From assembly GCA_030739855.1 (NCBI GenBank), contig JASLYJ010000011.1, positions 1 through 50,018 of the forward strand: a stretch of 50,018 nt of DNA. The letters are read 5' to 3'. This DNA comes from Alphaproteobacteria bacterium (GTDB lineage Bacteria > Pseudomonadota > Alphaproteobacteria > UBA11136). Below are positions 1 to 50,018 of the stretch, piece by piece (position 1 is the first letter of the stretch; each line of letters opens with the position of its first letter). The translations under genes and the position numbers were made by a program. Under the pieces are notes generated by a model. That model was given only the letters and a program-made list of their open reading frames with translations, was not told where the DNA came from and searched no databases.

Positions 1-2
1 CC

Positions 3-350
3 CTTCGTCTGCGCGACAGGATCCAGGACTACGGGATTGTCTCCGTGGCTGTTCTGGAGCCCGGTGACGAAGTGCTTGCCATCGAAAACTGGGTTATGAG
101 CTGTCGTGTGTTTTCGCGAAGACTGGAATATGTTATGCGCCATCTTATCTCTGAGCGGGCGCGAAAGGCGGGCGTGGAACACCTGCATCTGGTCTATCAG
201 CAGTCTGACCGCAACGGTTTGTTGGTGGATTTGTTGCCGGAACTAGGCTTTGCTTCCGGGGGGGAGAGTGGAGAGGGAGCGGCATGGGTTTCCGCCGCCG
301 ATTCCCCCGACGGTATGCCTGCACACCATATGACAATCATCTGTTCTTGA
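3..350 (+). CDS. FkbH-like protein, C-terminal part (5' end truncated by window)
   Basis: In-frame reading from base 3 gives LRLRDRIQDYGIVSVAVL...SCRVFSRRLEYVMRHLISERARKAG, resembling the C-terminal region of FkbH-family HAD proteins; followed directly by an ACP gene. Confidence 0.7.
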   Translation, partial: LRLRDRIQDYGIVSVAVLEPGDEVLAIENWVMSCRVFSRRLEYVMRHLISERARKAGVEHLHLVYQQSDRNGLLVDLLPELGFASGGESGEGAAWVSAADSPDGMPAHHMTIICS

Positions 351-363
351 AGAGCTTGAGATC

Positions 364-621
364 ATGATGCTTATTTCCCCAGATCAGGCCCTGACGATCC
401 TGACCGAGGTTTTCCGGGAGGTTTTCGATGAGGAGGGCCTTGTTCTCACGCTGGAGACAACGGCGGACGATATCGAGGAATGGGACAGCCTCAACCAGAT
501 CAAGCTCATCATTGGCTGTGAGAAGGCCTTTGATATTCGTCTCAAACCACGAGAGATCAACGGCTTGCAGAATGTGGGCGAGATGGTGGACCACCTGGTC
601 CGTCATTTCTCCAGCGTCTGA
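364..621 (+). CDS. Acyl carrier protein
   Basis: 85 aa with phosphopantetheine attachment motif (EEWDSLNQIKLI); 14 bp after the FkbH-like ORF. Confidence 0.85.
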   Translation: MMLISPDQALTILTEVFREVFDEEGLVLTLETTADDIEEWDSLNQIKLIIGCEKAFDIRLKPREINGLQNVGEMVDHLVRHFSSV

Positions 622-677
622 CTGATTTTCTCTGTCCTTCAGACCCTAGATAGCTGATCAAATGAATACAGGCGCGT

Positions 678-2165
678 ATGCTTTTCAGTAGCCCGGGATT
701 TCTTTTTGTCTTTCTGCCTCTGTGCCTTCTGGCCTTTCACCTGACCTTATGGAAAGCTGGGGGAACGGCGGCCATGGGCGTCTCTGTGCTGTTTTCGGTA
801 TTCTTCTACGGCTGGTGGAATCCGCCTTATCTAGCGCTTTTATTGGGGTCCATAGGGGGCAACTTCCTTTTCGCGAGGCGGCTTTCCAGAGTCCCTTCGC
901 GCTTCCTTCTGGGCTTGGCTATTATCTTCAACTTGGCCCTACTCGGCTATTTTAAGTACCGTAATTTCTTTCTTGAGAACATAGGTTTTGCCGTAGGGGA
1001 GACGTGGTCCTTCGGGACCATTTTCATTCCATTAGGAATTTCCTTTTTTACCTTTCAACAAATAGCCCTCCTTATAGACTCTAACGACGGGGAGGTTTCC
1101 CATCCACCCGGGGTGCTGGATTACACCCAGTTCGTGATTTTCTTTCCCCAGCTGATCGCCGGGCCCATCATTCTTTTTCGTGAGCTTTCGGACCAGCTGG
1201 CGGACTTGCGTGCCGGGAAGGGAGCGGGCCTGGCCTTGTTTGGTCCCGGCCTGGTGGTATTTCTGATGGGTTTGTTCAAGAAGGTCTGTCTGGCCGACAA
1301 CATAGCACCCTTTGCCGATATTGTGTTTTCCCATGCCACGGAACTAACCATGCTGGAGGCCTGGGCCGGGGCCGTGGCGTACGCTTTACAACTTTATTTC
1401 GATTTCTCCGGTTATTCGGATATGGCCGTGGGGCTGGGGCTGTTGTTTGGGCTGTGCCTTCCCATCAATTTCGACACGCCTTTCCGTGCTGTTTCAATGA
1501 TTGATTTCTGGAAGCGCTGGCACATGACCATGACCCGGTTCTTCATGATGTATCTCTATGCGCCCGTGGCACTTTCCCTCAACCGTTTTGGACTGGCGCG
1601 GTTTACAAGCCAGACCATGCTGTTCCCCCTGACCGTGGCGGCGCCTATCCTGCTTACCTTTCTGGTGGCGGGTTTGTGGCATGGCGCGGGCTGGACATTT
1701 ATCCTGTTCGGCGCCGTTAACGGGGTGGGGCTGGTGATCAACCATTTGTGGAGGGAGGCAAAGTGCCCGGCCCTACCGCGATTGCTGAACTGGGCGTTGA
1801 CCATGCTGACAGTGCTTATTTCCCTGGTCTATTTCCGGGCCGCAAGCGTGGCCGATGCCCACGCCATTCTGGCCACGTTCTTTTCCCCCGGCGCTTTGGT
1901 CCTGCCTAACTGGCTTTCATGGATGTCCGTGCCCCTTGGCCTGCCCTGGGCCACGCTGGTGGTCTTTACTACAGGTGTTTTCACGATAAAATTCATAACC
2001 TGGGTCGCTGCTCTCGGGGTTTTGTCGCTGGTGATGCCGAACCCAGCCAAGGACTATGACCGTCTGGTTCCCACACCGTTTCTGGCCGTTATCAGCGCGG
2101 TTCTTGTCTGGATGGTGTTGGGTTGGCTCGATGAGCCGCGAACCTTCCTTTACTTCCAATTCTAG
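678..2165 (+). CDS. MBOAT family O-acyltransferase (AlgI-like)
   Basis: 495 aa polytopic protein; YFDFSGYSDMAVGLGLLFG, FDTPFRAVSMIDFWKRWHMTMTRFFMMYLY and AGLWHGAGWTFILFG motifs typical of MBOAT/AlgI. Confidence 0.93.
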   Translation: MLFSSPGFLFVFLPLCLLAFHLTLWKAGGTAAMGVSVLFSVFFYGWWNPPYLALLLGSIGGNFLFARRLSRVPSRFLLGLAIIFNLALLGYFKYRNFFLENIGFAVGETWSFGTIFIPLGISFFTFQQIALLIDSNDGEVSHPPGVLDYTQFVIFFPQLIAGPIILFRELSDQLADLRAGKGAGLALFGPGLVVFLMGLFKKVCLADNIAPFADIVFSHATELTMLEAWAGAVAYALQLYFDFSGYSDMAVGLGLLFGLCLPINFDTPFRAVSMIDFWKRWHMTMTRFFMMYLYAPVALSLNRFGLARFTSQTMLFPLTVAAPILLTFLVAGLWHGAGWTFILFGAVNGVGLVINHLWREAKCPALPRLLNWALTMLTVLISLVYFRAASVADAHAILATFFSPGALVLPNWLSWMSVPLGLPWATLVVFTTGVFTIKFITWVAALGVLSLVMPNPAKDYDRLVPTPFLAVISAVLVWMVLGWLDEPRTFLYFQF

Positions 2166-2173
2166 GTAAAACC

Positions 2174-3148
2174 ATGTTTTTTGTTTGGCGGCGCTTTCTT
2201 CTGGTTCATCTTCCCTTGGCCTTGTTGGGAGTCGCCCTCGCCGCCGAGGGGATAGCTATTCTTTTGAAAGATATTCCTCTGCGGCGGCATGATCTTGATA
2301 AAATCACCGTTGCTTTGAAGCAAGGTGGCCAGTCCGCGGATGTGCTGGTGTTCGGCGATAGCGTCACCCAGGATGTTCTCAAGACGTACAGGATCGCACC
2401 TGACGGACGGGTGGCCAATCTCACTACCAATATGGCGAGCGGCGTTGTCGGGGTCATGTTCCTCCTGAAGCGTTATCTGGAGATCAATCCTTCGCCGCGC
2501 CACCTTGTTCTGGTGGCGAGTCCGGAGTTCCTCAGCTATGACCCGGAGGGAAAGACGGCCGAGGTTTACGTCACGTCTGTCTTTCGTGAAGAAGGCGAGG
2601 TGGCGTGGCTGTCCCGCCACATGCCGGAGGTGTTGGAGAAAACCAGGGAGCCGGCGGTTTTCAATCTAGAAGGAAAAATCGGATATCCCCTGCTTGCTGT
2701 GATAGCACCACGGCCAGACGGAATACCGGAAGGGAAAGTTCTGCCGGTTCCGGACTTGGCCCCGGAGGAGGGCCCCATATCCGAGGCAGCGTTACAAAGC
2801 GTGAGGGGCCGTATTGGCACGGAACTGGGACCGACACCTGTCGTGAAGGTGGTGTTGGGAGAAATCTGTGATCTGGCGAAAATACATGATTTTCAGGTCC
2901 GTGTGCTGCGTGCTCCTATCCCTGCTGAAGTCATAGCCGGGTGGCGTGTCAGTGGTGCACTTGCTGATTTCCAGAATCAGATGGATTCAGTGCTGGCTGC
3001 TTCCTGTCCGGATATTCGATTCGAAAATTTCGGTGCCTGGGGCGAGCTGCCAACAACTGCTATGCGTGAGTCCGACCATCTACGCCGTCCAGGGTGGACC
3101 AACCGCTATGCTCTGGTTCTGAGGGAGTTTGTCGACTCCCTCCCCTAG
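2174..3148 (+). CDS. SGNH/GDSL-like membrane-anchored protein associated with MBOAT
   Basis: N-terminal TM segment then VLVFGDSVTQDVLKTYRI (GDS-like block I) and late ESDHLRRPGW (D-x-x-H-like); 8 bp after the MBOAT gene. Confidence 0.6.
   Translation: MFFVWRRFLLVHLPLALLGVALAAEGIAILLKDIPLRRHDLDKITVALKQGGQSADVLVFGDSVTQDVLKTYRIAPDGRVANLTTNMASGVVGVMFLLKRYLEINPSPRHLVLVASPEFLSYDPEGKTAEVYVTSVFREEGEVAWLSRHMPEVLEKTREPAVFNLEGKIGYPLLAVIAPRPDGIPEGKVLPVPDLAPEEGPISEAALQSVRGRIGTELGPTPVVKVVLGEICDLAKIHDFQVRVLRAPIPAEVIAGWRVSGALADFQNQMDSVLAASCPDIRFENFGAWGELPTTAMRESDHLRRPGWTNRYALVLREFVDSLP
3121..3142 (+). other. Perfect 8-bp inverted repeat at the 3' end of the SGNH-like CDS
   Basis: GAGGGAGT-ttgtcg-ACTCCCTC, overlapping the last codons; no immediate T-tract, so not called a terminator. 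Confidence 0.4.
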
Positions 3149-3274
3149 AGGAAGAATCGTCTTTCCTGTTTTTCTTTCCACGGCGTGGTTGTGAGGTTGT
3201 CGGTGCAGAGCATGTTGACCATCCCAGTAATGTGCATTAAGTCACTTTCTCCTTGAATATCCATCCATAAGATC

Positions 3275-4525
3275 ATGACGCATTCTTCTTTTACACCTAC
3301 GGAAAGCACACTCCCACGTTTATTCAACGAGATGGCGGCGGTTTGTGCCGGACTCGCTGTGCCGTTCATCGCTTTTGGGCCGGGGGGTATGGGTGTAGCC
3401 ATTGCTATGTGTATTCTGGCCATGGCGTTGAGTTCAGATCGCTCCTTGTTTTTCTCATACACTTGGCATCAGGCCTTTACTATTGTGGGCATGGCTGTCC
3501 TGTTCGTTTTTGCCTGCTGGCTTGTCAGTGCCTTAGGTTCATTCGAGATAGGACGATCTCTTGAAAAATGGGGGCGTACATTCTTCTTTGTTTTTCTAGC
3601 CGTTATGCTGTGGCGGCTTTTGTCAGAAAGTCCTAGGGCCCTGGAACTTTGTTTGCGTGCGGTTATCTTCGGTTCACTAGCCTGTGGAATCTTCGTTCTT
3701 TTGTGCCAATTTTTTATGCCAGAGACGCCAGATTTTCTGAAATATAGCTCCATCGGTAATCTTTTCACTATTCAGAAAGGCTACGGTTCTGTCGCGGCAT
3801 GTCTCATACCGGCAACTCTTGTGGCTGGCTTCGTGCTAGGTGGAAGATGGCGTTGGCTGGGGGTTATCTGTGCGCCTGTGCTGTTTGGCGTAGTCTATTC
3901 CATATGGCAGCCGCCAATACCAAGCCGTGCCGGTCTGCTGGGATTGAGCGGAGGCATACTTATTCTTTGCTTTTGGGTACTGATACGGACACTGCCGCAT
4001 CATCTGGCATGGATGGCGACGATCGTCATCACGGTCTTGTTGTCCTGGACTATCATCAGCCGCCTGCCAGCACCGCCGATTACAGATGAGACCAGTTTCG
4101 AGATTCCCTTCAGCCTCATTGACCAGCACCGTCAGATTATCTGGGGATTTACCTTGGAAAAGGCAAAAGCCGCGCCCTGGTTCGGCCACGGACCGGATGT
4201 GGTCAACCGGCTGCCAGGGGCGGATGTGTGGATACCAAATTTCCGCCAGGAATACATCCCCGCCCACCCCCATAACTGGGCCCTAGAGATATTAGCTGAG
4301 ACTGGTGGAATCGGGTTCTCGGCCCTTGTGGTGGCCTTGTTTCTGTTTCTGCGTGAACTCGTCCGCGCTACCCCTAATATCGTGATTGCCGGAATTCTGG
4401 CACTTAACGGGGTCTTCTGGGCGGCGGGGCTAGTCAATGTCTCGTTCTGGTCGGCGTGGTGGCAGGGAACTTACCTACTGCTTTCCGCTCTTCTTATAGC
4501 TGCCATGGAAAAAGAAAAAGCCTGA
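3275..4525 (+). CDS. O-antigen ligase / Wzy-like polymerase family membrane protein
   Basis: 416 aa polytopic protein with a large loop containing GHGPDVVNRLPG...YIPAHPHNWALEILAETGGIG, typical of the O-antigen ligase (Wzy_C) family. Confidence 0.85.
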   Translation: MTHSSFTPTESTLPRLFNEMAAVCAGLAVPFIAFGPGGMGVAIAMCILAMALSSDRSLFFSYTWHQAFTIVGMAVLFVFACWLVSALGSFEIGRSLEKWGRTFFFVFLAVMLWRLLSESPRALELCLRAVIFGSLACGIFVLLCQFFMPETPDFLKYSSIGNLFTIQKGYGSVAACLIPATLVAGFVLGGRWRWLGVICAPVLFGVVYSIWQPPIPSRAGLLGLSGGILILCFWVLIRTLPHHLAWMATIVITVLLSWTIISRLPAPPITDETSFEIPFSLIDQHRQIIWGFTLEKAKAAPWFGHGPDVVNRLPGADVWIPNFRQEYIPAHPHNWALEILAETGGIGFSALVVALFLFLRELVRATPNIVIAGILALNGVFWAAGLVNVSFWSAWWQGTYLLLSALLIAAMEKEKA

Positions 4526-4535
4526 TTATGCACCG

Positions 4536-5651
4536 TTACCCAATGGATGTAGTGGCGCTATTTTCTACATGAACGGTGCGAGTGGGGAAGGCAAAAGCCG
4601 CTCCTTCTTCCTCGACGATCTTCTTGATGTCGATCATGTTCGCATTGAGCACGTCGCTCCATGCCAGCCAATCCGTGGTTTTTGTGAAATAATAAAGATC
4701 GAGATTGATGGAGGAACTCCCAAACTCCACCAAATGGACTTTTTGGACGTCATCTTGGGCCACATCGGGGTGGTTCGCTAGATAGGTCCTGATCTTTTTG
4801 ACAATTGCTTCCATTTGCGCGGCGGTAGTGCTGTATTCCAGGCCAATAGTCATTTTGATCCTCCGATGAGTCATGCGCGACCAATTGACCACGGGAGCAT
4901 CGGCGAGTTTGGCGTTGGGGACAGTAATCAGGGCCTTGGAAAAAGAGCGGATTTTTGTCGCCCGCAGCCCGGTAGATTCTACGGTACCTTCCACGAAAGG
5001 GGTCTCAATCCAGTCGCCTTTGGTAAAGGTCTGGTCTATGAATATGGTCAGGCCACCGAACACGTTGGAGACGGTATCCTTAGCGGCTAGCGCCACGGCC
5101 ATGCCGGCAAGGCCCAGTCCACCGAGAAAGGCTGCCACATTTATTCCCCATTCCTGAAGAATTGCCATAAGGCCGAGGAAGGCGATGACGATTTTGGAGG
5201 CGCGAATGAAAAAGCTCTTTAGGTCTTGGGTGAGGGCGGTTCCGAAAGCGCCGGAAAGGTGATCAAAGAAAAAGGAGAGCGGCACCACCATGTTGTAGGT
5301 TATCCAGAAAATAAGAAAGGTGGTTAAAGAGCCGGCCACCGCAAGATGGAAGGTGTGGGTCTGGGTGGCCAACGGCAGCAAGTTGATAGCAGCTAGAAAT
5401 CCGAGAATGATGAAAAGAAACCGCAGCGGGTCTCGTAATGCATCGATGATGTTATCGTCCAGGTCGGTTCTAGTTTTCCTTGCTAGGCGCTTAGCAAAAT
5501 CAGTGACTATGGTAGAGAATAATTTGCGTAGAAACAGAAAGCCCACGAAGACGGCACCGGCCAGTGCCCAGTCGGCTAGGGAAATCCCTTTTATGGAATC
5601 ACCAGAAAGAATAGCGCTCAGGTCTTGTAGCCAAAGGTCCATTTGTTCCAC
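4536..5651 (-). CDS. MscS-family mechanosensitive ion channel
   Basis: 371 aa; GGLGLAGMAVALAAKDTVSNVFGGLTIFIDQTFTKGDWIE matches the MscS pore-lining helix/beta-domain signature. Confidence 0.93.
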   Translation of the reverse strand: MEQMDLWLQDLSAILSGDSIKGISLADWALAGAVFVGFLFLRKLFSTIVTDFAKRLARKTRTDLDDNIIDALRDPLRFLFIILGFLAAINLLPLATQTHTFHLAVAGSLTTFLIFWITYNMVVPLSFFFDHLSGAFGTALTQDLKSFFIRASKIVIAFLGLMAILQEWGINVAAFLGGLGLAGMAVALAAKDTVSNVFGGLTIFIDQTFTKGDWIETPFVEGTVESTGLRATKIRSFSKALITVPNAKLADAPVVNWSRMTHRRIKMTIGLEYSTTAAQMEAIVKKIRTYLANHPDVAQDDVQKVHLVEFGSSSINLDLYYFTKTTDWLAWSDVLNANMIDIKKIVEEEGAAFAFPTRTVHVENSATTSIG

Positions 5652-6187
5652 GCTGTAAGTCGCCGTTACGCGAGAGAGATCCCGTTAATGTTGTTAACGA
5701 AACCGCGGTAAAACGCCGCAATTCACATTTATTTTTCCACCGCAATAGGGGATTATTTAAACCATTACAAGGGCATAAGTCGGATAATGGAAAAATTTTC
5801 CTAAATTTTCCGGTTGGCTAAGAGCCGTTTTTTTGCATAAAAATTACCAATTACTTATTAAATCGTGTACAATCTGGGCTCGGTCGCCGCTTTAAGGGGC
5901 CGAGTGCGCCGGTTTCGATACGCTTATGGACGGGCGCCGTTGGGGTATCATATTGCTCATTATAGAGGATGTGGTCATGTGTGTGATGTTTCGTATTCCA
6001 TAATCTTCTGGATAATTGAGTTCGGCGTGGCGGGTGTTCCGTTCGGCGTTGTTTGACGTTGGGTGGTAGGTCGCTTCTCCAAGCATTGGTTCCCCTGTGC
6101 GGTGAGCATATAACGCCGCTTCAGAAGTGAAGAGATCGGCGTGTTAAGAGCACCGGAGCGTAAGGTAGCTCCAAGAGGAGGAAGATT

Positions 6188-7075
6188 ATGACCAGTTTTG
6201 CATTGCCCGCTATTCCCCAGGACGGCGGGTTGCGTAAATACCTTCGGGATATCCAGGCTTTTCCGATGCTGGAACAGCAGGAAGAAGTCGCGCTCGCCAA
6301 GCGTTGGCGTGAGCATGACGATACCGAATCTGCCCACAAGCTCGTTACCAGCCATCTCCGCCTCGTGGCAAAAATTGCCCGTGGGTACCGTGGCTATGGC
6401 CTGCCCCTAGCCGACCTGATTTCGGAAGGTAATGTTGGGCTTATGCGGGCGGTTAAGGGGTTTGACCCCGAGCGCGGGTTTCGGCTTGCCACCTATGCCA
6501 TGTGGTGGATTAGAGCAGCGATTACGGAATACGTCCTGCGTTCGTGGTCTATCGTGAAGATTGGCACGGTAGCTGCGCAGAAGAAGCTATTTTTCGGCCT
6601 GCGCAAGATCAAAGACAGGCTCAAAATTATCGATGCCGGAGAATTATCGCCGGAACAAACCGCGCGGATCGCCGAAGCGATGGACGTGCCCGAAGAAGAT
6701 GTGACCATCATGAATCGCCGGTTTTTGGCTGGTGACGCATCCCTTAACGTGCCATTGACAGGAGAAGATGCCACCGAGCATCTGGATCTTCTTGTGGATG
6801 ACAGGGAGGATCAGGAAACTCTTCTCCAGAAAAGCGAAGAAGGGCAACTACATCGCCGCATGCTGAATCGTGCCCTGGCCACGCTGAAGGATCGGGAACG
6901 CCATATCATCACCGAGCGCCGTCTGAAGGAAGAGCCCTCTACCTTGGAAAGCCTTGCTAAAATTTATAGCATCAGCCGCGAACGGGTGAGACAGATTGAA
7001 GTCCGCGCTTTTGAAAAATTGCGTGAGGCTATGCTCGAGGATTTACCAGAATCCGGAGCAACTACCCTTCTTTGA
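6188..7075 (+). CDS. rpoH: RNA polymerase heat-shock sigma factor (sigma-32)
   Basis: 295 aa; LISEGNVGLMRAVKGFDPERGFRLATYAMWWIRAAITEYVLRSWSIVKIGTVAAQKKLFFGLR is characteristic of RpoH; GAGGAGG ribosome-binding site upstream. Confidence 0.93.
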   Translation: MTSFALPAIPQDGGLRKYLRDIQAFPMLEQQEEVALAKRWREHDDTESAHKLVTSHLRLVAKIARGYRGYGLPLADLISEGNVGLMRAVKGFDPERGFRLATYAMWWIRAAITEYVLRSWSIVKIGTVAAQKKLFFGLRKIKDRLKIIDAGELSPEQTARIAEAMDVPEEDVTIMNRRFLAGDASLNVPLTGEDATEHLDLLVDDREDQETLLQKSEEGQLHRRMLNRALATLKDRERHIITERRLKEEPSTLESLAKIYSISRERVRQIEVRAFEKLREAMLEDLPESGATTLL

Positions 7076-7233
7076 GTATTTCTGGAGTGTGTCTTGCACC
7101 TTAATTTCCATGGTGTAGGACAATCGCTGAGAACAATGCATATCCGGATTTTCCTGGCACTTTCACCGTTCCTGCTGGATAAATGCCTAATTGCGGGAGC
7201 TGACTACAAGGCGGACGTGTTGAAATTTGGTTT

Positions 7234-7653
7234 ATGAAACAGGCAAGCTGTCGTCTATCCGTCTGCACGTCTGGTCGTGGCTTGGTAGAAATCACGGGGG
7301 ATATTTCCGGTTGGATCTTGGAGCAGTCTATGGAAAACGGCTTGCTAACGGTTTTCTGCCAGCATACCTCAGCCTCGCTTGTCATCCAGGAAAATGCGGA
7401 CCCATCCGTTCTCCTTGATCTCAATGATTTTTTTGAGCGAGTGGTAGACGACGATCCTTCCCTATACAGGCACAGGGCAGAAGGTGCCGATGACATGCCT
7501 GCCCATATCCGTTCGGCATTAACCCAGAGTCAGCTCTCCATCCCTGTGACCAGTGGGCGCATGGTATTGGGCACATGGCAGGGCATCTATATTTTTGAGC
7601 ACCGTACACGCAGTCACGAACGTACCCTGGCACTCCATCTGGTAGGGGAATAG
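7234..7653 (+). CDS. YjbQ-family protein (UPF0047; secondary thiamine-phosphate synthase type)
   Basis: 139 aa; FCQHTSASLVIQENADPSVLLDL and GRMVLGTWQGIYIFEHR signature segments. Confidence 0.9.
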   Translation: MKQASCRLSVCTSGRGLVEITGDISGWILEQSMENGLLTVFCQHTSASLVIQENADPSVLLDLNDFFERVVDDDPSLYRHRAEGADDMPAHIRSALTQSQLSIPVTSGRMVLGTWQGIYIFEHRTRSHERTLALHLVGE

Positions 7654-7659
7654 GGAAAT

Positions 7660-8481
7660 CTAAGCCCAGGGGAAAGGCTGCGGTTCACCGTAATCACCAA
7701 TATAGCTGATATGGGTGACGAGCCCCGTTTCAGGTCGCCAGAAATGGAGGTAGCAGGCCGGTGGTTCACTAATCCACTGTGCTGGAGATTCCTGCCCTAG
7801 ATCCAACGCCACCTGGAACCCAGGTGATGGCGCTGTGCATACCACTGTTTCATGCCAGCGCAGATGCACCGGCCGGTGTAAATGACCACAGACGATACGC
7901 TCCACGTGGTGATGCTGCGAAACCATAGCGCCCAAAGCATCGGAATTGCCGCACATCATAGTGTCCATATGGGTAATACCGGAAACACAAGGCGGATGGT
8001 GCATGAGGATCATGGTGGGTCGCGAGGGGGATTCATTCAGGCATTCGTCAAGCCAGGCAATCTGGGAATCATCAAGCCAGCCTCCGGGTTCTCCTGGCAC
8101 TAGGGTGTCGAGCGCTACCAGGCGCAGCGGAAAATCTTCCACGGTGTAGTTCAGAAAATCGCAATCCTTGTTCGTGGGTTCGGGGAAATAGCCTTGATCC
8201 GCGAAGGCCTCTCGCAGGGCGCTACGGTTGTCATGATTGCCAGGGATGAGATAGGCCGGACATTCTAGAGGTGCTAGAATCTCGCGTAGATAGGAATATT
8301 CCTCAGGGTTGCCCTGATCGACAAGGTCACCGGTGGCGATGACAAGGTCGGGAGTGAGAACGGAGAGGTGGTCAACACAGTCACGTAGCAACGCACCTGT
8401 ATCAATTCTCGTGAAGGGTAGGTCTCCTCCCACATCCGAGGGAAGCTTGATGTGCATGTCACTTATCTGGGCGATAATCAT
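7660..8481 (-). CDS. Metallophosphoesterase, CpdA-like (3',5'-cyclic-nucleotide phosphodiesterase)
   Basis: 273 aa; QISDMHI, ATGDLVDQG, PGNHDNR, MHHPPC, CGHLHRP metallophosphoesterase motifs. Confidence 0.88.
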   Translation of the reverse strand: MIIAQISDMHIKLPSDVGGDLPFTRIDTGALLRDCVDHLSVLTPDLVIATGDLVDQGNPEEYSYLREILAPLECPAYLIPGNHDNRSALREAFADQGYFPEPTNKDCDFLNYTVEDFPLRLVALDTLVPGEPGGWLDDSQIAWLDECLNESPSRPTMILMHHPPCVSGITHMDTMMCGNSDALGAMVSQHHHVERIVCGHLHRPVHLRWHETVVCTAPSPGFQVALDLGQESPAQWISEPPACYLHFWRPETGLVTHISYIGDYGEPQPFPWA

Positions 8482-8519
8482 GGAAGGGAAGAGGCCGCCC
8501 CGGGGATGGTCACAACGCC

Positions 8520-9035
8520 CTATTCGTCATAGGACACAAGAGCGGTAAAGGGAACATCGAGCTTATCGCGACCGTTGAGGAAAGTCAGTTCGATTAGACA
8601 GGCCGCGCCCTCGACTTCCGCGCCCGCCTGTCGGAGCAGTTTGATGCTGGCAGTCATGGTTCCCCCGGTAGCTAGAAGGTCGTCGAGGACAACAACCTTT
8701 TGCCCTGGTTCGACACAATCGGCTTGTACTTCGATGGTGTCGGTTCCGTACTCGAGATCATAGGTAAAGGAAGTGGTTTTTCCGGGAAGCTTCCCCTTCT
8801 TGCGTACCATGGCGAAACCACAACCAAGTTTAAGCGCCAGTGGTGCGGCCATAAGGAAACCACGGGATTCTATCCCGGCAAGAATATCGGGGTTGTAGTC
8901 CCTCACGGAGGCAGCCATCCGCCCCATGGCTACTTGCCAGGCATCGGGATGCGCTAAAAGGGTGGAGATGTCATAGAAAAGAATTCCAGGTTTGGGAAAA
9001 TCGGGAATTGCGCGGATATGGTCTTTCAGATCCAT
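8520..9035 (-). CDS. apt: Adenine phosphoribosyltransferase
   Basis: 171 aa; [44 protein letters not shown]-binding motif. Confidence 0.95.
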
Positions 9036-9222
9036 ATAACAAAAATTCCACTATTATTGACTGTGGTCATTGGCTTGCGTGGGGACATGGTACCCCTTGT
9101 AGGGCTTGTAGGCAATTTCCCTAAGGCAGGCCGTGTATGGAGAAGAAAAAAGGGGGTCATGAGTGTAGCGTATTTGCAGTATTTGTAGGAATAGGGCAGG
9201 CTCCGGGGCGTTTTATTGGGGA

Positions 9223-10524
9223 ATGGGATGCCTTATGACGGAAATACTGAAAACAACCCTGACCACGTGGATTATGGTGTCTATGATCGCCGGGGCACTA
9301 TTTGGTACCTTCATTAATTTTCAGGGACTTGAAGAATCTGCTTTCGTGCAGGAGTTTCTCGTGGAGGGAGTGTTCAGCGTCATCGGCGCTATCTTCATTT
9401 CAGCCCTGAAGATGCTCGTGGTTCCCCTAGTTTTTGTTTCTCTGGTCTGTGGAGTGACATCCCTTGGGGATATTAGCGCGCTTGGCCGTATTGGCTGTAA
9501 AGCTCTCATCCTGTACCTGTTGACCACCGCCCTTGCCGTTACCATCGCCTTGGCGCTGGCGGTGTTTGTCTCACCTGGAGGGGATTATATTCTCAACTCC
9601 GGAGGGGAAAGTTTCACGGCACGGCCGCCGCCGCTCCTATCCAAGGTGCTAACCGATCTGGTGCCCAGTAATCCCATTGCTGCCATGGCGGACGGAAACA
9701 TGCTGCAAATCATTGTCTTCGCCATCCTCTTCGGGGTTTCCATGACGCTTGTGAGAGAACAAGGCGGCCGGATCAGAGATTTCTTTAGCGATCTCAACGG
9801 AATAATAATGAAGATGGTGGGGTTGATCATGTATCTGGCCCCCATTGGTGTTTTCTGCCTGGTTGCGAGGACTTTTACCCTTCAGGGGGCAGATGTGATC
9901 ATGCCTCTGGCGGGATATTTTCTGGTTGTTATAACCTCTCTGCTGCTTCACGCTGGGGGGAGTTTTAGCCTGTTGCTAAAGCTGGTCGGCGGCCTTGACC
10001 CCCTGATTTTTTTCAAGAAATTGCGCACCGCTATTGCCTTTGCCTTTAGCACCGCCAGCAGTAATGCCACCATCCCGGCGACCCTGAGCGTGGTGGAAGA
10101 CAGACTAGGGGTGAAAAAATCCGTTGCCGCCTTTACCGTACCGCTGGGGGCTACTATCAATATGGACGGCACCGCTATCATGCAGGGGGTGGCAACGGTG
10201 TTTATCGCTAATGTCTACGGCATCGGGCTTGGGATGAGTGATGTTGTCACGATTGTTCTGACTGCGACCCTGGCCTCAATCGGTACCGCAGGTGTGCCCG
10301 GGGTGGGGTTGATCATGCTCACCATGGTACTGACTCAAGTGGGGCTCCCGGTGGAAGGAATCGCTCTGATATTAGGTGTTGATCGCTTGCTGGACATGGT
10401 CCGCACGGCGGTAAATATCACCGGTGATGCCACCGTGACCTGTATTGTGGCCAAGAGCGAGAATGCCCTTGACCGGGATATATTCAGCGATCCAGCAGCC
10501 GGCGTGGTGCAGGCGTCACCGTAG
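9223..10524 (+). CDS. Dicarboxylate/amino acid:cation symporter (DAACS family)
   Basis: 433 aa; AFSTASSNATIPATL, PLGATINMDGTAIMQGVATVFIAN and GVPGVGLIMLTMVLTQVGLP motifs. True start may be the Met at 9235. Confidence 0.94.
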   Translation: MGCLMTEILKTTLTTWIMVSMIAGALFGTFINFQGLEESAFVQEFLVEGVFSVIGAIFISALKMLVVPLVFVSLVCGVTSLGDISALGRIGCKALILYLLTTALAVTIALALAVFVSPGGDYILNSGGESFTARPPPLLSKVLTDLVPSNPIAAMADGNMLQIIVFAILFGVSMTLVREQGGRIRDFFSDLNGIIMKMVGLIMYLAPIGVFCLVARTFTLQGADVIMPLAGYFLVVITSLLLHAGGSFSLLLKLVGGLDPLIFFKKLRTAIAFAFSTASSNATIPATLSVVEDRLGVKKSVAAFTVPLGATINMDGTAIMQGVATVFIANVYGIGLGMSDVVTIVLTATLASIGTAGVPGVGLIMLTMVLTQVGLPVEGIALILGVDRLLDMVRTAVNITGDATVTCIVAKSENALDRDIFSDPAAGVVQASP

Positions 10525-10541
10525 GAAAGATGAAGAACAGC

Positions 10542-10571
10542 AAAACCGCGGCCCTGAAAGACCGCGGTTTT
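10542..10571. terminator. Bidirectional intrinsic terminator between symporter and cytochrome c genes
   Basis: Perfect hairpin AAAACCGCGG-ccctgaaaga-CCGCGGTTTT located between convergent genes. Confidence 0.85.
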
Positions 10572-10601
10572 ATCATGATCAACAAGTGGCTGGGAAAAAA
10601 G

Positions 10602-10991
10602 CTACTGTGTTGCTGATTTCAAGTAGGCGATGATGTCCTTGCGCATGCCTTCTTTCTTGATTCCGGGGAAGTGCATTTTGGTGCCCGGGACCAATTTTTT
10701 AGGTGCGATGATCCACTGATCCATGGTGGCTTCATCCCAGGTGATGCCAGATTTCTTCAGGGCGTCGGAATACTTGAATCCTTCAGAAGTGCCCGCCTTG
10801 CGGCCGAAAACGCTATACAGGTTGGGACCTACCTTCTTCTTGCCGCCAGCTTTAAGGGTGTGGCACATTTTGCATTTCTTGTAGGCCTTTTTGCCCTTTT
10901 CGATGTCACCATCGGCAAGGGTCGGCCCCACAGCGCCCGCCACAAACAGGACGCCGATGAAGGCAGCAATCAAAAACTTAATTTTAGACAT
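10602..10991 (-). CDS. Class I c-type cytochrome, periplasmic
   Basis: 129 aa with signal peptide; CKMCH haem motif, [16 protein letters not shown] and distal Met region ([11 protein letters not shown]). Confidence 0.93.
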
Positions 10992-11183
10992 CCATCACTC
11001 CACAATCGAAAAGATTATACGGACAAAATCTTCAGCAACTATCGCATGCGTGCCCGCCGATGCACAACCGGTCTTGGGGCGACTTTCCGACGCAGCCAAA
11101 CGGTTTTGCTGACATCCCATATTTTCGTAAGATTATGGCATTTTTGCGATCTTTTCCTTACATCTGGTACGGCACGTATCTAA

Positions 11184-13859
11184 CTATCCGGCCTTCCTAT
11201 CCTTCTTCTTCAAAACTGCCTGCGCTGCTGCCAAGCGAGCAGTGGGAACACGAAACGGCGAACATGAGACGTAGTCCAAGTCGACCTTTTCGCAGAAACT
11301 TATGGAAGCGGGATCGCCGCCATGTTCTCCGCAAATGCCCAACTTGAGGTCCTTGCGGGTAGCGCGGCCGCGTTCGGCGGCAATGGACACGAGCTCGCCT
11401 ACGCCGTCGGTGTCAAGGCTGACGAAGGGATCGCGTTCGAAAATTCCTTGTCTCTGATAGGCAGGGATAAAATTTCCTGAATCGTCACGAGATAGCCCAA
11501 ATGTTGTCTGGGTCAGGTCGTTGGTGCCGAAGCTAAAAAATTCTGCTGTTTCCGCAATCTGACCAGCACATAACGCTGCTCGCGGCAATTCAATCATGGT
11601 GCCGACCTTATAGGGAGGACGGGTAGCAGCATCGGGGAATACTTCTTCGGCCACGGAGTCGATCACATCCTTAAGAATAGCGAACTCCTTCTCGTCAACT
11701 ACTAAAGGAATCATGATTTCTGGGTCCACCGCCTTACCGCTGACGCCGGTTACTTTCTTGATGGCCTCAAAGATGGCTCTGGCTTGCATCTCGCTGATTT
11801 CTGGATAGGTGATGGCAAGACGACAGCCACGGTGGCCAAGCATGGGATTGGATTCCTTGAGGCGCTCAATATGTTGCGCTACGGCTTCAGGCGTAATGCC
11901 GGTGGCCTTCGAAAACACTGAAATGTCTTCGTCGCTATGGGGCAGAAATTCATGAAGCGGCGGATCAAGAAGCCGGATCGTCACTGGCAAACCGTCCATG
12001 ATTTCGAATAGTTCAATAAAGTCCTGGCGCTGCATGGGCAGTAGCTTGAAAAGCGCCTTCCGTCGGCCTTCCTCGTCCTCGGCCATGATCATCTCGCGCA
12101 CAGCAATGATACGCTCCTTGTCGAAGAACATATGTTCGGTTCGGCACAGCCCAATCCCCTCGGCACCGTAGCGGCGGGCCATTTTAGCGTCGGTTGGGGT
12201 TTCGGCATTGGCGCGCACCTTCATGCGGCGGATTTCATCCGCCCATTCAATGATCTTGGTAAAGTCATTGGAAAGTTTCGGCTCGATGGTTGCGACCTCA
12301 CCCAACATAACCTCTCCGGTACCGCCATCGATGGTGATTTTATCACCTTTCTTGATGGTCATGCCCTGGACCCTCATTGACCCGGCATTGGTATCGATGA
12401 CTATACCCTGCGCCGAACAAACACAGGCACGCCCCATACCCCGGGCGACAACGGCGGCGTGGCTTGTCGCACCGCCACGAGTGGTGAGGATACCCTGTGC
12501 TGCGTTCATACCGTGAATGTCATCAGGGCTGGTTTCCACGCGCACTAAAATGACTGGTTCCTTAGCGGCATGCTTCTCGGCCGCATCTGCGGTAAACATC
12601 ACGGCGCCGTGTGCGGCGCCGGGAGAAGCCGGTATGCCTTTAGAAATAACGTTACGTTCTGCCTTGGGATCTATCATAGGATGCAAAAGTTGTTCCAAGG
12701 AGATGGGGTCCACGCGTTGCAGAGCTTCGCTTTTTGTGATCAGGCCTTCCTCTTCCATATCTACAGCGATTTTTAACGCCGCCGCCGCAGTACGTTTTCC
12801 GCTACGGGTTTGAAGCATCCATAGCTTGTGTTTTTGAACCGTGAACTCGATATCCTGCATATCGTGGTAGTGGGTTTCGAGCCTGTTCCGAACCTCGTTC
12901 AATTGAGCAAAAATATCGGGCATGCTTTCCTCCATGGAGGGCAAATCCGAGTCGTTGGAGTTCTTGGCGTGATTAGTCAGCGGGTTTGGCGTACGAATGC
13001 CTGCTACCACATCCTCGCCCTGGGCATTGATTAGGAACTCGCCGTAGAATTCCTTGGCCCCATGGGAGGGATTGCGGGTGAAAGCTACGCCTGTAGCGCA
13101 ATCATCGCCCATGTTTCCGAACACCATAGCCTGCACGTTCACCGCCGTACCCCAGTCGCCGGGAATGTCATGGATACGCCTGTATTCCACGGCTCTGGGA
13201 ACCATCCAGCTTCCGAAGACTGCGCCTATAGCCCCCCAGAGTTGATCCCGAACGTCTTGGGGGAATGGTCTTCCGAGATCCTTTTCAACCAAACTCTCGT
13301 AATCCTTCACCACATCCTGCCAGATTTTTCCCGTCAGTTCTGTGTCCTGCTCCATGCCATGGTTTTTCTTATGCTGGTCGAGAATTTCCTCGAAATGCTC
13401 GAGTTCAACCCCCATCACTACATTGCCGTACATTTGGATGAAACGACGATAGCTATCATATGCAAAACGGGCATCACCAGAACGTTTCTCCAGCCCTTTG
13501 ACTGTTTTGTCATTAAGGCCAAGATTAAGCACGGTATCCATCATCCCTGGCATGGAGACCCTGGCACCTGAACGCACCGACAGAAGCAGTGGATTTTCCG
13601 GATCCCCGAAGATACAGCCAGTGATTTTCTCAACTTTTTCCACCACTGCATCCACTTCTTCCTTGAGGCCTTTGGGATAGGTCTCATCATTTTCAGCGTA
13701 ATGGGCGCAAACTTCTGTCGTGATGGTAAGCCCCGGAGGCACGGGAAGACCAAGATTGCTCATTTCAGCAAGGTTGGCACCCTTGCCGCCGAGCAGATTG
13801 CGCATCGTTGCCTCACCCTCAGCAGAGCCACTTCCGAAGCTGTATACCCATTTTGTCAT
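11184..13859 (-). CDS. ppdK: Pyruvate, phosphate dikinase
   Basis: 891 aa; GGKGANLAEM, GGATSHAAVVARGMG, GICGEHGGDPASI; full-length PPDK architecture. Confidence 0.97.
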   Translation of the reverse strand: MTKWVYSFGSGSAEGEATMRNLLGGKGANLAEMSNLGLPVPPGLTITTEVCAHYAENDETYPKGLKEEVDAVVEKVEKITGCIFGDPENPLLLSVRSGARVSMPGMMDTVLNLGLNDKTVKGLEKRSGDARFAYDSYRRFIQMYGNVVMGVELEHFEEILDQHKKNHGMEQDTELTGKIWQDVVKDYESLVEKDLGRPFPQDVRDQLWGAIGAVFGSWMVPRAVEYRRIHDIPGDWGTAVNVQAMVFGNMGDDCATGVAFTRNPSHGAKEFYGEFLINAQGEDVVAGIRTPNPLTNHAKNSNDSDLPSMEESMPDIFAQLNEVRNRLETHYHDMQDIEFTVQKHKLWMLQTRSGKRTAAAALKIAVDMEEEGLITKSEALQRVDPISLEQLLHPMIDPKAERNVISKGIPASPGAAHGAVMFTADAAEKHAAKEPVILVRVETSPDDIHGMNAAQGILTTRGGATSHAAVVARGMGRACVCSAQGIVIDTNAGSMRVQGMTIKKGDKITIDGGTGEVMLGEVATIEPKLSNDFTKIIEWADEIRRMKVRANAETPTDAKMARRYGAEGIGLCRTEHMFFDKERIIAVREMIMAEDEEGRRKALFKLLPMQRQDFIELFEIMDGLPVTIRLLDPPLHEFLPHSDEDISVFSKATGITPEAVAQHIERLKESNPMLGHRGCRLAITYPEISEMQARAIFEAIKKVTGVSGKAVDPEIMIPLVVDEKEFAILKDVIDSVAEEVFPDAATRPPYKVGTMIELPRAALCAGQIAETAEFFSFGTNDLTQTTFGLSRDDSGNFIPAYQRQGIFERDPFVSLDTDGVGELVSIAAERGRATRKDLKLGICGEHGGDPASISFCEKVDLDYVSCSPFRVPTARLAAAQAVLKKKDRKAG

Positions 13860-13936
13860 ATATTTTGTTTCCCCCGCGTAGAAAACCCAGCAAAGCTCGC
13901 CTTCACTGGGTCCTATATCAACGCCACAGAACTGCG

Positions 13937-14242
<306 letters not shown>

Positions 14243-14400
14243 CTAAAATACACCTCGCACATCGGACCCGGGATGCTTGGAAATCATTAATTTTCATAGG
14301 CACATGGGGCAAGGGAACAAGACCATAAAAAACTAGTTATCCGACTGTCAATAGATCGTGGTGGACACCTTTAGACTTTTTCATTACGAAAATCTTGGAG

Positions 14401-17400
14401 CTAGCTGGCGGTTTTGTCCCCACCTTCGTCATTTCCCTCGCTCTCGCCCTCTTCTTCTGTGGGTAGGCACAACTCCGCCATTTTTTCATAGACGGCATGG
14501 CGTTTTCGAAGGTTGTATTCGGCCTCGGCGACAAGCTTCTCGAAGCGTTCGGGGTCCCGCCGCTGGACCATGGCGAAGCGGTCCTCGGTCATCAGGTAAT
14601 CGGTGAGAGAAATGGTGGGTGGCTTGCTGTCAATTTTAAGCGGTTTTTCACCGGCTTCGAAACGCCGCGGATCGAAACGGTAGAGGGGCCAATAGCCGCT
14701 TTGTACCGCCAGTTCCATCTGACCGATACTCTCGGACAACTCATAGCCATGCTCAATACAGGGAGAGTAGGCAATGACTATAGAGACGCCGTCATATGAT
14801 TCTGCTTCCTTGATAGCGTTGACGGTCTGGATGTCCTTGGCGCCGTAGGCGCACGAAGCCACGTAGATATTACCATAGGCCATGGCCATCAATCCCAGGT
14901 CTTTTTTCGGTAGCATCTTGCCTGCAGTGGCGAATTTTGCCGCTGCACCCATGGCGGTAGCCTTGGATTGCTGGCCACCAGTATTGGAATAAACCTCGGT
15001 GTCCATTACCAGGATGTTGACATCTTGGCCTGAGGCCAGAACATGGTCGAGACCACCATAACCGATGTCATAGGCCCAGCCGTCGCCACCGATGATCCAG
15101 ACATTCTTGCGCACCAAATAATCAGCCAATTGATTGAGCTGCTTCGTATCCGGTCCCTTGAGCTTGGTAAGCTTGGATCGCAGGGTTTTTACCCGCTTGC
15201 GCTGCTCGATGATCCCGGTGTCGTTGCTCATGTCGGCCTCGAGAATTTCCATCACCAGCTTGTCGCCAATCTTAGATGCCAGCTTGGTCATCAGCCTGGC
15301 GGCATGAGCTTTATGCTGGTCGAGAGCCAGCCGCATGCCTAGACCGAACTCAGCGTTATCCTCGAATAGTGAGTTAGACCAAGCGGGGCCGCGTCCCTCG
15401 CAGTTAGTTGTATAGGGCGTGGTCGGTAGGTTTCCACCGTAAATGGTCGAACATCCGGTGGCGTTGGCGAAGATGGAGCGATCACCGTAGAGTTGTGTAA
15501 TTAATTTTATATACGGTGTTTCACCACAGCCGGCACAGGCTCCGGAGAACTCGAACAAGGGCTCGGCAAACTGCGACATTTTGACGTTGCGTTTGAGCAG
15601 GGTGCGGTCGGCCTCAGGGAGATCGAGGAAGAAATCCCAGTTTTCCGCTTCCGGATCGCGCAGGGGGGCATGGGGCACCATCTCTAGTGACAGGCGTTCA
15701 GGGTTTTCCTTGTCCTTTCCGGGGCATATCTTCACGCATAATTCGCAGCCAGTACAGTCTTCGGGGGCAACCTGAACGGTGTATTTAATATTGTCACCGA
15801 ATTCTTTGCCCTTGTAATCCATGGCCTGGAAGGTCTCGGGCTGGCCATCGAGCTTGTCCTTGCCATAGACCTTGATACGAATGGCGGCATGGGGACAGAC
15901 GAAGGCACATTTGTTGCACTGGATACAAAGTTCGGGAATCCAGGTGGGGATTTCTGTGGCCAGGTTACGCTTTTCCCATTGGGTGGTTCCCGACGGCCAG
16001 GTGCCGTCGGTGGGGAAGGCGCTGACGGGGAGAAGATCTCCCTTGCCGGCGATCATCATGGCCGTCACCTGTTTGACGAACTTGGGCGCCTTGTCTGGCA
16101 CAACTGGCGGAATATCAAACTTAGAGGTGGCCTGTTTTGGAATGGAAACCCGCTTCAGATGAGCCAAGGTCTGATCCACGGCAGCGAAGTTCTGGTCCAC
16201 TACCTTTTGGCCTTTCTTGCCATATGTCTTTTCAATGGCGCCCTTAATCTGAGCGATGGCTTCTTCACGAGGCAGGACGCCGGATATGGCAAAAAAACAG
16301 GTCTGCATAATGGTATTGATACGCCGCCCCATGCCGGTTTTTTCGGCTACCTTACGGGCGTCGATGACATAAAGCTTGAGCTTCTTGTCGATGATAGTTT
16401 GTTGCACAGAACGTGGAAGCTTGCCCCATGTCTCGTTCTTGCTGTGAGTGGTGTTGAGCAGGAAGGTGGCGCCGGTGGCGGCACGTTCCAGTACGTCGAT
16501 AGTGTCGAGAAAGCTGAAGACGTGGCAGGCCACAAACTCGGCTTTGTCGATCAAATAAGACGATTGGATCGGACTGGGACTGAAACGCACATGGGAAACG
16601 GTAACGGACCCCGCCTTCTTTGAATCATAGACGAAATAGCCCTGGGCAAAATTGTCGGTATTTTCAGCAATGATCTTGATTGAGTTCTTGTTGGCGCTGA
16701 CCGTGCCGTCGGATCCAAAGCCGAAGAACACCGCCCGCTTCACGCCATCAGGTTCGGTGTTGAAGGATTCGTCTACCTTCAGAGAGAGATGGGTCACATC
16801 GTCGGTAATGCCGACTGTGAAGTGAGGCTTTGGCTTGTTTTCGTTAAGCTCGTCGAAGATAGCCTTGACCATGGCGGGGGTAAATTCCTTGGAAGACAAC
16901 CCATAGCGTCCACCGATGACCACCGGGTCCGTGGCGGCGGGACGCTGTCCGGCGGCCTTGGCCTTGGCCAGCGCTGTGATGACGTCAGTGTAGAGTGGTT
17001 CACCAAGTGCACCTTGCTCTTTTGTTCTGTCGAGCACGGCTATAGAGCGAACGGTAGGCGGCAGGGAGGCAATGAAACTGTCTAGCGGGAAGGGTCGGAA
17101 AAGGCGGACCTTAAGCACACCCACTTTACCAAGTCGATGGTGTTCAGACCTCCTCCGATCACTTTTTTCCCCTTCCTTATTAAGGTAGTCCACTGTTTCA
17201 TGAACGGTCTCGGCGCCCGAACCCATGATGATTATTATGCGCTCGGCTTCCGGATCGCCTGTATAATCGAACAGGTTGTAGCGTCGTCCGGTCAGGGTGG
17301 CAAACTGGTCCATGACCTCTTGGACGTGGTCGGGGCAGACGGTGTAAAAGGAATTGCGCGATTCCTGCATCTGAAAAAAGGTGTCAGGATTATGGGCGGT

Positions 17401-17472
17401 CCCGCGTACTACCGGTTTGTCGGGATTTAGGGCTCTGTCACGGTGGGCGGCGATCAAATTTTCGTCCATCAT
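14401..17472 (-). CDS. nifJ: Pyruvate:ferredoxin (flavodoxin) oxidoreductase, main C-terminal part (domains II-VI)
   Basis: 1023 aa; CIQCNKCAFVCPHAAIR, CTGCELCVKICPGKD, CAGCGETPYIKLITQLYGDR, TPP-binding GGDGWAYDIGYGGLDHVLASGQDVNILVMDTEVYSNTGGQ. In the same frame as the ORF at 17479-18147, separated only by TAG CTC GCC. Confidence 0.95.
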   Translation of the reverse strand: MMDENLIAAHRDRALNPDKPVVRGTAHNPDTFFQMQESRNSFYTVCPDHVQEVMDQFATLTGRRYNLFDYTGDPEAERIIIIMGSGAETVHETVDYLNKEGEKSDRRRSEHHRLGKVGVLKVRLFRPFPLDSFIASLPPTVRSIAVLDRTKEQGALGEPLYTDVITALAKAKAAGQRPAATDPVVIGGRYGLSSKEFTPAMVKAIFDELNENKPKPHFTVGITDDVTHLSLKVDESFNTEPDGVKRAVFFGFGSDGTVSANKNSIKIIAENTDNFAQGYFVYDSKKAGSVTVSHVRFSPSPIQSSYLIDKAEFVACHVFSFLDTIDVLERAATGATFLLNTTHSKNETWGKLPRSVQQTIIDKKLKLYVIDARKVAEKTGMGRRINTIMQTCFFAISGVLPREEAIAQIKGAIEKTYGKKGQKVVDQNFAAVDQTLAHLKRVSIPKQATSKFDIPPVVPDKAPKFVKQVTAMMIAGKGDLLPVSAFPTDGTWPSGTTQWEKRNLATEIPTWIPELCIQCNKCAFVCPHAAIRIKVYGKDKLDGQPETFQAMDYKGKEFGDNIKYTVQVAPEDCTGCELCVKICPGKDKENPERLSLEMVPHAPLRDPEAENWDFFLDLPEADRTLLKRNVKMSQFAEPLFEFSGACAGCGETPYIKLITQLYGDRSIFANATGCSTIYGGNLPTTPYTTNCEGRGPAWSNSLFEDNAEFGLGMRLALDQHKAHAARLMTKLASKIGDKLVMEILEADMSNDTGIIEQRKRVKTLRSKLTKLKGPDTKQLNQLADYLVRKNVWIIGGDGWAYDIGYGGLDHVLASGQDVNILVMDTEVYSNTGGQQSKATAMGAAAKFATAGKMLPKKDLGLMAMAYGNIYVASCAYGAKDIQTVNAIKEAESYDGVSIVIAYSPCIEHGYELSESIGQMELAVQSGYWPLYRFDPRRFEAGEKPLKIDSKPPTISLTDYLMTEDRFAMVQRRDPERFEKLVAEAEYNLRKRHAVYEKMAELCLPTEEEGESEGNDEGGDKTAS

Positions 17473-17478
17473 GGCGAG

Positions 17479-18204
<726 letters not shown>

Positions 18205-18396
18205 TTAGCATATTCTCTAGAATTTTTACCAGTCAGCTGAACTCCTCGTGGAGAAGGGATAATGAGAAATCCGATGTCTGCGATGCAATGACATATTCGT
18301 CTGGACGCTGATGAAACCATGCGTAAAATGCGCCTTACTAAAAGTCATTTTTTAAAGTCATTCTAATGAAGACAGAATACCACAGAATTTTTTGCA

Positions 18397-18478
18397 TCGC
18401 AATATAAATGTGCAGTCGCAACATAAATGCACAGTATGACTAGTAAAATAACAAGTAAAATGACATTGCAACTGCACA
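18397..18478. repeat. Short tandem and inverted repeats in the nifJ / flavoprotein divergent promoter region
   Basis: TCGCAATATAAATGTGCAG (18397-18415) and TCGCAACATAAATGCACAG (18416-18434); AGTAAAATAACA (18442-18453) and AGTAAAATGACA (18454-18465); TGTGCAGTCGCAA inverted against TTGCAACTGCACA near 18466-18478. Confidence 0.7.
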
Positions 18479-18501
18479 AATTTTACCAATAAAGACTGAG
18501 A

Positions 18502-21500
18502 ATGAAGAAAAAACATAGGAAAAAAGTAACTATGACTGAAATATCACTCAGCCACGATATGGATTTTAAGGATCTTTACGACCGTGAAGGACTAAAAAAA
18601 ATTGATGATTTGTTTCTTGAGCATTTAGGGGTGGCAGATGAGGGATTGCGCGACCGATTATTGGAGGCTCGTGCCACGCCAGACGAACTGGAACGCCTCG
18701 ACGAATCCAGTCTGTTAGTGGAAATTGCGCCCCATCTTGAGGATTTTTTAGGCCATTTTTTTTCCATCGCTCCGACCCTGCGTAAATTGTCTGAGCGGGA
18801 TAACGAGTTGGCATCGGTCCAGATATGTAAGCGCCAGTTCGTGCAACGCCGCGCCGCCAAGGCTCATCCGGCTGAGGACGCGGAAGGGTTCGATGGGCCT
18901 GCACTTGAGAAGAGATTAGCCGACGAGTTTGGTTGTTCAAAAGGGTACTTCGACCAGTTAACGTTCGCCAAACATGTTCTCGGTTGGCTGGAGGACGAAG
19001 AGGCCAACGCTGAATCCATTGACCTAGCAGAACATTACGCTGCTTGGGCGGGCCATACCAAGGCCGGGCGTGAACATCACAGGGATGATGTACTGTTTCA
19101 TCTTATTGAAAAACTTGACCATTTTAATCTTGTGCCCACCTCAACCGAAGAGATAAACGGCGTCACTGCAATGAAACAACCTGAGGGTAAGCCCCTCTAT
19201 CGCCGTGACGGGTTTTCGCTGACTGACAAAGGCATGGATTTCGTGGGCGCGTATGATCATGCTAATTACTGTGTCATTTGCCATGACCGCGAGCGCGATT
19301 CCTGTTGCACGGGAGCTCGCGATAAGAAAACTGGAGATTTCAAGGATAACCCCTTGGGGGTCTCTCTCATCGGTTGTCCGCTTGATGAGCGCATTTCCGA
19401 AATGCACAAGGTTAAGGTGGATGGTTTTTCCCTAGCCGCCTTGTCCATCATCGCCGTGGATAATCCCCTGGTGGCGGGCACCGGCCACCGTATCTGCAAC
19501 GAGTGTTCCAAGGCCTGTATCTTCCAGAAACAGGAACCAGTAGAAATTCCCCAGGTGGAGACTAGGATTGTCAAGGATGTCCTAGCCTTGCCCTGGGGAT
19601 TCGAAATCTACAGCCTGCTGACACGCTGGAATCCGCTTAATTTTAGACAGCCTCTGCCGTTACCAGAGACTGATTACAAAGTTCTTATCGTGGGGCTGGG
19701 GCCTGCGGGCTTCACGCTGGGGCATCATCTCATGAATGCGGGACATACGGTGGTTGCTGTGGATGGCCTTAAAATAGAACCCCTTGATCCTGAGATTTCT
19801 GGCGTGACTGCCAACGGTGAACGTGTGGAGTTCCAGCCAATCCAAGATATTACCGAGCTTTATGAAAATCTTAATGACCGCGCTATGGCCGGGTTCGGCG
19901 GCGTCGCCGAATACGGGATCACCGTGCGCTGGGACAAAAATTTTCTTAAGGTACTAAGGCTACTGGTTGAGCGCCGGTCACTATTCACAATGTTCGGAGG
20001 TGTGCGTTTCGGCAGTTCTATAACCGCTGAATCTGCCTTTGCCATGGGGTTCGACCACATCGCCATGTGCACCGGCGCTGGCAAACCTACATATCTTTCC
20101 GTGCCCAACGGCCTAGCCCGTGGTGTGCGCCAGGCTTCAGACTTCTTGATGGCACTTCAGCTTACCGGCGCAGCCAAGAAGGAAACCATCGCTAATCTGC
20201 AACTGCGGCTACCTGCGGTGGTGATCGGCGGCGGTTTGACTGCCATCGACTCAGCAACGGAGGCCATGGCCTATTACGTGCGTCAGGTGGAAAAATTCCG
20301 CGAGCGCTATGATGCTCTGGTGATGGAAAAGGGTGAAAAAGCTGTGCGTGGCTTCTATAGCGAGGAAGAGGAGGAAATCGCCGACGAATTTCTCACCCAT
20401 GCCGAGGCCGTCGAGAAAGAGCGTAAAACGGCGGAGAATGAAGGGCGCAGGCCCCACTTTATGGAGCTTATTCAGCAATGGGGTGGCGTCACCATTGCTT
20501 ATCGCCGCCGTATGATAGATTCACCTAGCTATACCCTTAACCATGACGAGATCATCTATGCCCTTAACGAGGGCATCAGGTTTGCAGAACTGCTGTCGCC
20601 ATCGGCCGTGGATGTAGACGAGCATGGCCATACCAAGGCAATTCGCCTGGCGCGTCAGGAAATCGGCGATGATGGGCGTCCTAAGCCCACGGGCGAGGAA
20701 GTGACCATTCCCGCCCGCGCGATTCTGGTGGCCGCTGGCACCCAGCCCAATACCACCCTGGCTCGCGAACATCCCGGCTTTGCCGAGATGAGCGGTAAAT
20801 ACTATCAGGCCCTTGACGAGTCGGGGAAACCGGTGGAGCCAGAATGGTCGGCTAAGCCCACCGAGACCCATTCGCTCATCAAAATCACTAATGATAACCA
20901 CTCCATCAGCTTTTTCGGTGATCTTCACCCGTCTTTCGCCGGTAACGTGGTGAGCGCCATGGCCAGCGCTAAGAAAGGGTTTCCCATCGTGCAGAGGGCT
21001 CTTGACCGCAATCCCCCATCAGATATCAAAGCGCAAGCCCTGGTGGCTGAACTTAATGAAGGGTTGCGCGCTACCGTGAAGGAAGTTATCCGTCTCACGC
21101 CCAATATCGTCGAGGTGGTGGTATATGCACCCTTTGCGTCGCAGACGTTCAGGCCGGGACAGTTTTTCCGTCTGCAGAACTACGAAAACCACGCCTTGCG
21201 AACTAATGACACAACCCTGGCTATGGAGGGAATAGCCCTTACCGGCGCTTGGGTTGACCGCAAGAAGGGACTGGTCTCGGTTATCGTTCTCGAAATGGGC
21301 GGATCATCCAACCTATGCATTCATCTCAAACCAGGAGAACCGGTGGTTCTCATGGGGCCCACGGGGGCGCCCACGGAGACACCGAAGGACGAGACAGTGA
21401 TGCTGATGGGCGGTGGTCTAGGCAATGCGGTGCTATTTTCCATCGGCCAGGCTTTGCGCGAGGCTGGTTCCCGCGTCCTCTATTTCGGTGGCTATAAGAA

Positions 21501-22053
21501 AGTGGTGGACCGTTATCATGTGGAAGACATCCTCAATGCCGGTGACACCATCGTCTGGTGCTGTGACGAGGAGCCGGGATTTGAACCCACTCGCCCCCAA
21601 GACAAAGCCGTGGTGGCTAATATTGTCGAATCCGTCAAGGCCTACGGCGACGGTAGTCTTGGCAAGACGGATATCCCCTTAAATGAGGTGGACCGCATTA
21701 TCGTCATCGGTTCTGACATGATGATGAATGCGGTAGGCAAGGCGCGTTATGGCGTTCTCAAGGAGTTTTTCAAGCCAGATCATGTGGCTATCGGCAGCAT
21801 CAACTCACCCATGCAGTGTATGATGAAGGAAATTTGCGCCCAGTGTCTCCAACGTCACGAGGACCCTGAAAGTGGCAAGGAAGAAATCGTCTTTTCCTGT
21901 TTTAATCAGGACCAGGAACTAGACCAGGTGGATTTTGAATGCCTTCATGGACGCTTGATGCAGAATGGAGTCCACGAGAAGCTGACGCAGCAATGGATAT
22001 CCCATTGCTTTGGTCTTCTGGAGAATGGCAAGACGGAAAGGGTAGAATCCTGA
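18502..22053 (+). CDS. Large multidomain FAD/NAD(P)-binding oxidoreductase: Cys-rich N-terminal region, GltD/NfnL-like flavin domain, C-terminal NfnS/PyrK-like ferredoxin-NADP reductase domain
   Basis: 1183 aa; VLIVGLGPAGFTLGHHLMNAGHTVVAVD and VVIGGGLTAIDSATEAM Rossmann motifs; C-terminal FRPGQFFRLQNYE, GPTGAPT, MLMGGGLGNAVLFSIGQALREAG and Cys-containing MMKEICAQCLQRH. Confidence 0.85.
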   Translation: MKKKHRKKVTMTEISLSHDMDFKDLYDREGLKKIDDLFLEHLGVADEGLRDRLLEARATPDELERLDESSLLVEIAPHLEDFLGHFFSIAPTLRKLSERDNELASVQICKRQFVQRRAAKAHPAEDAEGFDGPALEKRLADEFGCSKGYFDQLTFAKHVLGWLEDEEANAESIDLAEHYAAWAGHTKAGREHHRDDVLFHLIEKLDHFNLVPTSTEEINGVTAMKQPEGKPLYRRDGFSLTDKGMDFVGAYDHANYCVICHDRERDSCCTGARDKKTGDFKDNPLGVSLIGCPLDERISEMHKVKVDGFSLAALSIIAVDNPLVAGTGHRICNECSKACIFQKQEPVEIPQVETRIVKDVLALPWGFEIYSLLTRWNPLNFRQPLPLPETDYKVLIVGLGPAGFTLGHHLMNAGHTVVAVDGLKIEPLDPEISGVTANGERVEFQPIQDITELYENLNDRAMAGFGGVAEYGITVRWDKNFLKVLRLLVERRSLFTMFGGVRFGSSITAESAFAMGFDHIAMCTGAGKPTYLSVPNGLARGVRQASDFLMALQLTGAAKKETIANLQLRLPAVVIGGGLTAIDSATEAMAYYVRQVEKFRERYDALVMEKGEKAVRGFYSEEEEEIADEFLTHAEAVEKERKTAENEGRRPHFMELIQQWGGVTIAYRRRMIDSPSYTLNHDEIIYALNEGIRFAELLSPSAVDVDEHGHTKAIRLARQEIGDDGRPKPTGEEVTIPARAILVAAGTQPNTTLAREHPGFAEMSGKYYQALDESGKPVEPEWSAKPTETHSLIKITNDNHSISFFGDLHPSFAGNVVSAMASAKKGFPIVQRALDRNPPSDIKAQALVAELNEGLRATVKEVIRLTPNIVEVVVYAPFASQTFRPGQFFRLQNYENHALRTNDTTLAMEGIALTGAWVDRKKGLVSVIVLEMGGSSNLCIHLKPGEPVVLMGPTGAPTETPKDETVMLMGGGLGNAVLFSIGQALREAGSRVLYFGGYKKVVDRYHVEDILNAGDTIVWCCDEEPGFEPTRPQDKAVVANIVESVKAYGDGSLGKTDIPLNEVDRIIVIGSDMMMNAVGKARYGVLKEFFKPDHVAIGSINSPMQCMMKEICAQCLQRHEDPESGKEEIVFSCFNQDQELDQVDFECLHGRLMQNGVHEKLTQQWISHCFGLLENGKTERVES

Positions 22054-22088
22054 AGGAGAATCTGTCCTTTTGAAGATTTGCTGGGTTT

Positions 22089-22898
22089 CTAGCGGTCTAA
22101 GATTAGGACTTCACCACGATTCAGTTCGATGGAATCTCCGCTCCAACGGTGATAACACCCGCTGATCCATGCGTCTTCTATGGGTAGACCAAGTTTGCGC
22201 AGGTGGCGCAGGTAAAGCCGTAGAAAATCAGGGCGGTAGCTACAGGCGTAGGTGAAGGTAGGTAGCATTTCCGTATCTTGCATGGAAATGATGGTGCCTC
22301 GTTTCATGGCCGCGCCAGTACGCCAGCCCATTTCTCCCAGTACGATGATGGTTCCCGCCAGCATATTGATACCGGTGAAATCGCCACAACTCCCTCCCAC
22401 TGCGATTAGGCCATCGCGCATGGTGTTGCCTGCCTCGTTGCCGGCATTGCCGTGGATGATAATCTCTCCGCCAGTGACGCCAACCTGACCGCCGCGATAA
22501 GCGCAGCCCACCATATGTCCAGCGTTGCCCTTAACGGTGATGCGGCCGCCGGACATTTCCGGCCCCACCCAATTGTCGGCATTCTTACCAACAATGATTT
22601 CACCACCAGACATTGCCACCCCCACATGCTGGCCGATACTTCCCTTGATGAGGAGACGCCCTTTCGACATGCTGGCACCTACCATTTTGAAGCGTGAAGT
22701 GTCGCCTTCAAGGCAAATCTCCCCGTTGACTTTTCCTGTGATGCTGAACAAATCACCCACGGTGATTTGTTCGTTGCCATGATGAAGGGGAAGTGCGGAG
22801 ATGTCCTTGAGACTGAGGCCTTCCATTTTGTCGGGACAAATGGAATCGGCCTCTACCGGTACATCAGGCTTTTTCTTCAGGTTTAGTCTTAGGCTCAC
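22089..22898 (-). CDS. fhcC: Formylmethanofuran dehydrogenase / formyltransferase-hydrolase complex subunit C
   Basis: 269 aa of GxGxG-type beta-helix repeats (GNAGHMVGCAYRGGQVGVTGGEIIIHGNAGNEAGNTMRDGLIAVGG), last gene of an Fwd/Fhc operon. Confidence 0.92.
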   Translation of the reverse strand: MSLRLNLKKKPDVPVEADSICPDKMEGLSLKDISALPLHHGNEQITVGDLFSITGKVNGEICLEGDTSRFKMVGASMSKGRLLIKGSIGQHVGVAMSGGEIIVGKNADNWVGPEMSGGRITVKGNAGHMVGCAYRGGQVGVTGGEIIIHGNAGNEAGNTMRDGLIAVGGSCGDFTGINMLAGTIIVLGEMGWRTGAAMKRGTIISMQDTEMLPTFTYACSYRPDFLRLYLRHLRKLGLPIEDAWISGCYHRWSGDSIELNRGEVLILDR

Positions 22899-22909
22899 GG
22901 GTTATTCTC

Positions 22910-23809
22910 CTAAGCTGCCTTGCCGTTTAGAAGCCCGTGTAGGCCGATATGATACTTGCCCAGATCGCCGCCGTAATTGCCAGCGGCGATTTGTTTAATT
23001 CCGGGTTTTACGGCAGCTCGAAGACCGCGCCGCATGGCTTCCTCAACCGCTTCTAAGCTCAGCCCATCTATGACGATTTCCAGCACACAACCGACACCTT
23101 TCACCACATTTGTTTGCTTGGCAAAGCCACGCATGGTGGGACAGTAGGCCTCGTTGGAGGAGGCTGGTAGTTCCTTGTATTTTGAGCCCACCTTGGAACC
23201 TGAACGCACCACACCACCGGGGAAGGGGAGAATTACGCTCGGCACTTCGCGCATGGCCGCAGTAGCGGCTTTTGCGGCGCGCAAGCAGGTGGCAGAATTC
23301 GTTCCCGAGATAAGAATATTGCCACCCCCCACGGCGGGATGGACACCAAAACTATCGGCCACCACGAATTCCCCGTCCATGACAGGAATACGCCAGTAGC
23401 GGGTTCCCTCAAGGCGTTTGCTAATCTGATAGCCATCACCGAAGTAGCGTAGCTTGCCACCAACCACAATATTTTTCTTAGTCTCAAGGCCGTTGAAACA
23501 GGCAGTGGTGGGGCAGGTCATGACGCATTGGCCGATACGTTCCACCAGCCGGTTTGCGACTCCGTTCGGGTCGAAGGCGAATAACAGGACACTAACCCCG
23601 GGACGTCCGTCGGGAGTTTCGTCTGGAGGCAATACGCACTCGATGCCGGCCTCGCATTTGCAGCCGATTACCGAGGTGGCGAAACCGGTGACAGACTGCG
23701 CTGCCGCGTCTGCCCATTCTGGGGTATCCGCGGTGATAATCATCCGCGCGCCCCACATTTCAAAGGCCTCCGCGAAGGTATCGACAATTTCGGTATTCTT
23801 GATGCGCAT
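22910..23809 (-). CDS. fhcD: Formylmethanofuran--tetrahydromethanopterin N-formyltransferase (Ftr/FhcD)
   Basis: 299 aa; NTEIVDTFAEAFEMWGARMIITA, RIGQCVMTCPTTACFNGL, typical Ftr. Confidence 0.94.
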   Translation of the reverse strand: MRIKNTEIVDTFAEAFEMWGARMIITADTPEWADAAAQSVTGFATSVIGCKCEAGIECVLPPDETPDGRPGVSVLLFAFDPNGVANRLVERIGQCVMTCPTTACFNGLETKKNIVVGGKLRYFGDGYQISKRLEGTRYWRIPVMDGEFVVADSFGVHPAVGGGNILISGTNSATCLRAAKAATAAMREVPSVILPFPGGVVRSGSKVGSKYKELPASSNEAYCPTMRGFAKQTNVVKGVGCVLEIVIDGLSLEAVEEAMRRGLRAAVKPGIKQIAAGNYGGDLGKYHIGLHGLLNGKAA

Positions 23810-23831
23810 GATTCTCGCTAAGCGGGTTTTA

Positions 23832-25496
23832 CTATTGCTTGGTGGTGGGGATCACTTCACGTCGCGGAGCATAATGGTCACTCACCGCATAGTTATCGAA
23901 TCTAATTGTGTAGAAATCCTCCACGAAGGGGCGGATCACGTCCTCAATTCCTTCGTCATATAAGGGAGAAACATGGAGGATTTTGCCTTCGTGGTTGTTC
24001 CTGAATTCGTGGTTATCGATGATGAGGCGACCATCCTTTATGACGTAACGTGGAGCGCTGAACATAAGCTCCTTGTCCTCATGTTCGTCGTATATGGTGA
24101 TATCGGCATCGGCGCCCGGTCCAAGATGCCCCTTGTTCTTCAAGCCAAGGATGCGCGCTGGCCCAGCGCGGGTGATGATAGCGATTTCCTGTAACGTATA
24201 TTCTCGCTCCATATGATGCCCACGCTTGATCTTGGCTACAGCTCTCTGGTTTACCGATTCCATCTGTTGTTTGCGGAACTCACGGTCCATTAAGGTGCGA
24301 ATCAGGCGCGGATAGCTGGTAAAGGCTCCACCGTTGGGGTGATCTGTAGACAACACCATGCGCCACGGGTCTTTCGACAGCAAAAATAACTCTAGCCCAG
24401 TGGCCCACTGCAGGGCGTGGGTATAGACACGTTCCTGATAGGCGAAGGGGATGATACCGCAGCCGCTTTCGCATTCGGTATCGGCGTTGACCCAGCGCTT
24501 GTCGTTACTGTAGCGGGTCAGCATCCATGCCAGCGGCGCGTCGGCAGTCATACTGGTGGATTTGCCAAACATAACTTGGCCTACATCGGCAGTAATATTG
24601 GGATTGTTGTTGATGTATTCAGCAATTTCCGGCGCCTTGGAAGTGGGTTCCCCATCCGGCTTTCCGCCATAGCTGTGAAACTGGATATGGGTGACGTGAA
24701 TACGGCGCCCGTCAGCGGCCTTCATAGTTTCCAGTGTTGTCTTGTAATTGCCGCTATGGCCTAGGTTGTTGCAGTGGATATGCACGGGGTGGGGAAGCCC
24801 CAGGTCATCCACAGTATTGACCATAGAGGTAATAATTTTGCGTGGTGTAAGCTGTTCAAACCCGTCGATTTTATCGTTCAGTTGTGTGATAGTGGCATTG
24901 CGGTGCCCTTTCCAGGGCTCATCGCTGCCTGGGCTGACCAGCTTCGTAGTGTAGGACTTTGTAGCGTTGAGCCACCATGCCACGGCATTGCGAATTTCCT
25001 CGTGGCGCTCTTCCTGAAGCATCTTGTAGAGCAGTACATTGTTGCCCATGAGGATATAAAATCCCTTGTCAATAACCGGGGTATCGTCGAGTTCTTCGAG
25101 GGTATGACGGGCCAGAAGAGGCGGGGCTGCAGCTTCCATAGCCGTGGTATAGCCGAGGGTGGCATAGCGGTATCCGGTGGTGAAGGTGGACGGCACGGTA
25201 CCGCCTGTCCCCGAACGAGTGTTTATCTTTTCCAGTTCCATACGGCGGTGGATATCGCGGCGATGATCATCAGGCTGGAGCTTACGGGCGATATTGGCCT
25301 TAGCACCGGCAATGTGACAGTGGATGTCCACACCGCCTGGCATGACAACCATACCTTTTGCATCAACACATTTTGTTTTGGGCGGAACGCTTTTGACGAT
25401 CTTGCCATCCTTGATGCAAATATCGCGTGTTTTGCCATCCACGCCATTGGCAGGGTCATGTACCCTTCCGTTGACGATGCGGAGCGTAGATCCCAT
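23832..25496 (-). CDS. fhcA: Formylmethanofuran dehydrogenase subunit A (amidohydrolase family)
   Basis: 554 aa; MPGGVDIHCHIAGAKANIARKL, HIHCNNLGHSGNYKTTLETM, STDHPNGGAFTSYP. Confidence 0.95.
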   Translation of the reverse strand: MGSTLRIVNGRVHDPANGVDGKTRDICIKDGKIVKSVPPKTKCVDAKGMVVMPGGVDIHCHIAGAKANIARKLQPDDHRRDIHRRMELEKINTRSGTGGTVPSTFTTGYRYATLGYTTAMEAAAPPLLARHTLEELDDTPVIDKGFYILMGNNVLLYKMLQEERHEEIRNAVAWWLNATKSYTTKLVSPGSDEPWKGHRNATITQLNDKIDGFEQLTPRKIITSMVNTVDDLGLPHPVHIHCNNLGHSGNYKTTLETMKAADGRRIHVTHIQFHSYGGKPDGEPTSKAPEIAEYINNNPNITADVGQVMFGKSTSMTADAPLAWMLTRYSNDKRWVNADTECESGCGIIPFAYQERVYTHALQWATGLELFLLSKDPWRMVLSTDHPNGGAFTSYPRLIRTLMDREFRKQQMESVNQRAVAKIKRGHHMEREYTLQEIAIITRAGPARILGLKNKGHLGPGADADITIYDEHEDKELMFSAPRYVIKDGRLIIDNHEFRNNHEGKILHVSPLYDEGIEDVIRPFVEDFYTIRFDNYAVSDHYAPRREVIPTTKQ

Positions 25497-25550
25497 TTAC
25501 GGTTTCTTTCTTGTAATGTTGTCGATGGTTTCCAGGGGGCGGTGTAAGCG

Positions 25551-26930
25551 TTATGCGGCTTTTTGCCTCTTATTGTTGGCACCCTTGGATCTTTTCTTGG
25601 CTATGAGAAGCTGCTCAACTCGTCTGTAAATGGCGGTGATGACTTCTTCATCGCTGGGATACTTAGAATCCAAGCACGTTCTCAATTCGATGGGTACCCC
25701 ATCGGAACGGTAGGCTGTGCCGGGAACATTGATACCATAATGAGCCGTGGTAAAGGCAACCCGGGCCAACTTGGCAGTATGAGTGTATTTCGGGTCTAGA
25801 ACAATCATGGGAATTTTTTTCATATGATCGACTGCGGCCTGAGTGAAGTTAGAGCCCGGGTCGCTGGCAAGGATAAGCCCGGCGTCGGCATCTCCCCGCA
25901 CGAACATGTCCGTTGCCGTAAACTCACCAGGGTTGAATTTTGGATAGCCACGGCTGAAATTCACGCCAAAGGGATATCCAGTTTGCCAGGCGACCACTGT
26001 ATCGGCGCCAGTGACATTGCCGTGGCCACGCATGGGAGTGGCAATAAAATGCGTATATTCATTGAGATCTGACCCCAGTGACAGGATAGCGGCAGAATTG
26101 AAATGCCTGCCACGGGTCATGGTTAACCCCATGCCGAAGAACAGCACGCCATAGCGGCAGTTTTTCATGCGCTCCACAAGATCTTTCATAGTTTTCATGG
26201 ACACACCGGTCTTTTTCTCGATGTTGGGGTCTACATGGCGGTTCTTGACCAAGGCGCGCAACGCCCACAGCAGTTCGAAATCAGCGCCCGGCTTGACCTG
26301 AATGAAAATATCAGCGACGGGCACGCTCTTGGTGTGACGCACATCGATATTGACGATGGTACGGTCCTTCTTACGGTTTGGTGTATACATACCCTTGGCG
26401 GTGACGGCATAGCGGGCGAAATGACGGGGCAGAGATTCCGCAGGATTTCCGCCCCAATAGATGACTAAATCGGCTCGGTTCTTGATCTCGCCCAGGGTCG
26501 CGGTGCTTTCGCCCACCCCCTGGAGCGCCATACCCGTGGGGCCATGACAGACCGAGGTTGTAGAATCAATGGTACCACCCAGCATATCCATCAGCCCCAC
26601 GGCCTTACGCTGGGTCTCGCAGGTGGTGTCGCTCATTCCATAAATAATGGGAAAGCGTGCATTAGCCAGAATTTGTGCAGCTTCTTCCACGGCTTCGGCA
26701 GTGGTAGCTTCCTTGCCGCCAATGAGGGCGAAGGGGCGGTCTTCTTCTTCATAGTTAAGGAATAGGGCCTTGCCCAGAACGCAGGCATTTTTGGCTTTAG
26801 TGATCTTCTTGGCGTCAACGTCCACGGTAAGAACCATATCGTCGCACAGACATCCACAAAACGTGCAGGTTGCGTCCTCTACGATTTTGATGTTGCCTTC
26901 AGATTTAGCCTTTTCTGCCACGCGCATCAT
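25551..26930 (-). CDS. fhcB: Formylmethanofuran dehydrogenase subunit B (molybdopterin oxidoreductase family)
   Basis: 459 aa; N-terminal CTFCGCLCDDM...KNACVLGKALF Fe-S motif and STTSVCHGPTGMALQGVGESTATLGEIKNRADLVIYWGGNPAESLPRH. Confidence 0.94.
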   Translation of the reverse strand: MMRVAEKAKSEGNIKIVEDATCTFCGCLCDDMVLTVDVDAKKITKAKNACVLGKALFLNYEEEDRPFALIGGKEATTAEAVEEAAQILANARFPIIYGMSDTTCETQRKAVGLMDMLGGTIDSTTSVCHGPTGMALQGVGESTATLGEIKNRADLVIYWGGNPAESLPRHFARYAVTAKGMYTPNRKKDRTIVNIDVRHTKSVPVADIFIQVKPGADFELLWALRALVKNRHVDPNIEKKTGVSMKTMKDLVERMKNCRYGVLFFGMGLTMTRGRHFNSAAILSLGSDLNEYTHFIATPMRGHGNVTGADTVVAWQTGYPFGVNFSRGYPKFNPGEFTATDMFVRGDADAGLILASDPGSNFTQAAVDHMKKIPMIVLDPKYTHTAKLARVAFTTAHYGINVPGTAYRSDGVPIELRTCLDSKYPSDEEVITAIYRRVEQLLIAKKRSKGANNKRQKAA

Positions 26931-26993
26931 TTTTCCACCCTTCTGAATAAAACCCGCGAAATAATCTAGCGACAGGTGTTATCTGCGTCACCT

Positions 26994-27338
26994 CTAGCTG
27001 ACGCGTTTCAATTCCACCTCCAGATGCTTGGAAAGGGGCATACCACTTGCTGCGGTGTCCTTTCCCATAAGTTTGCTGGTGGGAGGGCCGTAGGCAATGA
27101 ACATGAGACCTGGAGGCAGGTCCTCTGTCCTGCGCCCCGTGCACTTTACCGTCACCACGCCATCGGCCGAACGAAGCTTCACCTTGCACCCGTCTTCAAG
27201 GCCTAGCCGCGCCATGTCCTCGACGTTGATTTCAACGGTCGTGGTGGCCTCGCGGTAGTCTTTCTTGAACTTGCTGTCAATCAGGCCAACGCCCTGCTTC
27301 GTGGTGCGGCCCGGAACTAGTATCATGGTCTTGTCCAT
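26994..27338 (-). CDS. Formylmethanofuran dehydrogenase subunit D (FwdD/FmdD-like molybdopterin dinucleotide-binding protein)
   Basis: 114 aa from MDKTMILVPGRTTKQGVGLIDSKFKKDYREATTTVEINVEDMARLGLEDGCKVKLRS...VTVKCTGRRTEDLPPGLMFIAYGPPTSKLMG; start corrected from the over-extended ORF 26994-27752; immediately upstream of fhcB. Confidence 0.88.
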   Translation of the reverse strand: MDKTMILVPGRTTKQGVGLIDSKFKKDYREATTTVEINVEDMARLGLEDGCKVKLRSADGVVTVKCTGRRTEDLPPGLMFIAYGPPTSKLMGKDTAASGMPLSKHLEVELKRVS

Positions 27339-27634
27339 GAATGTGCCTTCCCTGCTGCCAACTACGTGCTTTTTTAGGATATATAAGAAATATATGTATT
27401 GGGAGACAAAATATCTGGCATATTTTTTATGGCTCCCTCCGTTACGGGAGAGAGTTATAGCGTCTGGTGCGTCATTCGCAAAGAGCGCAAACGTATATTG
27501 TGCATGTGGGGCCGAAGAAATCCATTTTGTGGGGAAAGACCCATACCTAATACAGGGAGAAAGGGCGCGTCCACGGGCGGAGGACGTGTCCGGGCCTTGA
27601 GATGGCGAAGTGAAGACGTGACGGAGGCTGGCCG

Positions 27635-28054
27635 TCAATGGAACAGCCGGTTCAGTTCTCTCTTGTTGGAGACCAGGAAAGAGAGCGTATAGCGGTCGAG
27701 CACTCCGAGAAAGGAGTCGCGCGCCTCTTCGAAGATGGTCAGAAGTCGGCATCCCTCTCTAATCGGGCAGTAGGTGCCCGCGCAATCGACCACATCTAGA
27801 TTGGCCTCGGTTTTTCGCACCAACTCACCCACATTGACCGATTCAAGAGGTTTGGCGAGCCGTATGCCGCCACCCTTCCCACGCACCGTGGTTACGTACC
27901 CGTGCTTCGCCAAGTTGTGGACCACCTTCACCAGGTGCTGGTGGGAGACATCATAGGCCTTGGCGATCTCGCCAATGGTTGCCAACCGTTCCTGGCTGGG
28001 GGCGAGATATATGAGTACGCGAAGCGAATATTCGGTGAAACGGGTGAGATGCAT
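27635..28054 (-). CDS. nsrR: Rrf2-family transcriptional regulator, NsrR-like (NO-responsive)
   Basis: 139 aa; MHLTRFTEYSLRVLIYLA...HLVKVVHNLAKHGYVTTVRGKGGGIRLA and three-Cys segment CAGTYCPIREGC; divergent from qNOR. Confidence 0.88.
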   Translation of the reverse strand: MHLTRFTEYSLRVLIYLAPSQERLATIGEIAKAYDVSHQHLVKVVHNLAKHGYVTTVRGKGGGIRLAKPLESVNVGELVRKTEANLDVVDCAGTYCPIREGCRLLTIFEEARDSFLGVLDRYTLSFLVSNKRELNRLFH

Positions 28055-28159
28055 AATGCTGCTCTATGGTTGCAATGCCGAAGCTTACGATGGAGTCCCA
28101 TTCGTTGGAAAGGGCCTTTGGTAATTACCTTGCCGTGGGATTACGAGGGCTCTTGACTA

Positions 28160-28220
28160 TAACATTGATATTATATACATGTTATTTCTGTAACATGTAT
28201 CTCATATTCATGTTATTTGT
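28160..28220. promoter_or_regulatory. Likely NsrR operator(s) / norZ promoter region
   Basis: Perfect inverted repeat ATACATGTTA-tttctg-TAACATGTAT (28175-28200), overlapped by TAACATTGATATTATATACATGTTA (28160-28184), followed by another CATGTTATT half-site (about 28209). Confidence 0.65.
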
Positions 28221-28312
28221 TTTACAAGGGGTCGGTCCGTGGAAAAAATCATGGCTTGGGCGGTTTCCGTTTTCCCTATTATCGCAACGGTAACGTTTAG
28301 GGGGAACCAAAG

Positions 28313-30676
28313 ATGAGTAAGGAATCCAACGGGAATTCGATCCACCAAAACCTGGCACTGATACTGCTCAACAAGAATTACTGGATCACCCATTTCATGA
28401 TCGTCGTTGTGATCAGCGTGGTGGGATTAATTTATCTCGGCAGGGTGACCTATACGGGTGCCCCTCCGCTGGTAGATTACGTGTCGTCGGCCGGGGATAC
28501 GGTGATTTCCCGCGAGGAAATCAAGCGTGGAGAGGAAGTATTCCACCTCAGGGGCCTGATGAGTTACGGCTCTTTCTGGGGCGACGGGGCGGAACGCGGG
28601 CCGGATTTCTCTGCCGATGCCCTACACCGGACCGTGGTCACCATGAGGTCCTTCTACGAGAACGAGGCCAAGGAAAAAGGTGCCGTAAGCCAATATGACC
28701 AGGACGCTATCGCGGCCCAGGTAAAACGGGAAGTTCACCACAACACATGGGAGGAAGACGCCGACCTTATCCGGATTAACGACGCCCAAATCTATGCCTT
28801 TGAGGAACTGAACGTTCATTACACGAAGATGTTTTCGGACCCCGATTATCCGGAACATTTTATGACTGGATACATTACCGATTCCGAAGATATCCGGGCG
28901 TTAACGGCGTTTTTCTATTGGGGCGGCTGGGTCGCCGCGGCCAACCGGCCGGGCGAGACTTACAGCTATACCCATAACTGGCCCTATGATCCCGATGCCG
29001 GCAACACTCCCACTTCCGCGAATTATATCTGGAGCATTATTTCCATACTCGCGCTGTTCCTGGGTATCGGAGTGGTTCTGTATGTGTACGGCCAAATGAA
29101 ATCACTGGGCGGCGAGCCGTTCTCTGGCAACGGAACCTCGCTGACCACCCATGACCTTGAAAACGAATATGTGCGCCCCACACAGCGTGCCACCTATAAG
29201 TTTTTCGCCCTGGCGGTCATTCTGTTCGGAATCCAGGTTCTGGCGGGTATTATCAGCGCCACCGATTTCGTCCGTCCTTACGGCCTTTATCTGGGTGACA
29301 TCATCCCCTTCACCGTGGCCCGGAGCTATCACACTCTGTTCCAGATTTTCTGGTTCTTTATGTGCTGGGTCGGCTACACCATCTTTTTCCTGCCCCGGCT
29401 GGCGAAGGTTCCAAACGGACAGGCGTTCCTGATAAATCTGCTGTTTGCCCTGTGCATCATCGTCGGCGGGGGGGCGCTGGTGGGTATTTATCTTGGCCAG
29501 ACGGGAGTCCTGACCGGCCCCGCCGCCTATTGGTTCGGCAGCCAGGGTTGGGAATTCATGGAGCTGGGCCGGGCGTTCCAGATTATCCTACTGATGGCGT
29601 TTGCGCTCTGGATAGCGATCATTTATCGCGGCGTGAAACCGTGGCTGACGAAGAAGAACCTGTGGTCCGTTCCGGCATGGCTTCTCTACGGCAGCGGCAT
29701 AATGGTTGCGTTCCTGTTCTTTGGGCTTCTCGTGACCCCGGATACTAACTTCGCCATCGCCGACTATTGGCGTTGGATGGTGGTGCATATGTGGGTTGAG
29801 GTGACCTTCGAGGTATTCACCACCGTCATCGTCGCCTACATGCTGGTCCAGATGGGCCTCGTCACCCGGATGATGGCGGAACGGGTGATTTTCCTCGCCG
29901 TGATACTGTTCCTTATCACCGCGACGCTGGGCATTTCCCACAATTTCTACTGGATCGCCAAGCCGACGGGGATCATCGCCATAGGCAGCGTCTTCTCCAC
30001 CCTTCAGGTGCTGCCTCTGCTTCTGCTGACCCTGGATGCTTGGAAGATGCGACAGGAAGGGGAACGGGCCAACGAATACGTCGCCCAGGGAAAACAGAAA
30101 TTCCTGATGGACGGTGTCTGGATGTTTATCCTCGCCGTCAATTTCTGGAATATCTTTGGCGCCGGGGTCTTCGGCTCGTTAATCAACCTTCCCATCGTCA
30201 ACTACTTCGAGCATGCCACCTATCTCACCGGCAATCATGCTCACGCCGCCATGTTCGGGGTCAAAGGCAACATTGCCTTAGGCGGAATGCTGTTCTGCTG
30301 TATGCATCTGTTCCACAAAGCCAGTTGGAACCCGAAGTTGGTCATGACTTCGTTCTGGTCTCTCAACATCGGACTGGCCTTGATGATGTTTCTCGATCTG
30401 TTCCCGGTAGGCGTTTACCAGCTGGTGGCAGTCCTCCAGGAGGGGCTCTGGTATGCCCGGTCGTATGAGATCGTGCAGGGAGTCGTGTTCCAGACTCTGA
30501 CATATTTCCGCTCGCTGGGAGGGGCCGTGTTCGTCATCGGCGGCCTGTTGCCCCTTATCTGGTTCGTGTTGTCGAGGGGATCTCAGCTTCGTCGCGAAGT
30601 GGAGGTCAAGGACGGTGAGTGGTCCGTCTACGAGAAACATTGGGCGACTCAGGAAGACTCGAAACTTCTGGGATAA
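28313..30676 (+). CDS. norZ: Quinol-dependent nitric oxide reductase (qNOR, cbb3-type subunit I fused to N-terminal extension)
   Basis: 787 aa; LRGLMSYGSFWGDGAERGPDFSADALH, ARSYHTLFQIFWFFMCWVGYTIFFLPRL, HMWVEVTFEVFTTVIVAYMLVQMG, NHAHAAMFGVKGNIALGGMLFC. Confidence 0.96.
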   Translation: MSKESNGNSIHQNLALILLNKNYWITHFMIVVVISVVGLIYLGRVTYTGAPPLVDYVSSAGDTVISREEIKRGEEVFHLRGLMSYGSFWGDGAERGPDFSADALHRTVVTMRSFYENEAKEKGAVSQYDQDAIAAQVKREVHHNTWEEDADLIRINDAQIYAFEELNVHYTKMFSDPDYPEHFMTGYITDSEDIRALTAFFYWGGWVAAANRPGETYSYTHNWPYDPDAGNTPTSANYIWSIISILALFLGIGVVLYVYGQMKSLGGEPFSGNGTSLTTHDLENEYVRPTQRATYKFFALAVILFGIQVLAGIISATDFVRPYGLYLGDIIPFTVARSYHTLFQIFWFFMCWVGYTIFFLPRLAKVPNGQAFLINLLFALCIIVGGGALVGIYLGQTGVLTGPAAYWFGSQGWEFMELGRAFQIILLMAFALWIAIIYRGVKPWLTKKNLWSVPAWLLYGSGIMVAFLFFGLLVTPDTNFAIADYWRWMVVHMWVEVTFEVFTTVIVAYMLVQMGLVTRMMAERVIFLAVILFLITATLGISHNFYWIAKPTGIIAIGSVFSTLQVLPLLLLTLDAWKMRQEGERANEYVAQGKQKFLMDGVWMFILAVNFWNIFGAGVFGSLINLPIVNYFEHATYLTGNHAHAAMFGVKGNIALGGMLFCCMHLFHKASWNPKLVMTSFWSLNIGLALMMFLDLFPVGVYQLVAVLQEGLWYARSYEIVQGVVFQTLTYFRSLGGAVFVIGGLLPLIWFVLSRGSQLRREVEVKDGEWSVYEKHWATQEDSKLLG

Positions 30677-30683
30677 AAGGTGA

Positions 30684-30710
30684 CATACCCCCGGCTTGGC
30701 CTGGGGTATG
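30684..30710 (+). terminator. Possible terminator hairpin downstream of norZ
   Basis: CATACCCC-cggcttggcct-GGGGTATG hairpin 8 bp after the norZ stop; weak T-tract. Confidence 0.5.
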
Positions 30711-30737
30711 CGCCTTCCGGGCTGGGTCTGGCCATGG

Positions 30738-31154
30738 TTAAGGGCGTCCTGAAAGGGGCGCTCTTAACCTTTGGGTGGTTAGCCCGTTCAGAGCGGCCTC
30801 TTCATCCGCACTCTGGAGGCGGCAGCGGCAGGTCTCCAGGCCCAGCAGATGACAGGCCACGTCGGTATAGGTCAGTTCTCTGCTATCTATGTTCTCAAGT
30901 TTGGTGAGGCAGCATTTGGCACAACCGTCGCACAAGGATTCCCATTGTTCACGGGATATCTCCGAAAGTGGGGTGGCCCGCCAGAAGGGGGCCTTTGATA
31001 TGGCACGTTCCCTCGGCGTGCCCGGTTTATTGTGCAGGGACGTTAAAATGGCTAGGCTCGCGTGTAGCCCACGGAAATTCCACCAATAGGGAAAGCTGTT
31101 TTGAGGTGGCGTCATGGATGAAGAACTTAAAGCGAATATTAAAAAAAAGAGCAC
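30738..31154 (-). pseudogene. Truncated YcgN/UPF0260-family cysteine-cluster protein
   Basis: KAPFWRATPLSEISREQWESLCDGCAKCCLTKLENIDSRELTYTDVACHLLGLETCRCRL matches the N-terminal half of the family; the expected C-terminal half is replaced by QSADEEAALNGLTTQRLRAPLSGRP then stop. Confidence 0.65.
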
Positions 31155-31461
31155 ATGGATCAGGTCGCTATATATGATCCTTTTTATTGTCTTCTTCTAT
31201 GTGGCCTTGATGGTTGCTGGCGTGGTGGTGGTAGCACAGTTTCTGTCCAAGCTTCTTATGGGTAAGGCCAATGAGCAACTCAGTTCTTTTGGACACAGTC
31301 TCGGCATTTATCTTTCTGAGGTAGTGTGGTTTCTCACTTTCCACAGCGAAGACATGCCCTATCCTTGCCGTCCATGGCCCAGCAAGGCGGGCGGCAAGGT
31401 TGAGGCCACGGTAGTCCGGAAAAAGCCGCCCGCCCGCAAGTCCGCGAAGAAGAAAAAATAA
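31114..31461 (+). CDS. DUF4389-domain membrane protein
   Basis: 115 aa; WIRSLYMILFIVFFYVALMVAGVVVVAQFLSKLLMGKANEQLSSFGHSLGIYLSEVVWFLTFHSEDMPYP. Confidence 0.82.
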   Translation: MDEELKANIKKKSTWIRSLYMILFIVFFYVALMVAGVVVVAQFLSKLLMGKANEQLSSFGHSLGIYLSEVVWFLTFHSEDMPYPCRPWPSKAGGKVEATVVRKKPPARKSAKKKK

Positions 31462-31465
31462 AGTC

Positions 31466-31654
31466 ATGAACGGTGAGAACATCTCCACGGCTGGAGAGGC
31501 TGGCGCTCCAGATGATGTGCTGTCATTGGATCTATCCATGGATGCATCAGAACCATGGGAGGACTGGGAGACGAGTCTCTGCCTGTGGAGTCTAGGCTTC
31601 GGGCTCGCCGGTCTGGTGGTTCTGGGCGTTCTGGTCAATGTCTTTATCCTCTGA
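31466..31654 (+). CDS. Small hypothetical protein with C-terminal TM helix
   Basis: 62 aa; 4 bp after the DUF4389 gene, ending SLGFGLAGLVVLGVLVNVFIL. Confidence 0.5.
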   Translation: MNGENISTAGEAGAPDDVLSLDLSMDASEPWEDWETSLCLWSLGFGLAGLVVLGVLVNVFIL

Positions 31655-31663
31655 AGAAGGCGC

Positions 31664-31924
31664 GTGAGGGACGTGGAGATGAATATACGAATGATTCTCG
31701 GTCATGATGGAACGCGTTGGATCGCGTGTAACGATTCTTTTACAGCCACAGGACGGACTTTTGCCGACCTTGATTTACAGGTGGCGTCAGCTTTGCGTGC
31801 GGAGTCTTGTGAGAATAGGTCGCGGGTTACGGTCTCTATGGATTTTGACTTCGCGGCCTTTCCAATATGGATGCGGCAATACGCATCTCACTATTTCAAC
31901 CGTAGCATAACCTTCGATCTGTGA
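31664..31924 (+). CDS. DUF5395-like small soluble protein
   Basis: MILGHDGTRWIACNDSFTATGRTFADLDLQVASALRAE; start may be 31664 or the ATG at 31682; directly upstream of the YeiH-type gene. Confidence 0.6.
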   Translation: MRDVEMNIRMILGHDGTRWIACNDSFTATGRTFADLDLQVASALRAESCENRSRVTVSMDFDFAAFPIWMRQYASHYFNRSITFDL

Positions 31925-31937
31925 ATGGGGAAATAAC

Positions 31938-33395
31938 ATGACGGTGAACCGGAGTTGGACCTCCGGCATGAGAGACAGCGAGGACTGGTGGGCGGTATGG
32001 CTCGGTCTCATCATGTTTGCCGCGGGGCTTGTTTCCATCGGCGGCGTCGATCTTGTGGGCTGGATGGCTAAGACTAAGATCTGGAGCGATTTTGGCAGAT
32101 CTGTTGCAGTCAGCGGCAAAGCCTATGGGGACTGGAACCCTTTAGGGGCTTTGGTGATGACCTATGCCGTTTTTACCGGCCTTACCTGCGCCGGGGCAAA
32201 GGCTATGGATCTCAATGTGGCGAGGTTTCTCAAGGGTTGGACCGTACTTTTCCTTATTACCTGGGCAGCATGGATTATTGGCCATGAAGCCCATCTCGCC
32301 GCACCCGTCAACAAATGGGATAAATATGGCATCACATGGGGTCTATCCCTGGGGGGCGGTGCGTCCTATATCCTCGCCCTCATTGTTGGGCTGGTTATCG
32401 GCAATTTCTTCAAGCCTTTAGCGGCGTTTCTTTCGGAAGCCGCAAAGCCCGAATGGTTCATCAAGACCGCGATTGTCTATCTCGGCATCAAGGTGGGGTT
32501 GATGACCATGGAGGCTGCGGGGTTTGCTTTCGAGCTGGCGCTGACCGGAGCCTGCGCCACCTTCGTCGCCTATATGCTGTTCTGGCCCATCGTCTACGCC
32601 GCCGCGCGGCGGCTATTCCGCCTGCCTCGCGACTGGTCGGCGGTGCTGTCTTCAGGCATTTCTATTTGCGGCGTTTCCGCGGCTATTGCTACCGGCGGCG
32701 CAATCCGCGCCAGGCCGGTAATTGCCGTTATGGTGTCTATGTTGATCGTCATTTACGCCATGATGGAGCTGATCATTCTTCCCGGTTTCTACGCAGGCGT
32801 GGCCCCGGACCAACCCATCGTCAACGGCGCGGCCATGGGGATGACGGTGAAAACCGATGGGGCCGACGCGGCGGCAGGCGCCATTCTTGACGAACTGATG
32901 CGTGCCCGCGCCTCCCTTGAGGGTATCAACTGGGAGGAAGGGTGGATACTCACCGCTTCTATCATGACCAAGCTGTGGATCGACATGTTCATCGGCGTCT
33001 GGGCCTTCGTTCTTGCCCTCATTTGGGTCTATCATGTGGAACGTTCTCCCGGGCAGTCCACAGTGGGGCTTTCGGAAGTTTGGTTCCGTTTTCCCAAGTT
33101 CGTCCTTGGGTATGTTCTTTGCTGGTTTACCTATACCGGCATTGCCTTATTCTGGCCCGACCTTATCGCCGCGGCGAAGGTAGGGGCGGGTACGGTGCAA
33201 AGCCCCATGCGCAAGATGATGTTCATGCTCACCTTCGTCTCCATGGGGGTTGTGACCGATTTCAGCAAGTTGCGGGGCATGGGACGACTGGCACTGCTGT
33301 ATGGGTTGGCACTGATAGTGGTGATCGCTCCCGTCGCCTATTTTGTGGCCTGGACGTTCCATCACGGCATGACACCGCCTTTGATGGGCGAATAA
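31938..33395 (+). CDS. YeiH/UPF0324-family putative sulfate exporter
   Basis: 485 aa polytopic protein; FIKTAIVYLGIKVGLMTMEAAGFAFELALTGACATFVAYMLFW...SSGISICGVSAAIATGGAIRARP. Confidence 0.88.
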   Translation: MTVNRSWTSGMRDSEDWWAVWLGLIMFAAGLVSIGGVDLVGWMAKTKIWSDFGRSVAVSGKAYGDWNPLGALVMTYAVFTGLTCAGAKAMDLNVARFLKGWTVLFLITWAAWIIGHEAHLAAPVNKWDKYGITWGLSLGGGASYILALIVGLVIGNFFKPLAAFLSEAAKPEWFIKTAIVYLGIKVGLMTMEAAGFAFELALTGACATFVAYMLFWPIVYAAARRLFRLPRDWSAVLSSGISICGVSAAIATGGAIRARPVIAVMVSMLIVIYAMMELIILPGFYAGVAPDQPIVNGAAMGMTVKTDGADAAAGAILDELMRARASLEGINWEEGWILTASIMTKLWIDMFIGVWAFVLALIWVYHVERSPGQSTVGLSEVWFRFPKFVLGYVLCWFTYTGIALFWPDLIAAAKVGAGTVQSPMRKMMFMLTFVSMGVVTDFSKLRGMGRLALLYGLALIVVIAPVAYFVAWTFHHGMTPPLMGE

Positions 33396-33484
33396 GTTCA
33401 AGAATTATTGACGGTGCCAGGCTGTTTCTTTAGTGTGCCCGCGCTTGTTGGCAACCCCTTGGGAATCAACTATATTTTACCACT

Positions 33485-33649
33485 GTGAACAGATTTTCCA
33501 TGCTGCTGTCGCGTTTACTACCCCGGTTTGGTTTCTGGATTCTCTGTCTGTTCGTTTTCGCCATTACTCAGACGGCCCATGCCATGTTCTATGAACAGCG
33601 CTATTATGACCTCGCCGGAGGCAAAACGTCTCCGGACGAGGCGCGATGA
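33485..33649 (+). CDS. Small hypothetical protein with signal/TM segment (GTG start)
   Basis: VNRFSMLLSRLLPRFGFWILCLFVFAITQTAHAMFYEQRYYDLAGGKTSPDEAR; stop overlaps the ATG at 33649. Confidence 0.35.
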   Translation: MNRFSMLLSRLLPRFGFWILCLFVFAITQTAHAMFYEQRYYDLAGGKTSPDEAR

Positions 33650-34084
33650 TGGCTACACAACAGGGGATGACAGAACATAGGCAATAAAATTACGAAAACA
33701 GATGAGCAGTGGAGAGGGGAACTGACGCCGGAACAATATTCCGTATGTCGTGAAAAGGGCACTGAGGCCCCCTTCAGTGGAGAATATGCTGATTGTAAGG
33801 AACTAGGGGTTTATGCCTGCGTCTGTTGTGGTCAAGAGCTGTTTTCCTCGCAGACTAAATACGATTCGGGAAGTGGCTGGCCTAGCTTCTGGCAGCCTCT
33901 TTCGCGGGACAGCCTAGCCACTGAGACTGACACCAGCCACGGCATGCAGCGCAAGGAGGTAATGTGTAGCTGTTGTAATTCCCATCTTGGTCACGTCTTT
34001 GATGACGGGCCGGCCCCAACCCATCTGCGCTATTGTATCAACTCTGTCTCCCTTGCTTTCAATCCAGATAAAAAGGAGGAATAG
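33649..34084 (+). pseudogene. msrB: Peptide-methionine (R)-S-oxide reductase MsrB with apparent +1 frameshift near the start
   Basis: 33683-34084 reads NKITKTDEQWRGELTPEQYSVCREKGTEAPFSG...CVCCG...GSGWPSFWQ...CSCCNSHLGHVFDDGPAPTHLRYCINSVSLAF, an intact MsrB domain, but with no in-frame ATG/GTG/TTG; ATG at 33649 (MATQQGMTEHRQ*) is one base out of frame. Confidence 0.8.
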
Positions 34085-34090
34085 CCCGCT

Positions 34091-35065
34091 ATGTCTAAAG
34101 CTGTTCGCATTCACGAAACAGGCGGGCCAGAGGTTTTGAAATGGGAGGATGTGGAAACAGAGGGGCCAGGATCTGGGGAGGCTCTAGTTCGTCATACAGC
34201 GGTGGGACTCAACTATATCGATGTCTATCACCGCAGCGGTCTTTACCCGTTGCCAGCGCTGCCCGCGGTTATAGGCATGGAGGGGGCCGGTATTGTGGAG
34301 GCCGTGAGCGAAGGTGTGGAGAAGGTGGCGGTGGGCGACCGGGTCGCCTACGCTGCGCCACCGCCCGGAGCCTATGCCGAAAAACGTCTGATCTCTGCCG
34401 ACCGCTTAGTGGCGGTACCGGAAGGTATCGATGACGTCACAGCAGCGGCCATGATGCTGAAGGGCATGACGGCGCAGTATCTTTTACGCTGTACCCATCC
34501 GGTCAAATCCGGCGAGACCATTTTAGTGCACGCTGCGGCCGGCGGGGTGGGGATGATCCTGTGTCAGTGGGCCAGCCATCTCGGGGTGCGGGTCATCGGC
34601 ACCGTCGGCAGTGAAGCCAAGGTGGAACATGCCAAAACCCATGGCTGCGATTACGCTCTGCTTTATGACGATGGCGGCTATGTGAATGAGATCGAGGTGA
34701 TTACTGAGGGACGTGGCGTTGATGTAGTCTATGACGGTGTTGGCAGCGAAACATTTGATTCCTCACTGGAATCCCTCTCCATGCTGGGGCATTTGGTTAG
34801 TTTTGGCCAAACCTCTGGCCCGGTAGAACCGGTGGAACTTGGTCTTCTCAGCGCTAAATCGGCAACCTTAACCCGTCCAGTTCTCTTTCATTACACAGAG
34901 TCGCGGGGGGACCTTGTGGCTGCGGCCAACGAGCTTTTTGATGTGGTGGGCCGGGGCGTGGTGCGGATCGAGGTTTCCGGCACCTGTCCATTGGCTGATG
35001 CGGCTGAGGCCCACCGTGATCTTGAATCGCGGCTGACTACGGGTTCCACCGTGTTGATCCCCTGA
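34091..35065 (+). CDS. Quinone oxidoreductase (zinc-independent MDR family)
   Basis: 324 aa; TAVGLNYIDVYHRSGLYPLPALPAVIGMEGAG, ILVHAAAGGVGMILCQWASHLGVRVIGTVGS. Confidence 0.93.
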   Translation: MSKAVRIHETGGPEVLKWEDVETEGPGSGEALVRHTAVGLNYIDVYHRSGLYPLPALPAVIGMEGAGIVEAVSEGVEKVAVGDRVAYAAPPPGAYAEKRLISADRLVAVPEGIDDVTAAAMMLKGMTAQYLLRCTHPVKSGETILVHAAAGGVGMILCQWASHLGVRVIGTVGSEAKVEHAKTHGCDYALLYDDGGYVNEIEVITEGRGVDVVYDGVGSETFDSSLESLSMLGHLVSFGQTSGPVEPVELGLLSAKSATLTRPVLFHYTESRGDLVAAANELFDVVGRGVVRIEVSGTCPLADAAEAHRDLESRLTTGSTVLIP

Positions 35066-35168
35066 CAACATGGACATCCGATAGCTAGGGGGTGGCAAAC
35101 AGGCTAAACAACAGCGATGGCTGCGTTGTTTTGGTCCGGATCTTCACCGCTACGGGTGAATTGGGTAT

Positions 35169-37451
35169 TTGATAATCATGAGCCGGCAAAAGAAACGTAA
35201 AACGGCAAGTTTGGCAAAAAAGGGAAAAGGCGTGGTGCCGTCTTCCTCAGGCTCCATTCGTACGCCTCCGTCTCTCAGCGGTGATATGGCCGCGGCTCTT
35301 GCCGAAGCTATCGGACACCACTCGGCGGGTTGTCTGGACGAGGCCGAACGGCTCTACCGGCGCATCCAGAAACAGGCGCCAGACAATCCAGATGTGTTGC
35401 ATCTGTTGGGATATGTGGCGCATCAGAAGGGAGATTCTCGGCGCGCTGTGACCCTGATTCGCAAGTCCCTGACGCGCCAGCCGGATGGGATAGAGGCCAC
35501 TAACAATCTGGGCCTTGCTCTGTGCAGTCTGGGAAGGCTTGATGAAGCAGAAGAATCCTTTCGTAAGGCCCTCGCCTTAAGTCCGGATCTGGCCGACCTG
35601 CATAACAATCTCGGAAGTGTGCTTCAGGAGAAGGGAGCCCTCGAGGAGGCGGAATCATGTGTGCGTCGGGCGCTAGAACTCAAGCCTGACTTTGCTGAAG
35701 CATGGAGCAATCTGGGTGGCATTCTGCAAGAAACGAAGCGTAATAGAGAGGCTGCCGAGGCTTGTGGACAGGCGGTGGAGCTTAACCCTTATCTTCCTGA
35801 AGCACATAACAACCTGGGCCTCGCCTTTCTAGCATTGAAAGAATGGAGGAAGGCGGAGAAGCATTTCAACAAAGCTATAGGTCTGAAGCCAGATTATGCT
35901 GAGGCCTTCAACAATCTGGCAAGTCTGTTCAGCCATTCTGGGAGACTCGATGATGCGGAGTCCTGTTTACGTAGGGCACTGGAATGCCGCCACGACTACG
36001 CGGTGGCCTACGCTAGGCTTGGTAATATATTGAAATACCGAGGAAATCTGGACGAGGCTGAAACTGTTGTACGGCGAGCTATAGAGCTAAAGCCAGAAGA
36101 CGACGAGGCTCATAATTCTTTGGGTGGGATTCTATTGGTTCAGGGCCGTGGCGATGAAGCGGCAAAGGCTTTCAGAAGGGCTATAGCGTGCAAATCAGAT
36201 TCCGTCCATGCCCATTCGAATCTTATTCTCACGCTTCACTACCTACCTGGAACAACTCAGGAGGAAATTTTTAAGGAAATACGCCGCTGGAACACCCAAC
36301 ATGCAGTGTCACAGGCGGAATTTATACGGCCCCATGCCAATGTTCCCGATCCAGAGCGGCGGTTGAAGATTGGCTACGTTTCGGCAGATATGAAACAGCA
36401 TCCTGTGGGATTTTTCTTTCTTCCCGTCATTTCTAACGTGGATAAGAAACGGTTCGAAATTTTCTGTTATGCGAATATGAAAAGTGAGGATGATTTTACC
36501 AACAAGATACGCGCCCACGCCGACCATTGGCGGGATATTTCTTTCATCACCGATGAAGAGGTCACGGAAAAGGTTCGTGCCGACGGGATCGACATCCTGA
36601 TTGAACTAACCGGCCATGCGGCAGACCACCGGCTAGTCATGTTCGCCCGGAAACCCGCCCCTGTTCAGGTTCAAGGTGGTGGACACTATTGTACATCGGG
36701 GCTCGATGTGATGGATTACATTCTCTCCGACGCCACGGAAACGCCCGAGGGAGAGGACCAATGGTTTTCCGAAACGGTTGTACGCATGCCCGATGGATAC
36801 GTCTGCTACGGACCACCGGACTACGCCCCCGATGTAACCTTTCTTCCGGCTTTGGGAAAAGGCTATGTCACTTTTGGTTGTTGTAACAATCTGGCAAAAA
36901 TCAATAGTCAGGTGATGTTGCTATGGGCAGATATCCTCAAAGCGGTTCCTGATTCTCGCCTTTCTCTCCGGACCGACACCCTTGATGACGAGGCCACGGC
37001 ACAGCTTGTTTATGATAGATTTCAAGGGCTTGGCATCTCACCGGAGCGCATTACTTTGGCAGGGAAAGCCCCCCATAAGGCATTTCTGGGCCATTATCGC
37101 GAAATTGATATGGCCCTTGATCCCTTTCCCTATTCCGGGGGACTGACTACCTGTGAAGCACTGTGGATGGGGGTGCCTGTCATTTCCATGGCCGGTGAGA
37201 CCTTTGCCGGACGGCATTCGGCAAGCCACTTGCATAATGTCGGCCTAGATGACTGGGTGGTGCAAACGGCCGGGGATTACCTTTCCCTGGCGAAAAAGCA
37301 CAGTCGCGACCTAGAAAAACTGAGTAGATTGCGCGCATCGCTTCGTGAGAGGATGATAAAATCCCCGCTTTGTGATGGTGTGCGCTACACCCGAAATCTT
37401 GAGGCCGTATACCGCCGCATGTGGCGGGATTGGTGCAATACGGTTTCCTGA
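35169..37451 (+). CDS. TPR-repeat glycosyltransferase, GT41/SPINDLY (O-GlcNAc transferase-like)
   Basis: 760 aa; N-terminal TPR array (EAHNNLGLAFLALKEWRKAEKHFNKAIGLKPDYAEAFNNLA), C-terminal DPERRLKIGYVSADMKQHPVGFF...DPFPYSGGLTTCEALWMGVPVISM. Confidence 0.92.
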   Translation: MIIMSRQKKRKTASLAKKGKGVVPSSSGSIRTPPSLSGDMAAALAEAIGHHSAGCLDEAERLYRRIQKQAPDNPDVLHLLGYVAHQKGDSRRAVTLIRKSLTRQPDGIEATNNLGLALCSLGRLDEAEESFRKALALSPDLADLHNNLGSVLQEKGALEEAESCVRRALELKPDFAEAWSNLGGILQETKRNREAAEACGQAVELNPYLPEAHNNLGLAFLALKEWRKAEKHFNKAIGLKPDYAEAFNNLASLFSHSGRLDDAESCLRRALECRHDYAVAYARLGNILKYRGNLDEAETVVRRAIELKPEDDEAHNSLGGILLVQGRGDEAAKAFRRAIACKSDSVHAHSNLILTLHYLPGTTQEEIFKEIRRWNTQHAVSQAEFIRPHANVPDPERRLKIGYVSADMKQHPVGFFFLPVISNVDKKRFEIFCYANMKSEDDFTNKIRAHADHWRDISFITDEEVTEKVRADGIDILIELTGHAADHRLVMFARKPAPVQVQGGGHYCTSGLDVMDYILSDATETPEGEDQWFSETVVRMPDGYVCYGPPDYAPDVTFLPALGKGYVTFGCCNNLAKINSQVMLLWADILKAVPDSRLSLRTDTLDDEATAQLVYDRFQGLGISPERITLAGKAPHKAFLGHYREIDMALDPFPYSGGLTTCEALWMGVPVISMAGETFAGRHSASHLHNVGLDDWVVQTAGDYLSLAKKHSRDLEKLSRLRASLRERMIKSPLCDGVRYTRNLEAVYRRMWRDWCNTVS

Positions 37452-37578
37452 GACCACCCGGGTTTAGGGAAGATCTGGTTTTTCCTGGTGTGTCTGAAAT
37501 GATATAACAGCGACAAGGCTTGGATTTTATGGGTTTTCCACAAACCGCTAAGACCGCCGCCGTCCAGGGAAGTCTTGC

Positions 37579-39351
37579 ATGAATAAAACATCGGCTAAAG
37601 AGGGTATGCCCCTTGCCTCACTGGATCCTCTCCTGCAGCAGGCCCTTTCCCACCATCAGGCGGGCCGTCTGGCGGAGGCGGTTGGTCTCTACTGCCAAGT
37701 ATTGGATGCCTACCCTGACCATGTTGACGCTTTGAACTTTGGTGGGGCCGCCTTTTTTCAGTCCGGGGAAAATGACCAAGCACTAGAAATGCTCCGCAAA
37801 GCAGTGAAGTTGGCTCCAGACTACGCCGAGGTGCATAACAATCTGGGCAAGGTGCTTCACGAATCGGGTAGTCCCGGGGAATCCCTCCTCTGTTTTGAGC
37901 GGGCCCTGGAACTCAAACCCGATTTCTTGGAGGCGGGGAATAATCTTGGTCTGGCGCTACAAGCTCTGGGCCGTCTCGGGGAGGCAGTGGAGACCTATCG
38001 GAGTATTCTTTCCCACAAGCCTGATATTCCGGAGATTCTGGTCAATCTGAGCCGGGTCCTTCTGGATATGAAGGAGTACGATGAGGCGGAAGTAACTATA
38101 AAACGCACCATCAAGATCTGGCCGCATGCGGTGGCCTATGACAACCTTGCGGTCATTCATATGGCGACGGATAGATACGATCTTGCTGCAGAGGCTTGCC
38201 GTCAGGCCATAGCAAAGGATCCGTCTTATGCTGAAGCCCATAATAATCTTGGGGTCTGTCTAATAAGGATGGGCCAGGATGAGGAAGCCGCCCGTGCCCA
38301 TCGTCGCGCTTTGGAGTTGGCCCCCCACGATATCAAACTCCATTATAATTACGCCCAGGGTCATATATTCTCCACGGATGATCCAGAATTGGAGGTGCTT
38401 GAGAAATTACTGCAGCACGAGGGGCTTCCCGACTATCAAAGAGGGTTACTTCTTTTTGCCCTGGGTAAGGCCCATGACGAGGTCGAAAATTATAACAAAG
38501 CCTTTTCTTTTTACGAGCGTGGTAACGCGTTAATGGCGGAAGGGGTCACATTTGACCGGGAGCGGCATCATGACCTTATCGCTTCAATAAAAAAGGCGTT
38601 TGCAAAGTGTGCTATTTCTGACATAGCCGGAAAAACAGAACCGGGCCCGGTACCTGTTTTCGTTGTGGGCTTGTCACGTTCCGGAACAAGTCTGGCGGGG
38701 TCCCTTCTTTCTCAGCATGATCTGGTTCATGGGGTAGGGGAGAGTGCGCAATGGGTATTATCTCTTGAAGAAATCCTCAAGAAATTTGAAATTCCCGAAG
38801 AGCTTCCCGACGCCGTTTGTTTGCTGGACAAGGCACAGAAAAAGAAGGTCGCGGAGGTGTTCATAGAAAAAATTTCCGGCACCGATTCTCATGATCGCTA
38901 CATAGTGAACACGGCGCCGGAAAATTATTTTTACGTAGGGATGATTTTGGAATCATTGCCCCAGGCAAAAATCATTCATTGCCGGTGGGACACAGTGGAT
39001 ACCGCCCTTTCCATCTTTTTCAGCCGTTATGAACGAGGCCATGCCTACTCCTATGATATTGGCGATATAGCGTCCTATATGGCCGATTATCTGGATTTGA
39101 TGGCCTATTGGGAGAATGGATACGGCGATCGGGTGCTGTCACTCCATTACGAGGATTTAACGGAGCCCACACAGGGAACCTGTGACAGGATTTATCGGTT
39201 CTGCGGGCTCAAAGACGGGGAACTCCTTCCTAATGATCTACTCACAAAAGAATATACAGGGCGCTGGGAGAAATATGAGCCTCATTTGGGACCGATGCTG
39301 GAGGCTTTCCGGGATCATGGACTGATAGCTGAAAACTCTCAGGATTCATGA
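37579..39351 (+). CDS. TPR-repeat sulfotransferase
   Basis: 590 aa; TPR array then VPVFVVGLSRSGTSLAGSLLSQHDLVHGVGE (PAPS-binding P-loop-like) ... NTAPENYFYVGMILESLPQAKIIHCRWDTVDTALSIFF. Confidence 0.9.
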   Translation: MNKTSAKEGMPLASLDPLLQQALSHHQAGRLAEAVGLYCQVLDAYPDHVDALNFGGAAFFQSGENDQALEMLRKAVKLAPDYAEVHNNLGKVLHESGSPGESLLCFERALELKPDFLEAGNNLGLALQALGRLGEAVETYRSILSHKPDIPEILVNLSRVLLDMKEYDEAEVTIKRTIKIWPHAVAYDNLAVIHMATDRYDLAAEACRQAIAKDPSYAEAHNNLGVCLIRMGQDEEAARAHRRALELAPHDIKLHYNYAQGHIFSTDDPELEVLEKLLQHEGLPDYQRGLLLFALGKAHDEVENYNKAFSFYERGNALMAEGVTFDRERHHDLIASIKKAFAKCAISDIAGKTEPGPVPVFVVGLSRSGTSLAGSLLSQHDLVHGVGESAQWVLSLEEILKKFEIPEELPDAVCLLDKAQKKKVAEVFIEKISGTDSHDRYIVNTAPENYFYVGMILESLPQAKIIHCRWDTVDTALSIFFSRYERGHAYSYDIGDIASYMADYLDLMAYWENGYGDRVLSLHYEDLTEPTQGTCDRIYRFCGLKDGELLPNDLLTKEYTGRWEKYEPHLGPMLEAFRDHGLIAENSQDS

Positions 39352-40457
39352 TCGATAAGACAGAAGCCATTGTCATCGGTGCGGGGGTCATCGGCCTGGC
39401 GATAGCTCGACGATTGGCACAGGAAGGATATGAAACGGTCATTGTTGAGGCGGCGGATCGGATTGGAACTCAGATAAGTTCTCATAACAGTGAAGTTCTC
39501 CACGCCGGCATCTATTACCCAAAGAACAGCCTCAAAGCTCGGCTGTGCGTGGCCGGCAAGGAAAAACTTTATACCTACTGCGCCGATCACGGCATTGCCC
39601 ATACCCGTGTGGGAAAGCTCATCGTTGCTACGGATGATGAACAGATCGCTAGATTAAAGTCCTTGCAAGAAGCCGCTATGGGCAATGGCGTTTCCGATTT
39701 GCGATGGCTGGATGGCGAAACGGCGGCTGGACTAGAACCGTCCTTGCACTGCCGTGCTGCACTTCTTTCACCGTCCACGGGGATCATTGACAGCAATGCC
39801 TTGATGCTAGCCCTTCTAGGCGACGCCGAAGACAAGGGTGCCGTGCTGGCCCTGCGCTCTCCGGTTCAGGGCGGCGATGCTGGCGGGGATGGGATAAGCC
39901 TGCGTGTGGGAGGCCAGCACCCCATAACACTGCAGGCCCGCATCGTGGTCAATGCGGCTGGCCTTTCGGCGCAGGCAGTGGCAGAATCCATTACGGGCCT
40001 GGAGAAAAAGCATATTCCGCCCCTCTATCTGGCCAAGGGAAATTATTTTGTCATGTCCGGCCACCCGCCTTTTTCCAGGCTGATTTATCCACTCCCGGGC
40101 CCTGCCAGTCTTGGCATTCATTTTTCCCTCGATATGGGGGGGCGGGGGAGTTTCGGGCCCGATGTGGAATGGGTGGGAGAGGTAAATTATGGCGTACACC
40201 CCTCCCGTGCGGAGTCCTTTTATGCAGCTATACGGTCTTACTATCCAGATTTAGCTGATGGGGCGTTGCGGCCTAGTTTTGCAGGAGTTAGGCCTAAACT
40301 CCAGGGGCCTGGCGAGGCCATGAAGGACTTCGTGATTCAAAGCCCCCGAGATCACGGCGTTTCCGGCCTGATCAACCTTTTCGGCATTGAATCGCCTGGG
40401 CTGACATCATCCATCGCTCTGGCAGACTATGTCGTGGGTTTATTGGAGAAAGCTTAA
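39348..40457 (+). CDS. FAD-dependent oxidoreductase, L-2-hydroxyglutarate oxidase/dehydrogenase-like
   Basis: 369 aa; VIGAGVIGLAIARRLAQEGYETVIVEAADRIGTQISSHNSEVLHAGIYYPKNSLKARLCVAGKEKLYTYC; ATG overlaps the preceding stop. Confidence 0.88.
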   Translation: MIDKTEAIVIGAGVIGLAIARRLAQEGYETVIVEAADRIGTQISSHNSEVLHAGIYYPKNSLKARLCVAGKEKLYTYCADHGIAHTRVGKLIVATDDEQIARLKSLQEAAMGNGVSDLRWLDGETAAGLEPSLHCRAALLSPSTGIIDSNALMLALLGDAEDKGAVLALRSPVQGGDAGGDGISLRVGGQHPITLQARIVVNAAGLSAQAVAESITGLEKKHIPPLYLAKGNYFVMSGHPPFSRLIYPLPGPASLGIHFSLDMGGRGSFGPDVEWVGEVNYGVHPSRAESFYAAIRSYYPDLADGALRPSFAGVRPKLQGPGEAMKDFVIQSPRDHGVSGLINLFGIESPGLTSSIALADYVVGLLEKA

Positions 40458-40462
40458 GCACT

Positions 40463-42667
40463 ATGCCTCCGGCAGAAAACCTGTCGTCTCTCATGTCAGA
40501 GGCTGCTTCTCACCATTCAGAGGGCCGCTTGGTAGAAGCGGAATCCCTTTATCGTCGCGTTCTGTCGAGTGATCCAGACTATCCTGACGCCCTTCACTGG
40601 CTGGGGGTTCTCTGCCAGCAGAAAGGAGATTCCGAAAGCGCCTTGGGATATATAATGCGGGCGGTGGCACTCAGGCCAGAAGTGGCAGATTTCGTCAATA
40701 ATCTGGGAAATATACATATGGCCCGGGATGAGATCGATGACGCCGAAACCTGCTACACAAAGGCAGTGTCTCTCGATCCCACACTTCCCAACGCCCGCTG
40801 TAATCTGGGGATTATCCACCGGTCGCGTGGTGATATGGACAAGGCCACTACCTGTTTCCGGAAGGTTATCGAACAGACACCAGATTTTGCCATGGCGTAT
40901 CTTGGGTTGGGGAACACGCTTCAGGATATGGGCAGGCAGGAAGAAGCGCTTGCGTGTTTAAAAACTCTGGTTTCCGTGTCGCCAGATTTCCCCCAGGGAC
41001 AGTTTAATTTTGGCTTTGCCCTCAAAGGAGCAGATCGACCCAAAGAGGCGGAAGCTGCCCTGAAGCGGGGGCTGGCATTGACGCCGGACTATGCTGAGGC
41101 CTGGAATGTTCTTGGCGAGATTCAGCGGGACTGCGCAGAACCGGAAGTGGCAATGTCGTCCTTTCGCCAGGCGCTGGAACTAAAACCTGGTTTATCTGCG
41201 GCACATATGAATCTCGGTACTCTTCTTAGGGATATGGGAAAATTGATTGATGCGGAAGCCGCTTTTTCTCGGGCTCTGGAAATAAACCCTAATGATGCAT
41301 GTTTTCATAACAGCCTGGGCCTTGTTCTGATGCTTCGGGGCCGCATGCTGGAGGCCAGGACAGCTTTCCGGAAAGCTTTGGAGATTGAGCCCGGCTACGC
41401 GGCGGCGCGCTCTAACCTTCTGCTTTCTCTCAATTATGGTAACGACGACGCGATGGCAGTGTTAGCCGCTCATCGTGAGTATGAGACCATTCACTGTGCG
41501 GTACTGACGGGGGAGATTGCTCCGCACGGAAATGACCGTGATCCCGAACGGAGGCTGAAGGTGGGTTACGTGTCGGCGGACCTGCGCCGCCACTCGGTAA
41601 GCTGTTTCCTGGAGCCGCTCCTGACAGCCCATGATTCTTCCAGAGTAGAGGTATTCTGTTATGCCGAGGTGGCGCGCCCCGACGAAGTAACGGAACGCCT
41701 GCGGGGGCTGGCTGCCCACTGGCGCTCCATCTTAGGCATGAGTGACGATGCGGTGGCGCAGCAAATACGTGATGACGGCATCGATATCCTGTTGGATTTA
41801 AACGGACATACGGCGGGTAACCGGCTTCTGGTGTTCGCACGTAAGCCGGCGCCGTTGCAGGTAACATGGCTGGGCTATCCAAATACCACGGGTCTTTCGG
41901 CCATGGATTATCGCATCGGTGACGCCGTTACCGACGGCGAGGGGGCAGAGGCTACTATGAGTGAGGCGCTGTTATCTCTGGAGGGATGTTTCTTGTGCTA
42001 TGGGCCACCGCGGATAGCCACCGGGGTCTCTCCAGCGCCCTTTGCCGAATGCGGCCATGTGACCTTTGGCTCCTTTAACAACCTCTCCAAGATGGAGGAC
42101 GAGGTGGTGGCTGTATGGTCGCAACTTTTGGACACAGTTCCGGGCTCGTGTCTCTTCCTCAAATGTGCCCAGCTTAGCGATGAAAAGATGTGCGATCTTG
42201 TGCGAGAGAGGTTTGTCTCCAGGGGAGTTGCCTCGGAGCGTCTTGAACTGGCGGGCTATGCTTCTAGCCTGGAGGCTCATCTGAAATCTTATGGAAGGAT
42301 GGATATTGCCCTTGATCCTTTCCCCTATAATGGTACTACCACCACCTGCGAGGCTCTGTGGATGGGGGTCCCGGTCATCACCCTTACAGGGAAGCACCAT
42401 GGAGGGCGCGTGGGAGCGAGCTTGCTTACTGCATTAGGGCTGCCGGAACTAGTGGCAGGTGATAAAGACTCTTACTTGGCGCTGGCGGCGGAACTGGCGG
42501 TGGATGAGGAACGCTTGAAAAGTCTGCGCGCTGGCCTGAGGGAGCGGCTCACCGGGTCGCCCCTTGCTGATGCCGCTACGTTTGCATCCAAAATGGAAGA
42601 TGCCTACCGCCGAATTTGGAAAACGTGGTGTGGTGGTCACGTCGGTGGGCTCGGTGGGCTACAATAA
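40463..42667 (+). CDS. TPR-repeat glycosyltransferase, GT41/SPINDLY (second paralogue)
   Basis: 734 aa; TPR array plus DPERRLKVGYVSADLRRHSVSCFLEPLL...RKPAPLQVTWLGYPNTTGLSAMDYRI...DPFPYNGTTTTCEALWMGVPVITL. Confidence 0.93.
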   Translation: MPPAENLSSLMSEAASHHSEGRLVEAESLYRRVLSSDPDYPDALHWLGVLCQQKGDSESALGYIMRAVALRPEVADFVNNLGNIHMARDEIDDAETCYTKAVSLDPTLPNARCNLGIIHRSRGDMDKATTCFRKVIEQTPDFAMAYLGLGNTLQDMGRQEEALACLKTLVSVSPDFPQGQFNFGFALKGADRPKEAEAALKRGLALTPDYAEAWNVLGEIQRDCAEPEVAMSSFRQALELKPGLSAAHMNLGTLLRDMGKLIDAEAAFSRALEINPNDACFHNSLGLVLMLRGRMLEARTAFRKALEIEPGYAAARSNLLLSLNYGNDDAMAVLAAHREYETIHCAVLTGEIAPHGNDRDPERRLKVGYVSADLRRHSVSCFLEPLLTAHDSSRVEVFCYAEVARPDEVTERLRGLAAHWRSILGMSDDAVAQQIRDDGIDILLDLNGHTAGNRLLVFARKPAPLQVTWLGYPNTTGLSAMDYRIGDAVTDGEGAEATMSEALLSLEGCFLCYGPPRIATGVSPAPFAECGHVTFGSFNNLSKMEDEVVAVWSQLLDTVPGSCLFLKCAQLSDEKMCDLVRERFVSRGVASERLELAGYASSLEAHLKSYGRMDIALDPFPYNGTTTTCEALWMGVPVITLTGKHHGGRVGASLLTALGLPELVAGDKDSYLALAAELAVDEERLKSLRAGLRERLTGSPLADAATFASKMEDAYRRIWKTWCGGHVGGLGGLQ

Positions 42668-42801
42668 TTATCCGTCGAGAGAGGCGTGGTGCCTTGGATT
42701 GGCTCAGGAAAGTAGTGTTGCCAGTGATCCGCATGCGACCGATCCACATGCCACTCTCGCGGTTGGATGGAAGAACCATGTTGTCCCGAGAGAGGGCCGA
42801 T

Positions 42802-43767
42802 CTAGAAGCCGCGCAGAATCTGTTCCCGTTTTACCACCAGTTCTTCATTGGTGATCAGCCCCCTTTTATGGAGTTTTTCAAGAACAGCAAGCCGCTTTTC
42901 AATGGTGGCTGAATTCGGCGGTGCCTGTTGCTGTCCCGGAATTCCTGGCCTGGGTTGTCGAAGTTCTTGCTTCAACCGGTCGACTTCCTCGCGTAACTGG
43001 CGGTAATCACCTGTTGCTTGGGTGGCGACAGGGGGGCGACTTTGCCTGGGAGCGGCCGCTGGTTTTACGGGTGCAGCCACTCGGCCACGAGCCGCTAGAG
43101 CCTTGGGGAAAAAAACGAGCCAGTCGGGCCGGTTCGCCGCGGCCCGGAAAACTCCGGAGTCGCGCGGTGTGGAAATCCTCGCTTTTTGTTTGATCTTAAT
43201 GATTCGCAGACCTGGAACATAAGGATTGAGGCGGGGATCCGGATTTTTTGCCAAGGATTGTTCGTCTTGACCTCCAAACATGGGGGCGGGCTTCATGAGG
43301 GAACCAAAGATAAGATTAAGCTGATTGTTGACGTAGAAAAGCCGCCCCGTGATCACCTTTTCAGTTTTAAGGCCCATAAAACCCTCATGCCAGGATTCTA
43401 TGGCAAAGGTTACATCTTGGTCGGGAGATGCCTTGGCAAGCCCCTTACTTACATAACGGCTTAGGATTTTAAGGTCGTAATCCGCGAATAAGGGCACGAG
43501 ATCGTCTTGGCGGTTTTCCTGGACAAAGATAAGACGCATGGCGCCACGAATCTTTTCGCGGGACAATCTGATAGGATGGTCATTGGGCGAGCCACCATCC
43601 CGGGCTTCGAGGCGCACGAACTCCAAGCGAGATTGCCAGAGCTCCACTTTTTCATCCTCGGAACCGAGACTGAGCCATGAACATCCAGACAGGCTGCCAG
43701 CTAAGAAAAGAGCGGTCACTAAAAAAGCTAACGTGTTGCCACGGGAGAAAATTTTTCTTTTGGCCAT
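42802..43767 (-). CDS. Putative lipoprotein with C-terminal SHOCT-like segment
   Basis: 321 aa; lipobox LFLAGSLSGCSW; C-terminal LEKLHKRGLITNEELVVKREQILRGF. Confidence 0.65.
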   Translation of the reverse strand: MAKRKIFSRGNTLAFLVTALFLAGSLSGCSWLSLGSEDEKVELWQSRLEFVRLEARDGGSPNDHPIRLSREKIRGAMRLIFVQENRQDDLVPLFADYDLKILSRYVSKGLAKASPDQDVTFAIESWHEGFMGLKTEKVITGRLFYVNNQLNLIFGSLMKPAPMFGGQDEQSLAKNPDPRLNPYVPGLRIIKIKQKARISTPRDSGVFRAAANRPDWLVFFPKALAARGRVAAPVKPAAAPRQSRPPVATQATGDYRQLREEVDRLKQELRQPRPGIPGQQQAPPNSATIEKRLAVLEKLHKRGLITNEELVVKREQILRGF

Positions 43768-43900
43768 GAGTCACCCCGATGGAAGGACCCGGGGAAAAAA
43801 TAAAATCCTTATCTATTCAGCGAGGTGCACTCTACCTGAAATTACCATGACGAGAAAAGGTTGAAGATGGAAATTCTTAGTAAAATTATGGGAAAAAACA

Positions 43901-43933
43901 AAAAAAGGGGGGTGCCTTCAAGCACCCCCCTTT
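43901..43933 (-). terminator. Intrinsic terminator of the porin gene
   Basis: Minus strand reads GGGGGGTGC-ttgaag-GCACCCCCC followed by TTTTTT; stem 43907-43930. Confidence 0.92.
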
Positions 43934-43954
43934 CAAAATTTATCGAATGAGGTC

Positions 43955-45280
43955 CTACCAGAAGAAGAACCCGCCGAGAGAAACGATTTCAGCCTCTTGA
44001 GTGGCACCATCGTGCCAACCAACTTCCTGATGACCGTATTCAGCGACGAACCTCAAGTTATCATTGATGTTATGCCAAACCATGACGTCCGTAAGCGTCA
44101 CACGTTCCTGTCGCACTTGAACGCTAGCCCGTTGCACAAAGTCAGTGCCGCTTTCGTCGGCACGGCTTTCACCCCAACTGACGCCTACGTTGGTGCCATT
44201 ACCAAGGGCAAACGTGCCCTGCGCGTAATAGCCATAGTGATTACGGGGATGACCCTTCTCGTCTATAGCGTCGGCGTCGAGCATTACGGCCATGCCTAGG
44301 CCTCTGCCGTGATAGCCAGCGCCGGTTAGCTTAAGACCGCCGACGCCCAATTCTACGCCATAAGCACCGCCGCCAACGAACACGTCCTCGGCAACAGAAC
44401 AACCGCTCTCGGAGTTCGGTACAGCAGCTATGCCGAGCCTCTCGCCATTGGCGCTGTCTCCGCAAGCGGTCTGTATATCAGCAGTGGACCTCTGAGCGTA
44501 CTGGAACATACCATTGGCCCAAGCACTCATTGACACACCTTGCACGGAGCCACCACCAGAGAACTCAAGTTCAAGGCGGGGATAAGGTGTTTCGGAGACG
44601 CCACCTCCGCCGCCGAGGGTGCTAGGATCGAAGATACCAACCTGGAAACCAACGATGGACCCGGCTGGTGAGGAATAACGGATACCGGTGTTGAAGTTAG
44701 GATAGACATAACCAGCACCGATACGGCCTAGCGTGGTGCCGCCACCAGCGGCCTCCCCAGCATTCCAACCGACACCAAACAGGGTCATGTCTTTGGCGAT
44801 GTTAGTGCCCTGGTAGATACCCAGTGTGCGGCCGACTAGGACTGAACCGGAGGCTCCGGATGCGGTGAAGTGAATTTCACGAAGGTCTAGGTTGGCACCG
44901 TTCTGGCCACCACTCGCAGCGTTTCCGGTGTTTTTCCTCCGGTTGTTCTGGGTGCTAATTCCCATCATCACTCGGGCACCCATATCGATGCCACCGGTAG
45001 TGGGAGCCTTAACGTTCATGCCCCAAACGGCCGGAAGTAGGCCAACCGTGACGCGCGAACTATCGTTACCAGCGCCAGCGCCAGCGTGGGTGGCGTAACC
45101 CCCCGCGCTCTGCATCTCTTCCTTGGTCACAAAGTTGTAGAAAGAGTTGACGGAACCGTCAAAACTTACTTCCCAGCCGCCCTCGCCCATTAGGAGGATC
45201 TTGGCCTCCGAAGGAGCCGCCATCGCCAACGCCATGACGGCCGGCGCGGCAACGGCTGTAATCTTTCTTAGCTTACTCAT
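43955..45280 (-). CDS. Gram-negative porin
   Basis: Start moved to MSKLRKITAVAAPAVMALAMAAPSEAKILLMGEGGWEVSFDGSVNSFYNFV (signal peptide); strand-like repeats and C-terminal EIVSLGGFFFW with terminal aromatic residue. Confidence 0.85.
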   Translation of the reverse strand: MSKLRKITAVAAPAVMALAMAAPSEAKILLMGEGGWEVSFDGSVNSFYNFVTKEEMQSAGGYATHAGAGAGNDSSRVTVGLLPAVWGMNVKAPTTGGIDMGARVMMGISTQNNRRKNTGNAASGGQNGANLDLREIHFTASGASGSVLVGRTLGIYQGTNIAKDMTLFGVGWNAGEAAGGGTTLGRIGAGYVYPNFNTGIRYSSPAGSIVGFQVGIFDPSTLGGGGGVSETPYPRLELEFSGGGSVQGVSMSAWANGMFQYAQRSTADIQTACGDSANGERLGIAAVPNSESGCSVAEDVFVGGGAYGVELGVGGLKLTGAGYHGRGLGMAVMLDADAIDEKGHPRNHYGYYAQGTFALGNGTNVGVSWGESRADESGTDFVQRASVQVRQERVTLTDVMVWHNINDNLRFVAEYGHQEVGWHDGATQEAEIVSLGGFFFW

Positions 45281-45825
45281 ATTAATTCCCCCGTTGGGAT
45301 TAAAAAACCAAATGAAACGTGAGCGGCGATTGCTATCGTTCCTGCCACAGTTCCATTTGGCCCGCGACATTTCGCCTCTCAAAAGCGTGCCCAATTTTTA
45401 CCCCTGTTCCGGAGAACCTGTCAACACGCTGTTGCAAGGATGCATCGTTTTCCACCGGGCTGTAAAATCGTGGGAAAATGAGGCCCTCCTGATCGTGTTT
45501 GCAGGGGCAGGAGGTTGTCCGTAGATTGTTAGAATACAAAAATTTTGTTTAATATTAAGCAGTTATATGGAGCTTGGTGAGCGGAAACAAGCTTGTGAAA
45601 GGCAACATCGCCTTGTGGAAAAGTGAGAGGGGCTCCTTTTCCATACGTGACATAAATGCAACGATTATGGGTAAAACATGTTTCCGCGGTTTTTACGAAC
45701 CTTCCGGGGCATCGTGGATTTCTGTTCTTCCCGTGGCAGAGGAAATCTGTTATTCATCGCCACCCTTGAGCCTTGGGGAGCCCCCCGATTAGAACATACG
45801 TATTTAAACTCACGTCAGGAGAAGC

Positions 45826-46806
45826 GTGCGGATGAAACAATTACTGCCTATCCTTGCCCTGTTTGTTGTGCTGGCTGTACCTGAAGGGGCGCTGGCTAAA
45901 GGTACGGGCTATCTTTTCATTAGCAACGAAAAGGACCATACGGTAACGGTTCTCGACAGTAAGACTTTTGAGGTAGTCAAGAACATCCAGACCGGGCGTC
46001 GTCCCCGCGATATGCAGTGGAGTCCGGATAAATCCCTGCTTTATGTGGGTGCTAGTGCGGACAGCCGTGTTGATATCATAGACGTGGCCAGGCTTGAGGT
46101 TGTGGACTACCTCATCCCCGGTGATGATCCAGACCAGTTCGCTGTCACCGAAGACGGGAAAATACTGATTGCCACCAACGAGGATGACAATCTCGCCACC
46201 TTCCTGGATATTTCCGAAAACATCATTCTTGACCAGATTCCCACCGGTGTGGAGCCCGAGGGCGTTACTATCAGCCCCGATAGCAAGAGAGTCTATATCA
46301 CTTCCGAGGTCTCCCAGATGATCCACGTGGTGGATATGGAGAGCCATGAGGTGCTGGCGGACATTCTCGTGGGTTCGCGGCCGCGCCGCGCTTTTTTCAC
46401 TCCCGACGGCAGGGAATACTGGGTCACCAACGAAATCAGCGGTTACGTGAGTATAATCGACACCGAAAAGCTAAAGGTGATCGACGAAGTTCATTTCGAT
46501 CCCAAGGGAGTCCCCGGCGATGTGACCCCGGTGGGGATCGCGCTCGGCCCCGACGGCAAGACCGCTTATGTCACTCTGGGGCACGCCAATCGTTTGGCGG
46601 TGGTGGATGTGCGCACGCGAAAGGTGCGGAGATACCTGCTGGTGGGCACGCGAGCCTGGAATCTGGACTTTTCTGGGGACAAAAAATTTCTCTACGTGGT
46701 CAATTCCGGCAGCGATGATGTTTCCATTATCGATATTGAAGCGGAAAAAGTTTTGAAGACTGTTCCTGTGGGCCGCTATCCTCACGCCCTGAAAGCCGAC
46801 AACTGA
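45826..46806 (+). CDS. YVTN-type beta-propeller protein, PQQ-dependent-catabolism-associated type
   Basis: Secreted (MKQLLPILALFVVLAVPEGALA); repeats such as YLFISNEKDHTVTVLDSKTFEVVKNIQTGRRPRDMQWSPDKSLLYV; next to a PQQ-ADH-type ABC binding protein. Start may be the ATG at 45832. Confidence 0.85.
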   Translation: MRMKQLLPILALFVVLAVPEGALAKGTGYLFISNEKDHTVTVLDSKTFEVVKNIQTGRRPRDMQWSPDKSLLYVGASADSRVDIIDVARLEVVDYLIPGDDPDQFAVTEDGKILIATNEDDNLATFLDISENIILDQIPTGVEPEGVTISPDSKRVYITSEVSQMIHVVDMESHEVLADILVGSRPRRAFFTPDGREYWVTNEISGYVSIIDTEKLKVIDEVHFDPKGVPGDVTPVGIALGPDGKTAYVTLGHANRLAVVDVRTRKVRRYLLVGTRAWNLDFSGDKKFLYVVNSGSDDVSIIDIEAEKVLKTVPVGRYPHALKADN

Positions 46807-46809
46807 TTC

Positions 46810-48042
46810 TTGCTAAAGCGGGCTAGAGGAGACGCTGTGCGCCGATTCTTTTTCATAATGCTGGCTATTGCGTTTTGGCCGGCCATGCAGACGGGATCGG
46901 AGGCAGCCGTGGAGCCCGCACTCCTCGTGATCGGCTATCTGGAGGGCGACTGGACGGCGAGCGAGGAATGGGATCGCCACCCCGCCGATATGGGGCGTTT
47001 GCCCAACTATCTGCCGCACCGGCCTCTCGCCGGTGCTGAGATCGGTATGGATGACGCCCAGTATCTGGGGCGCGGCATGGGGATCACTTATGTCCTGAAA
47101 CGCAGGACGGGGAAGGATGCTGAGGATCTGTTCACGGCTCTAAAGACTCTGAACGGCGAACATGGTGCGGAGGTCTTCCTCGTTGATGCGCCGGCCCCGG
47201 TGATGGCCGAACTGGCGGAGATGAGTTCCAGTCTCGATGTGTTGCTATTCAACGTATCGTCCTATGCCGATTCTCTGCGCGCGGAGGAATGCGCTTGGAA
47301 CATGTTCCATACCCTGCCCAATAACGCCATGCTCATGGACGCCTTGGCCCAGTTCCTGGTGGTGAAGAAATGGCTGCGCGTCTTAGTTCTTGAAGGACCG
47401 CAGGCCGAAGATAGGAAGATGGTGACAGCGTTTAGGCGCGCCGCCAAGCGCTTCGGCCTCAAGATAGTTGATGTACGCCATTTCCTGTTGACCCAGGACC
47501 CGCGGGCGCGGGAATCCAACCGGGTGGAACAGCTTACCTTGGGAGACGCCGATTCTTACGATACGGTTTTCGTGGCCGATGCCCATGGCGAATTCAGCTA
47601 CCGTGTACCCTATAGGACCGTCCTGCCGCGTCCAGTGGTGGGTGCCCGCGGTCTGACCCCGCGAGCCTGGCACTGGTCATACCTGCGTCATGGTGCGCCC
47701 CAGGTCAACAGCCGTTTTGAGCGCAAATACGGCCGCCGCATGGATGACCGCGATTGGGCCGCATGGATCGCGATGAAGTCAGTTTCGGAGGCAGTGTTGC
47801 GCAGGGGATCATCAGAATTGGCTTCCATCCGGGAACATCTCCTCGACCAAGATATTAAGCTGGATGCTTTCAAGGGCGGTGGCTATAACTATCGCCTCTG
47901 GGACAACCAGCTGCGCCAGCCTATTCTCATGACCACAGACAGTTGGGTTACCTCCGTGGTTCCCCACAAGGCGTTTCTCCATGCCGAAAACAAACTCGAC
48001 ACCTTGGGCTTTGACAAACCGGAAACCAGATGCAGTCTTTGA
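46810..48042 (+). CDS. ABC-type substrate-binding protein of the PQQ-dependent alcohol dehydrogenase system type
   Basis: 410 aa; EPALLVIGYLEGDWT...GAEIGMDDAQYLGRGMGITYVL...EVFLVDAPAPVMAELAE...LFNVSSYADSLRAEECAWNMFHTLPNNAMLMDALAQFLVVKKW. Confidence 0.8.
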   Translation: MLKRARGDAVRRFFFIMLAIAFWPAMQTGSEAAVEPALLVIGYLEGDWTASEEWDRHPADMGRLPNYLPHRPLAGAEIGMDDAQYLGRGMGITYVLKRRTGKDAEDLFTALKTLNGEHGAEVFLVDAPAPVMAELAEMSSSLDVLLFNVSSYADSLRAEECAWNMFHTLPNNAMLMDALAQFLVVKKWLRVLVLEGPQAEDRKMVTAFRRAAKRFGLKIVDVRHFLLTQDPRARESNRVEQLTLGDADSYDTVFVADAHGEFSYRVPYRTVLPRPVVGARGLTPRAWHWSYLRHGAPQVNSRFERKYGRRMDDRDWAAWIAMKSVSEAVLRRGSSELASIREHLLDQDIKLDAFKGGGYNYRLWDNQLRQPILMTTDSWVTSVVPHKAFLHAENKLDTLGFDKPETRCSL

Positions 48043-48061
48043 TGCGGACGCCAAGGAATAA

Positions 48062-49345
48062 TTGGGACAAATGAAAAGGAATACCCGGGGAAAACTGTCT
48101 GTAGCCATGCTGGCGTTCTTTGCCGCTGGAACAGCTTCTGATTACGTCCAGGCAAGGAAGCTGCTTGGTGAGTTTCGCCCAGAATTCCACGGAGAAATCG
48201 AGGTGGAGACCCAGTTTAACCGCGTCTACGATATGGACAAGCGCCACCCCGGCACCCGCAACACCAACTTTTTTTCCGAATGTGACGATTGTATTTTTCG
48301 TCTCGGTCTGTTTCCGGAGATCGGCATCGTTCTCAATATTGGGGTGGCCCCCGAGAGTGAGGATCTGGACAAGAAAAACGTCATCTATCGGGACATGGAG
48401 ATGTTCGCCGAGGAATTCTTCATTCACTATGCTTCAAGCAATCTCGTGCGTTCCGATTTCATCGACGAGATCGGCTTCTTCGGCGGCAAGTTCAATCCTG
48501 TCTTCGGCCTGGTAAACGGCGGCCTACGCTCGGAGTTTGAGTTTCCGGGTATTTTCTCGGAAGAATTTCCCGAACAGTATGAGCTGAAGGAAATGGTGGG
48601 AGTCGGTGCCGACATCACCTTTACCCACAGCTACTGGGGGGCACATACTCTGCGTGCCAGTACTTTTTTTAAGGACAACAGTTTTCTGCAGGCGGCGTTT
48701 CCTGCTTACCGCGAAAGGAACACCCTGAGCAAGGGCGGCGTCACCAACACCGGCACGCCCCAGTCCTGGAGCGCAAACCTTTCAGGCGAAGACTTGCCCA
48801 TAGGAGGGCTTAAATACGAACTCGGATTCCGCTACTTGAAAAGCGCCACCCAATTCGTGGAAGGTACCAACAAAATCGCCAAGCATGACGATGTAGGTGT
48901 GGCCGTGGGACTTATATACAACAAGGTGTTTTTTCTACCGCGCAAAACCTTCCGCTATCCCCTGGATATGAAAGCCATGTTCGAATACGCTCATTTTAAC
49001 AACTTCAACGGTATCGCCAACGCCAATCGCTCTGACCGTGACTACTACACGTCTTCCCTGCAAGGTAAATATGGCCCTTGGCAGTTGGCTTTCATTTACG
49101 GCCGCCAAGATATCCATGTGCCTTGGGACAGGGATGAGCTCGAGGTCTTCGAGGACGACTTCGATGATGAAGCGGAGGTCAACAAGAGCGTTGGTGATGA
49201 CCTCTACGAGGTCAATATTGGCTACAGTTTCAGCCCCAACTGGCTGCTCCATGGTTCGTGGGCGCGGAACGAGGAATATGAAGATCAGAAATCTAAAGAA
49301 CAAGGTGTTTTCGCTATCGAATTGGATTATCAGTTCGTCTTCTAG
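48062..49345 (+). CDS. Putative outer-membrane beta-barrel protein
   Basis: 427 aa with signal-like N-terminus, alternating aromatic strands and terminal IELDYQFVF; 19 bp after the ABC binding protein. Confidence 0.6.
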   Translation: MGQMKRNTRGKLSVAMLAFFAAGTASDYVQARKLLGEFRPEFHGEIEVETQFNRVYDMDKRHPGTRNTNFFSECDDCIFRLGLFPEIGIVLNIGVAPESEDLDKKNVIYRDMEMFAEEFFIHYASSNLVRSDFIDEIGFFGGKFNPVFGLVNGGLRSEFEFPGIFSEEFPEQYELKEMVGVGADITFTHSYWGAHTLRASTFFKDNSFLQAAFPAYRERNTLSKGGVTNTGTPQSWSANLSGEDLPIGGLKYELGFRYLKSATQFVEGTNKIAKHDDVGVAVGLIYNKVFFLPRKTFRYPLDMKAMFEYAHFNNFNGIANANRSDRDYYTSSLQGKYGPWQLAFIYGRQDIHVPWDRDELEVFEDDFDDEAEVNKSVGDDLYEVNIGYSFSPNWLLHGSWARNEEYEDQKSKEQGVFAIELDYQFVF

Positions 49346-49471
49346 AGGCGGGCCCCACCCTAATTATTCTCTGGACGCAGGGGTCGTGATTCGAAAAGAA
49401 TTGCGGCCCCTCTTGAGGGATGAGATCATCCACCATGTGAACCACTCTCTGGAAATCCTGTGAGAACGGCC

Positions 49472-50018
49472 GTGTCGGTAGCCTTCCAGCTTGTTTCCCA
49501 TACTTTGCGCAGATTTATGCAGAACGACGGCATGGCACGGGCTGGATATATGGCTTTTGCTTCCCTTCTAGCTTTCTTCCCCTTCATGATTTTTCTGGGT
49601 GCCCTGGCCAGTTTCATGGGCGGTCTTGATGCCATCGACGAGGTCATGGCCTTTGCTGTCAGTTTTCTTCCACGAGATGTGGCAGAAACTCTGGAGCCCT
49701 TGATAGGAGAATTGTTGGAGCGCCGACGCGGTGGCATGCTGACGGTGGGTTTGGTGGGAACTATGTGGGCCGCCTCAGTGGAACTGGAGGCCTTTCGTTA
49801 TGCCCTCAATCGCGCCGGTAGTGTGCCCGAGGGGGTTGCAGACCATCTTCCCATTTGGCAACGGCAGTTAAAGGGTATGTTTCTTATCCTTCTCGGTGTG
49901 TCGGCCTTCCTGCTGGCAGTGCTAGCGGTGGTGATTGGGCCGATGATCTGGAAACTGGCGGCGCCTGTTCTTGACATAGCTCTAACATGGAAATGGCTTT
50001 GGGATGGTGCGCGCTACC
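49472..50018 (+). CDS. YihY/BrkB-family membrane protein (3' end truncated by window)
   Basis: Open from GTG 49472 (or GTG 49460) to the window end: VSVAFQLVSHTLRRFMQNDGMARAGYMAFASLLAFFPFMIFLGALASFMGG...MLTVGLVGTMWAASVELEAFRYALNRA. Confidence 0.82.
   Translation, partial: MSVAFQLVSHTLRRFMQNDGMARAGYMAFASLLAFFPFMIFLGALASFMGGLDAIDEVMAFAVSFLPRDVAETLEPLIGELLERRRGGMLTVGLVGTMWAASVELEAFRYALNRAGSVPEGVADHLPIWQRQLKGMFLILLGVSAFLLAVLAVVIGPMIWKLAAPVLDIALTWKWLWDGARY

Follow-up and report, generated by a model that had tools for sequence, protein, structure and literature searches.

A five-gene operon within a 50,018-nucleotide stretch of DNA (the window) probably encodes a complete molybdenum- or tungsten-dependent formylmethanofuran dehydrogenase core (FwdABCD) together with its own Ftr, and would carry out the terminal, CO2-forming step of H4MPT-linked formaldehyde oxidation in a methanol-oxidizing marine alphaproteobacterium. 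We put the probability of this reading at roughly 70%, on a basis that is drawn from sequence: gene content, intact ligand residues, purifying selection, loss of the Fhc complex from the host genome (G000), and ferredoxin or FNR genes that, in relatives, adjoin the operon or form part of it.

Gene Content and Active Sites of the Operon

The fwdD-fwdB-fwdA-ftr-fwdC operon is intact (Table 1). The sequence-only reading had described five co-oriented, tightly spaced genes, and the coordinates and intergenic gaps (63, 54, 22, and 11 bp) are exactly as it gave them. FwdB, FwdA, Ftr, and FwdC all score above the cut-offs of their family profiles (493, 680, 424, and 272 bits, respectively). The gene order is shared by two congeners and a second family, and in part by another genus, and each of the five genes is under purifying selection (dN/dS 0.04–0.12), which together argue that the operon is not a chance arrangement.

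Table 1. Features of the operon and its neighbors in the window.
Feature	Position	Strand	Length	Evidence or remark
GXGXG subunit, fwdC	22089..22898	-	269 aa	TIGR03122
Formylmethanofuran:H4MPT formyltransferase, ftr	22910..23809	-	299 aa	TIGR03119
Binuclear-zinc formyl-MFR hydrolase subunit, fwdA	23832..25496	-	554 aa	TIGR03121, PDB, Zn positions
Catalytic subunit (Mo/W ligand Cys128; [4Fe-4S] at the N-terminus), fwdB	25551..26930	-	459 aa	TIGR03129, PDB, motifs
Molybdopterin-dinucleotide-binding subunit, fwdD	26994..27338	-	114 aa	Profile, PDB, and fold matches
NifJ-type pyruvate:ferredoxin oxidoreductase (PFOR)	14401..18147	-		TIGR02176, 1416 bits; operon neighbor
GltD/FNR-type flavoprotein resembling fused NfnAB	18502..22053	+	1183 aa	PDB matches, synteny; adjoins operon
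NsrR-like Rrf2 regulator	27635..28054	-		PRK11014 NsrR, 140 bits, under cut-off; upstream of fwdD
PQQ-alcohol-dehydrogenase-associated beta-propeller and substrate-binding proteins	45826..48042	+		TIGR03866, TIGR03863; methanol-oxidation context

The smallest protein required the most care. It matches the FwdD profile NF042908 (E = 9e-18) below that profile's strict cut-off, and because NF042908 also matches formate dehydrogenases and is insufficient by itself as proof of FwdD, fold and PDB comparisons were added. The protein scores 41 bits, above cut-off, against Pfam Molydop_binding and matches FwdD chains in the PDB (E ~5e-12), and its AF2 model (pLDDT 88) superimposes on FwdD (5t61_D) with a Foldseek TM of 0.90. 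Profile, PDB sequence match, and predicted fold agree, so the proposed FwdD identity holds, and the separate molybdopterin-dinucleotide-binding subunit that marks a Mo/W Fwd is present.

The other marks of a Mo/W Fwd, namely a cysteine or selenocysteine metal ligand in a CHGP motif, N-terminal [4Fe-4S] cysteines, and a binuclear-zinc site in FwdA, are likewise in place. FwdB matches archaeal FwdB structures strongly (8rja_B, 1e-114; 5t5i_B, 1e-107) and Methylorubrum FhcB (6s6y_B) at only 8e-15. It retains the N-terminal 4Fe-4S motif CTFCGCLCD...C, with C22, C25, C29, and C50 invariant, and Cys128 lies in an SVCHGP motif that aligns with the SVCHGP of M. wolfeii and of 8rja, where the tungsten ligand is Cys116 (PMC11493965). 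FhcB from the same family of organisms has an alanine where FwdB has this cysteine. FwdA matches 5t5i_A at 1e-141, and the six M. wolfeii positions that we take to be the binuclear-zinc ligands (57, 59, 178, 231, 271, and 385) are all identical in the window protein. The operon holds no gene for the iron-sulfur (polyferredoxin) subunits FwdF or FwdG; FwdF is replaced in Ca. Ethanoperedens (PMC11493965), and the fwd operon of the Hakuba Actinobacteria also lacks FwdE/F/G (PMC7325909).

In a phylogenetic tree, the window FwdB falls among bacterial FwdB sequences that nearly all bear the ligand. Its closest kin outside its clade are from Planctomycetota and Chloroflexota, the planctomycete kin having lost the metal ligand, and methylotroph FhcB lies far away, on a branch seen in the first tree (a second version omitted all Fhc rows). 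Tree position, retained 4Fe-4S cysteines, and the metal-ligand cysteine all place FwdB outside the methylotroph FhcB clade. That the protein is itself an FhcB is ruled out by its ligand residues, its PDB scores, and the distant FhcB branch, and membership of the operon in FhcABCD by the presence of the ligand and of FwdD and by the order D-B-A-Ftr-C (B-A-D-C in Fhc). Two outcomes had been named beforehand as refuting, a 114-aa protein other than FwdD and a FwdB within the FhcB clade; both were checked, and neither was found.

Host Genome and Relatives

The host is a marine, methanol-oxidizing alphaproteobacterium. Its metagenome-assembled genome has a completeness of 88%; apart from the spanned deletion described below, absences from it are therefore provisional. 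The sequence-only reading had called for a genome search, and the genes looked for are present: fae, mtdB, mch, those for H4MPT and methanofuran (MFR) biosynthesis, and the molybdenum cofactor genes moaA and mobA, along with a TupB-like permease. Of XoxF, only a fragment of 160 residues is seen, where a contig ends. In the window, the beta-propeller and substrate-binding proteins score 347 bits (TIGR03866, above cut-off) and 391 bits (TIGR03863, under its cut-off of 413.6). The host also retains a gene for an NAD-linked formate dehydrogenase, which indicates that formate metabolism continues.

The genes flanking the operon offer a candidate partner and a possible regulator. The 1183-aa flavoprotein, a candidate ferredoxin/NAD(P) partner, resembles both subunits of NfnI (alpha, 5jca_L, 7e-18; beta, 5jca_S, 1e-8), and its synteny with the operon is kept in G001 and G002. 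The Rrf2 protein, whose superfamily match is above cut-off, may regulate the operon.

Three relatives (G001, G002, and G003) carry both Fwd and classic Fhc. Where G001 and G002 hold two sets, the host has one FwdB/FhcB and one FwdA/FhcA; its one Ftr, the operon's own, compares with two in each of the three relatives. Where G001 has 7.0 kb holding fhcBADC, the host has a 234-bp stretch; Fhc has been lost from the host by a clean deletion of ~7 kb, and the sole set found there is Fwd with its own Ftr. In G003, the two contig halves read fhcB-fhcA-fwdD-fwdB and ftr-fwdC-FdxA-FprA-fhcD-fhcC, an operon inferred across the contig gap. The second family (G120) lacks FhcA and carries fwdDBA-ftr-C-FprA. 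A PDB match (9e-112) identifies FprA as an NADPH-ferredoxin reductase, and ferredoxin and/or this type of reductase is part of the fwd operon in relatives.

Bacterial fwdDBA-ftr-C operons as such are already known. As far as searched, what is new is their occurrence in Alphaproteobacteria, their coexistence with Fhc, and their replacement of it. A 2016 survey reported that Proteobacteria lack fwdD (PMC5020050); contrary to that survey, two alphaproteobacterial families carry an intact fwdD, and Fhc lies alongside it or has been deleted.

Proposed Function and Alternatives

In the proposed mechanism, formaldehyde produced by XoxF would be loaded onto H4MPT by Fae and converted by MtdB and Mch to formyl-H4MPT, from which Ftr would move the formyl group to methanofuran. 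FwdA would use its two zincs to hydrolyze formyl-MFR inside the complex, and FwdBD (Mo/W-bis-pterin, Cys128) would oxidize the trapped formate to CO2. The electrons would then pass by way of the [4Fe-4S] cluster of FwdB to a soluble ferredoxin, and from there to NAD(P)H. The direction of the reaction, the identity of the metal, ferredoxin as acceptor, and the part played by the NfnAB-like neighbor are steps that we infer. The CO2/formyl-MFR couple lies at about -530 mV and CO2/formate at about -430 mV.

The sequence-only reading had proposed an archaeal-type C1 entry or exit module. Its assignment to the archaeal-type Mo/W Fwd stands, but the closest kin are bacterial rather than methanogen, and an oxidative exit is likelier than an entry for CO2, given that XoxF and Fae are present and a search for a CooS-type CODH gave no match. 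Run reductively, the complex would instead convert CO2 to formyl-MFR and formyl-H4MPT with low-potential ferredoxin from the adjoining PFOR, supplying C1 units for assimilation. Fwd is reversible, its direction has been argued to depend on the electron carrier and not on the active site (PMC11493965), and PFOR and the NfnAB-like protein both adjoin the operon. We nonetheless consider CO2 entry unlikely. A search directed at CooS (TIGR01702) rather than at archaeal CdhA or AcsB gave no match in five genomes, so that on this search the CODH/ACS of an archaeal-type Wood-Ljungdahl module was not found and CO2 fixation by that pathway is set back. Moreover, the gene context is one of XoxF, Fae, MtdB, and PQQ-system genes, the fwd genes of G003 sit within an oxidative fhc operon, and the PFOR gene has one in-frame stop codon (TAG, codon 223) in this assembly.

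Somewhat less probable again is that the complex behaves like Fhc, the standard bacterial solution, with FwdA hydrolyzing formyl-MFR, formate escaping, and the Mo/W site idle or vestigial. The remaining formate dehydrogenase would suit such a role, but purifying selection has kept FwdD, the 4Fe-4S cysteines, and Cys128, cofactor genes are present, and the ligand is lost in true FhcB of sister genomes and in planctomycete-kin FwdB, unlike in the window. A contig misbinned from another phylum, as the Chloroflexota and Planctomycetota affinities of FwdB might suggest, is very improbable: operon and flanks have the same GC, the LhgO, lipoprotein, and porin neighbors are common to the second family, and contamination is rejected by the recovery of the operon with shared flanks in two independently sampled alphaproteobacterial MAGs.

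Returning to the oxidative reading, we regard it as an even proposition that a marine, probably oxygen-deficient-zone lineage of methanol-oxidizing Alphaproteobacteria replaced an Fhc that releases formate with an Fwd that retains it and reduces ferredoxin, the intermediates surviving in living relatives as both complexes, Fwd nested inside an fhc operon with ferredoxin and FprA, and Fwd alone. If so, methanol oxidation would end through reversed methanogen chemistry, yielding low-potential ferredoxin rather than formate, and its energy yield where oxygen is scarce would be predicted to differ. The occurrence of Fwd beside or instead of Fhc also makes it possible to ask, as in a natural experiment, why the Mo/W dehydrogenase was abandoned by bacterial methylotrophs.

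Comparison With Known Systems

The Methylorubrum extorquens FhcABCD complex (6s6y) has homologous A, B, C, and D(Ftr) subunits and occupies the same pathway position; unlike the window operon, it has an FhcB without the metal ligand, no FwdD, and the order B-A-D-C. With archaeal Fwd/Fmd (Methanothermobacter wolfeii, 5t5i; Ca. Ethanoperedens thermophilum, 8rja) the operon shares subunits A, B, C, and D, the metal-ligand and 4Fe-4S cysteines, and the binuclear-zinc ligands, whereas it lacks FwdF/FwdG, contains ftr, has its closest kin among bacteria, and belongs to a XoxF methylotroph in which CooS was undetected. The order D-B-A-Ftr-C and the retained ligand cysteine are those of the Hakuba Actinobacteria operon (PMC7325909) and of two Anaerolineae loci (L035 and L038). 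The Hakuba Actinobacteria have Wood-Ljungdahl genes and lacked those for H4MPT synthesis (PMC7325909), whereas the pathway of the window's host is methylotrophic (Fae, XoxF) and Fhc coexists with Fwd in its sister genomes.

Identity and active sites of the Fwd subunits

The sequence-only reading proposed five closely spaced minus-strand genes in the order D-B-A-Ftr-C, and this layout was recovered as described, with gaps of 63, 54, 22 and 11 bp. In an HMM search, four products matched their profiles above cut-off: FwdB (TIGR03129, 493 bits), FwdA (TIGR03121, 680 bits), Ftr (TIGR03119, 424 bits) and FwdC (TIGR03122, 272 bits). The 114-aa protein, suspected of being FwdD-like, matches Pfam Molydop_binding above cut-off, NF042908 at E=9e-18 (below the strict cut-off of that model) and PDB FwdD chains at ~5e-12, and its AlphaFold model (pLDDT 88) superposes on M. 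wolfeii FwdD with a TM of 0.90, all in agreement with that identity.

All four 4Fe-4S cysteines of FwdB are present (C22, C25, C29, C50). In FwdA, the residues of M. wolfeii positions 57, 59, 178, 231, 271 and 385 are conserved; we take these to be the ligands of the binuclear zinc site. The dN/dS against two congeners is 0.04-0.12 for all five operon genes. Cys128 of FwdB lies in a SVCHGP motif that is identical in the aligned M. wolfeii and Ca. Ethanoperedens proteins, and the equivalent of Cys128 in the latter enzyme, Cys116, binds tungsten (PMC11493965). In contrast, FhcB encoded within the host's family retains the 4Fe-4S cysteines but carries Ala at the ligand position. PDB ranking likewise clearly favors Fwd chains (1e-93 to 1e-115) over Methylorubrum FhcB (8e-15), which separates the window FwdB from ligand-less FhcB.

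Features of the window and of related loci
Feature	Location	Strand	Remark
fwdD-fwdB-fwdA-ftr-fwdC	window 22089-27338	minus	five genes, in order given
qNor homologue, 787 aa	window 28313-30676	+	adjoins NsrR-like regulator and fwd operon
PFOR	window 14401-18147	-	one in-frame TAG, codon 223
Large TPR protein arrays near fwd	window 35169-42667; L140 2-4887		two alphaproteobacterial families
Putative phosphonate genes	L025 3224-7215 (host contig C65)		adjoin H4MPT cluster
Planctomycete FwdB (Pirellulales, Kuenenia)	L036 10001-11293; L091 10001-11281		ligand Cys replaced
Frameshifted FwdB	L043 10001-11325		nearest Anaerolineae

Distribution of FwdB

In a maximum likelihood tree of 56 FwdB, the window protein clusters with those of ARS27 and BS150m-G7 (100/99), then with G003 (same family, another genus) and G120 (a second alphaproteobacterial family; 100/99), followed outward by two Planctomycetota (99/97) and Anaerolineae-type Chloroflexota (100/99). 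The metal ligand is kept in alphaproteobacterial FwdB but lost in the planctomycetes (SVAHGP in Pirellulales, AGQAFS in Kuenenia), possibly snapshots of Fwd turning Fhc-like. Among 385 sampled genomes of the class, only the host family and G120 passed the FwdB cut-off. Because G120 and the window share LhgO (53%), lipoprotein (37%) and porin (42%) neighbors, the operon was probably present in the common ancestor of both families.

Elsewhere, the metal-ligand codon of FwdB is an in-frame TGA (Y-TGA-HGP) in Moorella sulfitireducens, a Peptococcaceae MAG, Desulfosporosinus lacus and a Solidesulfovibrio MAG (L073, L094, L095, L102), and these are probably bacterial selenocysteine FwdB. The frameshifted L043 gene comes from an African mines MAG titled Ktedonobacter racemifer, probably a mislabel.

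Host pathway genes and probable loss of Fhc

The host MAG (1.41 Mb, 88% complete; the window is contig C12) carries on C65 the mch, mtdB, fae, H4MPT and MFR biosynthesis genes for which a search had been suggested: beta-RFAP synthase, MtdB (Mpt_N-domain methylene-H4MPT dehydrogenase), Mch, a MptN-like ligase, Fae, MfnF and MfnB. C65 ends in a fragment, the first 160 residues, of a XoxF-like PQQ alcohol dehydrogenase, found in full in relatives. The cofactor genes also sought, MoaA and MobA, lie on C54 with a TupB-like permease and NAD-linked formate dehydrogenase. Next to the H4MPT cluster, a PEP mutase-NTP-transferase fusion, a phosphonopyruvate-decarboxylase-like protein and a class-V aminotransferase likely serve phosphonate (2-AEP) biosynthesis.

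Archaeal-type FwdB and FwdD occur in all four genomes of the host family. Classic Fhc accompanies them in G003 and in the congeners G001 (matching NZAO01, 'Rhodospirillaceae bacterium ARS27') and G002 (JADHSZ, 'Alphaproteobacteria bacterium BS150m-G7'), whose names probably point to sampling in the Arabian Sea and at 150 m in the Black Sea, respectively; an H4MPT-synthesis gene lies next to Fhc in G001 and G003. The 88%-complete host MAG yielded a single FwdB/FhcB, a single FwdA/FhcA and a single Ftr, each in the fwd operon. Between colinear flanks, 234 bp in the host align with the position of 7.0 kb in G001, and the absent stretch holds fhcB-A-D-C and one more gene. Since G003 keeps the G001 arrangement, with fhcB divergent from RFAP synthase, loss in the host is the simpler reading.

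Candidate redox partners and proposed route

In G003, one contig (C131) ends in fhcB-fhcA-fwdD-fwdB and another (C225) starts inside ftr, followed by fwdC, FdxA-type ferredoxin, FprA/adrenodoxin-reductase-type NADPH-ferredoxin reductase, fhcD and fhcC; we infer one operon across an assembly gap where fwdA is missing. G120 has fwdDBA-ftr-C and then FprA of the same kind (59% identical), with no FhcA found there and with Mch and PQQ alcohol dehydrogenase ~13 kb apart on another contig. In the window's genus, a 1183-aa NfnAB-like fusion and a pyruvate:ferredoxin oxidoreductase (PFOR) adjoin the operon. The TAG in the window PFOR is a mutation or assembly error; the corresponding G002 gene has no stop at this codon.

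These ferredoxin-linked reductases, beside Fwd in three arrangements, fit a real dehydrogenase rather than a hydrolase. Ftr would pass the formyl group from formyl-H4MPT to formyl-MFR, FwdA would hydrolyze this internally, FwdBD would oxidize the formate at Mo/W, and electrons would reach NAD(P)H through ferredoxin. The route builds on observed genes, residues, selection and deletion; we infer its direction, metal and electron carrier. Among its likeliest rivals, a CO2-reducing entry module would use the same complex and seems unlikely; CooS-type CODH was found in none of the five genomes examined. An Fhc-like hydrolase, for which FwdA hydrolysis would suffice, is less likely still, given a FwdB distinct from ligand-less FhcB and the adjacent reductases.

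The qNor homologue differs from Geobacillus qNor by H328T, E332R, H560N, E581Q and D746G, the first three matching the published nitric oxide dismutase (Nod) pattern (PMC10286720). Close homologues lie away from fwd in G002 (91%) and G003 (86%); none was found in G001 or G120. Nod genes and methanol oxidation in oxygen-deficient zones are reported for the alphaproteobacterial order UBA11136 (PMC11374530, PMC12542740), which may be that of the window organism.

Comparison with known systems

The fwdDBA-ftr-fwdC order is common to several bacterial and archaeal loci, and Hakuba Actinobacteria have a described bacterial operon without FwdE/F/G (PMC7325909) that resembles the window operon in gene order and ligand Cys. 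fwdD was stated to be absent from Proteobacteria (Chistoserdova 2016; PMC5020050), and the literature searched contained no earlier report of alphaproteobacterial Fwd. As far as searched, what is new is Fwd in XoxF methylotrophs, nested in Fhc or replacing it.
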